Positions 1 through 64,000 of a DNA stretch of 64,000 nucleotides are shown piece after piece. The translations under genes were made by a program, and so were the position numbers. The stretch's first letter is position 1. Each line of letters begins with the position of its first letter. The stretch is from Defluviimonas aquaemixtae (lineage in GTDB: Bacteria > Pseudomonadota > Alphaproteobacteria > Rhodobacterales > Rhodobacteraceae): positions 248,001 to 312,000 of the forward strand of contig NZ_OMOQ01000003.1 in assembly GCF_900302475.1 (NCBI RefSeq), written 5' to 3'. The notes under the pieces were generated by a model, which saw nothing but the letters and a program-made list of their open reading frames with translations, was not told the origin of the DNA and did no database searches.

Positions 1-479
1 TCCGGCAGCGCTTCGCGGGGGCTCAAATCGCGCTTGCGTATCGTGACGCCAATGTCGCGCGCCGGCTCTTTTCGGCGCAGCAAAGCCAGGGACGGCTGTC
101 AGGATTGCGCTTCATCCCGATGAACGCGCCGGTGGCGGGCTGGGTCTCGATGCTGCGGCTCCTGCTTGCCGGCGATTTTGTTGTGCCTGGTGACCTCGTT
201 GCACCCGCAGCAGGCGGCGCCCAAGCCACGCTGATGCAAAACGCCCCCGCCTCAGCAGTTGAAGCCTCACTTACTCAGCGCGAGCTAGAGGTGCTGGACC
301 GCGTCGCGTTGGGACACCGGAACAAGATCATCGCCGACGATCTTGGGGTGTCGGAACACACGGTGAAGCTTCACATTCACCACATCATCTCGAAGATCGG
401 CGTGCAGAACCGGACGGCGGCCGCGAACTGGTATCTTGCGCAAAGCCGGACCGACAGGACACCGCGTCCCGAGTCATGA
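1..479 (+). CDS. LuxR-family response regulator, C-terminal part (5' end outside window)
   Basis: The reading frame is open from the first bases of the window, so the start lies upstream. The last ~65 residues form a LuxR/FixJ helix-turn-helix: 'LTQRELEVLDRVALG' followed by 'KIIADDLGVSEHTVKLHIHHI'-type recognition helices. The part before it (hydrophobic strand 'GLRFIPMNAPVAGW', then a helix and 'GDFVVPGDLV') resembles the end of a response-regulator receiver or pseudo-receiver domain. It should act as a DNA-binding transcription factor. The stop codon overlaps the start of the next gene in an ATGA arrangement, so the two are probably translationally coupled. Whether a phosphorylatable Asp exists cannot be judged because the N-terminus is missing. 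Confidence 0.85.
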   Translation, partial: RQRFAGAQIALAYRDANVARRLFSAQQSQGRLSGLRFIPMNAPVAGWVSMLRLLLAGDFVVPGDLVAPAAGGAQATLMQNAPASAVEASLTQRELEVLDRVALGHRNKIIADDLGVSEHTVKLHIHHIISKIGVQNRTAAANWYLAQSRTDRTPRPES

Positions 480-976
480 ACGCGCGCGGTCAAACCACGC
501 CGTTCGACGATGCGCTGCTTTTGATCGGACGGCTGAACTACACGTGGACAAACACTGAAAGCCTGCTCGTCCACGCCATTGCCGGCCTAGCGCGGACTGA
601 CAAGGAAACGGCCGTCATCATCTTTCTAACCCTCAATACCATGCGTGCCCGCGTCGATCTCGTCGAGCGCCTCGCCAAGCTCGACCGCATCTCACCACCC
701 GAGCGCGACCGCGTTCTGACGGCCACACGCAAACTCGTGACGCTTTCGGTCGCACGAAACCGCTACAACCATTCGCTTTATGCCTTCGATCCCGAAACGG
801 GCGGCGTGCGGACAATCCTCATGCGGATTGCCGACCGCAAGGACGAGATCAAGATGGGCAAGAGCACGGATCTCGACGACTCCGCATTGGATGAGATCAG
901 GTCAGTGATCGCGGACCTTGGCAAGCTCAACCGAGAGCTCTGGTCGATCATCAGCGATTTCGGGTATCCGGCTTGA
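476..976 (+). CDS. Small HEPN-like protein of unknown function
   Basis: 166-residue, predicted all-helical soluble protein without signal peptide or membrane segment. It starts inside the stop codon of the LuxR-type regulator (ATGA), which indicates co-translation. Residues 94-99 read R-N-R-Y-N-H. This fits the R-N-x3-H form of the R-x4-6-H motif typical of HEPN-domain RNases, and it lies in a helix preceded by another long helix (about residues 43-92). The HEPN assignment is an inference from this motif and helical content only. If it is correct, the protein could be a metal-independent RNase or RNA-binding factor controlled by the regulator. Otherwise it remains a hypothetical protein. Confidence 0.6.
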   Translation: MNARGQTTPFDDALLLIGRLNYTWTNTESLLVHAIAGLARTDKETAVIIFLTLNTMRARVDLVERLAKLDRISPPERDRVLTATRKLVTLSVARNRYNHSLYAFDPETGGVRTILMRIADRKDEIKMGKSTDLDDSALDEIRSVIADLGKLNRELWSIISDFGYPA

Positions 977-1241
977 TTGCCTGGCCGATGCACCGCGGCG
1001 GCCGCGGCGTTGCCGCGAGAAGGGCGATAGCCATGCATGGTTGTCTCGGCGGGGCAAGACTCGCGCAAGCCTTCTGCGGCTAGATTTTTATGCCGCTTTT
1101 CGGCAGACTGACGAAGGGTGGCAGCTGTGGGTGTTGGCGGTGTCCGGCAGGGTGGTCGGGCGACGTCACATGCAAAGTGCGGCTGAAGACAGGTAACGGG
1201 TCTTCGTCCGTATCCGGTGCGGGACTGGATAAGCCGGTCGC
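977..1241. other. Intergenic region, no gene recognised
   Basis: Reading frames here are short and show no family resemblance. The stretch probably carries the promoter of the downstream AAA ATPase gene, but no clear -35/-10 pair is visible. If translation of the next gene begins at the better-spaced TTG at 1305, the untranslated leader extends to there. Confidence 0.4.
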
Positions 1242-3323
1242 GTGATTTCGCCGATTTTGGCGAAGGACGGAGCCCCCACGGCGAATTTGAGGGGGAGAGG
1301 GTTATTGGGAACAAATTCCGCGGTCGGTGTTCAGGACGGCCCGTTTTCCGCGACCGGTGACGGTGCCGGAATATACTGGAGCCAAGCCCATGTGCTTGCC
1401 TTCGACCGTCTGGGTTTCGCGATCAAGAGCCGCGCGCCACTGACCGTATTCACCGGAGTGGACGGGACTGGGCGGACGACGCTGCTGCGTGAACTCGTGG
1501 AGCGCAACAAGGAAGATATGCTCATCGGAATGCTGTCTGATCCCGATGAGCTTGCCGGGGCGCCCAGCGCCGCCGTCCTGAGGACTTTTGGCGAGCCTCA
1601 GCCGCCTGCGCCGGAGGAGTATCATCGGGAAGAACTCTCACGGCTTCTCGACGCCTCCGCCGAGGTCGGTTCGACTCCGGTTCTTCTCATCGACGACGCG
1701 GACCGACTGTCGGACGAAACGCTTCGGGCGGTTTGTCGGCTGATCGAAGGCGGTTCCGGAGAGCGGCCCGAAATCAAACTGATCCTGGCCGGACCGCCTG
1801 AACTCTTCGAGTGGCTCTACCGCCGCTCACAGCTTCTTGTCGGCCCGACATTTGAGCTGACCGCGATGTCCAAGGAGGACACCGCGGGTTATGTCGGCCA
1901 CATCTTGAAGTCTGCCGGCATGAAGCCGGGATTGTTCGATGCCGAGGCACTGTCCGAGATCCATCGGCGCACGGGCGGCGTCCCGGTGAAGATTAACGCG
2001 GTGTGCGAAGGTTGCCTCAATCAGGCTTGCGAAGAGGGGGTCGCCGAGATCGGCCGGGGTCTAGTGCGCAGAGTGGTGATCACGCATGGCACGCGTGGGC
2101 TGATCCATCAACTGGAAATCGAACGCGAAGCGGAACCCCGCTTCGAGGTGCCCGACGAGATGCCGGATTTCGACGCCTCTGCGCCGTTGTCGACAACGGC
2201 CGGCGTTCCGCTTGTTCCCGAGTCTCAGCCAACACCGGCGATACCGCGCGAGCCCGCCGAGGCAGGCGTCGCGCCAAAGGAGCCCACAGCACAACGACAG
2301 CACGGCGCGTCACTCGCGAACGCGCTGAAGGCATTCAAGAAGACGCCCGGCGCTTCTTCTACCGTCGAGCCGCGCGTCCGTTCGCGTATCGGCGCGCTTT
2401 CGGCGCTCGCGCGACCCGCCCCGGGCGAGAGCAGTCTCGAGCGCCTTCGCCGGAAGATGTCGTCGGAACCGGACCGGTCCGCGCCGATGCGCCCCGAATC
2501 CGCGACGGTCTCTCGTGAACGACACGCCGCGCCCAGTCCGCGCGGGCGCCGCCGTTCCATCCTGGCGGGATCGGCGTCGGCGGTTTTGCTGGTCGCTGTG
2601 GGGGCCGCTCTGTGGTCGGCACCGGACGGTTCGCTGCGGAACGGGCTTGAAACCGTGAAGCTTCAAACCGTGTCTCTATTCGGCGGCGCGTCCGAAATGC
2701 GTGCTCAGTCGGCGCTGTCAGCCGTCCCGGAGAGGGCGCCTCCGGCGGTACTCGACCGCATCGCCCGAATTCGGGCGGCAGTCGCGGGCGTACCGGACGA
2801 CGCGGGTGCGCGGTTTCGTCAGGCAATCGAGGCGGCAGGCGAGGACGCCGAAATCGCGGTTGTCAGCTACGCCCGGGCCGCGCTGGTCGGCCACGATCGC
2901 GCCGCCTATTACCTGGGCCAGATCTTCGAGACAGGCGAAGGGGTCCCTGTGGACAGATCCTTGGCGCGTGCCTGGTACAAGCAGGCGGGCTCTGACTTCA
3001 GCGGTGCGGTCAAGCTGTTGGGCGCGCTTCCTCCGCCGGAGATACAGGGTGCCCTGTCGGCGCCTATACAGCTTTACGGCGGGCAGGAGCCGAGCGGTTC
3101 GGTAGAGTTGATCTGGACAAGCGGGGAAGGACGTGACCCGACGTACTACCGGGTCGAACTTGCTGACGCACAGGGAAGGACAGCGATGTCCGCACAGCCG
3201 CTCACGATCTCGGCGCTTCGGCTTACGGTCCCGGAAGGCGTGCTACGCTGGCGAGTGGTCGCTGTAAGCGACGATCCGGCGGCAGAGGCTACGTCGCCTT
3301 GGCTGCCGATTGGCGAGCACTGA
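1242..3323 (+). CDS. ExeA/GspA-like AAA ATPase fused to TM segment and Sel1-like domain
   Basis: 693 residues if read from the GTG at 1242. A TTG at 1305, preceded by a strong GAGGGGGAGAGGG ribosome-binding site, is an equally good or better start. The N-terminal part is an AAA ATPase of the ExeA/GspA (AAA_22) kind, with Walker A GVDGTGRTT at residues 72-80 (Arg replaces the usual Lys) and Walker B VLLIDDAD at 147-154. A Pro/Arg-rich linker (about 300-430) leads to one transmembrane helix (about 440-460). The C-terminal periplasmic part contains a Sel1/TPR-like unit (about 540-590, 'AAYYLGQIFETGEGV') and a beta-rich tail. Such proteins are thought to couple cytoplasmic ATPase activity to an envelope function such as peptidoglycan remodelling for secretion systems. 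The K-to-R change in Walker A raises doubt about ATP hydrolysis. The gene is convergent with the TAXI gene. Confidence 0.7.
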   Translation: MISPILAKDGAPTANLRGRGLLGTNSAVGVQDGPFSATGDGAGIYWSQAHVLAFDRLGFAIKSRAPLTVFTGVDGTGRTTLLRELVERNKEDMLIGMLSDPDELAGAPSAAVLRTFGEPQPPAPEEYHREELSRLLDASAEVGSTPVLLIDDADRLSDETLRAVCRLIEGGSGERPEIKLILAGPPELFEWLYRRSQLLVGPTFELTAMSKEDTAGYVGHILKSAGMKPGLFDAEALSEIHRRTGGVPVKINAVCEGCLNQACEEGVAEIGRGLVRRVVITHGTRGLIHQLEIEREAEPRFEVPDEMPDFDASAPLSTTAGVPLVPESQPTPAIPREPAEAGVAPKEPTAQRQHGASLANALKAFKKTPGASSTVEPRVRSRIGALSALARPAPGESSLERLRRKMSSEPDRSAPMRPESATVSRERHAAPSPRGRRRSILAGSASAVLLVAVGAALWSAPDGSLRNGLETVKLQTVSLFGGASEMRAQSALSAVPERAPPAVLDRIARIRAAVAGVPDDAGARFRQAIEAAGEDAEIAVVSYARAALVGHDRAAYYLGQIFETGEGVPVDRSLARAWYKQAGSDFSGAVKLLGALPPPEIQGALSAPIQLYGGQEPSGSVELIWTSGEGRDPTYYRVELADAQGRTAMSAQPLTISALRLTVPEGVLRWRVVAVSDDPAAEATSPWLPIGEH

Positions 3324-3329
3324 AGCGGT

Positions 3330-3359
3330 GCCGGGTTCGGGTTCGCCCCCGCACCCGGC
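3330..3359. terminator. Hairpin between convergent genes
   Basis: Inverted repeat GCCGGGT...ACCCGGC (7 bp) with a second inner stem CGGG/CCCG after one mismatch and a 6-base loop. It begins 6 bases after the stop of the ATPase gene and ends 8 bases before the stop of the convergent TAXI gene. A bidirectional terminator is likely, although there is no U-tract on either side. Confidence 0.5.
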
Positions 3360-3367
3360 GGATTCTG

Positions 3368-4426
3368 TTAGCAGCCGATTTCGGCGCAGATGCGCTGGCG
3401 ATAGGCCTCGTTCGCCTGGCTTTCAGCGCTGGGCGCAGCCGCCACCGCGGGCGCCTGGGCGCACTGCAACTGATAGGAGTCGCTCAATCCCATGTTAACG
3501 CAGCCCGCAATGTCCCAACCTGGCGGAATGTCGTTCAGATCGACGTTCTGCCATTTCGGATGCCCGGTTTCCCTGAGCTTCCCGAAGTTGGTGAATACGA
3601 GGTTCGCCAGATCCGATACCGACTGACAACTCGCCCGATGATACGAATTGCGATTGGGCACGTATTCGTAGGTCATCAGCACGGCCTTCACCGCGACCAC
3701 GTCGATTGCTTCGGTCTGGAACGGGTAGGTTCCCGGCTCGATCTTCGAAGGCACATAGACCTGGGCGAGCGTGGGATCCGCAATTGGCAGCAGATGCAGC
3801 TTCGTGCCGTCAATCGAAGGTGACTGAAAGATCTTGGTCGGTGCGCCCGCGACGTAAAAGAAGGCGTCGATGCTGCCATCGATGAGCCGGGCGAGCGATG
3901 TGTCGGCGTCGATCTTTAGCCGTTCGGCCGGTTGCACGTCCGCAAGGTCGAGCACCAGTGACGCGGTCAGGAAAGTGCCGCTGTCCTCGACGCCAACCGC
4001 AACGCGCCGACCGTTCAAGTCGGCAAGCGATCCGATTTCGCGCTTGGCGAGAATATGCACCTCTTCGTTGTAGAGCGGGAACGCGATCCGAACGCCGAAA
4101 ATGGCCCGCGCGATTGCCGGATCGTCGGCGGAGTAGGTCTTGAGATATTCCAGCACGTCGCTCTGAACGATGCCGAACTGCGTTTGTGGGCGTTTTCGCA
4201 CGCCAAGGAAATTCTCGAGCGAGCCCGCGCTTTCGTGCACGTTGTACCGAAGGCCGCATTCCGCGGCCAGCCGGCTCATGTCTTGGCCGATCTGGATATA
4301 GGTCCCAGTCGGTCCCCCTGTGAGGATATTGCGCTCGACCTCCTGTGCCGCCACCGGGCGGACGAGCAATAGAGCCAGTGCAAGCAGGCCGACGCATGCG
4401 ACCGCTTTCTCTTTGAGAGTTGTCAC
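3368..4426 (-). CDS. TAXI-family TRAP transporter solute-binding protein
   Basis: 352 residues with a Sec signal peptide (hydrophobic core 'LLALALLLVRPVAAQ'). Start is GTG at 4426, preceded by AAGGAGGGAAA. The mature N-terminus 'ILTGGPTGTYIQIGQDMSRL' is characteristic of the TAXI family, which binds small organic acids in the periplasm for tripartite (TRAP) importers. No DctQM-type membrane partner lies nearby, so it may be an orphan receptor or sensor. It is followed by a 'Q-A-P-A-V-A-A-A-P' linker and a short C-terminal tail with two Cys. It lies 33 bp downstream of the coiled-coil gene, probably in the same transcript. Confidence 0.85.
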   Translation of the reverse strand: MTTLKEKAVACVGLLALALLLVRPVAAQEVERNILTGGPTGTYIQIGQDMSRLAAECGLRYNVHESAGSLENFLGVRKRPQTQFGIVQSDVLEYLKTYSADDPAIARAIFGVRIAFPLYNEEVHILAKREIGSLADLNGRRVAVGVEDSGTFLTASLVLDLADVQPAERLKIDADTSLARLIDGSIDAFFYVAGAPTKIFQSPSIDGTKLHLLPIADPTLAQVYVPSKIEPGTYPFQTEAIDVVAVKAVLMTYEYVPNRNSYHRASCQSVSDLANLVFTNFGKLRETGHPKWQNVDLNDIPPGWDIAGCVNMGLSDSYQLQCAQAPAVAAAPSAESQANEAYRQRICAEIGC

Positions 4427-4459
4427 CTTTCCCTCCTTCTCAAATCAAAGGACCGCAGT

Positions 4460-6640
4460 TCAACACGCGCCCACGGACTTCATTAAAAAAACGAGTGTCT
4501 GACGATTTATCGAGCCGAATGACGCCCTGAGCGCATCTGTCGGGCACATCCCGTTCGCTATTTCGATCGCCAATTGATCGACCTTCGCCGGATCGGCTTC
4601 CCCCAGCCCCGGCGCCCTGCGCAGCATGGCGTGCACGTCGGTGATCGGGCGTGTCGCAAGCCTTGGGGCGGCAGGTTCTACGCTGAGCGCCACGGCCGCG
4701 GCCTGTTCAGGAACCGCCTCGCGCGTGGCGCCGCCTTCTTCGAGCTGTTCGGTAATCAAGCCGAGCCGCGCTGTGGCCTCGTCGGCCTGTTGCCTGAGCA
4801 ATTCGAGCTCGCTGGCCAGCTCTGACATTTCGGCCCGATAAGCCGACACCCCTCCGGGCGCAGTGGCAGTGCCGGTCGTCGAAACGCCCGCAGTCGTCGC
4901 GCCTGTCGCGGCATTCGGTGTTAGGGCCTCCGCAGCCGCCAGCGCCGCCGCAGCGGCTTCGGCGCGTCTGGCCTCCAGATCGATGACTTCGGCCGCAACG
5001 CTGTCGCGTTCATTGCTGAGTGACGCGACTTCTTCCTTGACCCGTTCGATTTCATCGTGGCCGGCGGCGATCGTATCCTCCAACTCAAGCAGCACTGTCT
5101 CGAGTTCGGCTTTGCGGGTCTCGAGCGTCTCTAGCTCCTCAGCCGCCGCAGAAGCGGCGGCGGCATGTTGCGATCTGTCTTCGGCAACGGCAGCGAGTTC
5201 CGTTATCTCGGCTCGGTAGCCATCAGCCTCTGCCTTGAGAGTATCGAGCAGTGACTGGGTCTTCGTCACGTTCTGTTCGGCTTCAGCGACGGACGACAGG
5301 ATCTGCTCCCGCTGTGCGATCGCGGCTTCGACTGCGCTTTCCGCGCTGGCCCTGGCCGCCGCGAGTTCGTCGAGTTCCGCCACCAACCGCTCGCGCCCTG
5401 CAATCGCGGCCTCGGTCTCGTTCTCCGCGTCCGCCTTGGTCACCGCGAGTTCGTCAAGTTCCGTCGCCACACGCTCTCGCCGCTCGCGCATGCCGTCCTC
5501 TTCGGCGGTGAGCCGGGCGCGCTCCTCTTCGAGCGTTTCAACCGACGTGGCAATCTCCTGCTTCAGCTGCTGGGCCGATGCCAACTCGGCCTGAAGTTCG
5601 GCAAGTTTTCCGCGCGCGCTTCCCAACTCCGCCTCCGCCGCCCGCTTCGTGGCCTCTATCTCCTCCACTTGGGCGGTCGATTGAGCGAGCCTCTCACGTG
5701 CCACGGAAATGCTCGCTTGAACACTTGTCATCTCCCCGCGCATCCCCTGCAGACGCGAGCCGATATCCTGTTCCTCGGCCTTGGCCGTCGCGGCCGCTGC
5801 CTCGGCCGCGGTTTGCTGAGCCAGCATGGCGTCGAGTTCCGCCTTCGCGCTTTCGCGCACTTTTGCGATCGCGGCCATTTCCTCGCGTGATCGCACAAGT
5901 TCCTCCTGCGCGGAGGCCAGATCGGCTCGGTGCGTTTCCATTTCGGTACCGACAGAGCTGAGGCTAGCCACCTTGGCCTCCGCTTCAGATGATAGCCGCT
6001 CAAGTTCCGCCTCGGCGGCCACCAGCGCCTGTTCAGATATGTGAAGCTCTTCGTCTGTCTCGACTTTCTTCTCGGCCAGTGCCGCGATCTCGGCTTCGAG
6101 TTCGGCGAATCGCACCTGCCCGCTTGCAAGCGTTGCCTCAAGCGCCTCGGCCTCATCTTTTGTCGTCTCGTAGCGCTCCATCTCCAGGGCGGCACCCGCC
6201 AGCCGGGTGTCGAGCTCTGTCATCTCCTCGCTGCCGGCCTGAAGCCGGGTCTCGATGTCCTCAAGCGCTGTTGTACGCTCGGCGAGCTGCCGTTCATGGC
6301 TCTCGATCTGCGCCTCCAGATCGCGCCGCACTTCAGCCAGTTCCGCAAGCCGCGCCGTGTCAGCGCTGCGCTGTCGGCCCATTTTCGTGATTTCGTCGGA
6401 AATCACCGCCAGTTCCTCTTTGGCACTGGAGATCTGTGCGGACAGACCATCCCGGTCGGACCGCGCCCTGGCGATTTCATCTTCGAGAAGCGCAAGCACT
6501 TTGCGCAACGAAGCTGCCGTCTCTGACGGCTGCTCTTCGACTGTAATGTCTGTCGCCGCTTGCTGCGACCATCCGGCGGATGCCGTAAAGATCAAACCTA
6601 GAATCGCAACAGAGCGGGCAAAACGCCCAAAAAACACCAT
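4460..6640 (-). CDS. Secreted large coiled-coil protein
   Basis: 726 residues from the ATG at 6640 (upstream GGGGGGGA is a plausible ribosome-binding site). N-terminal signal peptide 'FARSVAILGLIFTASAGWSQ'. Residues from about 35 to 560 are almost entirely Ala/Glu-rich heptads with repeated 'AELDELA' and 'ELEAxxA' units, giving a very long coiled coil, followed by an Ala/Thr/Gly-rich low-complexity linker. The last ~60 residues form a small globular segment ('DVHAMLRRAPGL...LAIEIANGMCPTDALRASFG') with two Cys. It is likely a periplasmic, possibly envelope-spanning, structural protein. Its function is unknown. It is probably co-transcribed with the downstream TAXI gene. The strong Ala/Glu bias means that homology searches will give spurious SMC/myosin hits. 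Confidence 0.75.
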   Translation of the reverse strand: MVFFGRFARSVAILGLIFTASAGWSQQAATDITVEEQPSETAASLRKVLALLEDEIARARSDRDGLSAQISSAKEELAVISDEITKMGRQRSADTARLAELAEVRRDLEAQIESHERQLAERTTALEDIETRLQAGSEEMTELDTRLAGAALEMERYETTKDEAEALEATLASGQVRFAELEAEIAALAEKKVETDEELHISEQALVAAEAELERLSSEAEAKVASLSSVGTEMETHRADLASAQEELVRSREEMAAIAKVRESAKAELDAMLAQQTAAEAAAATAKAEEQDIGSRLQGMRGEMTSVQASISVARERLAQSTAQVEEIEATKRAAEAELGSARGKLAELQAELASAQQLKQEIATSVETLEEERARLTAEEDGMRERRERVATELDELAVTKADAENETEAAIAGRERLVAELDELAAARASAESAVEAAIAQREQILSSVAEAEQNVTKTQSLLDTLKAEADGYRAEITELAAVAEDRSQHAAAASAAAEELETLETRKAELETVLLELEDTIAAGHDEIERVKEEVASLSNERDSVAAEVIDLEARRAEAAAAALAAAEALTPNAATGATTAGVSTTGTATAPGGVSAYRAEMSELASELELLRQQADEATARLGLITEQLEEGGATREAVPEQAAAVALSVEPAAPRLATRPITDVHAMLRRAPGLGEADPAKVDQLAIEIANGMCPTDALRASFGSINRQTLVFLMKSVGAC

Positions 6641-6934
6641 TCCCCCCCGAACCCCCAAAACTGGAGCTGCTTCGCAACGGTCTCACAAAACCTTCTAAAA
6701 GTCGAATCTGTCGGGATGACATACTGGCGCCCAGCTGAATGCACCGATCGAAACGTCAAGCATGCAATGCTCCACGCTGGAGAAGTAAGATATTGAATAT
6801 TAATGTAAAAGTGAAATCGCAATCGGTCGTCCCTTTGCTGGCCGCTGACGACGGCCTCCGGGAAAACCGCTTGGGCGCGGAGGCTTTAATGTTGCGAAAT
6901 CATGGGCAATCAGTGCACAGAGCGACTTCAGTCG

Positions 6935-7579
6935 TCAGAAGTGCCTCGGAAAGATTCCAGCAAGGAAACGAGCGATGATGCGCTCGGCATCCTTTCGCGA
7001 AAACGCCTTTGGATGAGATAAATAGTCAGTCCACATGCCTTCGAGCAGTGCGAGCGTCCCGTATGTCGTTTCCCGCGCGACCGTGACGCCATCTGTAATT
7101 CCGTTGGCCTCGGCAAGCGCCACGAAGGCTTCTCGGATCATGCCGCGCAGCCGCCGGTCGCGAGTGTCGCTGTAGCGTGCGATACCCTCATGCGCGTTGG
7201 CCCGGCCACGGAAGGCATGCCAGATCGCCGCGGAGCGTCCGTTCAAAATTTCTTCGCTGAGATCCGCCCGGACTACCGCCATGATCAGGGCCGCTGGATC
7301 GCCTTCCTTTCCGGCGAGCTGGCGCTCCATCTCGTCGTAATACTCGCGGCTGAACGCCTCTGCGGCGGCGACAAGAAGATTGTCCTTGCCGCCGAAATGC
7401 AGGTGGATCATGCCGCGCGACAGTCCCGCCCTCTCGATGATGCGGCTGACCGTTGTGTCCGTGATCCCGTGCTCTGCGATGGAATCGAGTGCTGCCGCGA
7501 TAAGGACTTGCCGGTTGCGTTCGGGGTGTCGAACGGCCTTCGGTGACTTCTCGGCGGACCCTTGTTCATTGTGTCGCAT
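6935..7579 (-). CDS. TetR-family transcriptional regulator (BetI-like)
   Basis: About 214 residues from the ATG at 7579; a longer in-frame start at 7657 would add an unlikely basic leader. The N-terminal TetR helix-turn-helix is clear ('ALDSIAEHGITDTTVSRI...AGLSRGMIHLHFGGKDNLL'), and the C-terminal ligand domain is of the BetI/TetR_C_6 type ('MWTDYLSHP'). It is divergent from the transporter operon, and an 18-bp perfect palindrome lies between the two starts. The simplest reading is a local repressor of the transport and demethylation genes that is released by the transported substrate. The ligand is unknown; BetI relatives respond to choline or betaine-like molecules. Confidence 0.85.
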   Translation of the reverse strand: MRHNEQGSAEKSPKAVRHPERNRQVLIAAALDSIAEHGITDTTVSRIIERAGLSRGMIHLHFGGKDNLLVAAAEAFSREYYDEMERQLAGKEGDPAALIMAVVRADLSEEILNGRSAAIWHAFRGRANAHEGIARYSDTRDRRLRGMIREAFVALAEANGITDGVTVARETTYGTLALLEGMWTDYLSHPKAFSRKDAERIIARFLAGIFPRHF

Positions 7580-7662
7580 CGTCAATCCGTCTGCTTTTCG
7601 CCCGCGTCTTAAGTCAGCGATATCACCGCGATTGACAGGGGTGTCGAACTTGCGCAATCTTA

Positions 7663-7680
7663 AATGGACGATCGTCCATT
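7663..7680. promoter_or_regulatory. Perfect 18-bp palindrome, TetR operator candidate
   Basis: AATGGACGATCGTCCATT is a perfect inverted repeat centred in the divergent intergenic region, 83 bp upstream of the TetR start and 50 bp upstream of the permease start. The core TGGACGATCGTCCA has the form seen in operators of BetI/AcrR-type regulators. Both genes are probably controlled from this site. Confidence 0.75.
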
Positions 7681-7730
7681 AACAAGGGTGGCGGCGTCGG
7701 ACGGCCAGCTGGGGGTGTTTCTTGCTCGAT

Positions 7731-8582
7731 ATGAGAAGCGAGTCGTCCAGAGGTATGGCGCTCAGCGCGCCGGCCACGCTCTATGTCGGGCTGCTGGTCG
7801 CGGCGCCGCTCGTGATCCTCGTCGCCTACTCGCTCTGGACGCAGACCTACGTGACGATCGACCGGACGCCGACGCTCGCGAGCTACCGCGAGGCGTTCGG
7901 CGACCCGCTCGTGCGGCACCTCATGCTCCGCTCGATCCTGATCGCGGGGGCGGTCACGGTCGTGACGGTGGCGCTGGCCTATCCTATCGCCTATTTCATC
8001 GCCTTCCGGGCGCGCAAAAAAACGCTCTGGCTGCTTCTGATCACGATCCCGTTCTGGTCGAGCTACCTCCTACGCGTCTTCGCCTGGAAGCTGATCCTCG
8101 GCTTCAACGGCGTGATGAACTCCGCGCTCCTCGCGCTCGGGATTATCGACGAGCCGCTGACCTTCCTCCTCTACAACGAATTCGCGGTCGTCCTGACCCT
8201 CGCCCATGCCTGGGCGCCCTTCGCGATCCTCCCGATCTACGTCTCGCTCCAGAAGATCGACCCGAGCCTGCTCGAGGCGTCGACCGACCTCGGCAACGGC
8301 CCGGTCGAAACCTTCCTGCGCGTGACGCTGCCCCTGACTATCCCCGGCATCATCGCGGCCTGCCTCATCATCTTCATTCCGACGGTCGGCGATTATGTCA
8401 CGCCGTCGCTCGTCGGCGGGTCGGACGGCAAGATGATCGCCAACCTGATCCAGGTGCAGTTCGGCGCGGCCAACAACTGGCCGCTTGGCGCGACGCTCTC
8501 GCTACTGGCGATGCTGTCGGTCGGCTTCGTCGCCATCGTCTTCGTGATCGGCGCCACGGGGCTCGGGAGGCGCATCCGATGA
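7731..8582 (+). CDS. ABC transporter permease, PotB type
   Basis: 283 residues from the ATG at 7731; TTG 7722 and ATG 7764 are alternatives. Six hydrophobic segments, and the permease EAA loop 'LLEASTDLGNGPVETFLRVTLPLTIPG' split over the cytoplasmic side mark it as an inner-membrane subunit of the polyamine/opine/quaternary-amine importer family (PotB, PF00528). It is the first gene of a four-gene transporter set whose parts overlap by 4 bp, and it lies directly behind the palindromic operator. Confidence 0.88.
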   Translation: MRSESSRGMALSAPATLYVGLLVAAPLVILVAYSLWTQTYVTIDRTPTLASYREAFGDPLVRHLMLRSILIAGAVTVVTVALAYPIAYFIAFRARKKTLWLLLITIPFWSSYLLRVFAWKLILGFNGVMNSALLALGIIDEPLTFLLYNEFAVVLTLAHAWAPFAILPIYVSLQKIDPSLLEASTDLGNGPVETFLRVTLPLTIPGIIAACLIIFIPTVGDYVTPSLVGGSDGKMIANLIQVQFGAANNWPLGATLSLLAMLSVGFVAIVFVIGATGLGRRIR

Positions 8583-9360
8583 CGCGCGCGAACGGCCTTC
8601 TCTTCTATATCATCCTCTATCTGGCGTTCCTCTATCTGCCGGTGCTGTTCCTGCCGCTCTTTTCCTTCAACGACGGCACGATCGTGGCCTTCCCGATCAA
8701 GGGGTGGACGCTTGAATGGTACCGCCAACTCGGCGGGCAGGAGACGCTCCTGCAGGCGCTCGGCAACAGCCTGATCGTCGGCGCGGTGACGGCGCTTTTC
8801 GCGACCTCGATGGGGCTCTTCGCGGCGCGGGCCTATGTCCGCTACCGCTTCCCCGGCAAGGAGGCGTCCGAGGGGCTCGTGATGCTGCCCCTCGTCATCC
8901 CTGGCATCATCGTCGCGTCGTCGATGCTGATCCTCTTCATCTCGATCGGGCTGAAGCCGTCGCTCACCGCCGTGATCCTCGGCCACACCTTCCTCGCGCT
9001 GCCGTTCTCGGTCTCGATCATGAAGTCCGCCTTCGACGATTTTGACGTCTCGCTTGAGGAGGCGGCTTTCGACCTCGGGTCGACGGTGACAGAGACCTTC
9101 CGGCGGGTGACGCTGCCCATCGTCTTCCCCGGCATCGTGTCGAGCCTGCTCGTCACCTTCACCGTCAGCTTCGACGAATTCGTGCTGGCCTTCTTCCTCT
9201 CGGGCAACCAGCCGACGCTGCCGGTCTATATCTGGAGCCAGATCCGCTTCCCGGCCAAGCTGCCCAACACGCTCGCGCTCGGTTCGCTCCTGCTTTTCGC
9301 CTCGGTCCTTCTTCTGGTGGTCGCCGAGATGTTCCGCCGCCGCTCCTCGTCCTCGCCCGT

Positions 9361-9364
<4 letters not shown>
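8579..9364 (+). CDS. ABC transporter permease, PotC type
   Basis: 261 residues. It starts at an ATG overlapping the stop of the PotB-type gene (ATGA). It has six transmembrane helices and the EAA motif 'SLEEAAFDLGSTVTETF', typical of the second permease (PotC) of spermidine/putrescine-type importers. It pairs with the upstream permease to form the channel. Its stop overlaps the GTG start candidate of the ATPase gene. Confidence 0.88.
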
Positions 9365-10473
<1,109 letters not shown>

Positions 10474-10486
10474 AAAAGGGAGGAAA

Positions 10487-11548
10487 ATGATGAAACACAC
10501 GAATCTCGGGGCGCTCGCCCTCGCGACGCTGGTCGCGCCGGGCACCGCCTTCGCGGCCGGCGCGGATCTGTCGGTCTTCGACTGGTCGGGCTACGAGGAC
10601 CAGGGATTCTTCGGCGCCTACATGGAAAAGCACGGCGAGGCGCCGTCCTACACCTTCTTCGGCAGCCAGGAGGAGGCCTTCACCAAGCTCCAGTCCGGCT
10701 TCACCGCCGATCTCGCGCATCCCTGTTCGGACGCCGTGCGCAAATGGGTGGCCGCCGACCTCATCCAGCCGCTCGATCCGTCGAAGCTGACCAACTGGGA
10801 TGCGCTCCTGCCCGAGATCAAGGAGGTGGACGGCATCGTCATCGACGGCGAGGTCTACATGATGCCGTTCGAATGGGGCAACACCGGGCTCATCTACCGC
10901 ACCGACAAGATCAGCGACGACCAGATCTCGCTCCAGCTGATGGCCGATCCGGCCTATCAGGGCAAGGTCGCGATCCCCGATGCGGCCTCGAGCGCCTATG
11001 CGCTGGCCTCGCTCGCGACCGGCAACAAGGACACCTACACCGACCTCACGGACGAACAGTTCCAGGCCGCCTCCGACTGGCTGCGCTCGGTTCATCCCAA
11101 CATAAGGTTCTATTGGGCCGATGCCGGCCAGCTCGACCAGGCGATGGCCTCGGGCGAGCTGGAGCTGGGCTGGGCATGGAACCAGTCCGAGCTGAACCTG
11201 ATCTGGAACGAGGTCCCGGCCAAGATGATGCGCGACGTCGACAAGGGCATCGCGACATGGGTCTGCGGCTATGTCCACTTGAAGTCATCGACCACGCCTG
11301 AGGAACAGATCTATGACCTCCTGAATGCGCTCTCGGACAAGGAAAGCGGCAAGTACATCATCGAGAGCTGGGGCTATCCGCACGCCAACGCCGAAGCGTT
11401 CGGCATCTCCGACCAGGAGCTGATCAAGACCTACGGCTTCGACGACGTCTCGAGCTTCTTCGAAGGCAGCCTGTTCTTCGACGCCGTCCAGCCCGAGCTT
11501 GAGGCGAAGATGCTGAAGGAGTTCGAGCGCATCAAGGCCGGCTTCTGA
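10487..11548 (+). CDS. Periplasmic substrate-binding protein, PotD/PotF-like
   Basis: 353 residues with a signal peptide ending '...GTAFA'. The mature part begins 'LSVFDWSGYED', the standard opening of the polyamine-binding (PotD/PotF, SBP_bac_8) fold, and has 'MPFEWGNTGLIYRTDKI' in the hinge region. It is the ligand receptor of the importer. The linked demethylase and methyltransferase genes suggest an N-methylated amine or betaine rather than a plain polyamine, but the ligand cannot be read from the sequence. An AGGGAGGAAA ribosome-binding site precedes the start. Confidence 0.88.
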   Translation: MMKHTNLGALALATLVAPGTAFAAGADLSVFDWSGYEDQGFFGAYMEKHGEAPSYTFFGSQEEAFTKLQSGFTADLAHPCSDAVRKWVAADLIQPLDPSKLTNWDALLPEIKEVDGIVIDGEVYMMPFEWGNTGLIYRTDKISDDQISLQLMADPAYQGKVAIPDAASSAYALASLATGNKDTYTDLTDEQFQAASDWLRSVHPNIRFYWADAGQLDQAMASGELELGWAWNQSELNLIWNEVPAKMMRDVDKGIATWVCGYVHLKSSTTPEEQIYDLLNALSDKESGKYIIESWGYPHANAEAFGISDQELIKTYGFDDVSSFFEGSLFFDAVQPELEAKMLKEFERIKAGF

Positions 11549-11612
11549 CACGTTGACCGCCGGGGCGGCGCTCTCCGCCCCGGCCCTCCGACTTCCGAGA
11601 CAAGGCGCGCTG

Positions 11613-13673
11613 ATGACGGACGCGAACACATACGCTGTGCTCTTCGAACCGGTGCGGATCGGCCCCGTGACCGCCCGCAACCGGTTCTACCAGGTGCCCC
11701 ATTGCAACGGTATGGGGCATGTCCGGCCGCGCGCCGAGGCGGCCAACCGCGGCATGAAGGCCGAGGGCGGATGGGCCGTCGTCTCGACCCAGGAGACCGA
11801 GATCCACCCGACTTCGGACCTCTCGCCTTTCGCCGAGAACCGGCTCTGGGACGAACGCGACATTCCGGCGCTGCGGCTGATGACCGAGGCGGTGCACGCG
11901 CATGGCGCGCTTGCCGCGATCGAGCTCGCCCATAACGGCAACCACGCGCAGAACCTCTTTTCCCGCGCGCCCGTCTTCGCGCCCTCCGACATGTCGCTCG
12001 ACTACGCCATCCCGAAACAGGCTCGCGCGATGGACAAGGCCGACATTCGCGCCTTCCGCCGCTGGCACCGCGACGCGGCGCTGCGCGCCCGGGACGCCGG
12101 GTTCGACGTGATCTACGTCTATGCCGGACATCGCATGACGCTCGCACAGCACTTCCTTCTGCCGCACATGAACCAGCGCGGCGACGAGTATGGCGGCTCG
12201 CTCGAGAACCGCGTCCGTCTGACGCGCGAGCTTCTGGAGGACACGCGCGAGGCCGTCGGCGACACCTGCGCCGTCGCCTTCCGCTTCGCGGTTGACGAGA
12301 TGCTGGGGGCAGACGGCATGCAGGCCGCCGAGGAAGGCCGCGCGGTGGTGGAGCTTCTGGCAGAGCTGCCCGATCTCTGGGACGTCAATGTCTGCGACTG
12401 GCCGAACGATTCCGTGACCACGCGGTTCCAGCCCCAGGACGGCTATCAGAACGACTACATCGCCTTCGTGAAAGCGGTGACGTCGAAACCCGTCGTCGGT
12501 GTCGGCCGGCTGACCTCGCCCGACCAGATGGTTTCGATGATCCGCAAGGGGATCGTCGACCTCATCGGCGCCGCGCGGCCTTCGATCGCCGACCCGTTCC
12601 TGCCGAGGAAGATCGAAGAGGGCCGGATCGACGAGATCCGCGAATGCATCGGCTGCAACATCTGCGTCAGCGCGGACACGCAGGGCGTGCCGATCCGCTG
12701 CACCCAGAACCCGACGATGGGCGAGGAATGGCGGCGCGGCTGGCATCCCGAGAAGATCGCGCCCAAGGGCCGGGAAGAGGCGGCGCTCGTCATCGGCGCG
12801 GGGCCTGCCGGGCTCGAATGCGCGATGCAGCTCGCCCGGCGCGGCTACGAGGTGACGCTGGCCGAGGCGCGGGCGGAGGCGGGCGGCCGGGTCCTGCGCG
12901 AAAGCGCTCTGCCGGGCCTCGCCGCATGGAAACGCGTGGCCGACTACCGACTGAACGACCTCGCGCAGCGCGCCAATGTGCGGCTCTTCACCGAAAGCCG
13001 GCTCGACGCCGACGCGGTCCTCGAACTCGGCATCCCGAACGTCTTCGTCGCGACCGGCGCCACCTGGCGGCGCGACGGGATCGGCCGCACGGGCCAGCGC
13101 CGCCCGCCGGTGATCGACCCGGCCGCGCGGGTCCTCACGCCCGACGACATCATGGACGGACGGACGCCGCCCGACGGGCCGGTCGCGATCTACGACGACG
13201 ACCAGGCCTATCTCGCAGGCGTTCTCGCCGAAAGGCTGGCGGAAGCCGGCCACCACGTCGCCTTCGTCACGCCGGCGAGCGTCGTCTCGCCCTGGACCGA
13301 CCTCACGCTCGAACAGGCGCGGGTCCAGGCGCGTCTGATCAAGCTCGGCGTCGAGATCCGCTGCACCCGCCAGATGCTCGCGCTCGGGCCGGACCGTATG
13401 CGGACCGCCTGCATCTATTCCGGCCGCGAGGAGGACATTCCCTGCGCCTCCGCCGTGCTCGTCACGGAACGGCACCGCGACACCGCGCTCTACGACGCGC
13501 TCCGCGACCGGGGCGGCTTCCGGACGCTGGAACTTATCGGCGACGCGGCCTCTCCCGGGCTCATCGCGGACGCGGTCTATTCCGGCCATCTCGCCGCGCG
13601 CAATTTCGAACGCGATCCCGGCGAGATCGACCGGGACTGGTTCCGCCGCGAGATGGTCGCGCTCGAACCCTGA
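11613..13673 (+). CDS. FMN/Fe-S/FAD flavoprotein, N-methylproline/dimethylglycine demethylase type
   Basis: 686 residues from the ATG at 11613; the upstream GTG/ACG region looks non-coding. The N-terminal Old Yellow Enzyme barrel (about 1-335) is followed by a 4Fe-4S ligand set Cys345, Cys348, Cys351 and Cys363 and an FAD/NAD Rossmann domain ('VIGAGPAGLECA' at about 393-404). This is the architecture of trimethylamine and histamine dehydrogenases, of DgcA (dimethylglycine) and of StcD (N-methylproline demethylase). The likely reaction is oxidative removal of a methyl group from a secondary or tertiary amine. It sits between the importer and an MttB homologue, which supports a catabolic role. 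The exact substrate is unknown. Confidence 0.82.
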   Translation: MTDANTYAVLFEPVRIGPVTARNRFYQVPHCNGMGHVRPRAEAANRGMKAEGGWAVVSTQETEIHPTSDLSPFAENRLWDERDIPALRLMTEAVHAHGALAAIELAHNGNHAQNLFSRAPVFAPSDMSLDYAIPKQARAMDKADIRAFRRWHRDAALRARDAGFDVIYVYAGHRMTLAQHFLLPHMNQRGDEYGGSLENRVRLTRELLEDTREAVGDTCAVAFRFAVDEMLGADGMQAAEEGRAVVELLAELPDLWDVNVCDWPNDSVTTRFQPQDGYQNDYIAFVKAVTSKPVVGVGRLTSPDQMVSMIRKGIVDLIGAARPSIADPFLPRKIEEGRIDEIRECIGCNICVSADTQGVPIRCTQNPTMGEEWRRGWHPEKIAPKGREEAALVIGAGPAGLECAMQLARRGYEVTLAEARAEAGGRVLRESALPGLAAWKRVADYRLNDLAQRANVRLFTESRLDADAVLELGIPNVFVATGATWRRDGIGRTGQRRPPVIDPAARVLTPDDIMDGRTPPDGPVAIYDDDQAYLAGVLAERLAEAGHHVAFVTPASVVSPWTDLTLEQARVQARLIKLGVEIRCTRQMLALGPDRMRTACIYSGREEDIPCASAVLVTERHRDTALYDALRDRGGFRTLELIGDAASPGLIADAVYSGHLAARNFERDPGEIDRDWFRREMVALEP

Positions 13674-13682
13674 ACGAAGGAT

Positions 13683-15281
13683 ATGGCCATGAGCGAACTC
13701 GTATCACGCAGACCCCAACGCGGCGGCCGCGCCGCCCGCCAGGCCGCACGCGCCCAGGCGACCGGCAACGAGGCGATCCATGCCGGCTTGCCGGGCGGGC
13801 GCTATCGGCCGCTGACCGATGCGGACATGGCGCAGGTTCATGGCGCCGCGCTCACGGTGCTGGAGCGGACCGGTCTCAAGGACCCGATTCCGGAACTTCT
13901 GGACATCGTCCTGCCGAAGGGTGCCCGGCTCAATGAGCACGGCCGCCTCTGCTTCCCGCGTGCGCTGATGGAGGACCTGCTGGACGGGGTCGCAAGCGAG
14001 TTCTACGTCCATGCGCGCGGCGACCGCGCGGGCAAGGACGACATGCACTGCACTGCCCAGAACGTCTACTTCGCCAATTCCGGAACGGCAGTCACTACCT
14101 TTGATGCCAATACGAAAAGCTTCCGGCCATCGACACTGCGCGACATCTACGACTTCACCCGCCTCGTCGACCGGCTGGAGAACATCCACATGCTGGGCGA
14201 CACGGTGCTCGCGACGGATGTGACCGACGACTACGCGCACGACATGAACATGGTCTACGCGATGCTAGCCGGCAGCCAGAAGCCCGCCTGCCTGACCTTC
14301 CGCGCGCGCGAGCACATTCCGCATGCGATCCGCCTTTTCGATCACGCCTCGGGTGGCGAGGGCAGCTTCCTGAAGAAACCTTCCGTCATCTTCGGCGGCT
14401 GTCCGGTCGTCTCGCCGCTCAGGTTCGGCAAGGAGAATCTCGAAATCATGATCGACACCGCGAAGCTCGGCCTGACAGTCGACCTCGCGGTGCCGCCCCA
14501 GGCGGGCGCGACCTCGCCCGCGACGCTCGCCGGCACGCTCGCGCAGTCGGTCGCCGAGACGCTCGCCTGCGTCGCGATCGTCAACCTCATCACGCCGGGC
14601 TGCCCGATCGTCTTCGCCGCCTGGCCATTCATCACCGATTTGCGCACCGGCTCATTCACCGGCGGCAGCGGTGAACAGGCGCTGATCTCCGCCGCCGCGA
14701 TCCAGATGGGCAACTTCTACAACATGCCGACCTCGGTCGGCTGCGGCATGACCGACGCCAAGCTGCCCGACGCGCAGTACGGGCTGGAGAAGGCGCTGAC
14801 CTTTACGCTTGCCGCCCATGCCGGTGCCAACCGGCTCTGCGAGTTCGGCGGCATGCTCGGCAGCCTCATGGGGTGCAGCTTCGAAAGCATGGTGATCGAC
14901 GACGAGGCGGGGGGCATGATCCTGAGGACGCTGCGCGGCATCGAGGTCTCCGACGAGACGCTCGCCGTGGACGTCATCCATTCCTGCGCGATCGAGCCGG
15001 GGCATTTCCTCGGCAATACCCATACGCTCGACCACATGACGAGCGAGTTCGTCTTTCCCGAACTGATGGACCGCGAACGGACCGACACATGGGAACGCGA
15101 AGGCCGCACCGATCTCTTCGACCGCGCCCGCGCTAAGGCAGACACGATTCTGGACAGCCACTTTCCGAATCATTTCGGGGCGGCGGACGCGTACGTGCGC
15201 GAGGAGTTCCCGATCATCCTCGGCGCCGAGGAGATGAAACGCCGGGCGCCGCGCCCGCAACCGAAAGAGGGGGCAGCCTGA
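13683..15281 (+). CDS. MttB-family methyltransferase homologue (non-pyrrolysine)
   Basis: 532 residues, reading through without any in-frame TAG, so it lacks the pyrrolysine codon of archaeal MttB. It is related throughout to the trimethylamine:corrinoid methyltransferase TIM barrel ('ANSGTAVTTFDANT', 'VIFGGCPVVSPLRFG', 'FYNMPTSVGCGMTDAK'). Characterised non-Pyl members (MtgB, MtpB, MtcB) demethylate glycine betaine, proline betaine or carnitine by transferring methyl to a corrinoid protein. No corrinoid protein or reactivase gene is present nearby, so the methyl acceptor here is an open question. The gene follows the demethylase by 9 bp. Confidence 0.85.
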   Translation: MAMSELVSRRPQRGGRAARQAARAQATGNEAIHAGLPGGRYRPLTDADMAQVHGAALTVLERTGLKDPIPELLDIVLPKGARLNEHGRLCFPRALMEDLLDGVASEFYVHARGDRAGKDDMHCTAQNVYFANSGTAVTTFDANTKSFRPSTLRDIYDFTRLVDRLENIHMLGDTVLATDVTDDYAHDMNMVYAMLAGSQKPACLTFRAREHIPHAIRLFDHASGGEGSFLKKPSVIFGGCPVVSPLRFGKENLEIMIDTAKLGLTVDLAVPPQAGATSPATLAGTLAQSVAETLACVAIVNLITPGCPIVFAAWPFITDLRTGSFTGGSGEQALISAAAIQMGNFYNMPTSVGCGMTDAKLPDAQYGLEKALTFTLAAHAGANRLCEFGGMLGSLMGCSFESMVIDDEAGGMILRTLRGIEVSDETLAVDVIHSCAIEPGHFLGNTHTLDHMTSEFVFPELMDRERTDTWEREGRTDLFDRARAKADTILDSHFPNHFGAADAYVREEFPIILGAEEMKRRAPRPQPKEGAA

Positions 15282-15288
15282 CATAAGG

Positions 15289-16660
15289 GTGAGCGATATC
15301 GACCGCTCGAAGCGGTGGGACAACGCACATTTCCTGCATCCGTGGGAAGGCATGGGCGATCTCGGCCGGAACGAGCGCACCTTCGTCGAGGCCGGCGAGG
15401 GCATCCACGTCGTCAACGAGGAGGGCCGCAGGCTCATCGACGGCCCGGGCGGCATGTGGTGAGTGCAGATCGGATACGGCCGCGCCGAGATGGCCGAGGC
15501 CATCGCCGAACAGGCCCGGCAGCTCGCCTGTTCCTCGCCCTTCGGAAATACGAATTCCGTGAGCGCCCGTCTCGACCGAGAAATCGCCGCCCGGACGCAG
15601 GGCGACCTGAATACGTCTTCTTCACGACCGGCGGATCGACGGTCGTCGACACGGCCCTGCGCTTCGTCCAGTTCCGCAGCGACCTCCTCGGCTGGCCTGA
15701 GAAAAAGGTCGTGATCTCGCGCCTGAAGGACTGCCACGGCAGCACCTGCCTGGCCGCCAGCGTCAGCGGCAAGGAGCGTGACAAGCGTTTGCTGGACAAG
15801 GCCGAGGGGCTCGTCCATTTCCTGTCGGATCTAAACCCCTACCGCCGCCCCGCGGGCACCAGCGTGGCCGAGTTCCTCGACGCACGTGTGGCCGAGCCCG
15901 ACCGCGCGATCCGCGAGATCGGCCCCGATCGGGTCGCGGCCTTCGTCGCCGAGCCGGTCCTCGCCTCGGGCGGGGTGTTGCGGCGCCCGAAGACTACCAC
16001 CGTCGTTGTCTAGAGATTTGCTGCCGCCACGAGGTCCTTTGAATCTCGGAAGAGGTTGTCACGGGCTTCGGCCGGCTAGGCCACTGGTTCGCTTCCGAGC
16101 CCGTGTTTGACATCGTTTCCGACATCGTCAACTGCGCCAAGGGTATGATTTCGGGCTATCTGCCTATGGGTGCGGCGATCATTTCCGACCAGCCAATCGA
16201 GGATATCTCGGGCGACGGCGCTAAGGGGGCGACTTTCTCGAACGGCTAAACCTATTCCGGCCATCCAGTTGGCGCGGCGGCAGCGCGGAAGAACATCGAG
16301 GCCATCGAAGGTGAGGGCATCCTCGACCACGTCCGACGGATCAGCCCTCTCTTCGTCGAGCGTCTGCACGCGCTTCGCGACCTGCCGCTGGTCGGAGATA
16401 CGAGGGGCATGGGGCGCATGGGCTGCGTCGAATGCGTGGCGGGGCCGCCGGGCATCGAGACGCTCGAGACTGACTTCGCGATCGGCGCCCGCTGCCGGGA
16501 GTTGGGGCTGATCGTCCGGTCCATCGTGAACATGTGCGTCTTCTCGCCGCCACTCGACACTTCAGAAAGCGAGATCGTACGGATGTTCGACATTCTCGCG
16601 AAGGTAATCCGGATTTCGGCGGACGATCTTGCCCGCGAGGGTCTCGTCGTGGAGGGCTGA
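15289..16660 (+). pseudogene. Decayed class III aminotransferase
   Basis: The GTG at 15289 opens a clear class III (PLP) aminotransferase N-terminus. The frame hits TGA at 15460-15462, right after 'GPGGMW', where relatives have Cys. Homology then continues in the same frame to about 15605, in the third frame to about 16000 ('VFFTTGGSTVVDTALRF', 'AAFVAEPVLASGGV'), and in the second frame from about 16040 to 16660 ('GFGRLGHWFASEPVF', PLP-lysine region 'CAKGMISGYLPMG'). In this last part a TAA at 16247-16249 replaces an expected Tyr in 'SNG-TYSGHP'. With two stops and at least two frameshifts it cannot make an enzyme. Originally it was the last gene of the amine catabolic operon. Confidence 0.85.
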
Positions 16661-16811
16661 CGCCCTTCAGGGCCACTCCCGCGCCTCACCCCGCGCCGAG
16701 GGCGCTTGAAAGCCGCGCGATTTCCGGGTCCATTCGAGAGGCGGAAGCATCGGCAAGCGGGACACATCCTGCCTTCGCATGTGCGGCGCGATTGCGAAGG
16801 AGCCTTCGGGC

Positions 16812-18320
16812 ATGTTCATCGGACTGGATCTCGGCACCTCGGCGGTCAAGGCCGTGGCTTTTCGCGATCACGCCGTCGTAGCCTCCGCCACCGCCGCGCT
16901 CGAGGTGGTGTCGCCCAAGCCGGGATGGTCCGAACAGGACCCGGCGGCGTGGATCGCCGCCTGCCGCGAGGTCCTGCGCGAACTCTGCGCGCATCTTGGC
17001 TCGGCCGCTTCCGATATTCTCGGCATCGGCCTTTCCGGGCAGATGCATGGCGCGGTGTTCCTGGGCGCCGACCGGAAACCGCTCCGCAACTGCATCCTCT
17101 GGAACGACAGCCGCTCCGCCGCCGAATGCGCGGAACTCTCGCGCCGCGCGCCGTCGATCGCCCAGACCGCCGGCATCCCGCCGCTGCCGGGCTTCACCGC
17201 GCCGAAGATCATGTGGCTCAAGCGGCACGAACCGGAAGTCTACGCTGCGCTCCGCCATATCCTTCTGCCCAAGGACTACGTCGGGCTCTGGCTGCATGGC
17301 GGGCTGGAGACCGACCGCTCCGACGCCGCTGGAACCCTGTGGCTCGACCAAGAAGCGGGCGCGTGGGACGTAGGCCTTTGCAGCGCGAGCGACTGCGACA
17401 TCGCCTGGCTGCCGCCGGTCCATGCCGGAACCGAAGAGGTCGGCGCTGTGAGATCCACCGCCGCGGAGCAAACCGGCCTGCCCGCCGGCATTCCCGTCTT
17501 CGCGGGCGGCGGCGACGCGGCGACGGGCGCGGTGTCGGTTGGAGCGACGCAGCCGGGGCGCGGGTTCATCTCGCTGGGGACGTCTGGGCAGCTCTTTTTG
17601 TGCACAGACCAGCACCGGCCGAATCCGGACAAATACGTTCACGCTTTCGCCCACACGCTGCCGGACGGTTTCTACCAGATGGCGGCTATGCTCAACGGCG
17701 CGCGTCCGCTCGCCTGGCTCGCTGGCATCCTTGGATGCTCGGTCAAGGACCTCGTGGAAGAGGCTGTCCGGGCGTCGCCAGCACGCGCCCCGCTTTGCTT
17801 GCCCTACCTCACTGGCGAGCGCAGCCCTCACGGAGACCCAGATATTCGCGGCGCCTTCTATGGGCTCGAAGATACCGCCGGGCGCGCCGAGTTGGCCTAT
17901 GCCGTTCTCGAAGCCGTCGCCTTTTCCATGGCCGATGCCACGGAAAGCTTCGGCGACAGCCTGGATGACGCGCCGCATTTGCTCGCCATCGGCGGCGGCA
18001 CTCGCAGCGACGCACTGCTTCAGCTGATCGCGGATGTGACGCGACGCACGCTTGGCAGGGGCAAGAGCGCAGAGGCGGGGCCGTCGGTCGGCGCTGCGCT
18101 GCTTGCGGCGGCTGGGGCAGGGGCGATAGAGCTAACCGATCTCGCGCGCTCGCCGGATGTCGAGACATGGTTCGAGCCGTCAGACCCGTCCCCCGAGATT
18201 TTCGAGCGTCTCGATCGGTATCGCGAGCTTTATCGCTGCCTCAAGCAGATGCCGGCTTCCTCCGCTGCTGCGTCCGCCTCGCGCGCTAAGCCTACGATGC
18301 CAGCAGCGCGGCGGACGTAA
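16812..18320 (+). CDS. xylB: Xylulokinase, FGGY carbohydrate kinase
   Basis: 502 residues from the ATG at 16812. N-terminal phosphate motif 'FIGLDLGTSAVKAV', 'GLSGQMHGAVFL' and 'ILWNDSRS' are typical of xylulokinase, as is the C-terminal 'AIGGGTRSDALLQLIADV'. It phosphorylates D-xylulose or a closely related ketose for entry to the pentose phosphate pathway. It appears intact, although the sugar genes facing it (18.36-19.7 kb) are decayed. The tail after about residue 480 is Ala/Arg-rich and not conserved. Confidence 0.85.
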   Translation: MFIGLDLGTSAVKAVAFRDHAVVASATAALEVVSPKPGWSEQDPAAWIAACREVLRELCAHLGSAASDILGIGLSGQMHGAVFLGADRKPLRNCILWNDSRSAAECAELSRRAPSIAQTAGIPPLPGFTAPKIMWLKRHEPEVYAALRHILLPKDYVGLWLHGGLETDRSDAAGTLWLDQEAGAWDVGLCSASDCDIAWLPPVHAGTEEVGAVRSTAAEQTGLPAGIPVFAGGGDAATGAVSVGATQPGRGFISLGTSGQLFLCTDQHRPNPDKYVHAFAHTLPDGFYQMAAMLNGARPLAWLAGILGCSVKDLVEEAVRASPARAPLCLPYLTGERSPHGDPDIRGAFYGLEDTAGRAELAYAVLEAVAFSMADATESFGDSLDDAPHLLAIGGGTRSDALLQLIADVTRRTLGRGKSAEAGPSVGAALLAAAGAGAIELTDLARSPDVETWFEPSDPSPEIFERLDRYRELYRCLKQMPASSAAASASRAKPTMPAARRT

Positions 18321-18328
18321 TCTGCATC

Positions 18329-18347
18329 TCCGCGCTGAGCGCGCGGA
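18329..18347. terminator. GC-rich hairpin after xylulokinase gene
   Basis: TCCGCGC-TGAGC-GCGCGGA, a 7-bp stem with a 5-base loop, starts 8 bases after the xylulokinase stop and ends 9 bases before the convergent pseudogene. There is no clear T-tract. Confidence 0.4.
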
Positions 18348-18356
18348 TTCATAGCG

Positions 18357-18924
18357 TCAGCTCGATGTCGGAAGGGCATTGCGAAGCGCGGCTTCATCGA
18401 GCGGCGTGCCCTCATTTACGGCCATGCCGACGGGCGTGCAGTTCACGAGACCCGTCGCGCCCGAAGCCGCCTCCACCGCAGTGGTCGCGACGCCGATCTC
18501 TGGCGCGGCCATGCGCAAATCGGCCGCCAGTACCTCGGCCTTGGCCGGATCGAGTTCGAACAGTCGGATCCTGGTGGCCTTGAGCGCGACAAGGCCGAAG
18601 GCAACCCCGCGGCCCATCCTCTTCGAGTATCACTGTGTTGATCGCATCGACGGCCCGCACAAGCGGGTCATCGATCCGCACCTTCGCCGCCGCGACTTCC
18701 TTTTAGGGATAAGTGACGTTGATCCCGCGGTAGTCGCCCGTGGCGCAGTCGGCGAAGACCGCGTCGAAATCCTTGGAAAGGTCGTGCGGGATAAGACTGT
18801 CGTAGACGACGGTCAGCCCATGCTGCCGCCCCGCAAGTCGGTGCAGGAGAGGCGAGCGCGATCGGCTGACATTGTCGCCGATGAGGCCGAGATGGAATTC
18901 AGGCTTCTGGTGACGCTCGGACAT
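18357..18924 (-). pseudogene. Shikimate/quinate dehydrogenase-like (AroE family) remnant
   Basis: The N-terminal half begins at ATG 18924 with 'HLGLIGDNVSRSRSPLLHRLAG' and 'YRGINVTYP', the AroE substrate-binding signature. A TAA then stands where Tyr is expected before 'KEVAAA'. After about 'VILEEDG' (18630) the frame changes, and the NADP-binding half ('GRGVAFGLVALKATRIRLFELDP...GLVNCTPVGM') continues in another frame to 18357. Material between the halves, including the glycine-rich loop, seems deleted. It is a pseudogene of the AroE-like dehydrogenases found in sugar or cyclitol operons. Confidence 0.8.
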
Positions 18925-19090
18925 GTGCTCGTCTTACGGCTTCTCCGTGGCGGCACGAGGCCTCGGACCTAGATGGCCCTCAGCCTGCTTCCAGCACCTC
19001 GCCAAGCGCATGCGGCGCTTCAACTGCACGAACGGCCGGATTTGCTGGCGCACTCAAAAGCGAACATACGGGAAAGACCGACAAAGACCA

Positions 19091-19450
19091 TCACGGCAAC
19101 GACGAAGCAGCTTCCTCGCGATCCGTCGTTTTCAAATCGCGAAGCACCCGGCGCATTGCGGCGACCAACGGATCACGTGTCTTGCTGAGGATCTGCAGCC
19201 AGTCGAACAGTGTGGGGTGTCTCGCCATTGTTTCCCGCAGGGCCGCCCCGAAGACCAGCGCAATTCCGTGCCGCATGAACATCGTGCGCGCCTGACCCGG
19301 CAGGCGGGTCCCGCCTACCGGATCGCCGGCACAGATTTAGCCTTGGCCGCAGCCACGCGTATCCTCCGATCCCAGCGTGACCAGCCCAGCCACAGCATAG
19401 CCCTCCCGTAGGGCAAGCTCGAGGACTCCGCAGAGCGTGGCCAGTGTCAT
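19091..19450 (-). pseudogene. Class II (ketose-bisphosphate) aldolase remnant
   Basis: The ATG at 19450 starts 'MTLATLCGVLELALREGYAVAGLVTLGSED', the usual N-terminus of class II fructose/tagatose-bisphosphate aldolases. After ~35 residues the frame ends at 19337, and the next recognisable part is the family's C-terminus ('ALVFGAALRETMARHPTLFDWLQILSKT', ending at 19091). The central barrel with its zinc ligands is deleted, about 200 residues. The gene is non-functional. Confidence 0.75.
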
Positions 19451-19656
19451 TTGAATTTCGCGATCATGTCCTTGATGCCCGGGATCGTTTCGATTTGGTA
19501 AGCATGGGTCGGCTGAAAACACTGCACAAGCGGACGTTGGCTGAGCGCGCCGAGGTTAGTGAAGTAGTACCTTTCATAGCCCGGCAGAACGCAGCAAGGA
19601 CAGTGGCCACGATTGACGCAGACGGTGGAACCGTCAAAGATGTGATCGGCATCGCG
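19447..19656 (-). pseudogene. C-terminal fragment of an unidentified protein, upstream of the aldolase remnant
   Basis: An open stretch of about 69 residues ('DADHIFDGSTVCVNRGHCPC...HAYQIETIPGIKDMIAKF') ends in a TGA that overlaps the aldolase ATG. This ATGA arrangement shows it was the preceding gene of the same operon. No start or N-terminal part is found upstream, so it is a fragment. I do not recognise the family. Confidence 0.45.
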
Positions 19657-19709
19657 TCGTATCGCCTCTTCGCGCTACCCCAGTCGAAAATCGGCCGGCC
19701 GACCTTAGC

Positions 19710-20417
19710 CTAGTTTCCGGGACATAGGATGGGTTGCAGAAGTTCAGCAAATGCCGGAACGGCAATGTGCCTCATTGCTTCCTCAGTCGGATGCAGATGG
19801 TCGGGCAGCCACGCGGCACGCGTCTCTTCATCCAGAGCAAGCCAAGCGGCCGTGGCGTCGACCACCGAAAGGCCAAGTTCATCGGCGAGGTCCCGATAGA
19901 TATTGCGGTAGGCTCGCTGGCCGGGCCTTTCCCACGCCTCGCGACCCAATGCGGGATTCATTGTGGCGAGGATGACCTGGGCGCCGTGGTGCTGCGAAAG
20001 TGCGATGATCTTGGAGTGGTAACTGCGACTCACAAAAACCGGGAAGCCGCGCCAAAGGGAAGCGTCGTTGCCTGCAAACGCGACGACGACTATATCCGGC
20101 CGGGCCTGTCGGAAGTGCTCGCGCAGCGAGGAAAGGCCCCAGGCGCTGTTCGCGCCAGCCTTCGCCAGCCGCATGACCGAAGCATCGGGATTGCAAGCGC
20201 GCAGCTGTCGCTCCAATTCCTCGACCCAACCGCCTCGCGAGATCAGGCTCGCCCCAACCAGAAGCACCGAGTTTGCGGCTTTGTCCGACGCGGGCCGCCG
20301 CGGCGCTGACGTCCGGCGCTCATCTTCGAAGACCGAGAAGTCCAAACCATAAAAAGCCAACGTTGCCACCACAAGCAACGGAGAGGCGACTGCAACAACG
20401 AGGAGAAGCGACTTCAT
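19710..20417 (-). CDS. SGNH/GDSL-type hydrolase, membrane-anchored or secreted
   Basis: 235 residues. The N-terminal hydrophobic segment (residues 2-22) acts as a signal anchor. SGNH blocks: nucleophile Ser57 in 'LLVGASLIS' (GAS in place of GDS), Asn117 in 'FAGND', and Asp206/His209 in 'PDHLHP'. It is probably a periplasmic esterase or acetylhydrolase acting on a glycan or acylated surface molecule. It is divergent from the sulfotransferase gene, next to an acyltransferase/ACP set, which fits a role in surface-polymer modification. Confidence 0.78.
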   Translation of the reverse strand: MKSLLLVVAVASPLLVVATLAFYGLDFSVFEDERRTSAPRRPASDKAANSVLLVGASLISRGGWVEELERQLRACNPDASVMRLAKAGANSAWGLSSLREHFRQARPDIVVVAFAGNDASLWRGFPVFVSRSYHSKIIALSQHHGAQVILATMNPALGREAWERPGQRAYRNIYRDLADELGLSVVDATAAWLALDEETRAAWLPDHLHPTEEAMRHIAVPAFAELLQPILCPGN

Positions 20418-20609
20418 GTGGCCTGCTCGACCTTAGGACGTCGCCATGACACGAGGGCTCGCACAGCGATTTCGGAGGTATTCGCCGAGATTGCCCTATA
20501 CCCACAGGAGGATCAATGGCGCCGGGCAGCCGCGCTTGGCGACCGTCCGCCAGAGGTTGCCTCTGTCATTCGCGCAGTGTCATAGTCGCCGCAACCGCGC
20601 CTGACTCAA

Positions 20610-21383
20610 ATGGAGCACATGACCGAATTCGCCAGCAGTCTCACTACACTCGATTCCCGTCTGCAGGGCATTGCCCGTGCGATGGGACTGCAGCGTGCAT
20701 ATTTCGACATGCGCGAGTTCGCACGCGCCCGTCTTATTGACCGCGTGGATCTGACCGAGAACCGGAACCACCGCGCGATCTTCGTTCATGTGCCGAAATG
20801 TGCCGGTACGGCGATCACCACCCAACTCCCGATTGCGCACGGCCACCGGTCTGCAGAGTTCCTTCGCTGGAAAGACCCTGCGTTGTTTGATGCCTGCTTC
20901 ACGTTCGGCTTCGTACGCAACCCCTACGATCGCTTTGTCTCAGCGTTCCACTATCTGCGCTCCGACAAGACGTCGCGGCGAGATGCTGCCTGGGGGCTGC
21001 AGTTTCTCGGGCGCTACAAGGGCTTTGGAGACTTCGCCGAGGCGATGCTGGAGCCCGCGCGGCGCCGGCCCGTACTCGGTTGGCTGCATTTCTTGCCGCA
21101 GACATACTTCCTTTGCGATCGAAAGAATCGTGTCATCGTCGATTTCGTCGGGCGGCAGGAACGGTTCGCCGAGGATCTCGAAGAAGTGAATCGCCGCGCC
21201 GGGTTCAGCCTTGTGAACCAGCGCGTCCGGGCGGTCAAACGCGACGACTACCGCACCTTCTATACGCCGGACACGGCCCGGCTGATTGAAGAGATTTACG
21301 CCGACGATTTTGAGGTATTCGGCTTCCTGCGAGAAACCGGCTTCGCCAATGCGCCGGAGCGTGGCGCGACCGAGCAATCTTGA
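20610..21383 (+). CDS. Sulfotransferase family 2 protein
   Basis: 257 residues; ATG 20610 or 20619. The PAPS-binding 5' loop 'FVHVPKCAGTAI' (58-69) and the 3'-phosphate motif 'FGFVRNPYDRFVSAF' are both intact, as in carbohydrate sulfotransferases (Sulfotransfer_2). It should transfer sulfate from PAPS to a hydroxyl on a glycan or small molecule. No membrane segment is seen. It lies beside SGNH hydrolase and acyl-transfer genes, consistent with decoration of an exported polymer. Confidence 0.85.
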   Translation: MEHMTEFASSLTTLDSRLQGIARAMGLQRAYFDMREFARARLIDRVDLTENRNHRAIFVHVPKCAGTAITTQLPIAHGHRSAEFLRWKDPALFDACFTFGFVRNPYDRFVSAFHYLRSDKTSRRDAAWGLQFLGRYKGFGDFAEAMLEPARRRPVLGWLHFLPQTYFLCDRKNRVIVDFVGRQERFAEDLEEVNRRAGFSLVNQRVRAVKRDDYRTFYTPDTARLIEEIYADDFEVFGFLRETGFANAPERGATEQS

Positions 21384-21930
21384 CGTGGCTGCGTGGGTGT
21401 CGTGAGGCCAACTGAGGCTCGCGTCGCAGCGCGCGGACTTGGACCCGCAACCGCTCGTGCCGTCACTCTTACGGTCGGACCTGGATTACGCGGTGGCGCT
21501 CCTTGAGGCGCCAACTGCGCCGTCCAGGATCGCCTTCGCCGAAATCTTCGACCGGATGCGCGTGGCGGTCGTCCTGTCCTGTCACGCTCTCGCCTCCATG
21601 ATCGATCGCCCTCGGTTAGCCTGATCCGCTCGATGCTGCAGCGCGCAGGACCTCAAGTGCAAACAAGCGCGGACGAGTGAGAGCAAAGCCGCAAACCTTT
21701 CCGCATCTTTGACACCTAGGCGCCGCTCGTCCTGCGGAAACGTGACCGGATACTTGCCGTCAGAACCGGTTAGGTTCAGGGATCAGCACTAAGTCATGCA
21801 GCGGATTTGTTGCCAAACGCGCAACTGTTGCGCCGGTGTCTGGAACTGAACGCGCACTTTGCGTTTGTTTGCGCTAGGCCTTCGTGCGTACAAAGCGCGC
21901 AAACCCCACGGTCGAGGACTAACGCTCACG
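21384..21930. other. Intergenic region, no gene recognised
   Basis: About 550 bp between the sulfotransferase and the acyltransferase. Short reading frames show no recognisable domains. The stretch from about 21650 is less GC-rich than the flanking genes and likely holds the promoter of the acyltransferase/ACP operon. Confidence 0.4.
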
Positions 21931-22389
21931 ATGTCACTGCTATCAGCGCTACGCACGATGGTGCACAGAAAAATCGTCCTGCCAGGCGTCACCTTCTACT
22001 ACCGACGCCTTTACGGGATGGACCTCGGTGAAGACGTCAGGATTTCACTGGGGGCGCGGCTGGACAAGACCCATCCGAGGGGTATCCACATCGGCGACTG
22101 TACGGCGATCACTTCAGGGGCGGCCATACTGACGCACGATTTCGTCAACCGCGAACACCGGGAAGTATACATCGGTCGCAACTGCTTCATTGGGTATGGA
22201 GCAATCGTCCTGCCGGGTGTACGGATCGGTGACTCGGTCATAGTCACTGGAAACTCAGTTGTCGGGCGGGATGTCCCCTCCAACTGCGTCGTGATGGGTA
22301 ATCCCGCCCGTGTCGTCGAAAACAACATCGTCACGGGCCCTTGGGGTATCCGTCTCGACAAGGGAAATGCACAACCTATTAAGCGGTAA
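21931..22389 (+). CDS. Left-handed beta-helix acyltransferase (maltose/NodL/CysE-type)
   Basis: 152 residues from the ATG at 21931; a GTG at 21859 would add 24 basic residues. Hexapeptide repeats ('ISLGARLDKTHPRGIHIGD', 'VYIGRNCFIGYGAIVLPGVRIGDSVIVTGNSVV') and the catalytic His in 'ILTHDF' identify an LbH O-acetyl- or acyltransferase. The C-terminal 'VMGNPARVV' is typical. It is followed within 30 bp by an ACP gene, so the donor could be an acyl-ACP rather than acetyl-CoA. Confidence 0.85.
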   Translation: MSLLSALRTMVHRKIVLPGVTFYYRRLYGMDLGEDVRISLGARLDKTHPRGIHIGDCTAITSGAAILTHDFVNREHREVYIGRNCFIGYGAIVLPGVRIGDSVIVTGNSVVGRDVPSNCVVMGNPARVVENNIVTGPWGIRLDKGNAQPIKR

Positions 22390-22417
22390 GGTGCTTGTAA
22401 TGCATAAGGGAATTGTG

Positions 22418-22675
22418 ATGAGCGAACTCGAAACTAGCATACGCAAGGTATTCGCGGAGATCTGGGCGCAAGAGAAGGAGTCCAAGCAACCGGAGTTGTC
22501 GCCTGACACGGTGCTTTTGGAGACGGGTCTTGATAGCCTGGGCTTTGCCATCTTCGTCTCGATGCTGGACGAGGAGCTTGGCTTCGATCCGTTCACAATC
22601 TCCGAGGACTCGTACTATCCTCAGACATTTGCCGAGTTCGTGGCCTTCTACGAGAAGTACCAGCCGAGAGCATGA
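22418..22675 (+). CDS. Free-standing acyl carrier protein
   Basis: 85 residues from the ATG at 22418 (AAGGGAA upstream); an in-frame ATG at 22400 is possible. Phosphopantetheine site Ser40 in 'ETGLDSLGF', acidic helix II, length normal for an ACP. It is distinct from the housekeeping fatty-acid ACP, being placed between an LbH acyltransferase and an acyl-activating enzyme whose start overlaps its stop (ATGA). It probably carries a dedicated acyl group from the ligase to the acyltransferase. Confidence 0.88.
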   Translation: MSELETSIRKVFAEIWAQEKESKQPELSPDTVLLETGLDSLGFAIFVSMLDEELGFDPFTISEDSYYPQTFAEFVAFYEKYQPRA

Positions 22676-23997
22676 CCGCACTGGTGGATCAGATAGCAGC
22701 CCCAGAGATTGTGGGAGCCGGGCACAAGCTCGTCACACGGGATGCTCTTCAGGCGTACACCGCGAGCCGAAGGGTCGCCGAGACGGCCTGCGTTGCCTTG
22801 AGCTTCAACGATCCGCTGCTCCTGGTCCGCGCTTTGGCTGCCCTCGACGGCCAAGTCGAAGCGATGCTTCTTCTATCTGGCGTGCTCGACCGGGAATCGA
22901 CCGTGAAGCTGATGGCACAAGTCGGTTGCGACATGCTCCTTACGGATAGGAGTGAATTGAACGGGTTCGACAACGCCCTGGGCTTCGATTTGGCCATTGC
23001 CGAAGGCCGCGGCGCGGCTGGGCGGACGACGAAATGGCTGATGACAACGTCAGGGACGACCGGGCTGCCCAAAGTCATTCCGCATACGCTCCAATCCCTG
23101 GCGCGAAGCGTCTATCGTTTCGCACCTGCCGATGCGCCGACATGGGGCCTGCTGTACGACCCGACCCGGTTTGCCGGCCTGCAGGTTACTCTGCAGGCCC
23201 TGATCGGCGGCGGGCGACTGGTGATCGCGAACACGCACAAACCTCTCGCAGAACAGATCCAGGAGCTCATCAACCACGGCTGCACGCATCTGTCCGCCAC
23301 GCCCACGCTCTGGCGTAGGATCCTGATGGTGCCAGACCACAGAAAACTGCAGCTGAAGCAGGTGACGCTTGGCGGTGAAATCGCCGACCAGGCAACCCTC
23401 GATGCGCTTCGCGCTGCGTTTCCTGACGCGAGAGTCACGCACATCTATGCGTCCACAGAAGCAGGTGTCGGATTTTCGGTGAATGACGGAAAGGCTGGGT
23501 TCCCAGCAGCTTATCTTCGAGTTGCGCCGGGTGGAATGAAGTTAAAGATAGTCGACAACATACTCTGGCTCAGGCCACCGCACACCCCGCCGCCGAACAG
23601 TCCGGGAATAGAAGTCGACGCGGATGGATTCGTGCGATCGGGCGACTTGATCGCCGCGGAGACGGACCGGCTGCTGTTTCTCGGCCGAGAAAACGGCCTC
23701 ATTAATGTTGGCGGCGTGAAGGTCTATCCCGAAACGGTCGAGAACGTGGTGAAGGACATCCCGGGGGTTGCATTGGCGCAAGTGACTGCGAAGAAGAGCC
23801 CCATTACGGGCACGCTCGTTGTTGCCGAAGTGTTGCTGGAGGCGAGCGCCGACCCGGCCTGCGTCAAACAGGCGATCCTTGAGTCCTGTCGAGCCAAACT
23901 CGTACGGGAGGCGGTGCCGGCTATCGTGCGTTTCGTCCAAGGATTTGAAACCAATTCCGCAGGCAAGCTTGTACGCAATGGAGGCACGCCGGAATGA
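22672..23997 (+). CDS. Acyl-activating enzyme (ANL superfamily) acting on the ACP
   Basis: 441 residues, shorter than a usual acyl-CoA synthetase (500-550), with a reduced N-terminal region. AMP-binding motifs: 'TTSGTTGLPK' at 125-134, 'YASTEAG', 'GDLIA', 'GRENGLINVGGVKVYP', and the catalytic Lys in 'NSAGKLVR' near the C-terminus. It overlaps the ACP gene by 4 bp. It likely adenylates a carboxylic acid and loads it on the ACP. The final codons overlap the SDR gene. Confidence 0.83.
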   Translation: MTALVDQIAAPEIVGAGHKLVTRDALQAYTASRRVAETACVALSFNDPLLLVRALAALDGQVEAMLLLSGVLDRESTVKLMAQVGCDMLLTDRSELNGFDNALGFDLAIAEGRGAAGRTTKWLMTTSGTTGLPKVIPHTLQSLARSVYRFAPADAPTWGLLYDPTRFAGLQVTLQALIGGGRLVIANTHKPLAEQIQELINHGCTHLSATPTLWRRILMVPDHRKLQLKQVTLGGEIADQATLDALRAAFPDARVTHIYASTEAGVGFSVNDGKAGFPAAYLRVAPGGMKLKIVDNILWLRPPHTPPPNSPGIEVDADGFVRSGDLIAAETDRLLFLGRENGLINVGGVKVYPETVENVVKDIPGVALAQVTAKKSPITGTLVVAEVLLEASADPACVKQAILESCRAKLVREAVPAIVRFVQGFETNSAGKLVRNGGTPE

Positions 23998-24719
23998 AGA
24001 CAGTGCTGATCACCGGCGTTTCGCGCGGCTTGGGACTTGCTACGGCGCGGCGCCTGCTCGCCGACCCGGAGAATTACCGGGTGGTTGGGACAAGCCGCAC
24101 ACTCAGCGATGCTTACGGCGAACTCGTCGAAGAAAACGAAGGCCGTGTTGAGTTCCTCAAGAGCGATCTCGGTGATATCGACAGCATTCCGGCTTTGATC
24201 GGTGGCGTCGTCGATCGGCACGGACCGCTCTGGGGATTGGTGAACAACGCCGCTATCGGTACCGACGGCGTCCTCGCGACCATGCACCAGACCGATATCC
24301 AAAACGTTCTGACAGTGAACCTGATGGCGCCGCTCGTGCTGGTGAAGTATGCATCGCGTGGCATGCTCGCGAAACGACAAGGCCGCATCGTGAGCGTCTC
24401 ATCGATTATTGCATCGACGGGGTTTCATGGGCTGGCAGCCTATGCGGCGTCAAAGGCCGGTCTCGAAGGAATGACACGCTCGCTTTCGCGCGAACTCGGC
24501 AAGCGCAACATCACAGTAAACTGTGTCGCGCCGGGCTACATGGAGACGGAAATGACAAAGGGGCTGGATGTGCACAAGATGGCTTCGATCCGGCGTCGCG
24601 CACCGCTTGGGCTTGCAGAGCCGGAAGATGCCGCAGGAGCAGTGGCTTATCTTCTCGGGCCGGAAGCGGGCAGATTAACCGGAACGGTCATCACTGTGGA
24701 TGGCGGAAGCACGGCGTAG
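23994..24719 (+). CDS. Short-chain dehydrogenase/reductase, FabG-like
   Basis: 241 residues. NADP-binding 'ITGVSRGLGLATA' (6-18), 'NNAAIG', catalytic Ser in 'VSVSSII' and Tyr-x3-Lys in 'YAASKAG', as in 3-oxoacyl-ACP reductases. Overlap with the ligase gene suggests it reduces the ACP-bound acyl group, for example beta-keto to beta-hydroxy, before transfer. It is the last gene of the ACP operon. Confidence 0.85.
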   Translation: MKTVLITGVSRGLGLATARRLLADPENYRVVGTSRTLSDAYGELVEENEGRVEFLKSDLGDIDSIPALIGGVVDRHGPLWGLVNNAAIGTDGVLATMHQTDIQNVLTVNLMAPLVLVKYASRGMLAKRQGRIVSVSSIIASTGFHGLAAYAASKAGLEGMTRSLSRELGKRNITVNCVAPGYMETEMTKGLDVHKMASIRRRAPLGLAEPEDAAGAVAYLLGPEAGRLTGTVITVDGGSTA

Positions 24720-25090
24720 GCTACAAAGGCGAAGAAACAATCTGTACTGGTCATTTGATCGATTAGCTACAATGCGCGTGAGCTCCTGATTTGCTCCCGT
24801 TGGCCCCTTGCCCTGGAGCGCGTGCGTTCTGATGGTTGAGTGACTGCGACGGCTTAAGCCACCCGAAGTAAGATAATCCAGCGGTTACGGACTTGCCCCA
24901 ACGCTGAACCGTGGGCCTAAGCGTCATCCGACGAACGCCCTGGCGCCAGTGGATCGCCTAATTCTTTGTCGATGTGACAATTCGATTGGCGTCTGACCTC
25001 GAAACAATGGACTATGGCGTGGACCTCGGCCCAAACTCTTAGAGTGCTGAAGACGGTGCTAATCAGTCAATAACGTGAGTTCCTTACAAG
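24720..25090. other. Intergenic region ahead of the Anbu operon
   Basis: 371 bp with no coding frame of note and no tRNA-like structure. It must contain the promoter of the four-gene Anbu operon. No convincing operator palindrome is seen. Confidence 0.4.
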
Positions 25091-26515
25091 ATGAACATGC
25101 GGGAAGCTTTCGACGAAATGCTGATTTCAGATGGTGGTTGCCGTCCGGCATATTGTCACTTCAAGGACTGGTTCGATCGTGAGGATCCCGCGCGACTTCG
25201 GGCGAAACAGCGGGAGGCGGAGGATCTTTTTCGCCTGACGGGCATCACCTTCAACGTCTACGGCCGGGAGGAAGCAGAGGAAAGGCTCATTCCCTTCGAT
25301 ATTGTGCCGCGTATCATCACGGCCGACGAATGGCGCAAGCTGAAACGCGGCCTGGAACAGCGCGTCAGCGCGATCAATGGCTTCCTATACGATATCTATC
25401 ACCGCCAGGAGATCGTGCGAGCCGGCCGTCTGCCCGAGGAGATGATCAGCCGCAACGAGGCGTTCCTGCCGCATATGTGCGGCGTGGCGCCGCCGGGCGG
25501 TGTTTACACGCACATTCTCGGCATCGACCTTGTTCGCACCTCCGAGCAGGAGTTCTTCGTTCTGGAAGACAACGCGCGCACGCCAAGCGGCGTGAGCTAC
25601 ATGCTCGAGAACCGCGAAACGATGCTGCACATGTTTCCTGAACTCTTTTCTCAAAACCGGGTTGCGCCTGTGCAGCACTACCCGGCGAAGCTCCGAAGCA
25701 GTCTGGCCGCCTGCGCGCCTGCCGGTACGACCGATGCCCCAACAATCGCTGTTCTGACGCCTGGCATCTACAACTCTGCCTATTTCGAGCACGCGTTTCT
25801 CGCGAACGAGATGGGAGTGGAGCTAGTCGAGGGCCATGATCTCAGGGTCGTCGATGGCAGAATCGCGATGCGTACGACGGCAGGCTACAAGCCGATCGAT
25901 GTTCTTTATCGGCGTGTGGACGATGATTTCCTCGACCCGCTCAACCTGCGTCCCGATAGTCAACTGGGTGTTCCAGGACTTCTCGATGTTTATCGTGCGG
26001 GTGGCATCACAATAGCCAATGCGCCGGGAACCGGCATCGCCGACGACAAGGCGATCTACAGCTACATGCATGACATCATCGAGTTTTATACGGGCGAAGC
26101 GCCGATTCTGCAGAATGTTCCGACTTGGCGCTGTTCGGAAAGCGAGGGCCTTGCCTACGTGCTCGACAACCTCCAGGAACTGGTGGTCAAGGAAGTTCAC
26201 GGATCGGGCGGTTATGGCATGATCATCGGGCCGACCGCGACGAAGAAGGAGCTTCGCGAGTTCAGGAATAAGCTGGAGGCGCGGCCGGGCAACTATATCG
26301 CGCAACCTACACTGAGCCTGTCCACGGTTCCGACCTTCACGCGCGCCGGCCTTGCACCTCGGCACGTCGACCTGAGACCGTTCATCCTCGTCCGCCCGGA
26401 CAGAGTGGACATCACGCCAGGAGGTTTGACGCGCGTGGCATTGAAGAAAGGCTCTCTCGTGGTGAACTCGTCGCAAGGCGGTGGAACGAAGGACACTTGG
26501 GTTCTGGAGGATTGA
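25091..26515 (+). CDS. Circularly permuted ATP-grasp protein of the Anbu operon
   Basis: 474 residues. The opening 'AFDEMLISDGGCRPAY' and 'FNVYGREEAEERLIPFDIVPRII', 'VLEDNARTPSGVSYMLENR' and 'VVKEVHGSGGYGMIIGP' define the CP_ATPgrasp (DUF404/407) family. In Anbu operons this enzyme is thought to form a peptide or amide bond together with the alpha-E protein, possibly making a tag or peptide handled by the transglutaminase and Anbu. The enzyme's substrates are unknown. The next gene starts 5 bp after its stop. Confidence 0.9.
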   Translation: MNMREAFDEMLISDGGCRPAYCHFKDWFDREDPARLRAKQREAEDLFRLTGITFNVYGREEAEERLIPFDIVPRIITADEWRKLKRGLEQRVSAINGFLYDIYHRQEIVRAGRLPEEMISRNEAFLPHMCGVAPPGGVYTHILGIDLVRTSEQEFFVLEDNARTPSGVSYMLENRETMLHMFPELFSQNRVAPVQHYPAKLRSSLAACAPAGTTDAPTIAVLTPGIYNSAYFEHAFLANEMGVELVEGHDLRVVDGRIAMRTTAGYKPIDVLYRRVDDDFLDPLNLRPDSQLGVPGLLDVYRAGGITIANAPGTGIADDKAIYSYMHDIIEFYTGEAPILQNVPTWRCSESEGLAYVLDNLQELVVKEVHGSGGYGMIIGPTATKKELREFRNKLEARPGNYIAQPTLSLSTVPTFTRAGLAPRHVDLRPFILVRPDRVDITPGGLTRVALKKGSLVVNSSQGGGTKDTWVLED

Positions 26516-26520
26516 CCGGC

Positions 26521-27462
26521 GTGTTAGGTCGAACCGCAAACGGGCTATTTTGGATGTACCGCTACCTTGAGCGGGCGGAAAACACGTCACGGCTTATCGA
26601 AACCGGTCAGAGGATTGCCCTCACGCGACTTCGGACGTCAGACGAAGAATGGCGTTCGGTCATGCAGACGGCGGCTGTCTGCGACGGATACGATTTGACG
26701 CACGACGAAGTGACGAAGGATTCGGCCATCGACTGGATGCTTCGGTCGAAGGAAAACACGTCTTCGGTCATGTCAGCGATCACGGCGGCTCGGCAGAACG
26801 CCCGAAGCGTGCGCACCGCTTTGACATCGGAACTGTGGGAGGCGATGAACGCCGCCTACATGACCACGTCGAGGCGCCTCTCACGCAAGGTGCCGGAGCG
26901 CGACCTGCCCGATCTTCTGAAGGCGCTGCGGCACAGCACGGCGCTGGTACGTGGGATGACGCATGGTACGATGCTGCGAAACGACATCTACGATTTCTCG
27001 CGGATCGGCACGTTTCTGGAACGTGCGGACAACACTGCCCGGATCCTGGACGTCAAATACTATGTGCTTCTGCCCTCCCTTTCGGCGGTTGGATCTTCCA
27101 TCGATAACGTCCAGTGGGAAACCATTCTGCGATCGGTTTCCGGGAGGGGCGGCTTTCGGATGACCTACGGCAGCATGCCACAGGCTCGCGACGTCGCCTG
27201 CTACCTGATCCTCGACGGCCGGATGCCGCGCAGCATTGCGTTCAGCACGGGCAAGATACGTGACAATCTTGAGTATCTATCCATCGACTACGGCATTCAG
27301 CCCCCATCACTTGAGCTGGCGCGAGGGCTGTCGGATGCTTGCGCCTCGACAAGCATTGAGGAGATCTTTCACACTGGGCTCCATGAATATCTTCAGACCA
27401 CTCTTTTCAGGCTGTCCGCTCTGGGCAAGCAGATCGAACGCGACTTCAGGTTTTACAACTAG
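26521..27462 (+). CDS. Alpha-E (DUF403) protein
   Basis: 313 residues from the GTG at 26521. This start gives the family's invariant opening 'LGRTANGLFWMYRYLERAEN'; upstream TTG codons overlap the previous gene. It is all-helical with a second conserved motif 'IGTFLERADNTARILD'. Alpha-E proteins always accompany the circularly permuted ATP-grasp enzyme and are thought to be its partner. Soluble, cytoplasmic. Confidence 0.9.
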   Translation: MLGRTANGLFWMYRYLERAENTSRLIETGQRIALTRLRTSDEEWRSVMQTAAVCDGYDLTHDEVTKDSAIDWMLRSKENTSSVMSAITAARQNARSVRTALTSELWEAMNAAYMTTSRRLSRKVPERDLPDLLKALRHSTALVRGMTHGTMLRNDIYDFSRIGTFLERADNTARILDVKYYVLLPSLSAVGSSIDNVQWETILRSVSGRGGFRMTYGSMPQARDVACYLILDGRMPRSIAFSTGKIRDNLEYLSIDYGIQPPSLELARGLSDACASTSIEEIFHTGLHEYLQTTLFRLSALGKQIERDFRFYN

Positions 27463-27465
27463 ATC

Positions 27466-28263
27466 ATGACACTCCTCATCAGGCACATCACCAGTTATCG
27501 GTTCGAGAGCCCGCCTAACTACGGGTTGCAACAGTTGCGAAAGACGCCGAAGTCCGGCCGTGGTCAGACCGTCGTTTCTTGGAGCACAGAAGTGGTCGGC
27601 GGCCGAAAGGAGCTGTCATTCGAAGACCACCATCACAACACCGTAGATCTGGTGAGCTTCGATGGATCGGCGAATGAAATCGTAATCACAAGCTTCGGAG
27701 AAGTCGCCGTCGATCAGACCGACGGCGTTGTCGGCCCCAGTTTCGGGCCGTCGCCGCTGTGGCTGTACCTGCGCGAAAGTCCGGCGACGAAATTCGGGCG
27801 CGGCAGCCGCTCTCTCGTTCAGGAAGTGGAAGACGGCCCGAATCTTGAGCGCCTACATGGGCTGAGCCGGGTCGTGCGTGAGGCGATCGAATATCAGCCG
27901 GGCGTATCGCTGGCAGACTGGACTGCCGAGGATGCCATTTCGCACGGACGCGGCGTTTGCCAGGATCACACGCAGGTCTTCCTTAGCTGCGCCCGAATGA
28001 TGGGGTTTTCGGCGCGCTACGTATCTGGATATCTGATGCTGAACGACCGCGTTGATCAGGAAGCCATGCATGCCTGGGCCGAAGCCCATGTCGACGGTTT
28101 GGGCTGGGTTGGCTTCGACATATCGAACGGAATTTCCCCGGATGCACGCTACGTTCGGGTTGCGACCGGGCTGGACTACAAGGATGCTGCCCCGGTAACG
28201 GGCATGCATGTCGGGGGAAATTCGGAAACGCTCTCCGTCGAGATCCAAGTCGCCCAGCAATGA
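27466..28263 (+). CDS. Transglutaminase-like cysteine peptidase/amidase of the Anbu operon
   Basis: 265 residues. N-terminal beta domain ('ITSYRFESPPNYGLQQLR', bacterial transglutaminase-like N-terminal region) followed by the catalytic core with Cys165 in 'GVCQDHT', His202 in 'HAWAEA' and Asp218 in 'FDISNG', a complete triad. It probably hydrolyses or transfers an amide bond made by the ATP-grasp/alpha-E pair. It starts 3 bp after the alpha-E stop and ends 10 bp before the Anbu gene. Confidence 0.9.
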   Translation: MTLLIRHITSYRFESPPNYGLQQLRKTPKSGRGQTVVSWSTEVVGGRKELSFEDHHHNTVDLVSFDGSANEIVITSFGEVAVDQTDGVVGPSFGPSPLWLYLRESPATKFGRGSRSLVQEVEDGPNLERLHGLSRVVREAIEYQPGVSLADWTAEDAISHGRGVCQDHTQVFLSCARMMGFSARYVSGYLMLNDRVDQEAMHAWAEAHVDGLGWVGFDISNGISPDARYVRVATGLDYKDAAPVTGMHVGGNSETLSVEIQVAQQ

Positions 28264-28273
28264 CTGGACTTTC

Positions 28274-29011
28274 ATGACCTACTGCGTCGGAATGCTACTC
28301 AATCGTGGGATCGTGTTCATGTCCGACACGCGGTCGAACGCAGGGATCGACAACATCTCCACCTTCTGCAAGCTTCACACGTGGAGCCTGCCGGGCAGCA
28401 GCGCCCTGACGCTCCTCACATCGGGGAACCTCGCGACCACGCAGGCGGTCGTCAGCCTTCTCGACGAGCGCTCGAAGGCGCAGGACCGGCGCGAGCCTAC
28501 CCTGCTAAAGGCCGAATCCATGTTTCAGGCCGCGCGCGTGGTCGCGAACACTTTGCACGAGGTGATTGACGAGCGCGGAAACCAGGGTCCGCAGTCCGAG
28601 GGCCCGTTCGCCGCGACCCTCATTCTTGGAGGTCAGATCAAACCGGGACCTTCCCGGTTGTTCATGATCTATCCCGAGGGCAACTTCATCGAGGCGGGGC
28701 CGGATACACCCTTCTTCCAGATCGGAGAGATGAAGTACGGTCGCCCCATCCTCGTACGCGCCTACGACCCGGGCATGAGCTTCGAAGACGCGATGAAGCT
28801 TCTGCTCGTCAGTTTCGATTCCACGCTGAAGGCGAATCTGACGGTTGGCGCGCCCTTCGATTTTCATATCTACGAAACCGATCGATTTGAAATTGGCCGC
28901 ACTGGCAGGATCGAATTGGAGGATCCCTATTTTCAGAGCGTTTCGAAGGGCTGGGGAGATGCATTGCGGTCAGCTCTCGACAGCATCCCGGCGTTTCGTT
29001 TCGATGCCTAG
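28274..29011 (+). CDS. Anbu, ancestral beta-subunit proteasome-like peptidase
   Basis: 245 residues from the ATG at 28274. After Met removal the N-terminus is Thr ('TYCVGM'), the predicted proteasome-type nucleophile, and 'GIVFMSDTRSNAGIDNIS' follows as in all Anbu/BPH proteins. Anbu forms open helical or ring-like assemblies of Ntn-hydrolase subunits. The neighbouring ATP-grasp, alpha-E and transglutaminase genes are the textbook Anbu operon. Proteolytic activity in this family has been hard to show, so the role may be peptide-specific. Confidence 0.92.
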   Translation: MTYCVGMLLNRGIVFMSDTRSNAGIDNISTFCKLHTWSLPGSSALTLLTSGNLATTQAVVSLLDERSKAQDRREPTLLKAESMFQAARVVANTLHEVIDERGNQGPQSEGPFAATLILGGQIKPGPSRLFMIYPEGNFIEAGPDTPFFQIGEMKYGRPILVRAYDPGMSFEDAMKLLLVSFDSTLKANLTVGAPFDFHIYETDRFEIGRTGRIELEDPYFQSVSKGWGDALRSALDSIPAFRFDA

Positions 29012-29030
29012 CCGACCGATCGAAGATGGC

Positions 29031-29052
29031 CCGTTTGGAAGGCGCCAAACGG
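29031..29052. terminator. Hairpin after the Anbu gene
   Basis: CCGTTTGG-AAGGCG-CCAAACGG, an 8-bp perfect stem with a 6-base loop 20 bp after the Anbu stop. No T-run follows on the + strand; a short A-run (29061-29065) would give a T-run for transcripts on the - strand. Confidence 0.45.
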
Positions 29053-29089
29053 CCGCCTCGAAAAAGACCTATGGTCATGACTTCGGCAA

Positions 29090-29611
29090 TGGGGCCGTCC
29101 TGGTCAAGTGGTGTTGGAAGAGCATGATCTATTGTCTGAAATGGCGTTCGTAGCGGCGCTTGTCGTATTTGACAGGCTTTCCACGAGACGTCCGCCCGAA
29201 GATACAGGGATTAATCCGTTTTTTCAGGACTTCACGGAGCCAGGTCGCGCAATAAGCCCGGTCAACCAGCAGTCATTGAAGCGATGGCCAGCGGTTCAGA
29301 AAAGCTGCCGCTCCGGTGTAATCGCAGAGTTGACGTTAAGTCATGTAGAACCTGATGGGGCGCTCGATGGTTTCGGTGACCGCGTGCAGCGTGGTGTTTA
29401 TGCCCCCCCATCGCTTCCAGCGGACGTAGAGAGACGTCGGTGGGCCATGCTCCTTCGGGGCCTCCCGCCACCCTATTCAGCTGCGATTGATGAAGATGAA
29501 ACCACTTAGCACGTGCCGGTCATCAACACGCAGCTTGCCATGGCTTTTAGGGAAGAAGCGCTGAAGACAGGTCATCTGCGCGTCCGTCAGCCGGCAAGGA
29601 TCAATCATCAT
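29090..29611 (-). mobile_element. IS5-family transposase remnant
   Basis: From ATG 29608 the minus strand reads 'RLTDAQMTCLQRFFPKSHGK' and 'VDDRHVLSGFIFINRS', the N-terminus of IS5-family (IS427-type) transposases, then hits a stop. Homology resumes in shifted frames with 'APKEHGPP' and 'YVRWKRWG'. Near the end it reads 'CIFGRTSRGKPVKYDKRRYER', followed by TAG at about 29139. The DDE centre (second Asp region) is missing. No terminal inverted repeats were identified. It is a dead element. Confidence 0.8.
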
Positions 29612-29977
29612 GAGGTATCCAAGCGGAGCCTGCTACATGCTGAAAGCCCAAAATCAATGGGTCCTGACCCTACGCCATAGGAGATTGCCAGGTTCGAAAG
29701 GATGAATTGCGCGCCTTGAGAATGATCCGAATCCAGCCAAACCCATCATGTTTCAGTCGTACCGGCGATTGCTTGCACCTCTTCGAATGCGCGCCAAGCT
29801 ACAAGAATCGCGCCACAATGAGGCAAGCCAATCGAAAATTATCTCATTTAGTCCAAACTCTTGCCCGACTGCCAGAATAGGTCGGCTGCTGAACATATGC
29901 GTTCAAGCAGGTGACTTGCTGCCGAAACCAGGAGCCGGGCCTGTTGCCGACGCAGATTTGAGCGAGCGTGAACGGCA
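29612..29977. other. Intergenic region upstream of the RTX/Hint gene
   Basis: About 365 bp between the IS5 remnant and the RTX/Hint gene. No coding segment was recognised. It is moderately AT-rich compared with the flanks and presumably contains the promoter of the RTX/Hint gene. Confidence 0.35.
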
Positions 29978-32308
29978 ATGCCTAACCACCAGGTTGAATT
30001 TTACAATGCCAATCCGGCGAACATCTTCACGACTTCTGTCGGAAGCATGTTCACGTGGACGGGACCTGCGACGGCTGACGGAAGTGCCACGATCACCGAT
30101 AACGAAACCGGCATCGGGGGGCAGACGCTTGACGACGACAGTGCCGGTGGCGAAACCGCGACCGCGACCGCGACAATCGGCGGGAACACGTCTACTGGGT
30201 CTACAGCCGACGCGGAACTCGTCTGGACGGTAAGGGACACGGTCACCGGCGCGACCTTCCAGGTCGCTCAGTTCCAGGTGGAAAACGGCGCGGCGGCGGG
30301 TTTCTACACGCTGTCCGAACAGCCGCTGATCGTGAACCGCGTCTACGAGGTTGTCGCCTACGACACCAACTCGAACGCCGATGCGGGCGATATCGCCTTC
30401 ACCTATGCGGATTTCGTGTCTCTCCCCCACGTCATTTCCGGAACAAGCGGCGATGACGTCATCGATTCCTCCTACGCTGGCGACCCGCACGGCGACATGA
30501 TCGACAGTGGCGCGGGCGCCGGGCCTTCGGGCAACGCAGATATCGTTGATGCGGGTACCGGGGACGACACCGTGGTTTCGGGCGCGGGCGACGACACCGT
30601 GACAGGCGGGTCGGGAAACGACTCGATCACCGGCGGCGCCGGGAACGACGTCATCTATGGCGACAGCAATGGCGCCACGTCCACTTCGGAAAATCTGAAC
30701 TGGGCGGGAAGCGGCGCCGACGAATCCAGCCTCGCGGCCGGGTTCACCCAGAACACGGGCGAGATGAACGTTTCGGTCTCATTCGCCAGCGACGGAGACA
30801 ACAACCCGCTCTATCAGGTCGAGAGCACCGACTCGATCTATGTCGGCAGCGGCGAGCCAATGAGCTCCTCGTCCAGCACCTATCTTTACGGCAACGGGCT
30901 GGGGGCCACGTCCACGACGACGATCAACTTCGCAGCCGCCCCCGGCAGCAACATGAGCGACGAGGTCCAGAACGTCGTCTTCCGGATCAGTGATATCGAC
31001 GCGTTCGATGGCAACCATCTCGATGTCGTGACCGTGAACGCCTACGACGCGAACGGTAATCCGGTCACCGTCACTATCACGCCAGGCAGCAATGACAGCC
31101 TGTCGGGCAACACGATCACGGCCGGCAACACGCTCGATTCCCCGAACCAGCTGGCCGGCTCGGCCCTGATCGAGATCGCGGGACCGGTGGCCTCGATCGA
31201 GATTATCTACAGCAATGCCGAGGACACGCTGACCGGTTCCTATACCGGCACCCATGCCATATGGGTCTCGGACATCCATTTCGACACGATCGTGCCGACC
31301 GACGGCGACGACGTGATCGACGGAGGCGCTGGCGACGATTTCATCGACGGTGAAGGCGGCGATGACACGCTGATCGGCGGGGTCGGGGCCGACATGCTTT
31401 CCGGCGGCGCCGGTAACGACAACCTGACCGTCGCCCAGGGCGATGTGGCGACGGGGGGTGACGGCGACGACGTCTTCACCTTGGCGGAACTTGGCGAAGC
31501 CGGGATGGCCGGCATTACCATTGTCGGCGGCGAAGGTGGCGAAACCAACGGCGATACGCTCGACTTCAATGGGCTCGTTGACCTGTCTACGTTGACGATC
31601 ACGAACTCCAACGATGCGGCTGGCGGTCTTAGCGGCACCGTCCAAATGTACGACGGCACGCTGGTCAGTTTCTCCAATATCGAGAACATTATCTGCTTCA
31701 CTCCCGGCACGCGGATCCTGACCGAGCGTGGAGAGCTCCCGATTCAGTTCCTGCGTCAGGGCGATATGGTCGTGACCCGCGACAATGGTTTGCAGCCAAT
31801 CCGGTGGATCGGAAGCTCCCTCGTGCCTGGCACGGGCAAGTTCGCTCCGATCGCGATCGACACCAACGTACTTAGCGATGCGAAACGACCGCTTCTGGTG
31901 TCGCCGCAGCACCGAATCCTCATTCAGGACCTTCGTGCCGAATTGATGTTTGACGACCCCGAAGTGCTTGTGTCTGCGGCCCACATGGTAGACGGCGTGT
32001 ATGTCAGCAGGAGGCCGTGTCCGCTCGTCACGTACATCCATATAATGTTCGATCAGCACGAGATTATTTACGCCGAGGGTGCGGCCACCGAGAGCTTCCA
32101 CGTAGCGGATGCGGGCCTCGCGGCGCTCAGCGATCAGGCACGCGAGGAGATGTTCGACGTCTTTCCGCATCTGCGCGGCGACATCAGCCTTCACGGTGCC
32201 ACCGCGCGCCGGTGCCTGAAGCGCTACGAGGCCGAGGCGCTGCTTCGGGACAACAATCGCACGCGTCCGCGGCGCGCAACTCGTTTGCAGGCCACAGCTG
32301 CCGCGTGA
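29978..32308 (+). CDS. RTX calcium-binding protein with C-terminal Hint domain
   Basis: 776 residues, no Sec signal. Residues about 150-235 and 445-500 contain RTX nonapeptides of the GGxGxDxhx type ('GAGDDTVTGGSGNDSITGG', 'GAGDDFIDGEGGDDTLIGG'), which fold into Ca2+-binding beta-rolls after export. From Cys573 ('CFTPGTRILTERG') to about 740 runs a Hint_2 (hedgehog/intein-like) domain. RTX-Hint proteins are common in Rhodobacterales and are usually exported by type I secretion. The Hint domain may self-cleave or attach the protein to the surface. No HlyB/HlyD genes are in this window. The start codon is not backed by a strong ribosome-binding site. Confidence 0.85.
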   Translation: MPNHQVEFYNANPANIFTTSVGSMFTWTGPATADGSATITDNETGIGGQTLDDDSAGGETATATATIGGNTSTGSTADAELVWTVRDTVTGATFQVAQFQVENGAAAGFYTLSEQPLIVNRVYEVVAYDTNSNADAGDIAFTYADFVSLPHVISGTSGDDVIDSSYAGDPHGDMIDSGAGAGPSGNADIVDAGTGDDTVVSGAGDDTVTGGSGNDSITGGAGNDVIYGDSNGATSTSENLNWAGSGADESSLAAGFTQNTGEMNVSVSFASDGDNNPLYQVESTDSIYVGSGEPMSSSSSTYLYGNGLGATSTTTINFAAAPGSNMSDEVQNVVFRISDIDAFDGNHLDVVTVNAYDANGNPVTVTITPGSNDSLSGNTITAGNTLDSPNQLAGSALIEIAGPVASIEIIYSNAEDTLTGSYTGTHAIWVSDIHFDTIVPTDGDDVIDGGAGDDFIDGEGGDDTLIGGVGADMLSGGAGNDNLTVAQGDVATGGDGDDVFTLAELGEAGMAGITIVGGEGGETNGDTLDFNGLVDLSTLTITNSNDAAGGLSGTVQMYDGTLVSFSNIENIICFTPGTRILTERGELPIQFLRQGDMVVTRDNGLQPIRWIGSSLVPGTGKFAPIAIDTNVLSDAKRPLLVSPQHRILIQDLRAELMFDDPEVLVSAAHMVDGVYVSRRPCPLVTYIHIMFDQHEIIYAEGAATESFHVADAGLAALSDQAREEMFDVFPHLRGDISLHGATARRCLKRYEAEALLRDNNRTRPRRATRLQATAAA

Positions 32309-33293
32309 TGCGAATCTTCGGCCCCCAAGCATACGGCCGCGAATTAACGCGATTTCTAGAGTCGTGCTTGCGCTTCCCTTGATTGACACGCCGGATTGCA
32401 AAAGCTCTTCAACTCCCGGAGCTCGCAGATCCTGCAACTGCGCGTCTGGGCGCGTGCGCACTATTTCTCGTTGGATTGGTGCAAACATCGGTATAGACGG
32501 CAATGGCCGAACTCGATTGCGGCATTGACGGCTGACGCTTCGACATTGCCGGTTCAGCGTGACCCGCGGCGGATGCGGGCATAGCGCGCGACGCCAGTCA
32601 GTGCACGCTGCGCCACACTTCCTGAATGCGGTGGAACTTGACGCGTTCCGGGCGAGGTTCAGCCAGTGGTTTCGCATGAACTGCTGGAAAAGCTGGCTGT
32701 GCTGGCAGTCCCGGGCTATCCGGTCACAGCCCAAAAAGCCTGTTTGCAGGGAAATTACAGGGAAATGGGCGCGTTTTTCGGACCTGCGCGACGATTTCCG
32801 CGCTGATTAGTCACGCTGTTGCAATGCGTTGCGAGGCCTTTCCCTGCGCGCCATAACAGGGAACTGAAATTGCCAGATCAGGGAAATTTTCAGGGAAGAA
32901 CAGGGAACAGAACAGGCAAAACAGGGAACCACGTGGCCGTGCACCTACCACCGGTCGCGGTCATCCCCGGGATGGATACTAGATATGATGACTGGTGGCG
33001 TGAGCTCTTGTTCCGTTCTTAACGGATCAATTCTAAGCTGATGCAGACGATCTGGTGAACTCCCCCGCGCAAGGCGCCGCAGAGTAAGCCGCCCCCGGAA
33101 CCGGTAATCACCTCGGGACGACCCGGGCGGACAAGGTCACTCCGACGAGGACTGACCATCCCGATGGGATCCCACCCGGTCCGCCCCCTGTCACAAGGTT
33201 GCGGCACGAATTCCACAGTGAGCGCCCTTCACGGGCATCCAGAGATTTGTCCGGTCGGAACACGGTCTGGACATCGAAAAAAGGAAGACAGCA
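32309..33293. other. Long intergenic region with short repeats, no gene recognised
   Basis: Nearly 1 kb between the RTX/Hint gene and the ParB-methylase pseudogene. I found no recognisable coding segment on either strand. The middle part has seven copies of CAGGGAA (listed separately). It lies next to mobile-element genes and may be debris of an insertion. Confidence 0.45.
32747..32928. repeat. Cluster of seven CAGGGAA heptamers
   Basis: Same-strand copies begin at 32747, 32758, 32857, 32879, 32891, 32901 and 32922. Spacing is irregular (10 to 99 bp), so this is not a simple tandem array. It could be a protein-binding cluster or the end of a mobile element. Confidence 0.6.
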
Positions 33294-34592
33294 ATGTCTT
33301 ACACCATCAAAGAGATCGCGGTGGGCGATCTGACACCTTGGTCGAAGAACGCCCGGACCCATTCGAAGAAGCAGCTCCGCCAGATCGGCGAGAGCATCCG
33401 GACGTTCGGCCTCACCAACCCGGTGCTGACCGACGCGACGAACACGATCCTCGCCGGTCACGGCCGGGTCGCGGCGGCGAAGCTCATCGGCATGAGCCAT
33501 GTTCCTTGCGTCCGGCTCGAGCACATGACACCGGGTCAGAAGCGGGCCTATGTGCTCGCCGACAACAAGCTCGCTGAATCCCGGCTGGGACGAGGAGTTG
33601 CTGGCCGAGGAGTTGCAGGCGCTGATGGGCATCGAAGATCTCGGCTTCGGCATCGGGATGACGGGCTTCGAGCTCGGCGAGATCGACACGGTGATCACCG
33701 GGCTCTCTATCGAGGAGCCGGGCGATCCGGAGGATGATGTCCTGCCGGCCGCAGCCCCGCGTCGGGTTCATCCGGGCGATGTCTGGCAGCTCGGGCGGCA
33801 TCGGCTGGTCTGCGGCGATGCGCTCGATCCGGGTGTGGTGGCGACGCTGATGACGGAGGAGCAGGCGCGAATGGTCTTCTCGGACCCGCCCTACAACGTG
33901 AAGATCGACGGCCATGTCGGCGGGTCGGGGAAGATCAGGCACCGCGAGTTCGCCATGGCCTCGGGTGAAATGACGGTTGGCGAGTTCACCGGATTTCTCA
34001 CGCGCGCGTTACGCAACATGGCCGAGCACAGTATGGACGGCTCGATCCACTTCCTCTGCATGGACTGGCGCCACATGGGCGAGATGCTGGACGCGGGGCA
34101 GGCGGTCTACGGCGAGTTGAAGAACCTGTTCGTCAGGGCCAAGGACAATGGGGGCATGGGCACCTTCTATCGCTCACGCCACGAGCTGATCTTTGCATTC
34201 AAGAAGGGCGAGGCCCCCACGTCAACACCTTCGAACTTGGTCAGCATGGCCGCTACCGCACTAATGTCTGGCAATACCGGGGCGTGAACACGATGCCGGC
34301 GGGCCGGATGGAGGAACTGGCGCTGCACCCGACCGTGAAGCCGGTGCAGATAATCGCCGACGCGATCCGCGACGTCTCGGGGCGCGGCGAGATCGTGCTC
34401 GATCTCTTCGGAGGCTCCGGCTCGACCCTGATCGCGGCCGAGAAGACCGGGCGGCGAGGATACCTCACCGAGCTCGACCCGATCTACTGCGACCGGATCC
34501 TCACGCGCTGGGAGGCTTATGCGAAGGATGAGGCCGAGCGCCTAGTCTGCGGCTGGCCGCAACCACTCGACCGGTTGGAGGCGGCGGACTGA
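33294..34592 (+). pseudogene. ParB-like nuclease domain-DNA methyltransferase, frameshifted twice
   Basis: The N-terminal ParB/Srx-like domain ('VGDLTPWSKNARTHSKKQLRQ', 'ILAGHGRVAAAKLIG') is joined to an amino-methyltransferase (N6/N4, beta class) with catalytic 'DPPYNV' and SAM motif 'VLDLFGGSGSTLIAAE'. The frame breaks near 33583 (homology resumes as 'NPGWDEELLAEELQ') and again at a C5 run at 34214-34218, where one extra C would restore 'APHVNTFELGQHG'. Fusions of this type belong to phages and integrative elements and methylate element or host DNA. With two frameshifts it is probably inactive, unless these are sequencing errors. Confidence 0.82.
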
Positions 34593-34630
34593 GCGGGCAG
34601 GGGAAGGGCAGGCCATCCCGGGCGCTCACC

Positions 34631-35317
34631 ATGCGTCCGGGCTACGATGTGGGCTACGGCAAGCCGCCTGAGGGGGCGCGCTTCAAGCCGGGCCAGCCCG
34701 GCAATCCCCGGGGCAGGCCGAAGGGCGCGAAGAACCGGAGGCCGGCGCTGCACGAGGAACGGATGAAGGCGATCATCCTCGACGAGGCGTATCGGACGAT
34801 CACGGTCCGGGATGGCGACCGCAACGTTACCGTCCCGATGGCGCGGGCCGTCATCCGGTCGCTTGCCGTCAATGCCGCGAAGGGCCAGCACCGGGCCCAG
34901 CGGCTCTTCGCGGAACTCCTCTTGTCGACCGAGAACGCCAACCGCGCCGTGCACGACGATTGGCTTGAGACGGCCATCAGCTACAAGGTCGAATGGGAGG
35001 TCGAACTCGAGCGCCGGACCCGGCTCGGCATCACCGACCTGCCCGAGCCGCTGCCGCATCCCGACCATGGCCTCATCGACATGGCAATGGGCACCGCACG
35101 GATCGTCGGGCCCTCGACGAAGGAAGAAAAGGCCAAAGGGGACCGGTTCGTTGCGCGGAGAGCCGACTTCAGAGAAGAGGTCAACGAGTTGACGAAGATG
35201 CTCAAGGCGGAGACCAAGCCCAACATGCGCCGGATCCTCTCCGACGACATCGCGCACGCCGAGAAGATCATCGGCATCATCGACGGCGCGCTTAGCGGCA
35301 AGCCGGTGAGGGGTTAG
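34631..35317 (+). CDS. DUF5681 domain protein, mobile-element associated
   Basis: 228 residues. The N-terminal 'VGYGKPPEGARFKPGQPGNPRGRPKGAKN' region (positions about 7-35) is the DUF5681 signature: Gly/Pro/Lys-rich and probably DNA-binding. The rest is helical and charged, without motif. Such proteins sit beside ParB-methylases and terminases in prophages and integrative elements, as here 38 bp after the methylase. It seems intact while its neighbour is broken. Function is unknown. Confidence 0.75.
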   Translation: MRPGYDVGYGKPPEGARFKPGQPGNPRGRPKGAKNRRPALHEERMKAIILDEAYRTITVRDGDRNVTVPMARAVIRSLAVNAAKGQHRAQRLFAELLLSTENANRAVHDDWLETAISYKVEWEVELERRTRLGITDLPEPLPHPDHGLIDMAMGTARIVGPSTKEEKAKGDRFVARRADFREEVNELTKMLKAETKPNMRRILSDDIAHAEKIIGIIDGALSGKPVRG

Positions 35318-35603
35318 GGTGGGCTCGTAGCCGCCAAGCGGCGGTGTAGCGGTCGCCGTCGACTTGGCTCCATCTTGCCGTCACTCGGAGACATTGACCG
35401 GTTCACCTTTCGCTGCGACGCAGCTTTCGCATTGCTGCCGTTCGTGAACTGCGCAGGATTTCACAGATTTCATAACGGCAGCGCGAAAAAGCATTCCAAT
35501 CGCTAAAATGAGCCTGTTCACGGCTCTACCGAGCAAGTTGTCATGAGCTGGGTTGTTGAGCCGGACGGCAGAAACGCCCGGTCCATTTAGCTGAGTCTCT
35601 CAA

Positions 35604-36416
35604 TTACCAGACGATCCATTCACCCGAGGGACGTGTCCATGCGGATGTCGCCGGCGCCTCTGTAAAGACATCGCTCAGAGGCGCCATATGGTCTGGGTTG
35701 GAATGGAATCGTGCCATTCCCTCGGCGTCCATCCAGACGTCTACGCCGAGTATCTCCATCGACGGCGGCTGGCCGAGTTGAGGCAATGCCATGTAGATTT
35801 CGTGCGATATCATCCCCTCCAGACGCGCGGCATTAATCGTGTCGTTGGCCATCTGGTTGAAGCCTGCCAGCGCCGCTTCGCGCGACTTGGCCATGCCGCG
35901 CAGCAGACCGACGCAGCAAGGCTCGCGTCCGGCAGGAACAGGCAGATTATATGCGGCGAAGTCCGCCGCCTTGCCCCAAAGATCCCGCTGCGGCTGACCA
36001 TCAAAGATCATCCCGCCGCCAGCCTGCACCTCTGCACCGGAAAAGAACTTGTCAAAGCCTTCGCGCGAGTTCCACAAGTCCATGATCAAGAGTTCGGTTG
36101 CGTCGCCATCGGTGTCGCCGATCGGCACATAGACGTTGTGGCTAAGGTCGCCCAATGCGCGTGCTGCAGCGACGCCATCGGGGTTGCCGGCGGTCATATT
36201 ATGTGTCGTGCGACTGTCCTCCCACGTCGGAGGCTTCAAAGCGCCACGAATAGTCAGCAGAAAAATGTCGTCAATTTTGGTCATCGGAATGTTCCTGTGT
36301 TGGGAAGAGTTTGCTTGAGACTGTGCGGTGCCGCTCAGTGCTACGATCGGCAGCCAGGCGAGGCCGGACGCTGTGACTTGTCGTCGGGAGAACGTCGTTT
36401 TGTCGAATCGGTCCAT
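35604..36416 (-). CDS. Secreted protein with dimeric alpha-beta barrel (antibiotic-monooxygenase-like) repeats
   Basis: 270 residues from the ATG at 36416. The N-terminus 'FSRRQVTASGLAWLPIVALSGTAQ' looks like a Tat-type signal (R-R followed by a hydrophobic stretch), giving a periplasmic protein. Two similar ferredoxin-like halves are visible (about 45-145 and 150-265), each containing an '(N/H)xVY/IYM' strand and 'DLW/DVWMDAEGM' segment, as in ABM/dimeric alpha-beta barrel proteins. The substrate is unknown. It is divergent from a TetR-family gene, which is probably its regulator. Confidence 0.65.
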   Translation of the reverse strand: MDRFDKTTFSRRQVTASGLAWLPIVALSGTAQSQANSSQHRNIPMTKIDDIFLLTIRGALKPPTWEDSRTTHNMTAGNPDGVAAARALGDLSHNVYVPIGDTDGDATELLIMDLWNSREGFDKFFSGAEVQAGGGMIFDGQPQRDLWGKAADFAAYNLPVPAGREPCCVGLLRGMAKSREAALAGFNQMANDTINAARLEGMISHEIYMALPQLGQPPSMEILGVDVWMDAEGMARFHSNPDHMAPLSDVFTEAPATSAWTRPSGEWIVW

Positions 36417-36530
36417 GGCGATGCCCTCGGTCGTTTCTCGAATAGGGGGCACGCTAAGGGGCATGAAAATATGATCAAGAACATATACTCAGCCCTGCTA
36501 GTTTTGGGGAATCAAACGGAAAGGACGCCC

Positions 36531-37139
36531 ATGCCGTATTCTTCAGAGCACAAGAATGAGACCCGAGAACGTATCCTTCGCAGCGCGCGGCACTTGTTCA
36601 ATCGGAAAGGCTTCGTGGCAGTGACGGTCGGCGAGGTAATGAAGGAGTCGGGCCTGACCCACGGTGGATTCTATAATCACTTCCGGTCAAAGGAAGAGCT
36701 TTACGCCGAAGCGATCATGCAGTTCGGGCGCAATGATCCGCCAGAACACTGGCAGACGCTTGGCTTTGACGGCACCGCAGAAGGCGAGCGTTTGGCGCGG
36801 CTGATTGTCGACGCCTATCTTTCGCGCGAGCATCTCGACGACCGCGACGGTTCCTGCCCGATGGTTGGTCTGCCCAGCGACGTGGCACGGGGCGGGAGCA
36901 AGCTGAAATCCGCGTTTCAACAAGTCCTAGAAATGATGGTGGGCGTCTTCGAAGCCGGAATGCCGCATGACAAAGTCCCGACACGCGAGCGGGCCATTTG
37001 CATGGTGGCATTATGCGTTGGAGGCATGGTTCTGGCGCGCGCGGTCGAAGACGAGAGTTTGGCGGACGAGTTACGGAATACAGTGCGTAAACGGGCAAAT
37101 ACTCAGTTCAGCCCAACACCCGAGGCACGTACGAATTGA
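36531..37139 (+). CDS. TetR/AcrR-family regulator
   Basis: 202 residues from the ATG at 36531 (GGAAAGGA upstream). Helix-turn-helix 'ILRSARHLFNRKGFVAVTVGEVMKESGLTHGGFYNHFRSKEELY' lies at about 15-60, C-terminal TetR_C domain with 'GCxMVGLPSDVARG'-like segment. It lies divergent from the monooxygenase-like gene, with 114 bp between starts. A weak inverted repeat ATATG-N8-CATAT is centred there (36469-36486). It probably represses that gene in response to a reactive or aromatic compound. Confidence 0.82.
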   Translation: MPYSSEHKNETRERILRSARHLFNRKGFVAVTVGEVMKESGLTHGGFYNHFRSKEELYAEAIMQFGRNDPPEHWQTLGFDGTAEGERLARLIVDAYLSREHLDDRDGSCPMVGLPSDVARGGSKLKSAFQQVLEMMVGVFEAGMPHDKVPTRERAICMVALCVGGMVLARAVEDESLADELRNTVRKRANTQFSPTPEARTN

Positions 37140-37248
37140 AACGCCAGAAACTGTTGCGCCACCGATATGGCATTGCTTTTTTTTCAATTGCCTGGCCCAA
37201 GCAAACAGGACGAAGCCGCCGTTTGCAGGTTGCGCGTGGCAGTAACGA

Positions 37249-38211
37249 TCAGTCGCCAATCACTGCGAAAGGACTTGCCGGATGTGACTGACCGCGCGAT
37301 CTAAGCGATGTCTCTTCGCAGGTATCCGTGACCTTGATCCGTGGTGCATTGCAACCGCGATCGAAAATGATGCAACTGTGTCCATGGTCGTGGAAACACC
37401 CCCCCGGAATGCTCCGGTAAGGTTCAAAAACGCGAGCCGCGTTCTGCTCACCATGAAAGTAATAGATCGATCCCAAGTCCCAATTCATATCCAGAATGGT
37501 CGCGTCCCCAAAGTCTATCAATGCGGTCAGCCCGTCACTATCGCAAATCAACTGCCTTTCATGAATGTCGGAATGGCAAAGCACGCTATTCCCTTCCTTT
37601 ACGACGGTGGAAACCTGTCGCAGATGAGCAATGATTTCAGGTGCAATGTCGGGTGCCGCGGAAAAAACAGGATGAATGAACCCGTGTTCCCAAGTTTCGG
37701 GCAGAGGATTCTCGAAGCGTTGCATAACCCCCTCTACGGGGGTTGTTTTCTGGCCGATCAATGTCGCCTCTCTCAACATGATTGGCTTGCCGAATAGTTT
37801 TGTTGGCAAGCGATGTAGAGCAGCAAGTGTCTCGCCAATGTCTCGGCATACACCTACGGACAATGAACCCCGTCTTGGGTGTGATCCGTGGACAAAGACA
37901 TCGAGGCTCCAGCGCCTCCCATCAAGCAGCAAGTTCATTTCATGCGAGCTCGATAGTGTCTCGACAACCCGCCCGCCCATTCGAAAAATTTCTGCCCTGA
38001 TAAGAGCATCCAATTCGCTAGCCAGGACCCGATCGCCGTCCTCAATGATGCGTAGTGCATAGGTTTGGCGATCCGAATGAACCTTCCAGACGGAACAGGT
38101 CGCCCCCTGAACGCAGGAGTCGATTTGGCTCAGGCTTTCACCAATCTCAGAAAGTAAACCAGTAACGAAAGATCGCAACTCGTGCGCGTGCAAAAAAACC
38201 GTCCCTTCCAC
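37249..38211 (-). CDS. Aminoglycoside/choline-kinase-like phosphotransferase, apparent C-terminal frameshift
   Basis: As read, 320 residues. Kinase-like motifs: 'ALRII' (ATP Lys/Arg position), catalytic loop 'LCHSDIHERQLI' (Gln where most relatives have Asn) and 'ALIDFGDATI' (metal Asp). After 'YRSIPGG' the frame turns into unrelated sequence. At a run of seven G on the coding strand (37399-37405 on +), removing one G continues as 'GGVSTTMDTVASFSIAVAM...RQRL-like' helices typical of the APH C-terminus and stops at 37260. The real product is thus probably 316 residues, with a slippage or sequencing error in the run. The substrate is unknown. Confidence 0.7.
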   Translation of the reverse strand: MEGTVFLHAHELRSFVTGLLSEIGESLSQIDSCVQGATCSVWKVHSDRQTYALRIIEDGDRVLASELDALIRAEIFRMGGRVVETLSSSHEMNLLLDGRRWSLDVFVHGSHPRRGSLSVGVCRDIGETLAALHRLPTKLFGKPIMLREATLIGQKTTPVEGVMQRFENPLPETWEHGFIHPVFSAAPDIAPEIIAHLRQVSTVVKEGNSVLCHSDIHERQLICDSDGLTALIDFGDATILDMNWDLGSIYYFHGEQNAARVFEPYRSIPGGCFHDHGHSCIIFDRGCNAPRIKVTDTCEETSLRSRGQSHPASPFAVIGD

Positions 38212-38362
38212 GGATGATCGTGTCCTCGCTCATACATAACACGAGGTCGCCAACAGGGGTAAGTTGGGCTCCCGCCGGACCTGCGGCAGCGCGGCATGGT
38301 AGGGCCTGATACCGGCATCGGGTCGGCGATGAGGTGGCATGCGGCGGAGCGGAGGAACCGTC

Positions 38363-38950
38363 ATGAAGATTGCACATTTGCCCGCTATTCGCGCCTGCCG
38401 GCCAGCCTGGAACAAGGGCCGCATCGTGGGTCGGAAGCGCCCGCTGCTGCCAAAGCATGTCTGGGCGATCCGAGTCCGGCTCGAGATCTCGGAAAACATC
38501 CGAGACGCTGCACTGTTCAATCTCGCGATCGACAGCAAGCTTCGCGGCTGCGACCTCGTGAAGCTCATTGTCGCCGATGTCTATGCTGCCGGCCAGATCA
38601 AGGAGCGAGCATCGATAATCCAGAGCAAGACGCGAAAACCCGTCCGCTTCGAAATCACCGAAGGGACGCGCAAGTCGCTCGCAGCGTGGCTGCACGATCC
38701 TATGATGGTCGGCTCCGAGTATCTTTGGCCCGGCCGCTTCCATGAACGGTTACGCATTCCCACTCGCCAGCATGAACGGCGCGTGCGAGATAGGGTCTCA
38801 TCAATTGGGCTTGAGCCGAGCGCATATGGCACGCATTCGATGCGCCGCACCAAGGTCGCCCAGATCTATCGTAAGACGGGCAACCTGCGCGCGGTCCAGC
38901 TCCTGCTGGGCCACACCAAGATGGACAGCACGGTGCGATACCTGGCGTAG
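38363..38950 (+). CDS. Small tyrosine recombinase/integrase, C-terminus frameshifted
   Basis: 195 residues from the ATG at 38363, about half the length of phage integrases and lacking the usual N-terminal arm-binding domain. The catalytic core is present: Arg in 'DSKLRGCDLVKL', Lys in 'QSKTRKPVRF', His/Arg in 'THSMRRTK', His in 'LLGHTKM' and Tyr in 'STVRYL'. One missing G after 'RYL' ends the protein early; restored, it would continue 'GVELEDALAIAEAVKI' to a stop at 38994. This mini-integrase family is widespread and dispersed in alphaproteobacteria. It is probably a mobile relic. Confidence 0.8.
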   Translation: MKIAHLPAIRACRPAWNKGRIVGRKRPLLPKHVWAIRVRLEISENIRDAALFNLAIDSKLRGCDLVKLIVADVYAAGQIKERASIIQSKTRKPVRFEITEGTRKSLAAWLHDPMMVGSEYLWPGRFHERLRIPTRQHERRVRDRVSSIGLEPSAYGTHSMRRTKVAQIYRKTGNLRAVQLLLGHTKMDSTVRYLA

Positions 38951-38994
38951 AACTTGAGGACGCGTTAGCGATAGCCGAAGCCGTAAAAATCTGA

Positions 38995-39544
38995 ACTGTT
39001 GGGCCGCCCCGACGCGGACGGCCCATTGCGGCCATCCGCGTGCCCCATTTGACGCTGCAGTACCGCTCCACCGAAGCGGCCATCCGTCAAGTTCGCAGCA
39101 ATTGTAACCGCCAATACGTGCGTTGCGCGGAACAAACCCAACCTTCGCCGCTGCAGCTTCAATGTCTGCCGCTGGAGCTTAGCGATACTGGTTTCCGCAA
39201 TGCCGCGATAGAGACCGTTCGCGGCCGGTGCTCGCCGCCGGCACACTCGGCAGTTTGGTCGCGACAGAAAGCCTAACCAAGCCGCGCCTCAACATGGCTT
39301 CGTCTAAGAAACCCTATCATGGGCAATCGTACCTCGAGCGACGAAACTGAGCCCAAGTGCGGCGCTGGACAAGTCTGCGAGGCGCCGCTGATAGTCTCCC
39401 GTGAAGAAGGAGGGTGTTTTTGAAGAAGGTCGGGCAGCAGTGTCCCCTATTTGAGTAGAGACTGCAAAATTCGTGCGAGGTCCTGAACGCTGGAAACTCG
39501 CACTGCATCGTCAGTGAGAGAGGCCCTGCGCCAGCGCGCCGGCT
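38995..39544. other. Intergenic region between integrase and CIS operon
   Basis: 550 bp with no recognisable gene on either strand. It lies downstream of both the integrase (+) and the last CIS gene (-), so only terminators are expected. I see no clear hairpin with a T-tract. It may include the right end of the small integrase element. Confidence 0.4.
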
Positions 39545-40441
39545 TCAGTTCTTCACTGTCGGCATGAAAACGTGGGATTTGCCGAACATGCGGGCCGAGA
39601 CAAGGTCGGGCGAAGCGATCTCGATCCCGGCTCCGTGCAGCTTTTCCAGCACTGCCCAGTTCAGCCGGGACCGGCTCTCGTTCAGCCGGTCCGGCGTCGC
39701 GGGGCGTCCGTGTATCTGATAAACGACGGAGTAGTCCTCGATCTCTTGGACCCAGACCGAGGCGCCGGTCACGCCGGCGGCGGTGGCGGCCTGTTCCAGC
39801 AGGGGCTTCACGACGGAAGGATCGACGTCGAAGCCGAGCGACACCGAGGTCGAGATGACCGCGGTCTCGGCCGGCATCTGCTTCACATGGTGCATCAGGA
39901 CATGCGTGGAGGGGAAGGAGATGCGTTCGCCGAGTTCCGTCCTCATCTCGACGCGCAGAAGCTCGATCCGCTCGATCCGCCCGAAGACGCCGTCGATCGT
40001 CAGGTACTGGCCTTCCTTCAGGTTCCAGATCGGCCGCAGGAGCATCCCCGCGAGCGCGTTTCCGGTGATGCTGGTCGAGGACAGGGCGATGAGCGCGCTG
40101 AGCGATATGCCGAAGAGAGTGAGGACCGAGGAGCGGTTCTCGGGCGTGAAGGGCAGGAGGATGATCAGGAGGAACAGCACGGCGAGGACGACGGCGCTCA
40201 TCATCGCGTAGCGCGTGACCAGCCGGTCACGATGCGTTCCAAACAGCCGGTGGAGCGTGCGGTTGGCGTAGTAGATGGCCGCCACCGCCGCGACCAGCAG
40301 CGCGACGGTCCACAGAAGATCGTTCAGCAGGTGGCCGAGCGTGTAGTTCTCGTCATGGATGTTGAAGACCTGCGCACATGCCGGGCCGGGGACGAAAAGG
40401 GCCGCCGGCGCAAGTCGCGCGGGGTTGGGGAGAAATCTCAT
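39545..40441 (-). CDS. MscS-family mechanosensitive channel, last gene of the CIS operon
   Basis: 298 residues. Signal-like N-terminus, then three transmembrane segments (about 42-62, 80-98, 108-130) and the MscS pore/beta-domain region 'ALSSTSITGNALAGMLLR...EGQYLTIDGVFGRIERIELLRVEMRTE', followed by a C-terminal alpha/beta cage. It is a normal size for the small MscS group. It starts in the stop of the preceding membrane-protein gene (4-bp overlap), so it belongs to the injection-system operon. It may respond to membrane tension or simply support the envelope, and its link to the CIS is by operon only. Confidence 0.85.
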   Translation of the reverse strand: MRFLPNPARLAPAALFVPGPACAQVFNIHDENYTLGHLLNDLLWTVALLVAAVAAIYYANRTLHRLFGTHRDRLVTRYAMMSAVVLAVLFLLIILLPFTPENRSSVLTLFGISLSALIALSSTSITGNALAGMLLRPIWNLKEGQYLTIDGVFGRIERIELLRVEMRTELGERISFPSTHVLMHHVKQMPAETAVISTSVSLGFDVDPSVVKPLLEQAATAAGVTGASVWVQEIEDYSVVYQIHGRPATPDRLNESRSRLNWAVLEKLHGAGIEIASPDLVSARMFGKSHVFMPTVKN

Positions 40442-41064
40442 AGTCCGGTCGCCTTCTTGATCGCGGGAAGGGAAAACACTGCAAAACCGAAGGCCCTGAA
40501 GCAGGTCACGGCGAGGATGACGATCGCGCCGACAATGTCGGTGATGCTGACGAAGATCGCGGGGAAGCCGTACAGGACGCTGACCATGGCGGTGAACGCG
40601 AGCGACATCGCTACGATGACGACCAGCCCGAGATTTTCGAGGAACCGCTGATGCGCCGCGATCAGCGCCAGCGCGAAGCCGATCTTGCAGAGCATGATCG
40701 TCCCGAGAAAACCCGCCGCCGATTTGACCGGGAACAAGCCGAACGCGAAGAAGTAGGCCGGCGGGAAGAAGAGCGACGAGATCATCACAAAGAGAAGCGC
40801 GATGGCCGCGAGGAGCGCAATCGCCGCCAGGACGAGGATGACGCAGGCAAGGACGAAGGTCACCATCCCCTGCGTCCGGCCCGCGACGGCGTTCGTGACG
40901 ACCATCGGCGCGGCGATCAGGAGGACGGTCATCACGACGAGGAGGTCGAAGACGGCGAGCGCCCCGATCCCGTTGCCGACGCAGGCCCCGGCGAGTTCGA
41001 GCACGACGGCCAGGACGATCAGTGCGACCGCCGCGACGAAGGGAACCTTGCGCGTCTCAGCCAT
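40438..41064 (-). CDS. Polytopic membrane protein of the CIS operon
   Basis: 208 residues from the ATG at 41064. Very hydrophobic, with about six to seven predicted helices (near residues 8-28, 33-52, 64-88, 92-112, 116-140, 147-170, 175-200) and short loops. No Sec signal and no recognised family. Its start overlaps the Ig-like/TM gene by 8 bp and its stop overlaps the MscS gene by 4 bp. It is probably part of a membrane platform made with its neighbours. Confidence 0.65.
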   Translation of the reverse strand: MAETRKVPFVAAVALIVLAVVLELAGACVGNGIGALAVFDLLVVMTVLLIAAPMVVTNAVAGRTQGMVTFVLACVILVLAAIALLAAIALLFVMISSLFFPPAYFFAFGLFPVKSAAGFLGTIMLCKIGFALALIAAHQRFLENLGLVVIVAMSLAFTAMVSVLYGFPAIFVSITDIVGAIVILAVTCFRAFGFAVFSLPAIKKATGL

Positions 41065-41839
41065 CGCGCAGCAACCCTTCGAGGCCCTCGGGCAGGACGC
41101 AGAGACAGGTCGGGCCTTTGTAGCCGTCGCGCTCCTTCCCCTCGCTGAACAGCATCCTGTAGAGCGCATAGGAGCTGAGGCAAGCCTTCTGGCCCGCTTC
41201 GTCCTTTGGAACCGGGTCGCATTCGGGATTGGTCCCGATGCCACCGAGGGCGGCGCCGGAGAGGGTGCTGAGCGCATAGACGGCGACGAGGACGATCAGC
41301 GCCTTCCAGACGATGCGCCTGTTGACGATGACGGCGCCGGACGGTCCGCCGGGCTGCGTCCCGAGAAGCCAGCGCGCGCCGAAGCCGAAGAGCGCCCGGA
41401 AGGGCCAGGCAATGGCCTGCCACGGGAAGCGGAAGCCGCGGCCCGGCCGCTTGCCGGGATCGGCCCCGGCACCGCCGCCCGCCTCGGTGGGCGCAGGCGC
41501 GCGGGGCACGACATCGAGCGTCACCGAGGGGCTGGCGGCCGGGTGCTCGTCGCCGGCGGCATGGGTGATCAGCCGGAGCTTGCGGGCCCCGGCGGAGATG
41601 CCGGCGGGCACCTCGGCCGCGACGACGATGCGCGCCGTGGCGCGGGGGCCGAGCTGGCGCAGGGGGCCGTCCTCTACCGTGAACCAGCCGGGCGCGACGT
41701 CGCCTTCGCCGGTTACCGAGAGCCGCACCTCGACGGGCTCGGTCAGGGTGTTGGTGATGGTGAACAAGAGCCGCGCCTTCCCCGACCCGTCGCAGGAAAG
41801 CGCGCGTACGAGCGGCGTGATCTCTACCTTGTGGCCCAT
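41057..41839 (-). CDS. Ig-like N-terminal domain plus single TM and Cys-containing tail, CIS operon
   Basis: 260 residues. Residues 1-112 form a beta-sandwich-like domain ('LFTITNTLTEPVEVRLSV', 'LGPRATARIVVAAEVPAG'), homologous to that of the next upstream gene's product. A Pro/Gly linker (113-135), an amphipathic region, and one transmembrane helix (about 177-200) follow. The last 60 residues carry Cys207, Cys220, Cys245 and Cys247, suggesting disulfides on the periplasmic side. There is no signal peptide, so the Ig-like domain should be cytoplasmic, where it could touch the baseplate. This topology is an inference. Confidence 0.65.
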   Translation of the reverse strand: MGHKVEITPLVRALSCDGSGKARLLFTITNTLTEPVEVRLSVTGEGDVAPGWFTVEDGPLRQLGPRATARIVVAAEVPAGISAGARKLRLITHAAGDEHPAASPSVTLDVVPRAPAPTEAGGGAGADPGKRPGRGFRFPWQAIAWPFRALFGFGARWLLGTQPGGPSGAVIVNRRIVWKALIVLVAVYALSTLSGAALGGIGTNPECDPVPKDEAGQKACLSSYALYRMLFSEGKERDGYKGPTCLCVLPEGLEGLLRDG

Positions 41840-41866
41840 GGGAGGATCGCGCCGGGCGTCATCGGA

Positions 41867-42598
41867 TCAGTTCGCCGTTTCACGGAGTTTCTGCCAGAAG
41901 AGGAACGCGAGGACCGCCGTCATGATGCCGGTGAAGTAATCCGCGACCGGCAGCTTGATGAAGAAGACCGCCGCGAGAAGGAGCGGGGCCCAGAAGCTGA
42001 GAAAGCAGTGCAGCTTCGTGAAATGGCGGCGGATGGCGATCCCGACCATGATGGCGCAGAACAGGCTCGATCCGATCCAGAGCACCGCTGCCTGACCGCC
42101 GGCTTTCACGTTGTCGCGCCCGAGTATTTCGTCGAGGACCGTCCCCAGCACGGCGCCAACGACGAAGGCGAGGACGAATGTGACCGCCCCGCCGATCAGC
42201 GTCACCAGCCAGCTCCTGCGCGGCTTGGGCGGCTGGACGACCGGCGCTTCGGGCGGGGGCGTGACCGTGACCGGAATGGCCCCGCTTTCGTCGAAGCGTT
42301 CGCCCGGTTCCTTGAGGTCGAAGACCAGAAGGCTGAACGCGAAGCTGCCCGGCGGCGCGCTTTTCGGCGCGTCGAGATGCACGTCGACGGCGAGGTCCTC
42401 GCCGGGGCGAAGGCGTTTGCTGTTGCCGATATCAACCGAGAGCCACGCCTCCGGCAGATCGCCCTCGGTAACGACGCGGACGCCGACCTCGAGGCCCTCG
42501 TCGGCGACGCACCGGGCGGTGTAGGAGGACGTGACCCGCGTCCCCGCCTCGCAGGTCATGGGTGTCAGAGTGTCGGAAAAGCTTACGATGCTGCTCAA
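41867..42598 (-). CDS. Ig-like N-terminal domain plus four TM helices, CIS operon
   Basis: 243 residues from the TTG at 42598 (GGCGGG upstream); an internal ATG at 42559 would cut into the domain. Residues 1-113 match the Ig-like domain of the downstream gene's product (shared C-x2-G near the start, 'EGDxPxxW', 'LxPGxDLAVDV'-like strands). A Pro-rich linker 'PPPEAPVVQPPKP' leads to four hydrophobic helices (about 130-155, 169-189, 198-216, 219-236). The pair looks like a duplicated adaptor: one soluble domain carried on two kinds of membrane anchor. It lies 4 bp after the gpI-like baseplate gene. Confidence 0.65.
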   Translation of the reverse strand: MSSIVSFSDTLTPMTCEAGTRVTSSYTARCVADEGLEVGVRVVTEGDLPEAWLSVDIGNSKRLRPGEDLAVDVHLDAPKSAPPGSFAFSLLVFDLKEPGERFDESGAIPVTVTPPPEAPVVQPPKPRRSWLVTLIGGAVTFVLAFVVGAVLGTVLDEILGRDNVKAGGQAAVLWIGSSLFCAIMVGIAIRRHFTKLHCFLSFWAPLLLAAVFFIKLPVADYFTGIMTAVLAFLFWQKLRETAN

Positions 42599-42602
42599 CT
42601 GT

Positions 42603-43232
42603 CTATCCCGCCTTCTTGCTCTCGTCGCCCCTGCGCTTGCGTGGCGCCCTGGCCTCCTTGTCCGGTTCCTCCACAGTTGGCGCCATCAGGCCGCTGAAAA
42701 CAAGCTCGTGCGTCACATAGGCCGGTTTTTCCTCGGCGATGATGCGCTCGATGAGCCTCGCGAAGCCCAGCGCGGCCCCCGGGGCGAGGACGCGGATGTG
42801 GAAGGGGACGGGCTGTCCGCGAGCATCGGCGACATGTTCGTCGACACTGAACCCCTCGATGCCCGTGGCCTGTTCGAGGAACTTCCGCAACCCCTCGGAG
42901 GTGCCGCGCAGGCGCGACAGCTCGGGCGCGGCGCGGATGAGCTTCCGCAGCTGCGCCGTGCCCGGCGCGAAGCGGGGGCCCCGGCCGGCTGGCGCGCCGG
43001 AATATTTGTTGCGGTCGAAGAACCGTTCGAGATCGACGCAGCGCGCCAGCAGATAGACGAACCGGTCCTCGGCGCGATCCACCGAGAGGTTGTCGGGCAG
43101 CCGCTCGACCGCCCGTTCGACGGGCGAGAGCAGCGCCTCCATCGCGGCGATCAGCGCGTCGAGCGGCGACCGCCCGGTCAGCGTGCGCCGGTAAATCTCG
43201 GGCAGAAGATCCTCGATATCAGAGCGTTTCAT
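42603..43232 (-). CDS. Baseplate/tail protein, P2 gpI-like
   Basis: 209 residues from the ATG at 43232, overlapping the baseplate-J gene by 14 bp. N-terminus 'DIEDLLPEIYRRTL' and 'YLLARCVDLERFFDRNKYSG' plus 'RLRGTSEGLRKFLEQATGI' match the phage tail protein I/TIGR02242 family found in contractile injection systems. It likely forms the wedge of the baseplate together with gpJ. The C-terminal 25 residues are Lys/Arg-rich. Confidence 0.78.
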   Translation of the reverse strand: MKRSDIEDLLPEIYRRTLTGRSPLDALIAAMEALLSPVERAVERLPDNLSVDRAEDRFVYLLARCVDLERFFDRNKYSGAPAGRGPRFAPGTAQLRKLIRAAPELSRLRGTSEGLRKFLEQATGIEGFSVDEHVADARGQPVPFHIRVLAPGAALGFARLIERIIAEEKPAYVTHELVFSGLMAPTVEEPDKEARAPRKRRGDESKKAG

Positions 43233-45798
43233 CGACCTGCGACACCCTGATCTCGTGGCGGCCCGAGCACAGGACCCAGTTCGCGGGCAGCTTGACCTCG
43301 TTCTCGAACTCGGTCTCGGAACAGCACTGATAGCTGATGCCGAGATCGGTCGAGCGGAAGACGCCGCTCGGCCCGGCCGCGAGCACGAAGCCCTCGGTGG
43401 CGGCGATCGCGTCGACGGGGCTGAGGCGGCTGACATCGCGCAGCGGCAGGCCGCAGCTGACATCGGGCGTGCGCCAGGCGATCTCGGCCTCGTCGGGGTT
43501 CAGGCACAAGACGCCCCGCCTGAGCGAGCCGGCATAAATCGTGTGCCCGTCATGCGCGAGTGCACGGCAGCCGCCCGCCGACCAGCCCTCGCCGAAATGG
43601 GTCCAGTCGTCCTGGTCGATGCCCTTTCCCTCGAGCTGGGCGCGGTAGCAGCCGTTGCCCTCGTCCTTGCCGACCGCCGAGACGCCCGCCCAGAGATAGC
43701 GGTGCGTGGCGGTCTCCTGGATCATCAGGACGCGCACCAGTTCGCCCTTCAGGCCGACATGGCGGTAGCTGCCGGCCTCACCCGCCTCGGCCGACAGGTA
43801 GACGCCCTGTTCGGCGCTGCCGGCGACCGCCACGATCGTGCGGCCTTGGAGGTCGCGCGAGACGGCGACCGAGGTCGCTCCCATCTCGGGGTCGTCGGCG
43901 TCGACGAGGACCTGGCGCGGCGCGGCGCCGGGTTGCAGCAGGACCTCGAAGAGACCGGAGGGCGAGGCGAGGAAAAGCGACGGCACCCGGTCGCGGAAGA
44001 TCCAGGCGACGCTGGAGACCTCGAACTCGAACAGGCTGACGAGCTCGAAGCTTTCGCCGCAGTCGCGCGAGACGTGGAGCCGCCACTGGTCGTCCTCTTT
44101 CGTCACCGCCGAGACGAGCCCGGCCCGGGCGGGATCGTCGCCCGCCTCGGGCGCGTAGGCGGCGACGTGCATCACCGTCTGGCCGTCGAAGCGCGAGAGC
44201 GCTTCCCAGCTGTCGCCGTTGTTGCCGGAGCGGTAGAATTCCGACCCGCTCGCGGTGTACCAGGTGTCGGCCTGGTAGGGGTCGCGGGCGAGCGTCTTGA
44301 CCTCGGCATGGGGCGCATGGTCGACGACGAGGCGGATATTGGCGACACCCGCGACGCCGGGCAGGTCGCCGATCGCGCGCAGGACGTCCCAGGCAAGAAG
44401 CGGCCGGCCGAAGCCCCAGCCCGGCTTGCCCGGGCCGCGATCGAGCGGGTTGACGAGGTTCTGCAGCCGTTCGCTGATGCGGGCCTCGGCGGCGGCGCTG
44501 TCCTGGCCGGGATAGACGGTCACGTTCGCCCGGGCGAAGACGCTCTTGTAGCGCGCCCAGTTGATCAGGCAGGCGGTTCCGAGCGCGCGCCGCACGTCGA
44601 GGACACCCTGCACCTGTTCGAGGACCTGCGCCTGCTGCGCCTCGCGCAGCGACTGCACCGTCACAAGCCCGGTCGTGTCGTGCGGTTGGGGCACCAGCGA
44701 GACGTTGACGGCACCGCGCGCGCCATGGGCCCAGAGCGAGGCGTTCGCGATGGCGCGCGCCCGGTTGACGCCCGCCGCCGCGCGGCAGGCAAGTGTCTCG
44801 AAGTCGCGCGCGGTGATTGCGCGTTCGAGGGAGTGCAACTCCATAGGGCCGCGCGCCAGCGCGTTCTCGAGTGCCTCGGTCGGTCGGCCCGCCGTGGCGG
44901 CTTCAGGATTGGTCACCGAAACGCCGTCGAGCGGGGAGACGAGAACCGACAGCTTTCCCGCGGGAATGCCGCCACCGCCCTCGCCTTCGTGACGGTACCA
45001 GACGCGGATTTCCTGGCCGCGCGCAGGCACGTTGCCGAGAACAATCGGGCGGTCGCTCACCCGCCCCGCGCCCTCGCCGATCCTGAGCGCGGGCGCGAAG
45101 GCGATCTCTCCGGTGTAGCGGTTGACGGTATAGACGTTCCGGCCACGGGTCTGCTCAGAGAACCGGCTGACCTCCTGCCAAACTGAATAGGCCCTGCCCG
45201 CGTGTTCGACGGTCGTGTCGGCGGCGGTAAGCTCGGACGCCTCGGCCTCGACGGCCACGATCATGTTTTGCCCGGGCAGGTTGTCAGCGATGAGCGGGCC
45301 GTGGCGCACGGTAACGGACTGGCCCGGCTGGCCGTCGCCGCGGCCCGCGAGCTCGCCCGCGACCGACACGAAATGCGCCGCCGGCACAAGGACCTCGGTC
45401 TCGCCCGCAGGCAGCGTCGCCGGCACCAGTGTCTCGAAGACGGGAGGCCGACCGCCATCGCCGCCGCGCGGCGTCGTGACCCGCAGGCCGGCGGGCAGCT
45501 CCAGATCGGCGCCGCGCGGCGCGGCTAGGTTCAACTTCAGCACCGCCTGCGCGGCCGAGGGTGGGAAGGGGCGGACGTTCAGAAGCTCCAGGAAGGCGAC
45601 ATAGGCCTTCTCGGGCAACCGGTTCATCCGGTAGATCATCATCTCGGTCAGATGCGCGAAGGCTTCGACGAGGACGACGCCCGGATCGCTCGTAGAGAGG
45701 TCGGTCCAGCCGTCGCTATGCTCTCGCACGACCTGCAGCGCCTCGTCGACGAGTTCGTCAAAGGTCCTGTCGTCCACCTCCGGCATCGGCAGTACCAT
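43219..45798 (-). CDS. Baseplate J-like protein fused to a C-terminal beta-propeller
   Basis: 859 residues from the ATG at 45798 (GGAGGGGGGG upstream). Residues about 1-500 are a baseplate assembly protein of the gpJ/TIGR02243 type ('STSDPGVVLVEAFAHLTEMMIYRMNRLPEKAYVAFLELL' region near the start, 'ELHSLERAITARDFETLA' in the middle). From about residue 520 to the end come repeated blades with 'TWYTASGSEFYRSGNNGDSWE', 'SRDCGESFELV', 'VFRSTDLGISY' and similar Asp-box-like turns, that is, a BNR/YCF48-type beta-propeller of about six to seven blades. The fusion could place a binding head at the baseplate, for envelope anchoring or target recognition. Confidence 0.82.
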   Translation of the reverse strand: MVLPMPEVDDRTFDELVDEALQVVREHSDGWTDLSTSDPGVVLVEAFAHLTEMMIYRMNRLPEKAYVAFLELLNVRPFPPSAAQAVLKLNLAAPRGADLELPAGLRVTTPRGGDGGRPPVFETLVPATLPAGETEVLVPAAHFVSVAGELAGRGDGQPGQSVTVRHGPLIADNLPGQNMIVAVEAEASELTAADTTVEHAGRAYSVWQEVSRFSEQTRGRNVYTVNRYTGEIAFAPALRIGEGAGRVSDRPIVLGNVPARGQEIRVWYRHEGEGGGGIPAGKLSVLVSPLDGVSVTNPEAATAGRPTEALENALARGPMELHSLERAITARDFETLACRAAAGVNRARAIANASLWAHGARGAVNVSLVPQPHDTTGLVTVQSLREAQQAQVLEQVQGVLDVRRALGTACLINWARYKSVFARANVTVYPGQDSAAAEARISERLQNLVNPLDRGPGKPGWGFGRPLLAWDVLRAIGDLPGVAGVANIRLVVDHAPHAEVKTLARDPYQADTWYTASGSEFYRSGNNGDSWEALSRFDGQTVMHVAAYAPEAGDDPARAGLVSAVTKEDDQWRLHVSRDCGESFELVSLFEFEVSSVAWIFRDRVPSLFLASPSGLFEVLLQPGAAPRQVLVDADDPEMGATSVAVSRDLQGRTIVAVAGSAEQGVYLSAEAGEAGSYRHVGLKGELVRVLMIQETATHRYLWAGVSAVGKDEGNGCYRAQLEGKGIDQDDWTHFGEGWSAGGCRALAHDGHTIYAGSLRRGVLCLNPDEAEIAWRTPDVSCGLPLRDVSRLSPVDAIAATEGFVLAAGPSGVFRSTDLGISYQCCSETEFENEVKLPANWVLCSGRHEIRVSQVDETL

Positions 45799-45800
45799 GG

Positions 45801-46235
45801 TCAACCCCCCCCTCCGGACAGATCAAAGCCGAACGACGCGCTATCCTCGATGCCGGTCCGGCGGACACGGTAGTGCAGCTCGGTCTGCATGACATGCTCC
45901 GCGTGCGGGTCGCGGTGCGCGTCGATATGGATCACCTGGACGCGCGGCTCCCACGTCGCGACGGCCTGCTCGACATAGTGCATGGCGAGCCCGTGCGTCG
46001 TCTCGTCGTTGGGCGCGAAAACCAGCCGGTGCAGGTCGCAGCCGTAGTCGGGGCGGCGCACGCGCTCGCCCGGTGTCGTGGACAGGAGCATGAGGATCGA
46101 CTGGCGGATGGCGAGCATGCCGGTCGCGAGCGCCAGGCGCCCGTCGCCCGCCACGACGAGGCCCGCCTCGGGGCCCCGGTCGAGATCGGGATGGACGAAA
46201 CGCAGCGCGGCGTCTGGAGCCGAAACGGGCGCCAT
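45801..46235 (-). CDS. gp25-like baseplate wedge protein
   Basis: 144 residues from the ATG at 46235. GPW/gp25 signature 'AIRQSILMLLSTTPGERVRRPDYGCDLHRLVF' region (about residues 43-75) is complete. In T4, P2 and eCIS the gp25 protein joins the sheath initiator to the baseplate wedge. It is 2 bp ahead of the J-like gene and 4 bp behind the PAAR-like gene, a conserved order in injection systems. Confidence 0.88.
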   Translation of the reverse strand: MAPVSAPDAALRFVHPDLDRGPEAGLVVAGDGRLALATGMLAIRQSILMLLSTTPGERVRRPDYGCDLHRLVFAPNDETTHGLAMHYVEQAVATWEPRVQVIHIDAHRDPHAEHVMQTELHYRVRRTGIEDSASFGFDLSGGGG

Positions 46236-46239
46236 CCGG

Positions 46240-46584
46240 TTACTCCCCCGCCCTGACGAGCGCCTGACCGGCGTCGCGCACCTTGTACTTGACCATGCCG
46301 GGCGGCGTGCCATCGGTCAGGCCAGACGTGTCCTCGAGACAGACGGGCGCCCCCGCGATCGTGACGAAGTCGCTCGCGCCGGTCGCCATCGGCAGGGTCG
46401 AGGTGCAGGGCTTCAGCGTCGGCCCGACATTCGGGCAGCCCGCAATCGGCCGCCCGGCTGGGTCGGGGCGGCGCAGGACCGGGCTGCCCTCGATCGTTAC
46501 GAAGCCGCGCGAGGCCTTCATCGGCGCGACCCCCACGACGTGGTCGCAGGTGACGACCGCGCTTTCTGTAAGCAGGAGTTTCAT
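46240..46584 (-). CDS. PAAR-like spike tip protein
   Basis: 114 residues, four Cys (13, 50, 60, 82) and His15 that could bind a metal ion as in PAAR cones. Repeating short beta strands with Gly/Pro turns ('FVTIEGSPVL', 'FVTIAGAPVC') form two similar halves. It overlaps the spike gene by 4 bp, the usual neighbour. It probably sharpens the tip of the VgrG-like trimer. The assignment rests on size, repeats and position rather than an exact PAAR motif. Confidence 0.75.
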   Translation of the reverse strand: MKLLLTESAVVTCDHVVGVAPMKASRGFVTIEGSPVLRRPDPAGRPIAGCPNVGPTLKPCTSTLPMATGASDFVTIAGAPVCLEDTSGLTDGTPPGMVKYKVRDAGQALVRAGE

Positions 46585-48122
46585 AGCTTCTCGAAATCCA
46601 CCTTGGCGGCGCCGATTCGGACCTCCCGGCCCGGCGCGCGGATCTGCAGGTCGGTCTCGGCGTGCAGGACCATGCCGCCGGAGGTCATCTCGACATAGCT
46701 GCCGTTCGCCGCCTCGACCCGCGTTTCGTCGCGCGCCAGCGACAGCGTCGCGCCGCCCTTCGCGCGCGCGACGATCCGGTCCTTGGCGTCGTCAAGGACG
46801 ACCTCGTGGCCACCGCCCGACCGCATCAGGAGCTTGCAGCGCCGGCCGCCCGACACGCCGGTATCGTCGGGTGCCTCGCTGCCGAAGACGCCGCCGAGCA
46901 CGACGCCCTGCGCCGGATCGCCGTTGACGAGCGCCACCAGAACCGTGTCGCCAAAATCCGGCAGCGCGATCACGCCCTTGTCACGGCCCGCGGCGGGCAG
47001 GAGCACCTGAAGCCAGTCCGTTTCGATATCGGCGAAGACGGGAAGCGCGACGCGCACGCGGCCGAGCCCTGACGGATCGGCGACGTCGACGACGCGGGCG
47101 GGCGTGATCTCGCCCGCCGGAGCCTGCGGCGCGGCGTCGGGCAGGCGCGTCGAGACCTCCGTGAGGAAGCCGCGCTCGCCGTCGACGGTGTGCAGGACGG
47201 AGCTGAGCACGAAGGAATGGTCGCCCGCCATCCCCGCGCCGACGAGCCGGACGGCCACGCCGGGGCCGAGACGGGCATCGCCGGTGACGGTGCCTTCGAG
47301 CGTCAGCCGGTCGGCCTCGGCGCGGTCCATCGCCGCCTGCGCCTCGGCCCCCGCCTCGCGCCGGCTTCGCCCGGTGCGCGACGCAAGGACGCGGCCGGCG
47401 CCGCCCCTACCGCCGAGAAGGCCCGGCCTCTGCGTCGGCGCGGGCGCGGCGGCGCTGTGGTGGGCGATGGTCGTCGGGTCCCATTGTCGCGCCTCCATCC
47501 CGCCCGGCACCGCGAGCAGGTTGTCCTCGAACCGGAACGCAAGGAGATTGTCCGCCGGGTCGAGCGGAGTGGCCCGGCCGCGCCGCTGTGCGCGCGTCAC
47601 GACCAGCCGGTTGCCGTCCAGGAAGAACCACAGGCCCGCCCGCGCGGCGATGTCGCGCAGGAAGTCGAGGTCGCTCTGCCGCGTCTGGGCCGTCCGGGGC
47701 AGGACCGGACCGTCGTCCCTGACATCGGTGGCAAGACCGTGCCGGCCGGCGATATCCGCGATGATCTCGCCGGCCGTCATGTCGGAGAACATGGTCATGG
47801 TCTGTGCGCCGCGCAGCCGGTGGAGCGCGTCATGGGCGCGCAGACGCATCACTGGGGCCCCGGCGAGCGGCTTTTCGACCGCGAGCGCCGTTACCGTCCC
47901 GTCGAAGATTGCGCACCGTCCCTGTCCGACAGTGACCGTCAGCGGGGCGTCGGCCAGGATGCGCGGGCGGTCCGGCTCGAGCCGCAGGGTGATCTCGCAG
48001 AGCGCCGGCGCGGAGAGCTCGCGGCGAACCCGCATGTCCGATACCAGCCCCGACAGATCCGACCGCGCCAGGCCCGATCCGCAGCGGACCGCAAGGGCGG
48101 GTATGTCGCGAATGATGGTCAT
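46581..48122 (-). CDS. VgrG/gp27-gp5-like central spike protein
   Basis: 513 residues from the ATG at 48122, overlapping the LysM gene by 4 bp. N-terminal gp27/phage late control D-like region (about 1-200, 'DMTAGEIIADIAGRHGL', 'SDLDFLRDIAARAGLWFF'), an Ala/Arg-rich insert, an OB-fold (about 345-430, 'DPSGLGRVRVALPVF', 'GDTVLVALVNGDPAQGVVLGGVFG') and a short beta-helix C-terminus. It forms the trimeric needle hub above the PAAR-like tip. No C-terminal effector extension is present. Confidence 0.87.
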   Translation of the reverse strand: MTIIRDIPALAVRCGSGLARSDLSGLVSDMRVRRELSAPALCEITLRLEPDRPRILADAPLTVTVGQGRCAIFDGTVTALAVEKPLAGAPVMRLRAHDALHRLRGAQTMTMFSDMTAGEIIADIAGRHGLATDVRDDGPVLPRTAQTRQSDLDFLRDIAARAGLWFFLDGNRLVVTRAQRRGRATPLDPADNLLAFRFEDNLLAVPGGMEARQWDPTTIAHHSAAAPAPTQRPGLLGGRGGAGRVLASRTGRSRREAGAEAQAAMDRAEADRLTLEGTVTGDARLGPGVAVRLVGAGMAGDHSFVLSSVLHTVDGERGFLTEVSTRLPDAAPQAPAGEITPARVVDVADPSGLGRVRVALPVFADIETDWLQVLLPAAGRDKGVIALPDFGDTVLVALVNGDPAQGVVLGGVFGSEAPDDTGVSGGRRCKLLMRSGGGHEVVLDDAKDRIVARAKGGATLSLARDETRVEAANGSYVEMTSGGMVLHAETDLQIRAPGREVRIGAAKVDFEKL

Positions 48123-48880
48123 GACTCGGCCCGAAGTTCCTTGCGTACGGGGATCTTCAGCGCGATCCCGGGCGCGAGCATGTCCGGACTGCGGATGTCG
48201 TTCGCGTCCGCGATGACCCGCCACAGCCCCGCATCCCCGTAGTAACGCTCCGCCAGCAGGTCGAGCCGGTCGGCCGACCGCGCCGCATCGTCGCCCGCCG
48301 GCGGCGCGGTTGTGTGGATCTTGGGCGCCGCCCCGCCCGCCTCAGCGCCCTTCGCCTCGGCGATCCTGAGCGGCTGGCGCCGCGCCGCCGCGCCGGGCCG
48401 GGCCTGGGCGTCTTCTTCGCCCGGCACCACGAGCAGCCGCAGCCGCAGCCAGGACCGGCGCGGCACGCCCGAGGCATCGAACGCCTCGAGCCGCTCGGCG
48501 ACGCTGCGGACCACGGCCCGGACGTTCCATGTCTTGCCCCAGACGAAGCGGATATAGGGCGGCCGGCGCACACCACCCGGCGGCGCGTCGGTGTTTTCCG
48601 AAAGCTCCCAAATCGGCCGCGTATGGTCGCGGACATCACCCGACACGACGGTGGAGCCGAGCCTCAGCGAGACGTCGAAGACAAGGTCGAGGTCAAGTTC
48701 CGAATAGCCGCCACCGGTGAAAAGCGCCGAGCCGCGCCGCGTCCCCCGGTCGCCGACCGAGCCGGTCGAGAAGGTTTCGAGGTCGATCCCGGCGAGGCGG
48801 CGAAAAACGAGGCTTTCGGGGTTTAGCATGCAGCTGAGCCGCGTGTTCGTCCGTTCGACCAGGAATGCCACGCGCTCCAT
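48119..48880 (-). CDS. LysM-containing tube-baseplate adaptor (CIS tube protein, Afp7/gp53-like)
   Basis: 253 residues. N-terminal CIS tube-adaptor domain ('MLNPESLVFRR', 'DLDLVFDVSLR', 'VWGKTW') through about 150, a Pro/Ala linker, and a C-terminal LysM ('DRLDLLAERYYGDAGLWRVIADANDI', ~210-250). The same architecture occurs in Afp7/Pvc7. It connects the tube to the spike hub. It starts 1 bp after the Pro/Arg-rich gene. Confidence 0.87.
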   Translation of the reverse strand: MERVAFLVERTNTRLSCMLNPESLVFRRLAGIDLETFSTGSVGDRGTRRGSALFTGGGYSELDLDLVFDVSLRLGSTVVSGDVRDHTRPIWELSENTDAPPGGVRRPPYIRFVWGKTWNVRAVVRSVAERLEAFDASGVPRRSWLRLRLLVVPGEEDAQARPGAAARRQPLRIAEAKGAEAGGAAPKIHTTAPPAGDDAARSADRLDLLAERYYGDAGLWRVIADANDIRSPDMLAPGIALKIPVRKELRAES

Positions 48881-48881
48881 C

Positions 48882-49685
48882 TCAGCTTCTCTGCTCCCTG
48901 ATCAGCGCGGCGAGGCGGTCGCGCTGGTCCGCGACGGCCTCGGGCGTCGCCCTCCGGACGATACCGGCGGGAAGGTCGGGCCAGCGGTCGGAGCCCCAGT
49001 CGGCGCCGGGCCGGTCGGGCGCGGGGCCGGTCGGGCGAAGGGGCGTCGACGCGGCGGAGCGGCGATCCGACGGCGGCAGCCCCGGCGGGGCAGCGGGCGC
49101 GCCGTCTTCGGAAGGTTCGGCCTGGCTTGGCGCGGGGCGCGGCGCGGGCGGCAGGTCGGACCATGCGAGGGTCGGGCGCGGAAACTGCGCGGGAGGCGGG
49201 GCGGCGGGACGTTCGGCGACGGTTGGCGGCGGGCGGTCCCTCGCCTCGCGGGACGGCAGCAGGAGCCGGCCGGCGCCGGTTTGCTGTCTGGCCCGACCTT
49301 CCTCGCGCGCGGACCCGCGCGCGTCGGAGGCCGGTGACGGTCGCCTGCGTGGCGCATCGGTGTCGCGGGCCGGAATCTCCGCCGCCGCATCGTGTTTCCG
49401 GCCGCTCGTAAGGCCCGGCGCACGCTCCTCCTGCCGCCCTGTGGCCAGGGCGGCCGTCTCGGAACCCTCGGCGTCCGCGTCGTCCAGGAGTTGCGGCGCG
49501 TGTTTCCTGACCAGCTGCAGCCAGTGCTCCGGCGGCCTGCCCCCGTGTCGTCCGGCGGGCAGGTCCGCCGCAGCGGTCCCGAGACGGTCGGCGAGCCGCG
49601 AAAGCGCGCCGGCCGCCGACCTCAGAAGCCGCGCAAAGGGGCCCGCGACGGAGCCGGGACCTGCGCTGCTGCGCCGGTCACGCAC
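48882..49685 (-). CDS. Pro/Arg/Ala-rich low-complexity protein of the CIS operon
   Basis: 267 residues, with start overlapping the tube gene by 8 bp. The short N-terminal helix (about 10-45, 'GPFARLLRSAAGALSRLADRLGT') and the C-terminal helix (about 235-267) flank a disordered Pro/Arg/Ala/Glu-rich centre. eCIS clusters often have a poorly conserved, low-complexity protein in this position. It could act as a small tape measure, a chaperone or a flexible linker. The very high GC means the frame is supported mainly by its tight overlaps. Confidence 0.55.
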   Translation of the reverse strand: MRDRRSSAGPGSVAGPFARLLRSAAGALSRLADRLGTAAADLPAGRHGGRPPEHWLQLVRKHAPQLLDDADAEGSETAALATGRQEERAPGLTSGRKHDAAAEIPARDTDAPRRRPSPASDARGSAREEGRARQQTGAGRLLLPSREARDRPPPTVAERPAAPPPAQFPRPTLAWSDLPPAPRPAPSQAEPSEDGAPAAPPGLPPSDRRSAASTPLRPTGPAPDRPGADWGSDRWPDLPAGIVRRATPEAVADQRDRLAALIREQRS

Positions 49686-50103
49686 GCTCGATCCCCTCGC
49701 AGACGAGGGTCAGCGTTTCGATGGCCGAGGCGTTGCTGAGCGCGTCGAACTCGGCGCCGCGCCACGCGGTCGGCCAAGCATCGGTCAGGTTCCAGCGGGC
49801 CTGTTCCTGACCGCCGGGCCGCGTCAGGATGATCGAGATGTGCCGCCGTTCGACGCTGCCGGAGGCGGCAGTCTGCATCCAGTCCCACAGGTCGCGCGAT
49901 TCCGACAGGCCCCATTTCAGCGTGATGTTGCCGTATTTCGCGCGACCGGCGAGCTTGCGCACAGCGGGCCCACCGCCGCCCTCGCGGTAGTCGATCGCCT
50001 CGACCTCGACACTGAGACCTGTCACTTCGGTGAAGTAGCCGACCGGCCCCTCCCCCAGATCGAGAATGAAGTTGTACGCGCGATAGATCTCACGGTCCGG
50101 CAT
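49678..50103 (-). CDS. CIS inner tube protein (T4 gp19/Hcp-like)
   Basis: 141 residues, normal for gp19-like tube proteins. 'YNFILDLGEGPVGYFTEVTGLSVEVEAIDYREGG' (about 10-43) and 'KYGNITLKWG' are family signatures (phage tail protein, TIGR02241). Hexamer stacks of it make the rigid tube fired by the sheath. It is the only tube gene of the cluster, while classical eCIS have two or three. Confidence 0.92.
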   Translation of the reverse strand: MPDREIYRAYNFILDLGEGPVGYFTEVTGLSVEVEAIDYREGGGGPAVRKLAGRAKYGNITLKWGLSESRDLWDWMQTAASGSVERRHISIILTRPGGQEQARWNLTDAWPTAWRGAEFDALSNASAIETLTLVCEGIERA

Positions 50104-50112
50104 GGTGCGCCC

Positions 50113-51258
50113 CTATCCCTGGTCCTCATCCGGGCGGATCATGCCCAGACGAAAGACGATGAATTCCGCCGGCTTCACGGGCGCGATGCCGATCTCGGTG
50201 ATGAGCCGTCCGGCGTCGATCGATTCAGGTGTGTTGGTCTCGTCGTCGCAGCGCACGAAGAACGCCTGTTCGGGCGTCTCGCCCAGAAGCGCGCCCTGCC
50301 GCCACAGGAGCGTGAGGAAGGCGCGCACGTTCCGCTCGACGCTTTTCCAGAGGGTCATGTCGTTCGGCTCGAAGACCGTCCAGCGCGTGCCCTCCTCGAT
50401 CGATTCCTTGATCATGTTGACCAGCCGGCGGACGTTGATGTAGCGCCACTCGCTGGCCTCATCGGCGAGCGTCCGGGCGCCCCAGACGCGGATGCCGGAG
50501 GTCGGGAAGAAGCGGATAACGTTCACGCCCGCCTTGTTCAGTTCGCCCTGCTCGGCCCGCGACACGAGCTTCTTGAGGCCGAGCGCACCGCGCACCGTCT
50601 CGTTCGCGGGCGGCTTGTGGACGCCGCGCTTGGCGTCCGTTCGGGCGTAGATCCCGGCGATGTGGCCCGAGGGCGCGGCGTCAAGCGTCCGGGACGGGTC
50701 GAACGGATCGCGCACGATCAAGTGCGGAAAGTAGACCGCGCCGTAGCCATCTTCCGACGACCGCGGGCGGAACCCCGAACCGCCGCCCGAGGCGCTGGCG
50801 ACCTTCTTCAGCGCCTCCAGATCCTCGGCATCGGCCGGAAAATCGAGGATGGCGACCCGGTCACCGAGCTTTTCGCAATGGATCAGGACCGCCTCATAGG
50901 CCGCCGCATCGCCCTGCCCCGGGGCGCAGACGATCGCGATCTCGTCGAAGGCCTCGAGCGCCTCGAGCCCGCCGGCCAGATCGGCTTCGGTGCCAGTGTT
51001 CACGATGAAGCAGCGGCCGCCCCCGTTGAGGAAGAAGCCCTGGACCGCCACGGCGAGGTCGTTCGACGTGCTGTCGGCCTCGGCATAGTCGGCGACGAAC
51101 TGGGACCAGTTGTGGCAGGGCCGCGGCTTGCCGACATGCGCCCCCGCCCGGGGCGCGGCGCCGAGAAAGGCCGCCGTGCTCGTCCCCACCATTCCGATCG
51201 GCTTCGCGCCGGTCGACACTTCTTCGACATAGACGCCGGGAGTCTGATAATTGGACAT
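50113..51258 (-). CDS. Contractile sheath protein
   Basis: 381 residues from the ATG at 51258; GTG 51264 is less likely. Opening 'YQTPGVYVEEV' and the C-terminal 'PAEFIVFRLG' are the hallmarks of phage and eCIS sheath proteins. The mid part 'GYGAVYFPHLIVRDP' and 'VNVIRFFPTSGIRVWGARTL' is well conserved. Only one sheath gene is present and it is among the shorter ones, so the sheath may be a simple homopolymer. It begins 2 bp after the cap gene. Confidence 0.95.
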   Translation of the reverse strand: MSNYQTPGVYVEEVSTGAKPIGMVGTSTAAFLGAAPRAGAHVGKPRPCHNWSQFVADYAEADSTSNDLAVAVQGFFLNGGGRCFIVNTGTEADLAGGLEALEAFDEIAIVCAPGQGDAAAYEAVLIHCEKLGDRVAILDFPADAEDLEALKKVASASGGGSGFRPRSSEDGYGAVYFPHLIVRDPFDPSRTLDAAPSGHIAGIYARTDAKRGVHKPPANETVRGALGLKKLVSRAEQGELNKAGVNVIRFFPTSGIRVWGARTLADEASEWRYINVRRLVNMIKESIEEGTRWTVFEPNDMTLWKSVERNVRAFLTLLWRQGALLGETPEQAFFVRCDDETNTPESIDAGRLITEIGIAPVKPAEFIVFRLGMIRPDEDQG

Positions 51259-51260
51259 GA

Positions 51261-51935
51261 TCACGCTTCTTTCGGGCTGAATTCGACTTTGACGGGCGAT
51301 TCGGAGAGGTCGATCTGAAGGGTCTGGCTGCGGCCCCGCGCCTCGATCAGGAGCGTGCTCCGACCGGGCCGCACGGCGATGCCCTCGAACGCGAAGAGGC
51401 CGCGATCATCGGTGCGGGTCGAACGGCGAAGCTCGGGCAGCGTCACCTTGGCGCGGGCGAGCCCGGCCGGGCCCGGGCCGATCACCTGCCCGGCGAGCCG
51501 GCCGAAGGGCGCGAGCTCGATCTCGGTCGGCTGGGTGACCGGCACGCCGGCGCGCGCAGGCAGCTGCGGCTCGATCGGGACGTTCAGGAACAGGCCGGCG
51601 CGGGGCGCGACGCCGAAGGCCCGCCAGACCGCAACGTCGATCGCCGCGAACTCGGCGTCGATCCCGGCATCGGCCAGCGCGGCCTCGGTCACCTGCCCCA
51701 GCGCCCGGTGCCCGGCCGCGGAATCGGGAGCGGCCGTCGTCACGAGATAGCGCGCCGTCAGCGCCGCGCGGGCGGTCGCCGCGTGCGACCTCGGATGCGT
51801 CGGCAGAAGGTCCATCAGATGCAGGAAGATGGTCGCCTTCCCGGCCTCGGCGACCGGCGGGCCGATCACGATATCCGCCTCGACACCGACCTGCCTCAGC
51901 CAGCCCTCAAGCCGTTCGGTCGCTGCGTCGATCAT
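51261..51935 (-). CDS. Tube terminator/cap protein (DUF4255, Pvc16-like) with carboxypeptidase-regulatory-like domain
   Basis: 224 residues. The DUF4255 N-terminal region spans about 1-145 ('IDAATERLEGWL', 'IFLHLMDLLPTHPR', 'LTARYLVTTAAP') and is the cap that stops tube and sheath polymerisation in PVC/Afp. Residues about 150-224 form a small beta-sandwich ('LAGQVIGPGPAGLARAKVTL', 'TRTDDRGLFAFEGI') of the CarboxypepD_reg type. It is the first gene of the 14-gene operon and divergent from the 52.1-kb gene. Confidence 0.88.
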   Translation of the reverse strand: MIDAATERLEGWLRQVGVEADIVIGPPVAEAGKATIFLHLMDLLPTHPRSHAATARAALTARYLVTTAAPDSAAGHRALGQVTEAALADAGIDAEFAAIDVAVWRAFGVAPRAGLFLNVPIEPQLPARAGVPVTQPTEIELAPFGRLAGQVIGPGPAGLARAKVTLPELRRSTRTDDRGLFAFEGIAVRPGRSTLLIEARGRSQTLQIDLSESPVKVEFSPKEA

Positions 51936-51973
51936 CGTGCAGACCCAAATGCCCTACGAGAAATGCGTTCCGC

Positions 51974-51987
51974 TGACGCTAGCGTCA
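51974..51987. promoter_or_regulatory. 14-bp perfect palindrome in the divergent CIS promoter region
   Basis: TGACGCTAGCGTCA is a perfect inverted repeat 39 bp upstream of the cap start and 115 bp upstream of the divergent gene. It is a candidate operator for the CIS operon. No regulator gene is adjacent, so the protein would act in trans. Confidence 0.6.
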
Positions 51988-52101
51988 ACTATTTGGCCGA
52001 TCAAGAATATTGTTCTACGTTCGATTCCGGAAAGGCGAGTCGGTGGGAAAGATTACCCACGGGATCATTGAATTCGATTGCTTTTATTCGGGAGGTTGGA
52101 A

Positions 52102-52803
52102 ATGAAAGTGCACTTTGTCCTGAACAAGGTCACCAAGACTTTCGCGGTCGTGCTGAGGGACCTGGCGGCGCACCGCAAGGCCGGGAAGGCCAACGAGAAG
52201 CCTGCGATCCACGACCGGGTGGCAGAGGCCCTGAACAGCGCGGTCTGCATGCACGGCGACGCCGACATGGTGTTCGAGCAGAGAAGGGGCGACGACAACA
52301 ACTGGACCAAGCAGGATCTGGCGAAGGCCGTGATGCCCGAGGTCTACAAGGGCCTGATGAAGATCGCCCAATACCTCGACACGCTGAAGAACAACCTCGT
52401 GGGGCTCAACATCACCACGGACAAGGAGCTTGAAGAAGCTATCCGCAAGTTCATGGATAACGACAAGGATGCGAGCGCGGCGAAGGCATTTCTCAAGAAA
52501 ATCTACCTGCAGGACAACGGCAAGCTCCGCTATCCCACGATGGCGGAGATCAATGCGCGCACCGACACGTTCCTGCCGCGCCTGCGCGACTCCCTTGAGG
52601 CCGCACGTCGCCGGGCCAAGGCCGAGGCGGAGGAGCGAGCGAAACAGGCGGCGTCCAGTTCGTCGGAACAGGCGCCGCAGGCGGTCTACGGAAGCGGCCC
52701 GCCGGCGATCGACGCGGATTATGCCATCCCGCCGGCGCCGGCCCAGTTGTACGGCCAGGTGCCCCAGCTTGACTACGACAGCGTCAACGCGCCGCTGAAC
52801 TGA
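52102..52803 (+). CDS. Unrecognised protein divergent from the CIS operon
   Basis: 233 residues from the ATG at 52102, preceded by GGGAGG at a good distance. Soluble. Residues 1-165 are mostly helical and charged ('YKGLMKIAQYLDTLKNNLVGL', 'MDNDKDASAAKAFLKKIYL'), followed by an Arg/Ala/Glu-rich helix (about 165-195). The final 45 residues are Pro/Tyr/Gln-rich and probably disordered. I do not recognise the family. Its position, sharing a regulatory region with the CIS, makes it a candidate cargo, cap-binding factor or regulator. This is a hypothesis from location only. Confidence 0.7.
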   Translation: MKVHFVLNKVTKTFAVVLRDLAAHRKAGKANEKPAIHDRVAEALNSAVCMHGDADMVFEQRRGDDNNWTKQDLAKAVMPEVYKGLMKIAQYLDTLKNNLVGLNITTDKELEEAIRKFMDNDKDASAAKAFLKKIYLQDNGKLRYPTMAEINARTDTFLPRLRDSLEAARRRAKAEAEERAKQAASSSSEQAPQAVYGSGPPAIDADYAIPPAPAQLYGQVPQLDYDSVNAPLN

Positions 52804-53078
52804 TGCAATCTGACGCGCGTGCGTTGGGCCAGGGACATTAGTTGGTTTTTTAAGCTTAAGGGGAAGCCGCCGCTAAATAGACTATGAGCTGTAGAGTAGG
52901 GTACTTCGTGATCAGGGCTGTTTCCGGAGCTGGGTGATTGATATCCAACTTCGGATTGCGGGTGCCATGTTCTTGCCGGAGATTTCCGCTTCCAGATGCC
53001 ACTGCATCGTCGGGGCCAGAAACAAGACACAGTGTGGCCGAACTTCTTTGGCCTGACCGATCGGACAGGGGGCAAGCC

Positions 53079-54716
53079 ATGAAGAAGATCCGCTGTGCGA
53101 TCTATACCCGCAAGAGTTTGGAGGATGGGCTCGAACAGGAGTTCAACTCGCTCCATGCGCAGCGGGAGGCATGCGCGGCGTGTATCGCCAGCCAGAAGGC
53201 CGAAGGCTGGGTGCTGATGCCAACGCAGTACGATGATGGCGGAATCTCGGGCGGTACACTCGACCGCCCCGCGATGCAGCAGCTTCTCGCGGATGTCGAT
53301 GCGGGAGCGGTGGACCGGGTTGTGGTCTGCAAGATCGACCGGCTGACCGGGTCGCTTGCCGACTTCGCCAAGATCGTCGAGCGGCTGGATGCGGCAGGCG
53401 CCTCCTTCGTCTCGGTCACCCCGAGCTTCAACACCGCGACCAGCATGGGGCGGCTGACGCTCAACATGCTTCTCTCCTTCGCCCAGTTCGAGCGCGAAGT
53501 CACGGCAGAGCGCATCCGCGACAAGATCGCGGCTTCGAAGCGCAAGGGCCTCTGGATGGGAGGCTACGTCCCCTTGGGCTACGACGCGGACGGGCGCACG
53601 CTTCGGATCAACGTCGATGAGGCAAAGACATTCCGGGCGCTTTACGATCTCTACCGCGAACACGGCACGATCCGGGCGCTGAAGGAGGAAGTGAAACGTC
53701 TGGGGCTTCGGTCGAAACTCAGAACCGCGGCGGACGGGCGGATGCAGGGCGGTCAGTCTTTCGGCCGCGGCCATATCCATCACATCCTCGCGAACCCGCT
53801 CTATGCCGGACGCATCCGCCACAAGCGTCAGATCCATGACGGCCAGCACTCGGCGATCATCGAGCCCGATCTCTGGGAGGCGGTCCAAATGCAGCTGACC
53901 GCAGAGGCACGCAAGCTCCGCACGCGGAAGGCGGCAGACACCAGGTCACCGCTCTGCGGAAAACTCTTCGAGACCGGCGACAGGCTCACGCCCTCGCATT
54001 CGAAGACCCGGGCGGGGACAAGGTTGCGGTACTACATCTCTCACCGGCTGGTCACGCGGAGCGGTGAGGCCGGCGTAACCGGATGGCGTCTGCCTGCGGA
54101 GGAGCTGGAGAAGCGGATCGAGGCGATCGTCCGAGGCCTGCTTACCGATGCAACACTGGCCGGGCGCCTGGTCAGTGCCCCAGACGCGGATGAGATTGTG
54201 CGCCTGCGGGTCGCGCTGGATGGCTTGAAGCGGAACACAAGCAAAGCCGAGCTCCTGGAACTGGTCGAGCGCGTCGACATCGCGCCCGGCAATCTGAGAC
54301 TTGCGCTCGATGCGGATGCGATCGCCCAACGTCTGCCGATAGGCGCGGATCGCGTCGATGCCGATGCGCTCAGGACATCCGTCCCGTTCCGGCTGCGCAA
54401 GCGCGGGGTGGAGACGAAGCTGGTGCTGGCCGATGCACCCGCCGGGTGCGCTGATACGCTGATCCGCAACATTGCGCAGGCACACAACTGGTTCGACCAG
54501 GTGAAAGCGGGGCGCAGCTTTGACGAGATCGCCGAGGCGGAAGGCACTTCCAAACGGCGCGTCCAGCAGATGATCAATCTCGCCTTTCTCGCGCCGGACA
54601 TCGTCCGGGATGTTCTCGACGGCAAACAGCCGCTCGGGTTTACCTCCGATTGGTGCAAGAACCATCCGCTTCCCTCGGATTGGGACGCCCAGCGCCGCGT
54701 GGTTGCGACACTCTGA
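53079..54716 (+). CDS. Large serine recombinase
   Basis: 545 residues from the ATG at 53079. N-terminal resolvase domain with nucleophile Ser13 in 'IYTRKSLED' and supporting Arg in 'LHAQREAC' and 'VCKIDRLTGS'. Then come the recombinase domain (about 160-260, 'RGHIHHILANPLYAGRIRHK'), a zinc-ribbon-like region reduced in Cys ('LCGKLFETGDRLTPSHS') and a helical C-terminus with a helix-turn-helix-like end ('FDEIAEAEGTSKRRVQQMINLAFLAP'). It catalyses integration or excision of a genetic element. It lies 172 bp from tRNA-Gln and 275 bp from the 52.1-kb gene, suggesting an island edge. Confidence 0.88.
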   Translation: MKKIRCAIYTRKSLEDGLEQEFNSLHAQREACAACIASQKAEGWVLMPTQYDDGGISGGTLDRPAMQQLLADVDAGAVDRVVVCKIDRLTGSLADFAKIVERLDAAGASFVSVTPSFNTATSMGRLTLNMLLSFAQFEREVTAERIRDKIAASKRKGLWMGGYVPLGYDADGRTLRINVDEAKTFRALYDLYREHGTIRALKEEVKRLGLRSKLRTAADGRMQGGQSFGRGHIHHILANPLYAGRIRHKRQIHDGQHSAIIEPDLWEAVQMQLTAEARKLRTRKAADTRSPLCGKLFETGDRLTPSHSKTRAGTRLRYYISHRLVTRSGEAGVTGWRLPAEELEKRIEAIVRGLLTDATLAGRLVSAPDADEIVRLRVALDGLKRNTSKAELLELVERVDIAPGNLRLALDADAIAQRLPIGADRVDADALRTSVPFRLRKRGVETKLVLADAPAGCADTLIRNIAQAHNWFDQVKAGRSFDEIAEAEGTSKRRVQQMINLAFLAPDIVRDVLDGKQPLGFTSDWCKNHPLPSDWDAQRRVVATL

Positions 54717-54888
54717 TCGACCCTCTCCACACCTCGCACCGCGAAATAGCCAAACGCAGACTTCTGCCAATCTGCGACCGAATTTGCGGTTCCATCGTGG
54801 TCTGCGCATACGACCCCTCCGCGCAAGCCACGGAAAACGCGTCACTATCCGAGGTGAACTTCGCACCGTCTCGATCGGGCGGAGTGGG

Positions 54889-54963
54889 TGGCTGGGGCGG
54901 TAGGATTCGAACCTACGGTGCGCGGTACCAAAAACCGGTGCCTTACCACTTGGCTACGCCCCA
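54889..54963 (-). tRNA. tRNA-Gln (anticodon TTG)
   Basis: Cloverleaf on the minus strand: acceptor TGGGGCG/CGCCCCA, D-arm GCC...GGC, anticodon loop TTTTGGT (TTG at 34-36), T-arm GTAGG-TTCGAAT-CCTAC, and a genome-encoded GCCA end. The top pair of the anticodon stem (27:43) is C-C, the other four pair. Reads glutamine codons CAA and CAG. Confidence 0.92.
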
Positions 54964-55175
54964 ACGGAGGGCGTGATACCCAAGGCCGCGGCGTGCCGCA
55001 AGTGAAAATCGGCCGATTGGGCGCCCGTTGCGATACAGGTCGATTTGGATGTGCTCAGCTCGATCTTCGCCGCCGCGGCCACTCGTTCGGTGCCATTGGT
55101 GCCGCCTCGTCCACGCGGCCGCGCCAAACTTGCGCGTCTGCGGGACGGATGCTCGCGCAGTCTCGGGGCATGCCG

Positions 55176-56018
55176 TCAGATGCGAACCGGGTCAGCCTTG
55201 GCGATCCGGTCGAGCGCCATGAGCACTTCGAGCAGGTGCGGCATTTCGTCAAGCGGGATCATGTTGGGTCCGTCGGACGGTGCCCTTTCGGGATCCTCGT
55301 GCGTCTCGACGAAAACCCCAGCGATCCCGAGGCTCGCGGCGGCCCGCGCCATTACCGGTGCGAATTCCCGTTGACCTCCCGACGCCTCGCCAAGTCCGCC
55401 GGGCTGCTGCACGGAATGGGTTGCATCCATGATCACCGGATAGCCCGACTTCGCCATGGTCGGCAGGGCGCGCATGTCGGCGACGAGCGTATTGTATCCG
55501 AAGGAAACGCCGCGCTCCGTCAGGAGAATGCGGGTGTTACCCGTGCTTTCGACCTTGCCGGCGACATTGGCCATGTCCCAGGGCGCAAGAAACTGGCCCT
55601 TCTTGATGTTTACGGCGCAGCCCGTCTCACCCGCAGCCAGAAGCAGGTCGGTCTGGCGGCACAGAAAGGCCGGAATCTGGATCACGTCGACCACTGCGCC
55701 CGCGATGCGCGCCTGCTCCGGGTCATGGATGTCTGTCAGGACCGGGATGCCCGTCGCGTCGCGCAAGTCCCCAAGCATCTTCAGTCCCGCCTCGATCCCG
55801 AGGCCACGCCTGCCAGACAGGGATGTCCGGTTTGCCTTGTCGTAGCTGGCCTTGAAGATGTATTGCGCGCCCGCCGCGGCGCATGCTTCCGCCATGGTCC
55901 CCGCGATCATCTGCGCATGATCGGCGCTTTCAAGCTGGCACGGGCCAGCGATCAAGGTCAGTGGCCGGTCGTTGCCGACAGTCAGCCCGCCGATCGTCAC
56001 GTCCTTCATTGCGATCAT
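55176..56018 (-). CDS. kdsA: 3-deoxy-8-phosphooctulonate synthase
   Basis: 280 residues. 'LIAGPCQLES', 'FKASYDKANRTS', 'VLTDIHDPEQA', 'IQIPAFLCRQTDLL' and 'VFVETHEDPERAPSDG' are the KdsA landmarks. It condenses arabinose 5-phosphate with PEP to KDO-8-phosphate, needed for lipopolysaccharide or KDO-linked capsule. Cys/His/Glu/Asp positions that mark metal-dependent enzymes include 'GPCQLES'. It lies 10 bp behind the KpsE-like gene, so the KDO is probably made for the capsule linker. Confidence 0.95.
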   Translation of the reverse strand: MIAMKDVTIGGLTVGNDRPLTLIAGPCQLESADHAQMIAGTMAEACAAAGAQYIFKASYDKANRTSLSGRRGLGIEAGLKMLGDLRDATGIPVLTDIHDPEQARIAGAVVDVIQIPAFLCRQTDLLLAAGETGCAVNIKKGQFLAPWDMANVAGKVESTGNTRILLTERGVSFGYNTLVADMRALPTMAKSGYPVIMDATHSVQQPGGLGEASGGQREFAPVMARAAASLGIAGVFVETHEDPERAPSDGPNMIPLDEMPHLLEVLMALDRIAKADPVRI

Positions 56019-56028
56019 CGTTTCGTCC

Positions 56029-57621
56029 TCAGGACGTCGCCTGTTCGCGCAGGATGGACGCGGTCAGCGACAGCATGAGGTAAATGCCACCGAAGATGAG
56101 GAAGGCCAAGAGCGTGTTTTCGAATGCGCGCGGATATGTCGGTTCGTCCGGGGCCACTGGGCTTACGCTCGTTTCCAAGTAGCGCACCTGCCTGTTGGCC
56201 TCTATCCGCGCAGTTTCAAGCTGCTGGAGGGCCTGGCTCAGCATCAATTGGCGGGTTTCCAGATCGGCCTCTGCAATTCTCAGCCGCCCGGTGATCTGCG
56301 CCAGCGACGCCTCTCCGTTCATGCTGTTCGTGAGCTGCGACCTGAGCTCTGCGATCAGCGCCTCAAGCCGCCGGATATCGCCCCGTGTTGCATCCACGCG
56401 GGCCTGGTTCGGCCGGGTATTGTCGAGAAGCTGGCGTAACTCTAGGCGCTTCTTCTGAAGTTCAACCTCGAACGTTCCGACTTGGCTCATGACAGAACTT
56501 TGCTCGGTCAGCGGGTCCAAGATCCCAAGTTCTTCCTGGAGCGCCAGCACATGCTGCTGAGCTTCCAGAACCTTGACTTCGGCGTCCTCGTAGCTTGCTC
56601 GAGCCCCCTGCATCTGGTCCTCGCGCAGCCTTTGCGACAACTGGTCAACCTGTTGTTCGGCATAGCCGAGCAGCGCCTCGGAGAAATTCTGGCTGACCGC
56701 AGGATCGGCGGCAATGACCTCCATCTTGATCAGGCCTTCAGTCGGGTCGTAGCCGATCCGGACGTTGCGCTTGTAAAGCTTGTAGGCCGTCTCGTTCGTT
56801 GCTTCGGGTTCGAGCCGCTGCAGCGGATCGATGAAACCCTGCGAGAAATGCTGCTTGAAGCCCAAGTCATGATCGAGCCTGAGCATCGCATCGCGCGACT
56901 GCAGATAGCCTTGCACCGCGATCGAATCCTGTGACGTCGCGAATTGGGTGCCGCGGAACATCGAGCCGATCCCGCTCGACGCGCTCTCGGCCTGCTGAAT
57001 GACAAACTCGGACGTCGTCGCATAGAGTGGCGTCGCCAACCTGAAGAAGTACCAGCCCGCGAGAGCCGTCGGGAAGATCACGAAAACTGCGAGCCGCGAG
57101 AGAAGCAGGAAGAATGCGAGTCGCCGACGTCGCACGATATCACGCTGGATCTGGATGATCTCCTGCGCGCGCTGGGCTTCGTTGGGCGGCACTGCGGGTA
57201 GTTTCGGCCTATTCACCACCGTTTGGGGCAGCTGGGCTTTCGAGTCGACATCAGCGCCGCGCCTGTTCTCGATCAGCTTCAAAACGGCGGAGGGCTGGAA
57301 GGGGTCGATTCCCTCGCGTCTGAGCAGAACGACGGCCTCGTGATCGGACGACGCGTCGACACCGTTCTTCTGGGCGACGCGCCTGGCGGTGCGCAGCTGT
57401 CGGCCGCTGAGACCCTCAGCCTTGACGGCCGCAACCTCATTGTCGATCGCTCTCTCGGCCTGGTCAGTCGAAGTCGGGGCCGCGGTTGGATAGCGCGTGT
57501 CGCCGAAGCCGTCCTCGGACTGGTCGGACGCGACAAGATCTTCGCCCTCTGCCTGCGGCGCTGCGGCGGCGCCGGGCGCCTTGCGGATGCGGAATTTGCT
57601 AGCTTTGGGTGGCGTAGTCAT
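56029..57621 (-). CDS. Capsule polysaccharide export inner-membrane protein, KpsE/Wzz-like
   Basis: 530 residues from the ATG at 57621, which overlaps the KpsT-like gene. N-terminal ~150 residues are acidic, Pro/Ala-rich and cytoplasmic; the first transmembrane helix is at about 175-195 ('LAVFVIFPTALAGWYFF'). A periplasmic region with 'SRDAMLRLDHDLGFKQHFSQGFIDPLQRL' and a long coiled coil (about 330-450) follows. The second TM lies near the end ('FENTLLAFLIFGGIYLMLSLT'). It links the ABC exporter to the outer-membrane polysaccharide channel. The extended N-terminus is longer than in E. coli KpsE. Confidence 0.83.
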   Translation of the reverse strand: MTTPPKASKFRIRKAPGAAAAPQAEGEDLVASDQSEDGFGDTRYPTAAPTSTDQAERAIDNEVAAVKAEGLSGRQLRTARRVAQKNGVDASSDHEAVVLLRREGIDPFQPSAVLKLIENRRGADVDSKAQLPQTVVNRPKLPAVPPNEAQRAQEIIQIQRDIVRRRRLAFFLLLSRLAVFVIFPTALAGWYFFRLATPLYATTSEFVIQQAESASSGIGSMFRGTQFATSQDSIAVQGYLQSRDAMLRLDHDLGFKQHFSQGFIDPLQRLEPEATNETAYKLYKRNVRIGYDPTEGLIKMEVIAADPAVSQNFSEALLGYAEQQVDQLSQRLREDQMQGARASYEDAEVKVLEAQQHVLALQEELGILDPLTEQSSVMSQVGTFEVELQKKRLELRQLLDNTRPNQARVDATRGDIRRLEALIAELRSQLTNSMNGEASLAQITGRLRIAEADLETRQLMLSQALQQLETARIEANRQVRYLETSVSPVAPDEPTYPRAFENTLLAFLIFGGIYLMLSLTASILREQATS

Positions 57622-58258
57622 ACATCCGTTTCGCTTCTTCGAGGGTGTTGAACATGCGCAGCTGGCCGTTGTGAAGAACTGCGGCCGAACGACAGAACTT
57701 TTCGAGCGTTGCAGCCTGGTGTGAGACAACGACAACGGTCGACGTCTTCAGCCGATCGCGTAGAATGGACCCAGCCTTGCGGTTGAACTCCACATCCGTG
57801 GTGGATGGCATGCCTTCGTCGATCAGGTAGATGTCGAACTCCATCGCGAGCAGGAGCGAAAAGGTAAACCGCGACTTCATGCCGGCACTGTAGGTTCCGA
57901 CCGGCATGTCGAAATATTCCTCGATCCCACAGAGCCAGCGGCTGAATGCCTCTACATAGTCGGGGTCGAGCCCGTAGAGCCGTGCGATGAAGCGCGCGTT
58001 CTCGCGGCCGGAATGCTTCTGGACGACGCCGCCCATGAATCCGAGGGGAAAGGACACGCGGCACGTCTTGCGGATGCTGCCTTCGTCGGGCTTCTCGAGC
58101 CCGGCCATCATGTTGACAATTGTCGTCTTGCCTGTCCCGTTCGGGGCAAGGATTCCCAGCGAATTGCCAAGCTCGATACGGAAGGAAGCGCGGTCAAGGA
58201 TCACCTTGCGCTGCTTGCCTGTCCAGAAGGACTTGCTCACATTGTCGAATTCGAGCAT
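57599..58258 (-). CDS. Capsule polysaccharide ABC transporter ATP-binding protein, KpsT-like
   Basis: 219 residues, the usual KpsT length. Walker A 'GILAPNGTGKTT' (~36-47), signature 'YSAGMKSRF', Walker B 'IYLIDEGM', switch 'VVVSHQ'. It drives export of a KDO-linked capsular polysaccharide together with KpsM and the KpsE-like protein. The KpsM permease gene is not in the window; upstream is nhaA. The stop overlaps the KpsE-like start by 23 bp. Confidence 0.9.
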   Translation of the reverse strand: MLEFDNVSKSFWTGKQRKVILDRASFRIELGNSLGILAPNGTGKTTIVNMMAGLEKPDEGSIRKTCRVSFPLGFMGGVVQKHSGRENARFIARLYGLDPDYVEAFSRWLCGIEEYFDMPVGTYSAGMKSRFTFSLLLAMEFDIYLIDEGMPSTTDVEFNRKAGSILRDRLKTSTVVVVSHQAATLEKFCRSAAVLHNGQLRMFNTLEEAKRMYDYATQS

Positions 58259-58413
58259 CCCTTTGCCCTGGCGCTGCCCTTGCTGCCTCTCATGCCCTTA
58301 GCGGACCATCGTTAACATATACGCTACAATCACATCTTGCCCGCATTATGGCGGAGCAGTGCAGGAATTCACACCTTGGACGGCGGCTTTCACAGCCAGG
58401 TCGTCCCCGCAGG

Positions 58414-59667
58414 TCAGGCAGGCACCTTTTCGACCCGGCAGAGCTTGCCTGCGATGATCGAGAGGAGTGCTGCTCCGAAGGAGAAAAGCGCGCCCATCTT
58501 CGCGGCATCCTGAACAGGTCCGCTCGGGAAGGCGACGGAGGCCACGAATAGCGCGACGGTGAAGCCGATGGCGGCGACGAAACCAATCACCACGAGATCG
58601 ATGGATCGCATGCCCTGTGGCAAGCCCAACCGCATTGGGTATGCAGCGAACCACCCGAAGAGGAAGATGCCCACTGGCTTTCCGACAATCAGGCCGAGAA
58701 GCACAAGCCAGGTCGGCTCCGAGATCGCGCTGAACTCGACGCCCGCGTTCAGCAGCCCGAAGAAGAAGAGGACAATCTCAACCGGATGTTTCAGGTGGTG
58801 CTCGATCCAGTTCAAGAGGTCTGTGAGATACTGCTCCGCCTCCGCGAAGATGCCGAAGGCGCGGTCGGCATGGGGGATCGTCGGCACGATCGGCAGCAGG
58901 CCGAGCGCCGGGTGGATACCCGATTCCTGAAAGCCGTACCAGCTAAGACATCCGGCGACGAGGTAGGGCCAAAACGCCAGTTTCTGCCGCACCCAGGTCG
59001 AATTTGGTCGGAGCTGGTTGCCGCGGTCGAGCCGCCGGGGCAGCCAGTTGAAGAGCAGGAAGACTACGAAGGCGGCGCCGAAGGACAGAATCAGCCATTC
59101 CGGCGCAAGCTCTCCGGAAGGGTAGAAGACGGCGAGGATGATCAGTCCTGCCGCGTCATCGGCGATGGCCAGAAGTAGCAGGAACCGGATCGCCGGGTGA
59201 CCCGCGCCAAAGACCAGGCGGCCAATGAGGTAGGAAAACGCGATGTCGGTCGCTGTCGGGATCGCCCAGCCGCGGCTCACGGTTTCATAGACACCGAGCA
59301 CGGCGGCGAGGCCGAGATAGACGGCTATAGGGCCGAACATTCCGCCCGCCGTGGCGATCAGCGGCGTCATCGCCTTGCGCCCTCTCAGACTTCCGTTCTC
59401 TAGGATGATCGCCTCCCACACCTCCTTCGCAGCGATGGCGAAGAAGAAGGCCATGAAGACGTCGTTGACGAGGTAGTGCAGCGTCAGCGTGCGTGTGATA
59501 TGGCCGCCTTCCTCGTGCGCGTGGCCGATGAAGAAGTGGTCGACGATCACGAAATCCACGAAGTGGTGATAGCTACCCGCGTCGATGTTCGCCCAGACGA
59601 GCGCGATGAGAGCGCCGGCGATGAGGAGGAGCGAATAATTGGTGACGTAGTTCCAGACGCGATACAT
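58414..59667 (-). CDS. nhaA: Na+/H+ antiporter NhaA
   Basis: 417 residues from the ATG at 59667. 'RGWAIPTATDIAFSYLIGRLVFG' and 'LLLLAIADDAAGLIILAVFY' contain the signature two Asp of the ion-binding site, with about 11-12 TM helices. It exports Na+ in exchange for protons, important in marine or saline habitats. The His-rich loop near residue 45-60 ('GHAHEEGGH') is a known variation in alphaproteobacterial NhaA. It is monocistronic as far as visible. Confidence 0.93.
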   Translation of the reverse strand: MYRVWNYVTNYSLLLIAGALIALVWANIDAGSYHHFVDFVIVDHFFIGHAHEEGGHITRTLTLHYLVNDVFMAFFFAIAAKEVWEAIILENGSLRGRKAMTPLIATAGGMFGPIAVYLGLAAVLGVYETVSRGWAIPTATDIAFSYLIGRLVFGAGHPAIRFLLLLAIADDAAGLIILAVFYPSGELAPEWLILSFGAAFVVFLLFNWLPRRLDRGNQLRPNSTWVRQKLAFWPYLVAGCLSWYGFQESGIHPALGLLPIVPTIPHADRAFGIFAEAEQYLTDLLNWIEHHLKHPVEIVLFFFGLLNAGVEFSAISEPTWLVLLGLIVGKPVGIFLFGWFAAYPMRLGLPQGMRSIDLVVIGFVAAIGFTVALFVASVAFPSGPVQDAAKMGALFSFGAALLSIIAGKLCRVEKVPA

Positions 59668-59783
59668 TCGGCTCCCCCCGGCAAATCGTCTTTGTTTGGA
59701 TAGTTGAAAGCCCAATCGGGGGCAACCCGGATGGGTCTGCGGGAGCGATTGCCGAAGGACGGGCGCAGCTTTAGAGTTGCCGG

Positions 59784-60395
59784 ATGCAAGACCAGTTAGA
59801 TGAGCTTGGCGCGGAAATCGGGCGTTGTCAGCTTTGCGCGACTGATTTTGCCGCGACCGCCACAAGACATGAGCCGCGCCCGGTTGTATGGTTCAACCCC
59901 TCGGCGCGCGTTCTCATCGCAGGCCAAGCCCCCGGCGCGAGGGTCCACCATTCCGGCCGACCATTTACGGATCCGTCCGGCGACCGGCTGCGCGTCTGGC
60001 TCGGGCTCGACGAAGATGGCTTCTACGATCGCGCGTCTGTGGCGATTGTGCCGATGGCCTTCTGTTTTCCCGGCTATGATGATCGCGGCTCGGATCTGCC
60101 GCCTCCCCGCCGCTGCGCCGATCATTGGCGCGCGCGCGTGATGCAGAACCTGGCGCGGGTGCGGATCACCTTTCTCGTCGGGGCTCATGCGCATCGCTGG
60201 CATCTAGGCGCCGCCGCCGTGAAGGGAGGCGTCACCGCGACCGTCGCCCGCTGGTGCGACCATGCGCCTTCGGTATTTCCCTTGCCGCACCCGTCGTGGC
60301 GCAATACCGGATGGTTGAAACGCAACCCATGGTTCGAGGCCGAGCTTCTGCCAGTAGCTCGAGCGCGATTGGCGGAGGTGTTGGAAAGTGACTGA
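59784..60395 (+). CDS. Uracil-DNA glycosylase superfamily protein (family 4/5-like)
   Basis: 203 residues. N-terminal 'ELGAEIGRCQLC' resembles the Cys-containing start of Fe-S UDGs, although only two Cys are present. 'VLIAGQAPGARVHHSGRPFTDPSGDRLR' is the catalytic/uracil-binding region and 'PLPHPSWRNTGWLKRNPWF' is the C-terminal HP[S] motif. With incomplete Fe-S ligands it may be a diverged member with altered base specificity. It overlaps the SseB-like gene by 8 bp. Confidence 0.82.
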   Translation: MQDQLDELGAEIGRCQLCATDFAATATRHEPRPVVWFNPSARVLIAGQAPGARVHHSGRPFTDPSGDRLRVWLGLDEDGFYDRASVAIVPMAFCFPGYDDRGSDLPPPRRCADHWRARVMQNLARVRITFLVGAHAHRWHLGAAAVKGGVTATVARWCDHAPSVFPLPHPSWRNTGWLKRNPWFEAELLPVARARLAEVLESD

Positions 60396-61182
60396 AACGG
60401 AGCTTGACGCGGCCCATCGTTCGATGACCGCCGCGCCCGAAGACCCTGCGGCGCGACTGCGCTATTATGAAAGGCTCGCGGATACGGAGCTGTTCCTCCT
60501 CCTCGCTGCCGAGCCGGAGGGCGACATGGTCTCGCCACGCATCTTCGCATTGGAGGATGGCGACTTCGCGCTTGCTTTCGATCTCGAGGAAAGACTTGCG
60601 GACTTCGTCGGTATGCCCGTCCCTTACGCGGCTTTGCCCGGCCGCGCGGCGGCGCGTGCGCTGGCAGGGCAAGACGTCGGTCTCGCCCTAAATCTCGGTG
60701 ATGCGGCCTGCGCCCAACTGCTGCCCGCCGAGGCGCTGGCATGGCTGGCCGGGGCACTCGACCACATTCCGGAGGCGGCCGAAGTCCTGCCTACCGAATT
60801 TTTCGCGCCGCGCGATCTGCCAAGGGCCCTTTTTTCCGCAATCGACCGTCGACTGTCTCGGCTGGCGGGAATCGCAACGCGGGCCTTTCTCGTTGGCACT
60901 GCGGGATTGGATGGCACAGTTAGCCACCTGCTGGCATTCGAAGGCGCCCGCGCAAGTGAGGAGCCGGTGCTCGCGAAGGCGATAGCAGAGGCGGTGACGT
61001 TTTCCGGCCTCGAGTCAAGTTGTTTGGATGTTACGTTCCTCTCGACCGACGATCCCGCGCTGGCGCAGATTGCCGCGGTCGCGGTCTGCTTCGAACTTCC
61101 CGAAATTCCGGCACTGCCAACGCGCTCGGCAACGGTGAACGCGCCCGGAATGGACCCCGCGCACCCGCCGCGGCTGCGTTGA
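60388..61182 (+). CDS. SseB-like N-terminal domain protein
   Basis: 264 residues from the GTG at 60388, which overlaps the UDG-like gene. Features 'LRYYERLADTELFLLL' and 'SPRIFALEDGDFALAFDLEERLADF' match the SseB family N-terminal domain (about 1-120), here in a housekeeping setting common in Rhodobacterales and unrelated to type III secretion. The C-terminal half is not assigned. Cytoplasmic, function unknown. Confidence 0.78.
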   Translation: MTETELDAAHRSMTAAPEDPAARLRYYERLADTELFLLLAAEPEGDMVSPRIFALEDGDFALAFDLEERLADFVGMPVPYAALPGRAAARALAGQDVGLALNLGDAACAQLLPAEALAWLAGALDHIPEAAEVLPTEFFAPRDLPRALFSAIDRRLSRLAGIATRAFLVGTAGLDGTVSHLLAFEGARASEEPVLAKAIAEAVTFSGLESSCLDVTFLSTDDPALAQIAAVAVCFELPEIPALPTRSATVNAPGMDPAHPPRLR

Positions 61183-61184
61183 TC

Positions 61185-62123
61185 TCAGTAGCCCTGCCTG
61201 CGATCGACCAGATAGAGAAATGATTCGCCGGCTTCTCCGCGCCGAATGTTCTCGGCGATCACACGCGACGCGCTGGATCCGCGTGTCTCGGACGCGATAT
61301 GCGGCGTCACGGTGATCTTGGGATGTTGCCAGAACGGGTGGGACGGCGGCAACGGTTCTTCGCGAAAGACATCGAGAGTCGCATGGCCGATTTGCCCCGC
61401 ATCGAGTGCGGCGAGCAGCGCATCGTCGTCGATCAGCGCCCCACGGCCGGGATTGATGATAATGGCGCCCCTTGGCATCGAAGCTATCCGATCGGCGTTC
61501 AGGATGGTGTCGGTCTCGGCGGTCAGCGGCAACAGCAGGACCGCAATTTCAGCCCGCGAAAGAACGTGGCGCAGCCCCTCCTCTTTGGCGTGGCAGTCTA
61601 AACCCGGCACGGCCTTCGCGGTGCGGCTCCACCCCATGACAGGGAAGCCGAGCCCTGCCAGCGCTCGCCCGCATGCCCGGCCGAGCTCGCCCAGCCCAAG
61701 GATTGCCACCGGTCTCTCGCTGGCGATCGGTGGCGCGATACCTCCCCGCCAGATGCCATTCTGGCCGAGAATATGGACGTCCATGCCAAGATGGTGGCGC
61801 AGCACATGTCCTGTCACCCACTCCACCATTCCGGCCGTCAGGGCGGGGTCAACCATACGGCAAAGAGGCTGGGTCAGCGTGGCATTGCCGACAATGTTTT
61901 CGACCCCCGCCCAAAGGTTCAAAACCGCCTTTGCGTTCCTGTATGGTCGAAAGTCCTCGATCGGTCCGCCGGGGGCGAAGACGATGTAGTCGGCCTCTTC
62001 AGGCGTCGCGTCCAGTACGACGCGGGCATTCACCCCGGCCTCGGCGATCGCTGCGGAAAGGTGGTCGCGGTAGTCCGGCCAGCGGTCCTCGCCCGCTGCG
62101 AAGAATACGGTCACGGACATCAT
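61185..62123 (-). CDS. ghrA: Glyoxylate/hydroxypyruvate reductase A
   Basis: 312 residues from ATG 62123 (or 62120). NAD(P)-binding 'ILGLGELGRACGRAL', catalytic Arg in 'INPGRGALI' region and His in 'TVTPHIASETR' place it in the GhrA subgroup of D-2-hydroxyacid dehydrogenases. It reduces glyoxylate and hydroxypyruvate. The start directly abuts the stop of rodA. Confidence 0.88.
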   Translation of the reverse strand: MMSVTVFFAAGEDRWPDYRDHLSAAIAEAGVNARVVLDATPEEADYIVFAPGGPIEDFRPYRNAKAVLNLWAGVENIVGNATLTQPLCRMVDPALTAGMVEWVTGHVLRHHLGMDVHILGQNGIWRGGIAPPIASERPVAILGLGELGRACGRALAGLGFPVMGWSRTAKAVPGLDCHAKEEGLRHVLSRAEIAVLLLPLTAETDTILNADRIASMPRGAIIINPGRGALIDDDALLAALDAGQIGHATLDVFREEPLPPSHPFWQHPKITVTPHIASETRGSSASRVIAENIRRGEAGESFLYLVDRRQGY

Positions 62124-63263
62124 TTACCTCGGCCTGTGGATGTGGGCGCTTTGCACAAGGCCGAAGGCGCCGAGAAGGATTATCATCGCCGTCCCGCCGT
62201 AGGAGACTAGTGGAAGCGGCACGCCCACGACCGGAATAAGGCCGGTGACCATCGACATGTTAACCATGAAGAACAGAAAGAACGTACCTGCGATTCCGAA
62301 GGTCAGGAGCGCCGAAAAGCGGTCACGGTTTGACAGCGCCGACATGATACAGAACAGCAGAATCAGTACGTAAAGGGCTAGGAGTGAGAACGCGCCAATA
62401 AATCCGAACTCCTCCGCCAGAGTCGTAAAGATAAAATCGGTGTGCTTTTCGGGCAGAAAGTTCAGCCGCGATTGGGAGCCTTGCATGAAGCCCTTGCCGG
62501 CCCAGCCCCCCGAACCGAGCGCGATCTGAGCTTGCGTGATATTGTAGCCGGCGCCGAGCGGATCGGTGCTGGGGTCGAGGAAGGTATCGATCCGTCGGAA
62601 CTGGTAGTCCTCGATCAACTGCCAGGATGTGCCGCGGCTTTCGAAGACCCCGTAAATCAGTGCTACAGACAGCGCGACCACGGTTCCGAAATACCACAGG
62701 CTCACGCCGGCCAGAAACATCACCAGCCCGCCGCCCGCCAGCAGCAGGACGGCCGTGCCAAGATCGGGCTGCTTCAGCACCAGAAAGGTCGGAACGAGGA
62801 TCAGGACGATCGGGATCAGCACCCAGAGCGGGTGCGAGACTTTCTTGATATCTAGCCAGTCGTAGTAGGCGGCAAGCATCATCACCAGCGCCACCTTCAT
62901 CAGTTCTGACGGCTGCAGGCGCAAGGGTCCGAACTCGATCCAGCGTTGCGCGCCCATCCCGATGGAGCCGAAGAACTCGACCGCAACGAGCAGGAGGATC
63001 GCGCTGAGATAGGCGAGCGCCGAGACGTTTCGCCAGAACCAGATCGGGACGAACCCGATCAGAAGCATTGCGACGAGGCCGACTGCGAAACGCTTCATCT
63101 GCGGTTCCGCCCAGATCTCGGGCCGCCCGCCGGCGACGGAGTAGAGCATCAGGAACCCGACCGAGGCGACGGCGGCCAGCAGCAGCACGAGCGGCCAGTT
63201 CACGTAGAAGATCTTCTTAAGCCCGGTGGGAACGGTCTTGACGTGATACTCAAGGTAACTCAT
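62124..63263 (-). CDS. rodA: Rod-shape determining peptidoglycan polymerase RodA
   Basis: 379 residues, about ten transmembrane helices, SEDS family motifs 'RWIEFGPLRLQPSELMKVALVMMLA' and 'KHTDFIFTTLAEEFGFIGAF', 'GVPLPLVSYGG'. It polymerises lipid II glycan strands with PBP2 for cell elongation. The stop codon of mrdA overlaps its start by 4 bp, the usual mrdA-rodA pairing. Confidence 0.95.
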   Translation of the reverse strand: MSYLEYHVKTVPTGLKKIFYVNWPLVLLLAAVASVGFLMLYSVAGGRPEIWAEPQMKRFAVGLVAMLLIGFVPIWFWRNVSALAYLSAILLLVAVEFFGSIGMGAQRWIEFGPLRLQPSELMKVALVMMLAAYYDWLDIKKVSHPLWVLIPIVLILVPTFLVLKQPDLGTAVLLLAGGGLVMFLAGVSLWYFGTVVALSVALIYGVFESRGTSWQLIEDYQFRRIDTFLDPSTDPLGAGYNITQAQIALGSGGWAGKGFMQGSQSRLNFLPEKHTDFIFTTLAEEFGFIGAFSLLALYVLILLFCIMSALSNRDRFSALLTFGIAGTFFLFFMVNMSMVTGLIPVVGVPLPLVSYGGTAMIILLGAFGLVQSAHIHRPR

Positions 63264-64000
63264 GCGCGCGACCTGCCTCCCTTGGGCGCGTCAGGTGCGA
63301 TCAGATTAAGCCGCTCGCGCTCTGACTCGATCCGAACCCGCTGGCTCTCGGGATAGGCGGTGAGCGGCGGCAGCCCTCCGTGAAGCGCCTGGAGAACGAT
63401 GTCGCGCGCGATCGGCGCCGCAGCGGCCGAGCCGCCACCGCCATGTTCCACGACAACTGAGACCGCGACCTGGGGCGCGTCGACCGGCGCATAGCAGACG
63501 AAAAGCGCGTGGTCCCGCCGCTCCCATGGCAAATCCTCGTTGCGTGTTACGCCGCGCGCCCGTTCGGCGGCGGTGATGTTGCGAACCTGGCTGGTGCCGG
63601 TCTTGCCCGCCATGCGCATCGCGTCGTCTACGATCCGAGAGCCGTAGGCGGTGCCGCGGCGCGAGTTCGAGACGTCGAACATCCCCCGCCGCACCGCCGC
63701 GAGATGGGCGTTGTTCAACCCAAGTGGCAGTGCTTCGGGTAAGGGCACATCCTGTCCGTCGATGGCCCGCACGAGACGCGGAGTTACCGCAAGCCCCGAC
63801 GCGATTCGCGCGCTCATTACGGCGAGCTGAAGCGGGGAGGCGAGGACATAGCCCTGGCCGATTCCGGAATTCAGCGTGTCGCCGACCCTCCAGTCCTCGC
63901 CGTACTTCCTGAGCTTCCAGTCCTTGTCGGGCGCCAGCCCCTCGCTCACGGCCGACATCGGCAGATCGAATCGGGCGCCAATTCCGAGTCGGCGCGCCAT
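63260..64000 (-). CDS. mrdA: Penicillin-binding protein 2, C-terminal part (5' end outside window)
   Basis: 246 residues of the transpeptidase domain; the window ends inside the gene. The KTG motif 'GKTGTSQV' and the approach 'NSGIGQGYVLASPLQLAVMSARIA' are typical of PBP2. The active-site Ser and SxN motif lie outside the window. The C-terminal tail 'ERERLNLIAPDAPKGGRSRA' is basic. It forms the elongasome synthase with RodA. Confidence 0.93.
   Translation of the reverse strand: MARRLGIGARFDLPMSAVSEGLAPDKDWKLRKYGEDWRVGDTLNSGIGQGYVLASPLQLAVMSARIASGLAVTPRLVRAIDGQDVPLPEALPLGLNNAHLAAVRRGMFDVSNSRRGTAYGSRIVDDAMRMAGKTGTSQVRNITAAERARGVTRNEDLPWERRDHALFVCYAPVDAPQVAVSVVVEHGGGGSAAAAPIARDIVLQALHGGLPPLTAYPESQRVRIESERERLNLIAPDAPKGGRSRA

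What the first reader, a model, noticed from the sequence alone, without database searches (positions are those of the whole stretch)
39545..51935. Compact contractile injection system whose operon continues into a membrane-protein module
Fourteen minus-strand genes run from the cap (51935) to an MscS channel (39545). Junctions are overlaps of 4-14 bp or gaps of 1-27 bp (for example 48119/48122, 46581/46584, 40438/40441). The first ten encode recognisable or CIS-typical parts. The last four are membrane proteins: two Ig-like/TM proteins, a polytopic protein and MscS. Operon structure implies that the membrane proteins are made together with the CIS. Known CIS are released (eCIS), T6SS-type membrane-docked, or membrane-anchored as in some cyanobacteria. 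This gene set has no T6SS TssJLM/TssK/TssBC signature. I infer an inner-membrane-docked, non-T6SS CIS.
Basis: partly seen in the sequence, partly recalled or inferred. Interest (0 to 1): 0.85.

Follow-up and report, generated by a model that had tools for sequence, protein, structure and literature searches.

The report
Contractile injector with conserved membrane module
A compact phage-tail-like injection machine comes with its own set of inner-membrane proteins, and the same pairing recurs in distant bacterial phyla, which suggests that this uncharacterised kind of injector is recruited to, and fired at, the membrane of the cell that makes it.

Summary
In detail: 14 minus-strand genes (51935 to 39545), junctions -14 to +27 bp. 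The linkage is not accidental. I collected 84 loci by homology to baseplate gene gpJ alone (80 genome contigs, 4 plasmids; nine phyla by title). The Ig-like membrane protein family (mem1/mem2) is encoded in 77 of 84, the polytopic protein (mem3) in 72 of 84, and neither in 21 control stretches of other CIS or sheath loci. mem3 occurs in 1 of 398 genomes of the window's phylum: its own. The family lacks the Afp15-type ATPase (0 of 84 loci; 8 of 21 controls). Among solved structures its gpJ is closest to that of the Streptomyces CIS, whose firing needs the membrane protein CisA. mem3 matches no Pfam family, but its model has the YiiP/ZnT membrane fold without the usual metal ligands. The Ig domain lacks a signal peptide and is predicted cytosolic; the outer part varies. 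Best reading: a membrane-recruited, CisA-like CIS module, a new variant of a known kind. MscS has no match in 84 relatives: a local addition. Docking is inferred, not shown. Unexpected: caspase/CHAT genes flank 14 of 84 relatives, none in the window.

The parts
51261..51935 (-). cap protein (Afp16 position), C-terminal CarboxypepD_reg-like domain
   Evidence: Pfam PF13620 E 6.7e-6, below curated cut-off; tblastn match in 59 of 84 loci
50113..51258 (-). contractile sheath
   Evidence: PF17482 and PF04984; 71 of 84 loci
49678..50103 (-). inner tube (gp19 family)
   Evidence: PF06841 E 9.5e-38; 71 of 84 loci
48882..49685 (-). g4: Pro-rich, probably disordered protein of variable length in relatives, with recurrent HWLxLV and WPxLP motifs; role unknown (plug, length control or cargo carrier)
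   Evidence: WPxLP near the end of 52 of 66 g4 proteins (window counted); lengths 174-605 aa
48119..48880 (-). Cis7-like tube initiator, with a weak C-terminal Phage_tail_X (LysM-like) match
   Evidence: PF19266 E 9.6e-11; PF05489 E 0.087
46581..48122 (-). VgrG/Afp8-like spike (GPD plus OB domain)
   Evidence: PF05954 and PF04717
46240..46584 (-). PAAR-position protein
   Evidence: no Pfam or NCBIfam match; tblastn match in 83 of 84 loci
45801..46235 (-). gp25-like baseplate protein (Afp9)
   Evidence: PF04965 E 3.6e-23
43219..45798 (-). gpJ/Cis11 baseplate protein, 859 aa, with a C-terminal propeller-like region
   Evidence: TIGR02243; family profile matches S. coelicolor CIS baseplate entry 9gtp E 4.8e-102 and BNR/xyloglucanase-type proteins over about 501-597
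42603..43232 (-). gpI/Cis12 baseplate protein
   Evidence: PF09684 E 8.2e-7
41867..42598 (-). mem1: N-terminal Ig/NEW3-like domain, then 3-4 hydrophobic segments
   Evidence: PF10633 E 0.0015; 3 segments at threshold 1.6, 4 at 1.3; IgTM model E 1.3e-41, own row included in the model; multi-TM Ig proteins also in Thiocapsa L044 and Chloroflexi L061, L067
41057..41839 (-). mem2: N-terminal Ig-like domain, one TM helix, short Cys-containing C-terminus (bitopic)
   Evidence: AlphaFold model; one segment 180-198; IgTM model E 1e-43, own row included
40438..41064 (-). mem3: six-helix membrane protein of an unnamed family with a CDF/ZnT-like fold
39545..40441 (-). MscS-like channel, 4-bp overlap with mem3; addition of this locus
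   Evidence: solved MscS structures E about 1e-5; no tblastn match in 84 relatives

Best explanation
This is a compact contractile injection system without the Afp15-type ATPase. It assembles in the cytoplasm and is recruited to the inner membrane of the producing cell by a dedicated, co-inherited membrane module, instead of being released with tail fibres or held by a T6SS TssJLM complex. The Ig proteins (here mem2, bitopic, with mem1 as a multi-pass variant) sit in the gene position of the tail fibre and of Streptomyces CisA. Their Ig domain faces the cytoplasm and binds the baseplate, most likely gpJ/Cis11 or gpI/Cis12. Their outer part, which varies between lineages, reads the wall or envelope state. 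mem3, a CDF-fold protein without the usual metal site, forms the membrane platform or trigger at the docking site. Docking followed by contraction drives the tube outwards through the cell's own membrane, killing or permeabilising the producer or ejecting cargo under stress. Shown here: gene content, tight gene spacing, co-conservation across phyla, absence from the control CIS loci tested, predicted folds of the Ig domain and mem3, similarity of gpJ to that of the Streptomyces CIS. Inferred: cytosolic orientation (charge bias), docking, direction of firing, outcome.
For: In 84 loci picked by gpJ homology only, mem3 is in 72 and IgTM in 77, and all 72 mem3 loci also have IgTM; 0 of 21 control stretches have either. 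Of 12 genomes whose locus lacked mem3, 9 have it elsewhere in the assembly or beyond the stretch. mem3 was found in 1 of 398 genomes of the window's phylum, the one that also has full-length gpJ. IgTM is the gene right after gpI in 67 of 79 loci, window counted, median gap -1 bp. gpJ and mem3 distances correlate over 42 less redundant loci (r 0.85, against 0.70 for gpJ and sheath). Clades that cross phyla keep the same module type: Nitrococcus and Halospina with two Desulfuromonadales have the k32 protein and same-strand mem3. No hydrophobic segment begins before residue 60 in the 80 IgTM proteins that have one; K+R is higher before than after the first in 65 of 80. PASTA is matched in 14 of 29 aligned IgTM proteins, a PD40 propeller in 1, META in 1. 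The family gpJ profile's best solved match is the S. coelicolor CIS baseplate protein (9gtp), from the system whose firing needs CisA (PMC12237407; abstract, passages, Discussion).
Against: No interaction, localisation or expression data exist here. The positive-inside rule fails or ties in 15 of 80 IgTM proteins (9 reversed, 6 equal). In 30 of 68 loci with mem3 downstream of gpI it lies on the opposite strand, so it is linked but not always in the operon. Three of 84 genomes (L052, L072, L079, all MAGs) showed no mem3 even genome-wide. The Ig match by Pfam is weak (5 of 29). The CDF match of mem3 is weak by Foldseek (best E 0.002) and strong only by VIA-align. The Streptomyces locus tested has no relative of IgTM or mem3, so function by analogy is not proof. 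The models that count IgTM and mem3 were built from rows of the same loci. Relatedness between loci inflates the distance correlations, and no neutral gene was used as control. The 21 control stretches include three of one locus and are mostly alphaproteobacterial.
Confidence: 0.6

Rival explanations
1. The CIS is released like an eCIS. The membrane proteins serve release (a holin-like or lysis role), or protect or signal in the producer, and never touch the baseplate.
For: All recognised structural parts are phage-tail-like. mem3 is often on the opposite strand, 30 of 68, as expected for an accessory or separately controlled gene. Caspase and CHAT genes flank 14 of 84 relatives and could mediate lysis.
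Against: No tail-fibre gene was recognised in the window; the fibre position after gpI holds the Ig protein (position as described in PMC12237407). The gpJ is closest, among solved structures, to that of the S. coelicolor CIS, which is reported as cytoplasmic. The mem3 model is a six-helix CDF-type fold, unlike small holins (recalled).
Confidence: 0.2
2. A contact-dependent, T6SS-like machine: permanently anchored at the inner membrane and fired into neighbours, as proposed for haloarchaeal CIS.
For: Haloarchaeal CIS are membrane-bound and have a putative anchor with six TM helices and a cytoplasmic domain of about 150 residues (PMC11566945, passages); mem1 has a comparable layout (Ig domain plus 3-4 TM). 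The architecture occurs in diderm and monoderm phyla.
Against: No recognisable trans-envelope component. The AAA ATPase present in 8 of 21 control stretches is absent, so recycling would be hard. No effector-immunity pair was recognised; none was searched for systematically.
Confidence: 0.15
3. Accidental operon fusion: envelope-stress genes happen to lie downstream of a horizontally acquired CIS.
For: The operon looks foreign (GC 0.66-0.78 for the ten CIS genes, GC3 0.84-0.89 for all 14, against GC3 0.74-0.80 in six of eight neighbours measured), and mscS is indeed a local addition.
Against: The Ig/TM and mem3 families go with this CIS type in nine phyla and are absent from the controls.
Confidence: 0.05

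Closest known systems
Streptomyces coelicolor cytoplasmic CIS (type IId) with CisA
   Same: gpJ core homologous to its baseplate protein (9gtp, E 4.8e-102); a membrane protein encoded right after the baseplate genes, with a cytosolic N-terminus and extracytoplasmic C-terminus (predicted here, tested for CisA in PMC12237407); no recognised tail fibre
   Different: The window family has no AAA ATPase (present in Streptomyces locus L145), usually one gp19-type tube gene, a propeller-like end on gpJ, an Ig domain where CisA has a largely unstructured N-terminus, and a CDF-fold protein. IgTM and mem3 models find nothing in L145.
Haloarchaeal 'T6SS' CIS with putative anchor Hbor_38620
   Same: a CIS gene set with a conserved, CIS-linked membrane protein; membrane-bound in cryo-ET (PMC11566945, passages)
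   Different: One protein with six TM helices and a cytoplasmic domain, upstream of the core genes; that cluster has Cis13 and is described as cis1-16 without cis6 and cis14. Its sequence could not be compared here (accession tried was not held).
Thylakoid-anchored CIS of Anabaena (tCIS)
   Same: membrane anchoring instead of release
   Different: Anchored through structural parts (Cis12 extension, TM segment of Cis13; PMC8894136, passages), not by a separate membrane module
eCIS (AFP, PVC and the eCIStem collection)
   Same: cap, sheath, tube, Cis7, spike, PAAR position, gp25, gpJ, gpI
   Different: no Afp15-type ATPase; no Afp13 fibre or Afp14 tape measure recognised; a membrane module instead
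Cation diffusion facilitators (YiiP, ZnT), for mem3
   Different: 12% identity, no Pfam or PDB-sequence match, only the membrane domain, TM5 without Asp/His and one conserved Asp in TM2

Membership tests
T6SS (subtypes i-iii) | TssB/TssC sheath, TssK and TssJLM in the cluster | tested here: not met
   Sheath is PF04984/PF17482; no T6SS family among the 14 genes. The one TssK match of the genome is on another contig. TssJLM and TssBC were not searched genome-wide.
eCIS (AFP/PVC type) | Afp15-type AAA ATPase in the cluster | tested here: not met
   ATPase model built from 4 control loci: no match in the window or in 84 relatives; 8 of 21 control stretches match, 4 of them the model's own rows
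eCIS (AFP/PVC type) | core sheath, tube, spike, gp25, gpJ, gpI, cap | tested here: met
   the cap by position and homologues only, without a Pvc16 Pfam match
eCIS (AFP/PVC type) | released particle with tail fibres | not testable with these tools
   No fibre gene recognised; release needs experiment
Cytoplasmic CIS, type IId (Streptomyces) | gpJ/Cis11 of the same lineage | tested here: inconclusive
   The S. coelicolor protein is the best solved relative, but in the quick tree 46 family rows are split from the four other rows (Streptomyces L145, Deinococcus L147, Roseomonas L146, L025) with support 99. Four outside rows and a midpoint root do not settle which type is the sister.
Cytoplasmic CIS, type IId (Streptomyces) | CisA membrane protein | tested here: not met
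   IgTM and Ig-domain models find nothing in Streptomyces locus L145 (that L145 is type IId is my assignment); the analogue shares position and predicted topology, not detectable sequence
Membrane-docked CIS (mode of action) | baseplate bound to the inner membrane before firing | not testable with these tools
   needs cryo-ET or imaging
CDF/ZnT transporter (mem3) | six-TM CDF fold | tested here: met
CDF/ZnT transporter (mem3) | transport-site ligands, two in TM2 and two in TM5 (positions recalled) | tested here: not met
   TM2 has one conserved Asp (D40, 27 of 28); of the conserved polar residues TM5 has Ser/Thr only
MscS channel (mscS gene) | MscS TM3 and beta-domain homology | tested here: met
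   residues 37-215 match several solved MscS structures, E about 1e-5; Pfam match below its cut-off

The most novel reading that the evidence does not exclude
A phylum-spanning class of contractile machine is fired by the producer's own membrane. A cytosolic Ig receptor with an interchangeable outer sensor (PASTA, propeller, META or other) recruits an ATPase-less CIS, and a CDF-fold protein without the metal site acts as docking platform or membrane-state trigger. In several lineages the machine is coupled to caspase-like and CHAT proteases, making a bacterial cell-death apparatus with sensor, puncturing device and protease executioner side by side.
Probability: 0.35. Interest if true: 0.92.

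Novelty: new variant of a known kind. Interest (0 to 1): 0.76.

Why it matters
How a contractile tail that is neither T6SS nor released finds a membrane is an open question raised by CisA, tCIS and the haloarchaeal systems. This module gives a defined, co-inherited set (Ig-TM receptor, CDF-fold protein and, in most relatives, a small one-TM protein) in genera with cultured members such as Nitrosomonas, Methylomonas, Myxococcus, Thiocapsa and Micromonospora (culturability recalled). The question can therefore be tested by deletion and imaging. It also gives a sequence marker (mem3) for finding such CIS, a candidate use of the CDF fold outside metal transport, and a link to caspase-like proteins. 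I saw no description of the module in the listings and passages of my searches, which cover only open-licence PMC papers; the dbeCIS paper (Chen et al. 2019) was not held.

Tried and rejected
Rejected: (a) mem1 as an orphan. A search of 5.8 billion proteins found only itself (3842 candidates) and a pattern scan of genome contigs found nothing; this was a sensitivity limit, since profile models built from relatives find the family in 77 of 84 loci. (b) Relatives via the sheath: 16 of 289 genomes of the window's class (one of them its own) have a sheath match at E 1e-20, but the stretches from the 15 others gave no mem1-mem3 match by tblastn. (c) mscS as part of the module: 0 of 84 (several contigs are short). 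(d) Attachment-site repeats: 17 imperfect direct-repeat families in 36000-56500, none convincing as att sites. (e) Terminators between gpI and mem1: none, the gap being 4 bp; 13 terminator-like sites on both strands against 6.5 expected, all inside the extent of the genes. (f) mem3 as a named family: no Pfam match; two NCBIfam matches near E 0.02, one member each, judged chance; no PDB sequence match. (g) Plasmid collection: nothing for mem2, 2 records for mem3. (h) Naming the host: no 16S rRNA gene found in the assembly. Plasmid matches of chromosomal parts point to Rhodobacterales: Leisingera best for 7000-20000 (77% over 43%), Paracoccus best for the KdsA protein (76%). The counts (mem3 73 and IgTM 74 of 85 loci, window included) come from gene calling and clustering; I used the profile counts instead. 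The gpJ tree is the quick one; the careful search did not finish.
Full report
WHAT IS THERE. The window lies in a genome of 4.2 Mb (G000:C3:248001-312000). Fourteen minus-strand genes run from the cap (51935) to an MscS-like channel (39545) without a gap above 27 bp. Ten encode a compact contractile injection system: cap, sheath, tube, a Pro-rich protein (g4), Cis7, spike, PAAR-position protein, gp25, gpJ and gpI. Four follow: mem1 (Ig-like domain plus 3-4 hydrophobic segments), mem2 (Ig-like domain, one TM helix, short Cys-containing tail), mem3 (six helices) and mscS. The gpI-mem1 gap is 4 bp, mem2 overlaps mem3 by 8 bp and mem3 overlaps mscS by 4 bp, so translational coupling and one transcript are likely. 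No transcript was measured.

IS THE LINKAGE REAL. Sequence searches with mem1 alone found no relatives, so I went through the baseplate gene. gpJ has full-length relatives of similar length (307 proteins, 120 listed, 38-57% identity). An alignment of 30 of the 120 listed, the window's own included, was used to scan GTDB genome contigs: 166 stretches encode relatives and the best 80 were kept. With four plasmid loci this makes 84. The membrane genes played no part in choosing them. By title they cover Pseudomonadota, Thermodesulfobacteriota, Myxococcota, Gemmatimonadota, Chloroflexota, Acidobacteriota, Planctomycetota, Actinomycetota and Deinococcota (grouping by me); 35 of 84 are Actinomycetota, mostly Micromonospora, so the counts are not independent. 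Profile models find mem3 in 72 of 84 loci and IgTM, the joint family of mem1 and mem2, in 77 of 84; all 72 mem3 loci also have IgTM. These models were built from rows of the same loci, so the counts measure spread, not independent discovery; plain tblastn with the window's own mem3 matched 70 of 84. Of the 12 genomes without mem3 in the locus, 9 have it elsewhere in the assembly or beyond the stretch, one copy with an in-frame stop; three MAGs (L052, L072, L079) have none.

CONTROLS. The same models hit 0 of 21 control stretches: three around the genome's own second CIS locus, 15 from other genomes of its class with a sheath, and plasmid CIS loci of Streptomyces, Roseomonas and Deinococcus taeanensis; a gpJ model hits 10 of these 21. 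In 398 genomes of the window's phylum drawn evenly, mem3 was found once, in the window's own genome, which is also the only one with full-length gpJ; one other genome has partial, distant gpJ matches. The module is therefore specific to this CIS lineage as far as tested.

ARCHITECTURE. In 67 of 79 loci (window counted) the gene right after gpI is IgTM on the same strand, median gap -1 bp. This is the position of the tail fibre in eCIS and of CisA in Streptomyces (PMC12237407, passages). Most relatives have next a small protein with an N-terminal TM segment: in 57 of 71 loci with a same-strand gene after the last IgTM it belongs to one of three clusters, which hhalign joins with probabilities 96.9-98.5. 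mem3 is on the same strand in 38 and the opposite strand in 30 of 68 loci that have it downstream of gpI. The window and its nearest relative, Thiocapsa sp. KS1 (L044), lack the small protein and have two Ig proteins; two Chloroflexi loci (L061, L067) have two Ig proteins and the small one.

WHICH CIS. No ATPase of the Afp15 type is found in the window or in 84 relatives, whereas 8 of 21 control stretches have one, 4 of these having built the model. The family gpJ profile's best solved relative is the S. coelicolor CIS baseplate protein (9gtp, E 4.8e-102, best stretch 137-493); its C-terminal part resembles BNR and xyloglucanase-type proteins. In a quick, midpoint-rooted tree of 50 gpJ proteins the 46 family rows are split from four others (Streptomyces, Roseomonas, D. 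taeanensis, L025) with support 99, and the window pairs with Thiocapsa (support 100), not with the Rhodovulum or Paracoccus plasmids. GC3 is 0.84-0.89 in the 14 genes, against 0.74-0.80 in six of eight neighbours measured (0.86 in the divergent 241-aa frame, 0.55 in APH). With a serine recombinase, a tRNA-Gln and an integrase fragment nearby, this fits horizontal acquisition. gpJ and mem3 distances correlate strongly (r 0.85 over 42 loci, permutation p 0.001), as do gpJ and Ig (0.81) and gpJ and sheath (0.70); relatedness alone would give some of this.

HOW IT PROBABLY WORKS. The closest experimental precedent is CisA, a bitopic protein needed for contraction in situ and for stress-induced cell death, predicted to bind Cis11 (PMC12237407; abstract, passages and Discussion). 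Haloarchaeal CIS have a putative six-TM anchor (PMC11566945, passages) and Anabaena tCIS a TM segment in Cis13 (PMC8894136, passages). Roseiflexus CIS of type IId are described as intracellular and unanchored, without close cisA homologues (PMC12998442, outline and passages). I propose that IgTM recruits the baseplate, mem3 forms the docking site, and firing goes outwards through the producer's own membrane. Steps shown: gene linkage, specificity, predicted folds. Steps inferred: orientation, binding, firing, outcome.

A LEAD TOWARDS CELL DEATH. Models of two protein clusters, which Pfam names CHAT-TPR (two members scanned) and caspase, Peptidase_C14 (one scanned), hit 14 of 84 relatives, next to the cap or beyond mem3, and 0 of 21 controls, which are mostly alphaproteobacterial. 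In all 14, a Pfam CHAT or Peptidase_C14 place of the same genome has coordinates inside or at the edge of the fetched stretch (compared by hand; contig names are hidden). Twelve of these genomes hold 0-5 CHAT and 0-3 Peptidase_C14 genes each in 3.2-8.8 Mb, the other two 9 and 42 CHAT, 4 and 10 C14, so adjacency by chance should be rare. But the 14 were chosen because they have the genes, they include close kin (three Nitrosomonas, two Methylomonas), and background rates of the other 70 were not measured. The window itself has none.

VERDICT. Observation confirmed. Interpretation partly supported: the linkage is real, widespread and specific as far as tested, MscS is not part of it, and membrane docking is the best reading but unproven. 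A new variant of a known kind.

Noticed in passing
L045-L049, L053-L055, L065, L070, L074, L076, L095, L122: CHAT-TPR and caspase (Peptidase_C14) type genes flank the compact CIS in 14 of 84 relatives, in L049 directly downstream of mem3 on the same strand; 0 of 21 control stretches. Suggests a cell-death or protease link.
   Followed up: partly
G000:C2 about 638500-656000 (L003, L004): The same genome has a second, different CIS locus with an AAA ATPase, a Pvc16-type cap and two tube genes.
   Followed up: partly
G000:C1:2235608-2236879 and C1:2217693-2221158: The genome also has a T6SS TssK gene, and two of its three Peptidase_C14 genes lie about 14-18 kb from it.
   Followed up: no
48882-49685: g4 between tube and Cis7 is Pro-rich, of very variable length in relatives (174-605 aa), with recurrent HWLxLV, WPxLP and an EQRGxxWN-like end: a possible length-control, plug or cargo-carrier protein.
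   Followed up: partly
52078-52803 (+): A 241-aa open frame divergent from the cap gene, with only weak Pfam and NCBIfam matches that I judge chance; a possible regulator or partner.
   Followed up: no
52938-54963 and 38339-38950: A serine recombinase next to tRNA-Gln and a phage-integrase fragment lie on either side of the operon; no convincing direct repeats were found between 36000 and 56500.
   Followed up: partly
L108:2359-2967 and L040:14046-14963: Multi-TM protein cluster in 30 of 85 loci (window counted, not a member), upstream of the cap in Micromonospora, with an HExxH motif in the printed members; no Pfam match in the two scanned: a candidate membrane metallopeptidase.
   Followed up: no
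37249-38211: APH-family phosphotransferase gene of much lower GC (0.52, GC3 0.55) than its surroundings.
   Followed up: no
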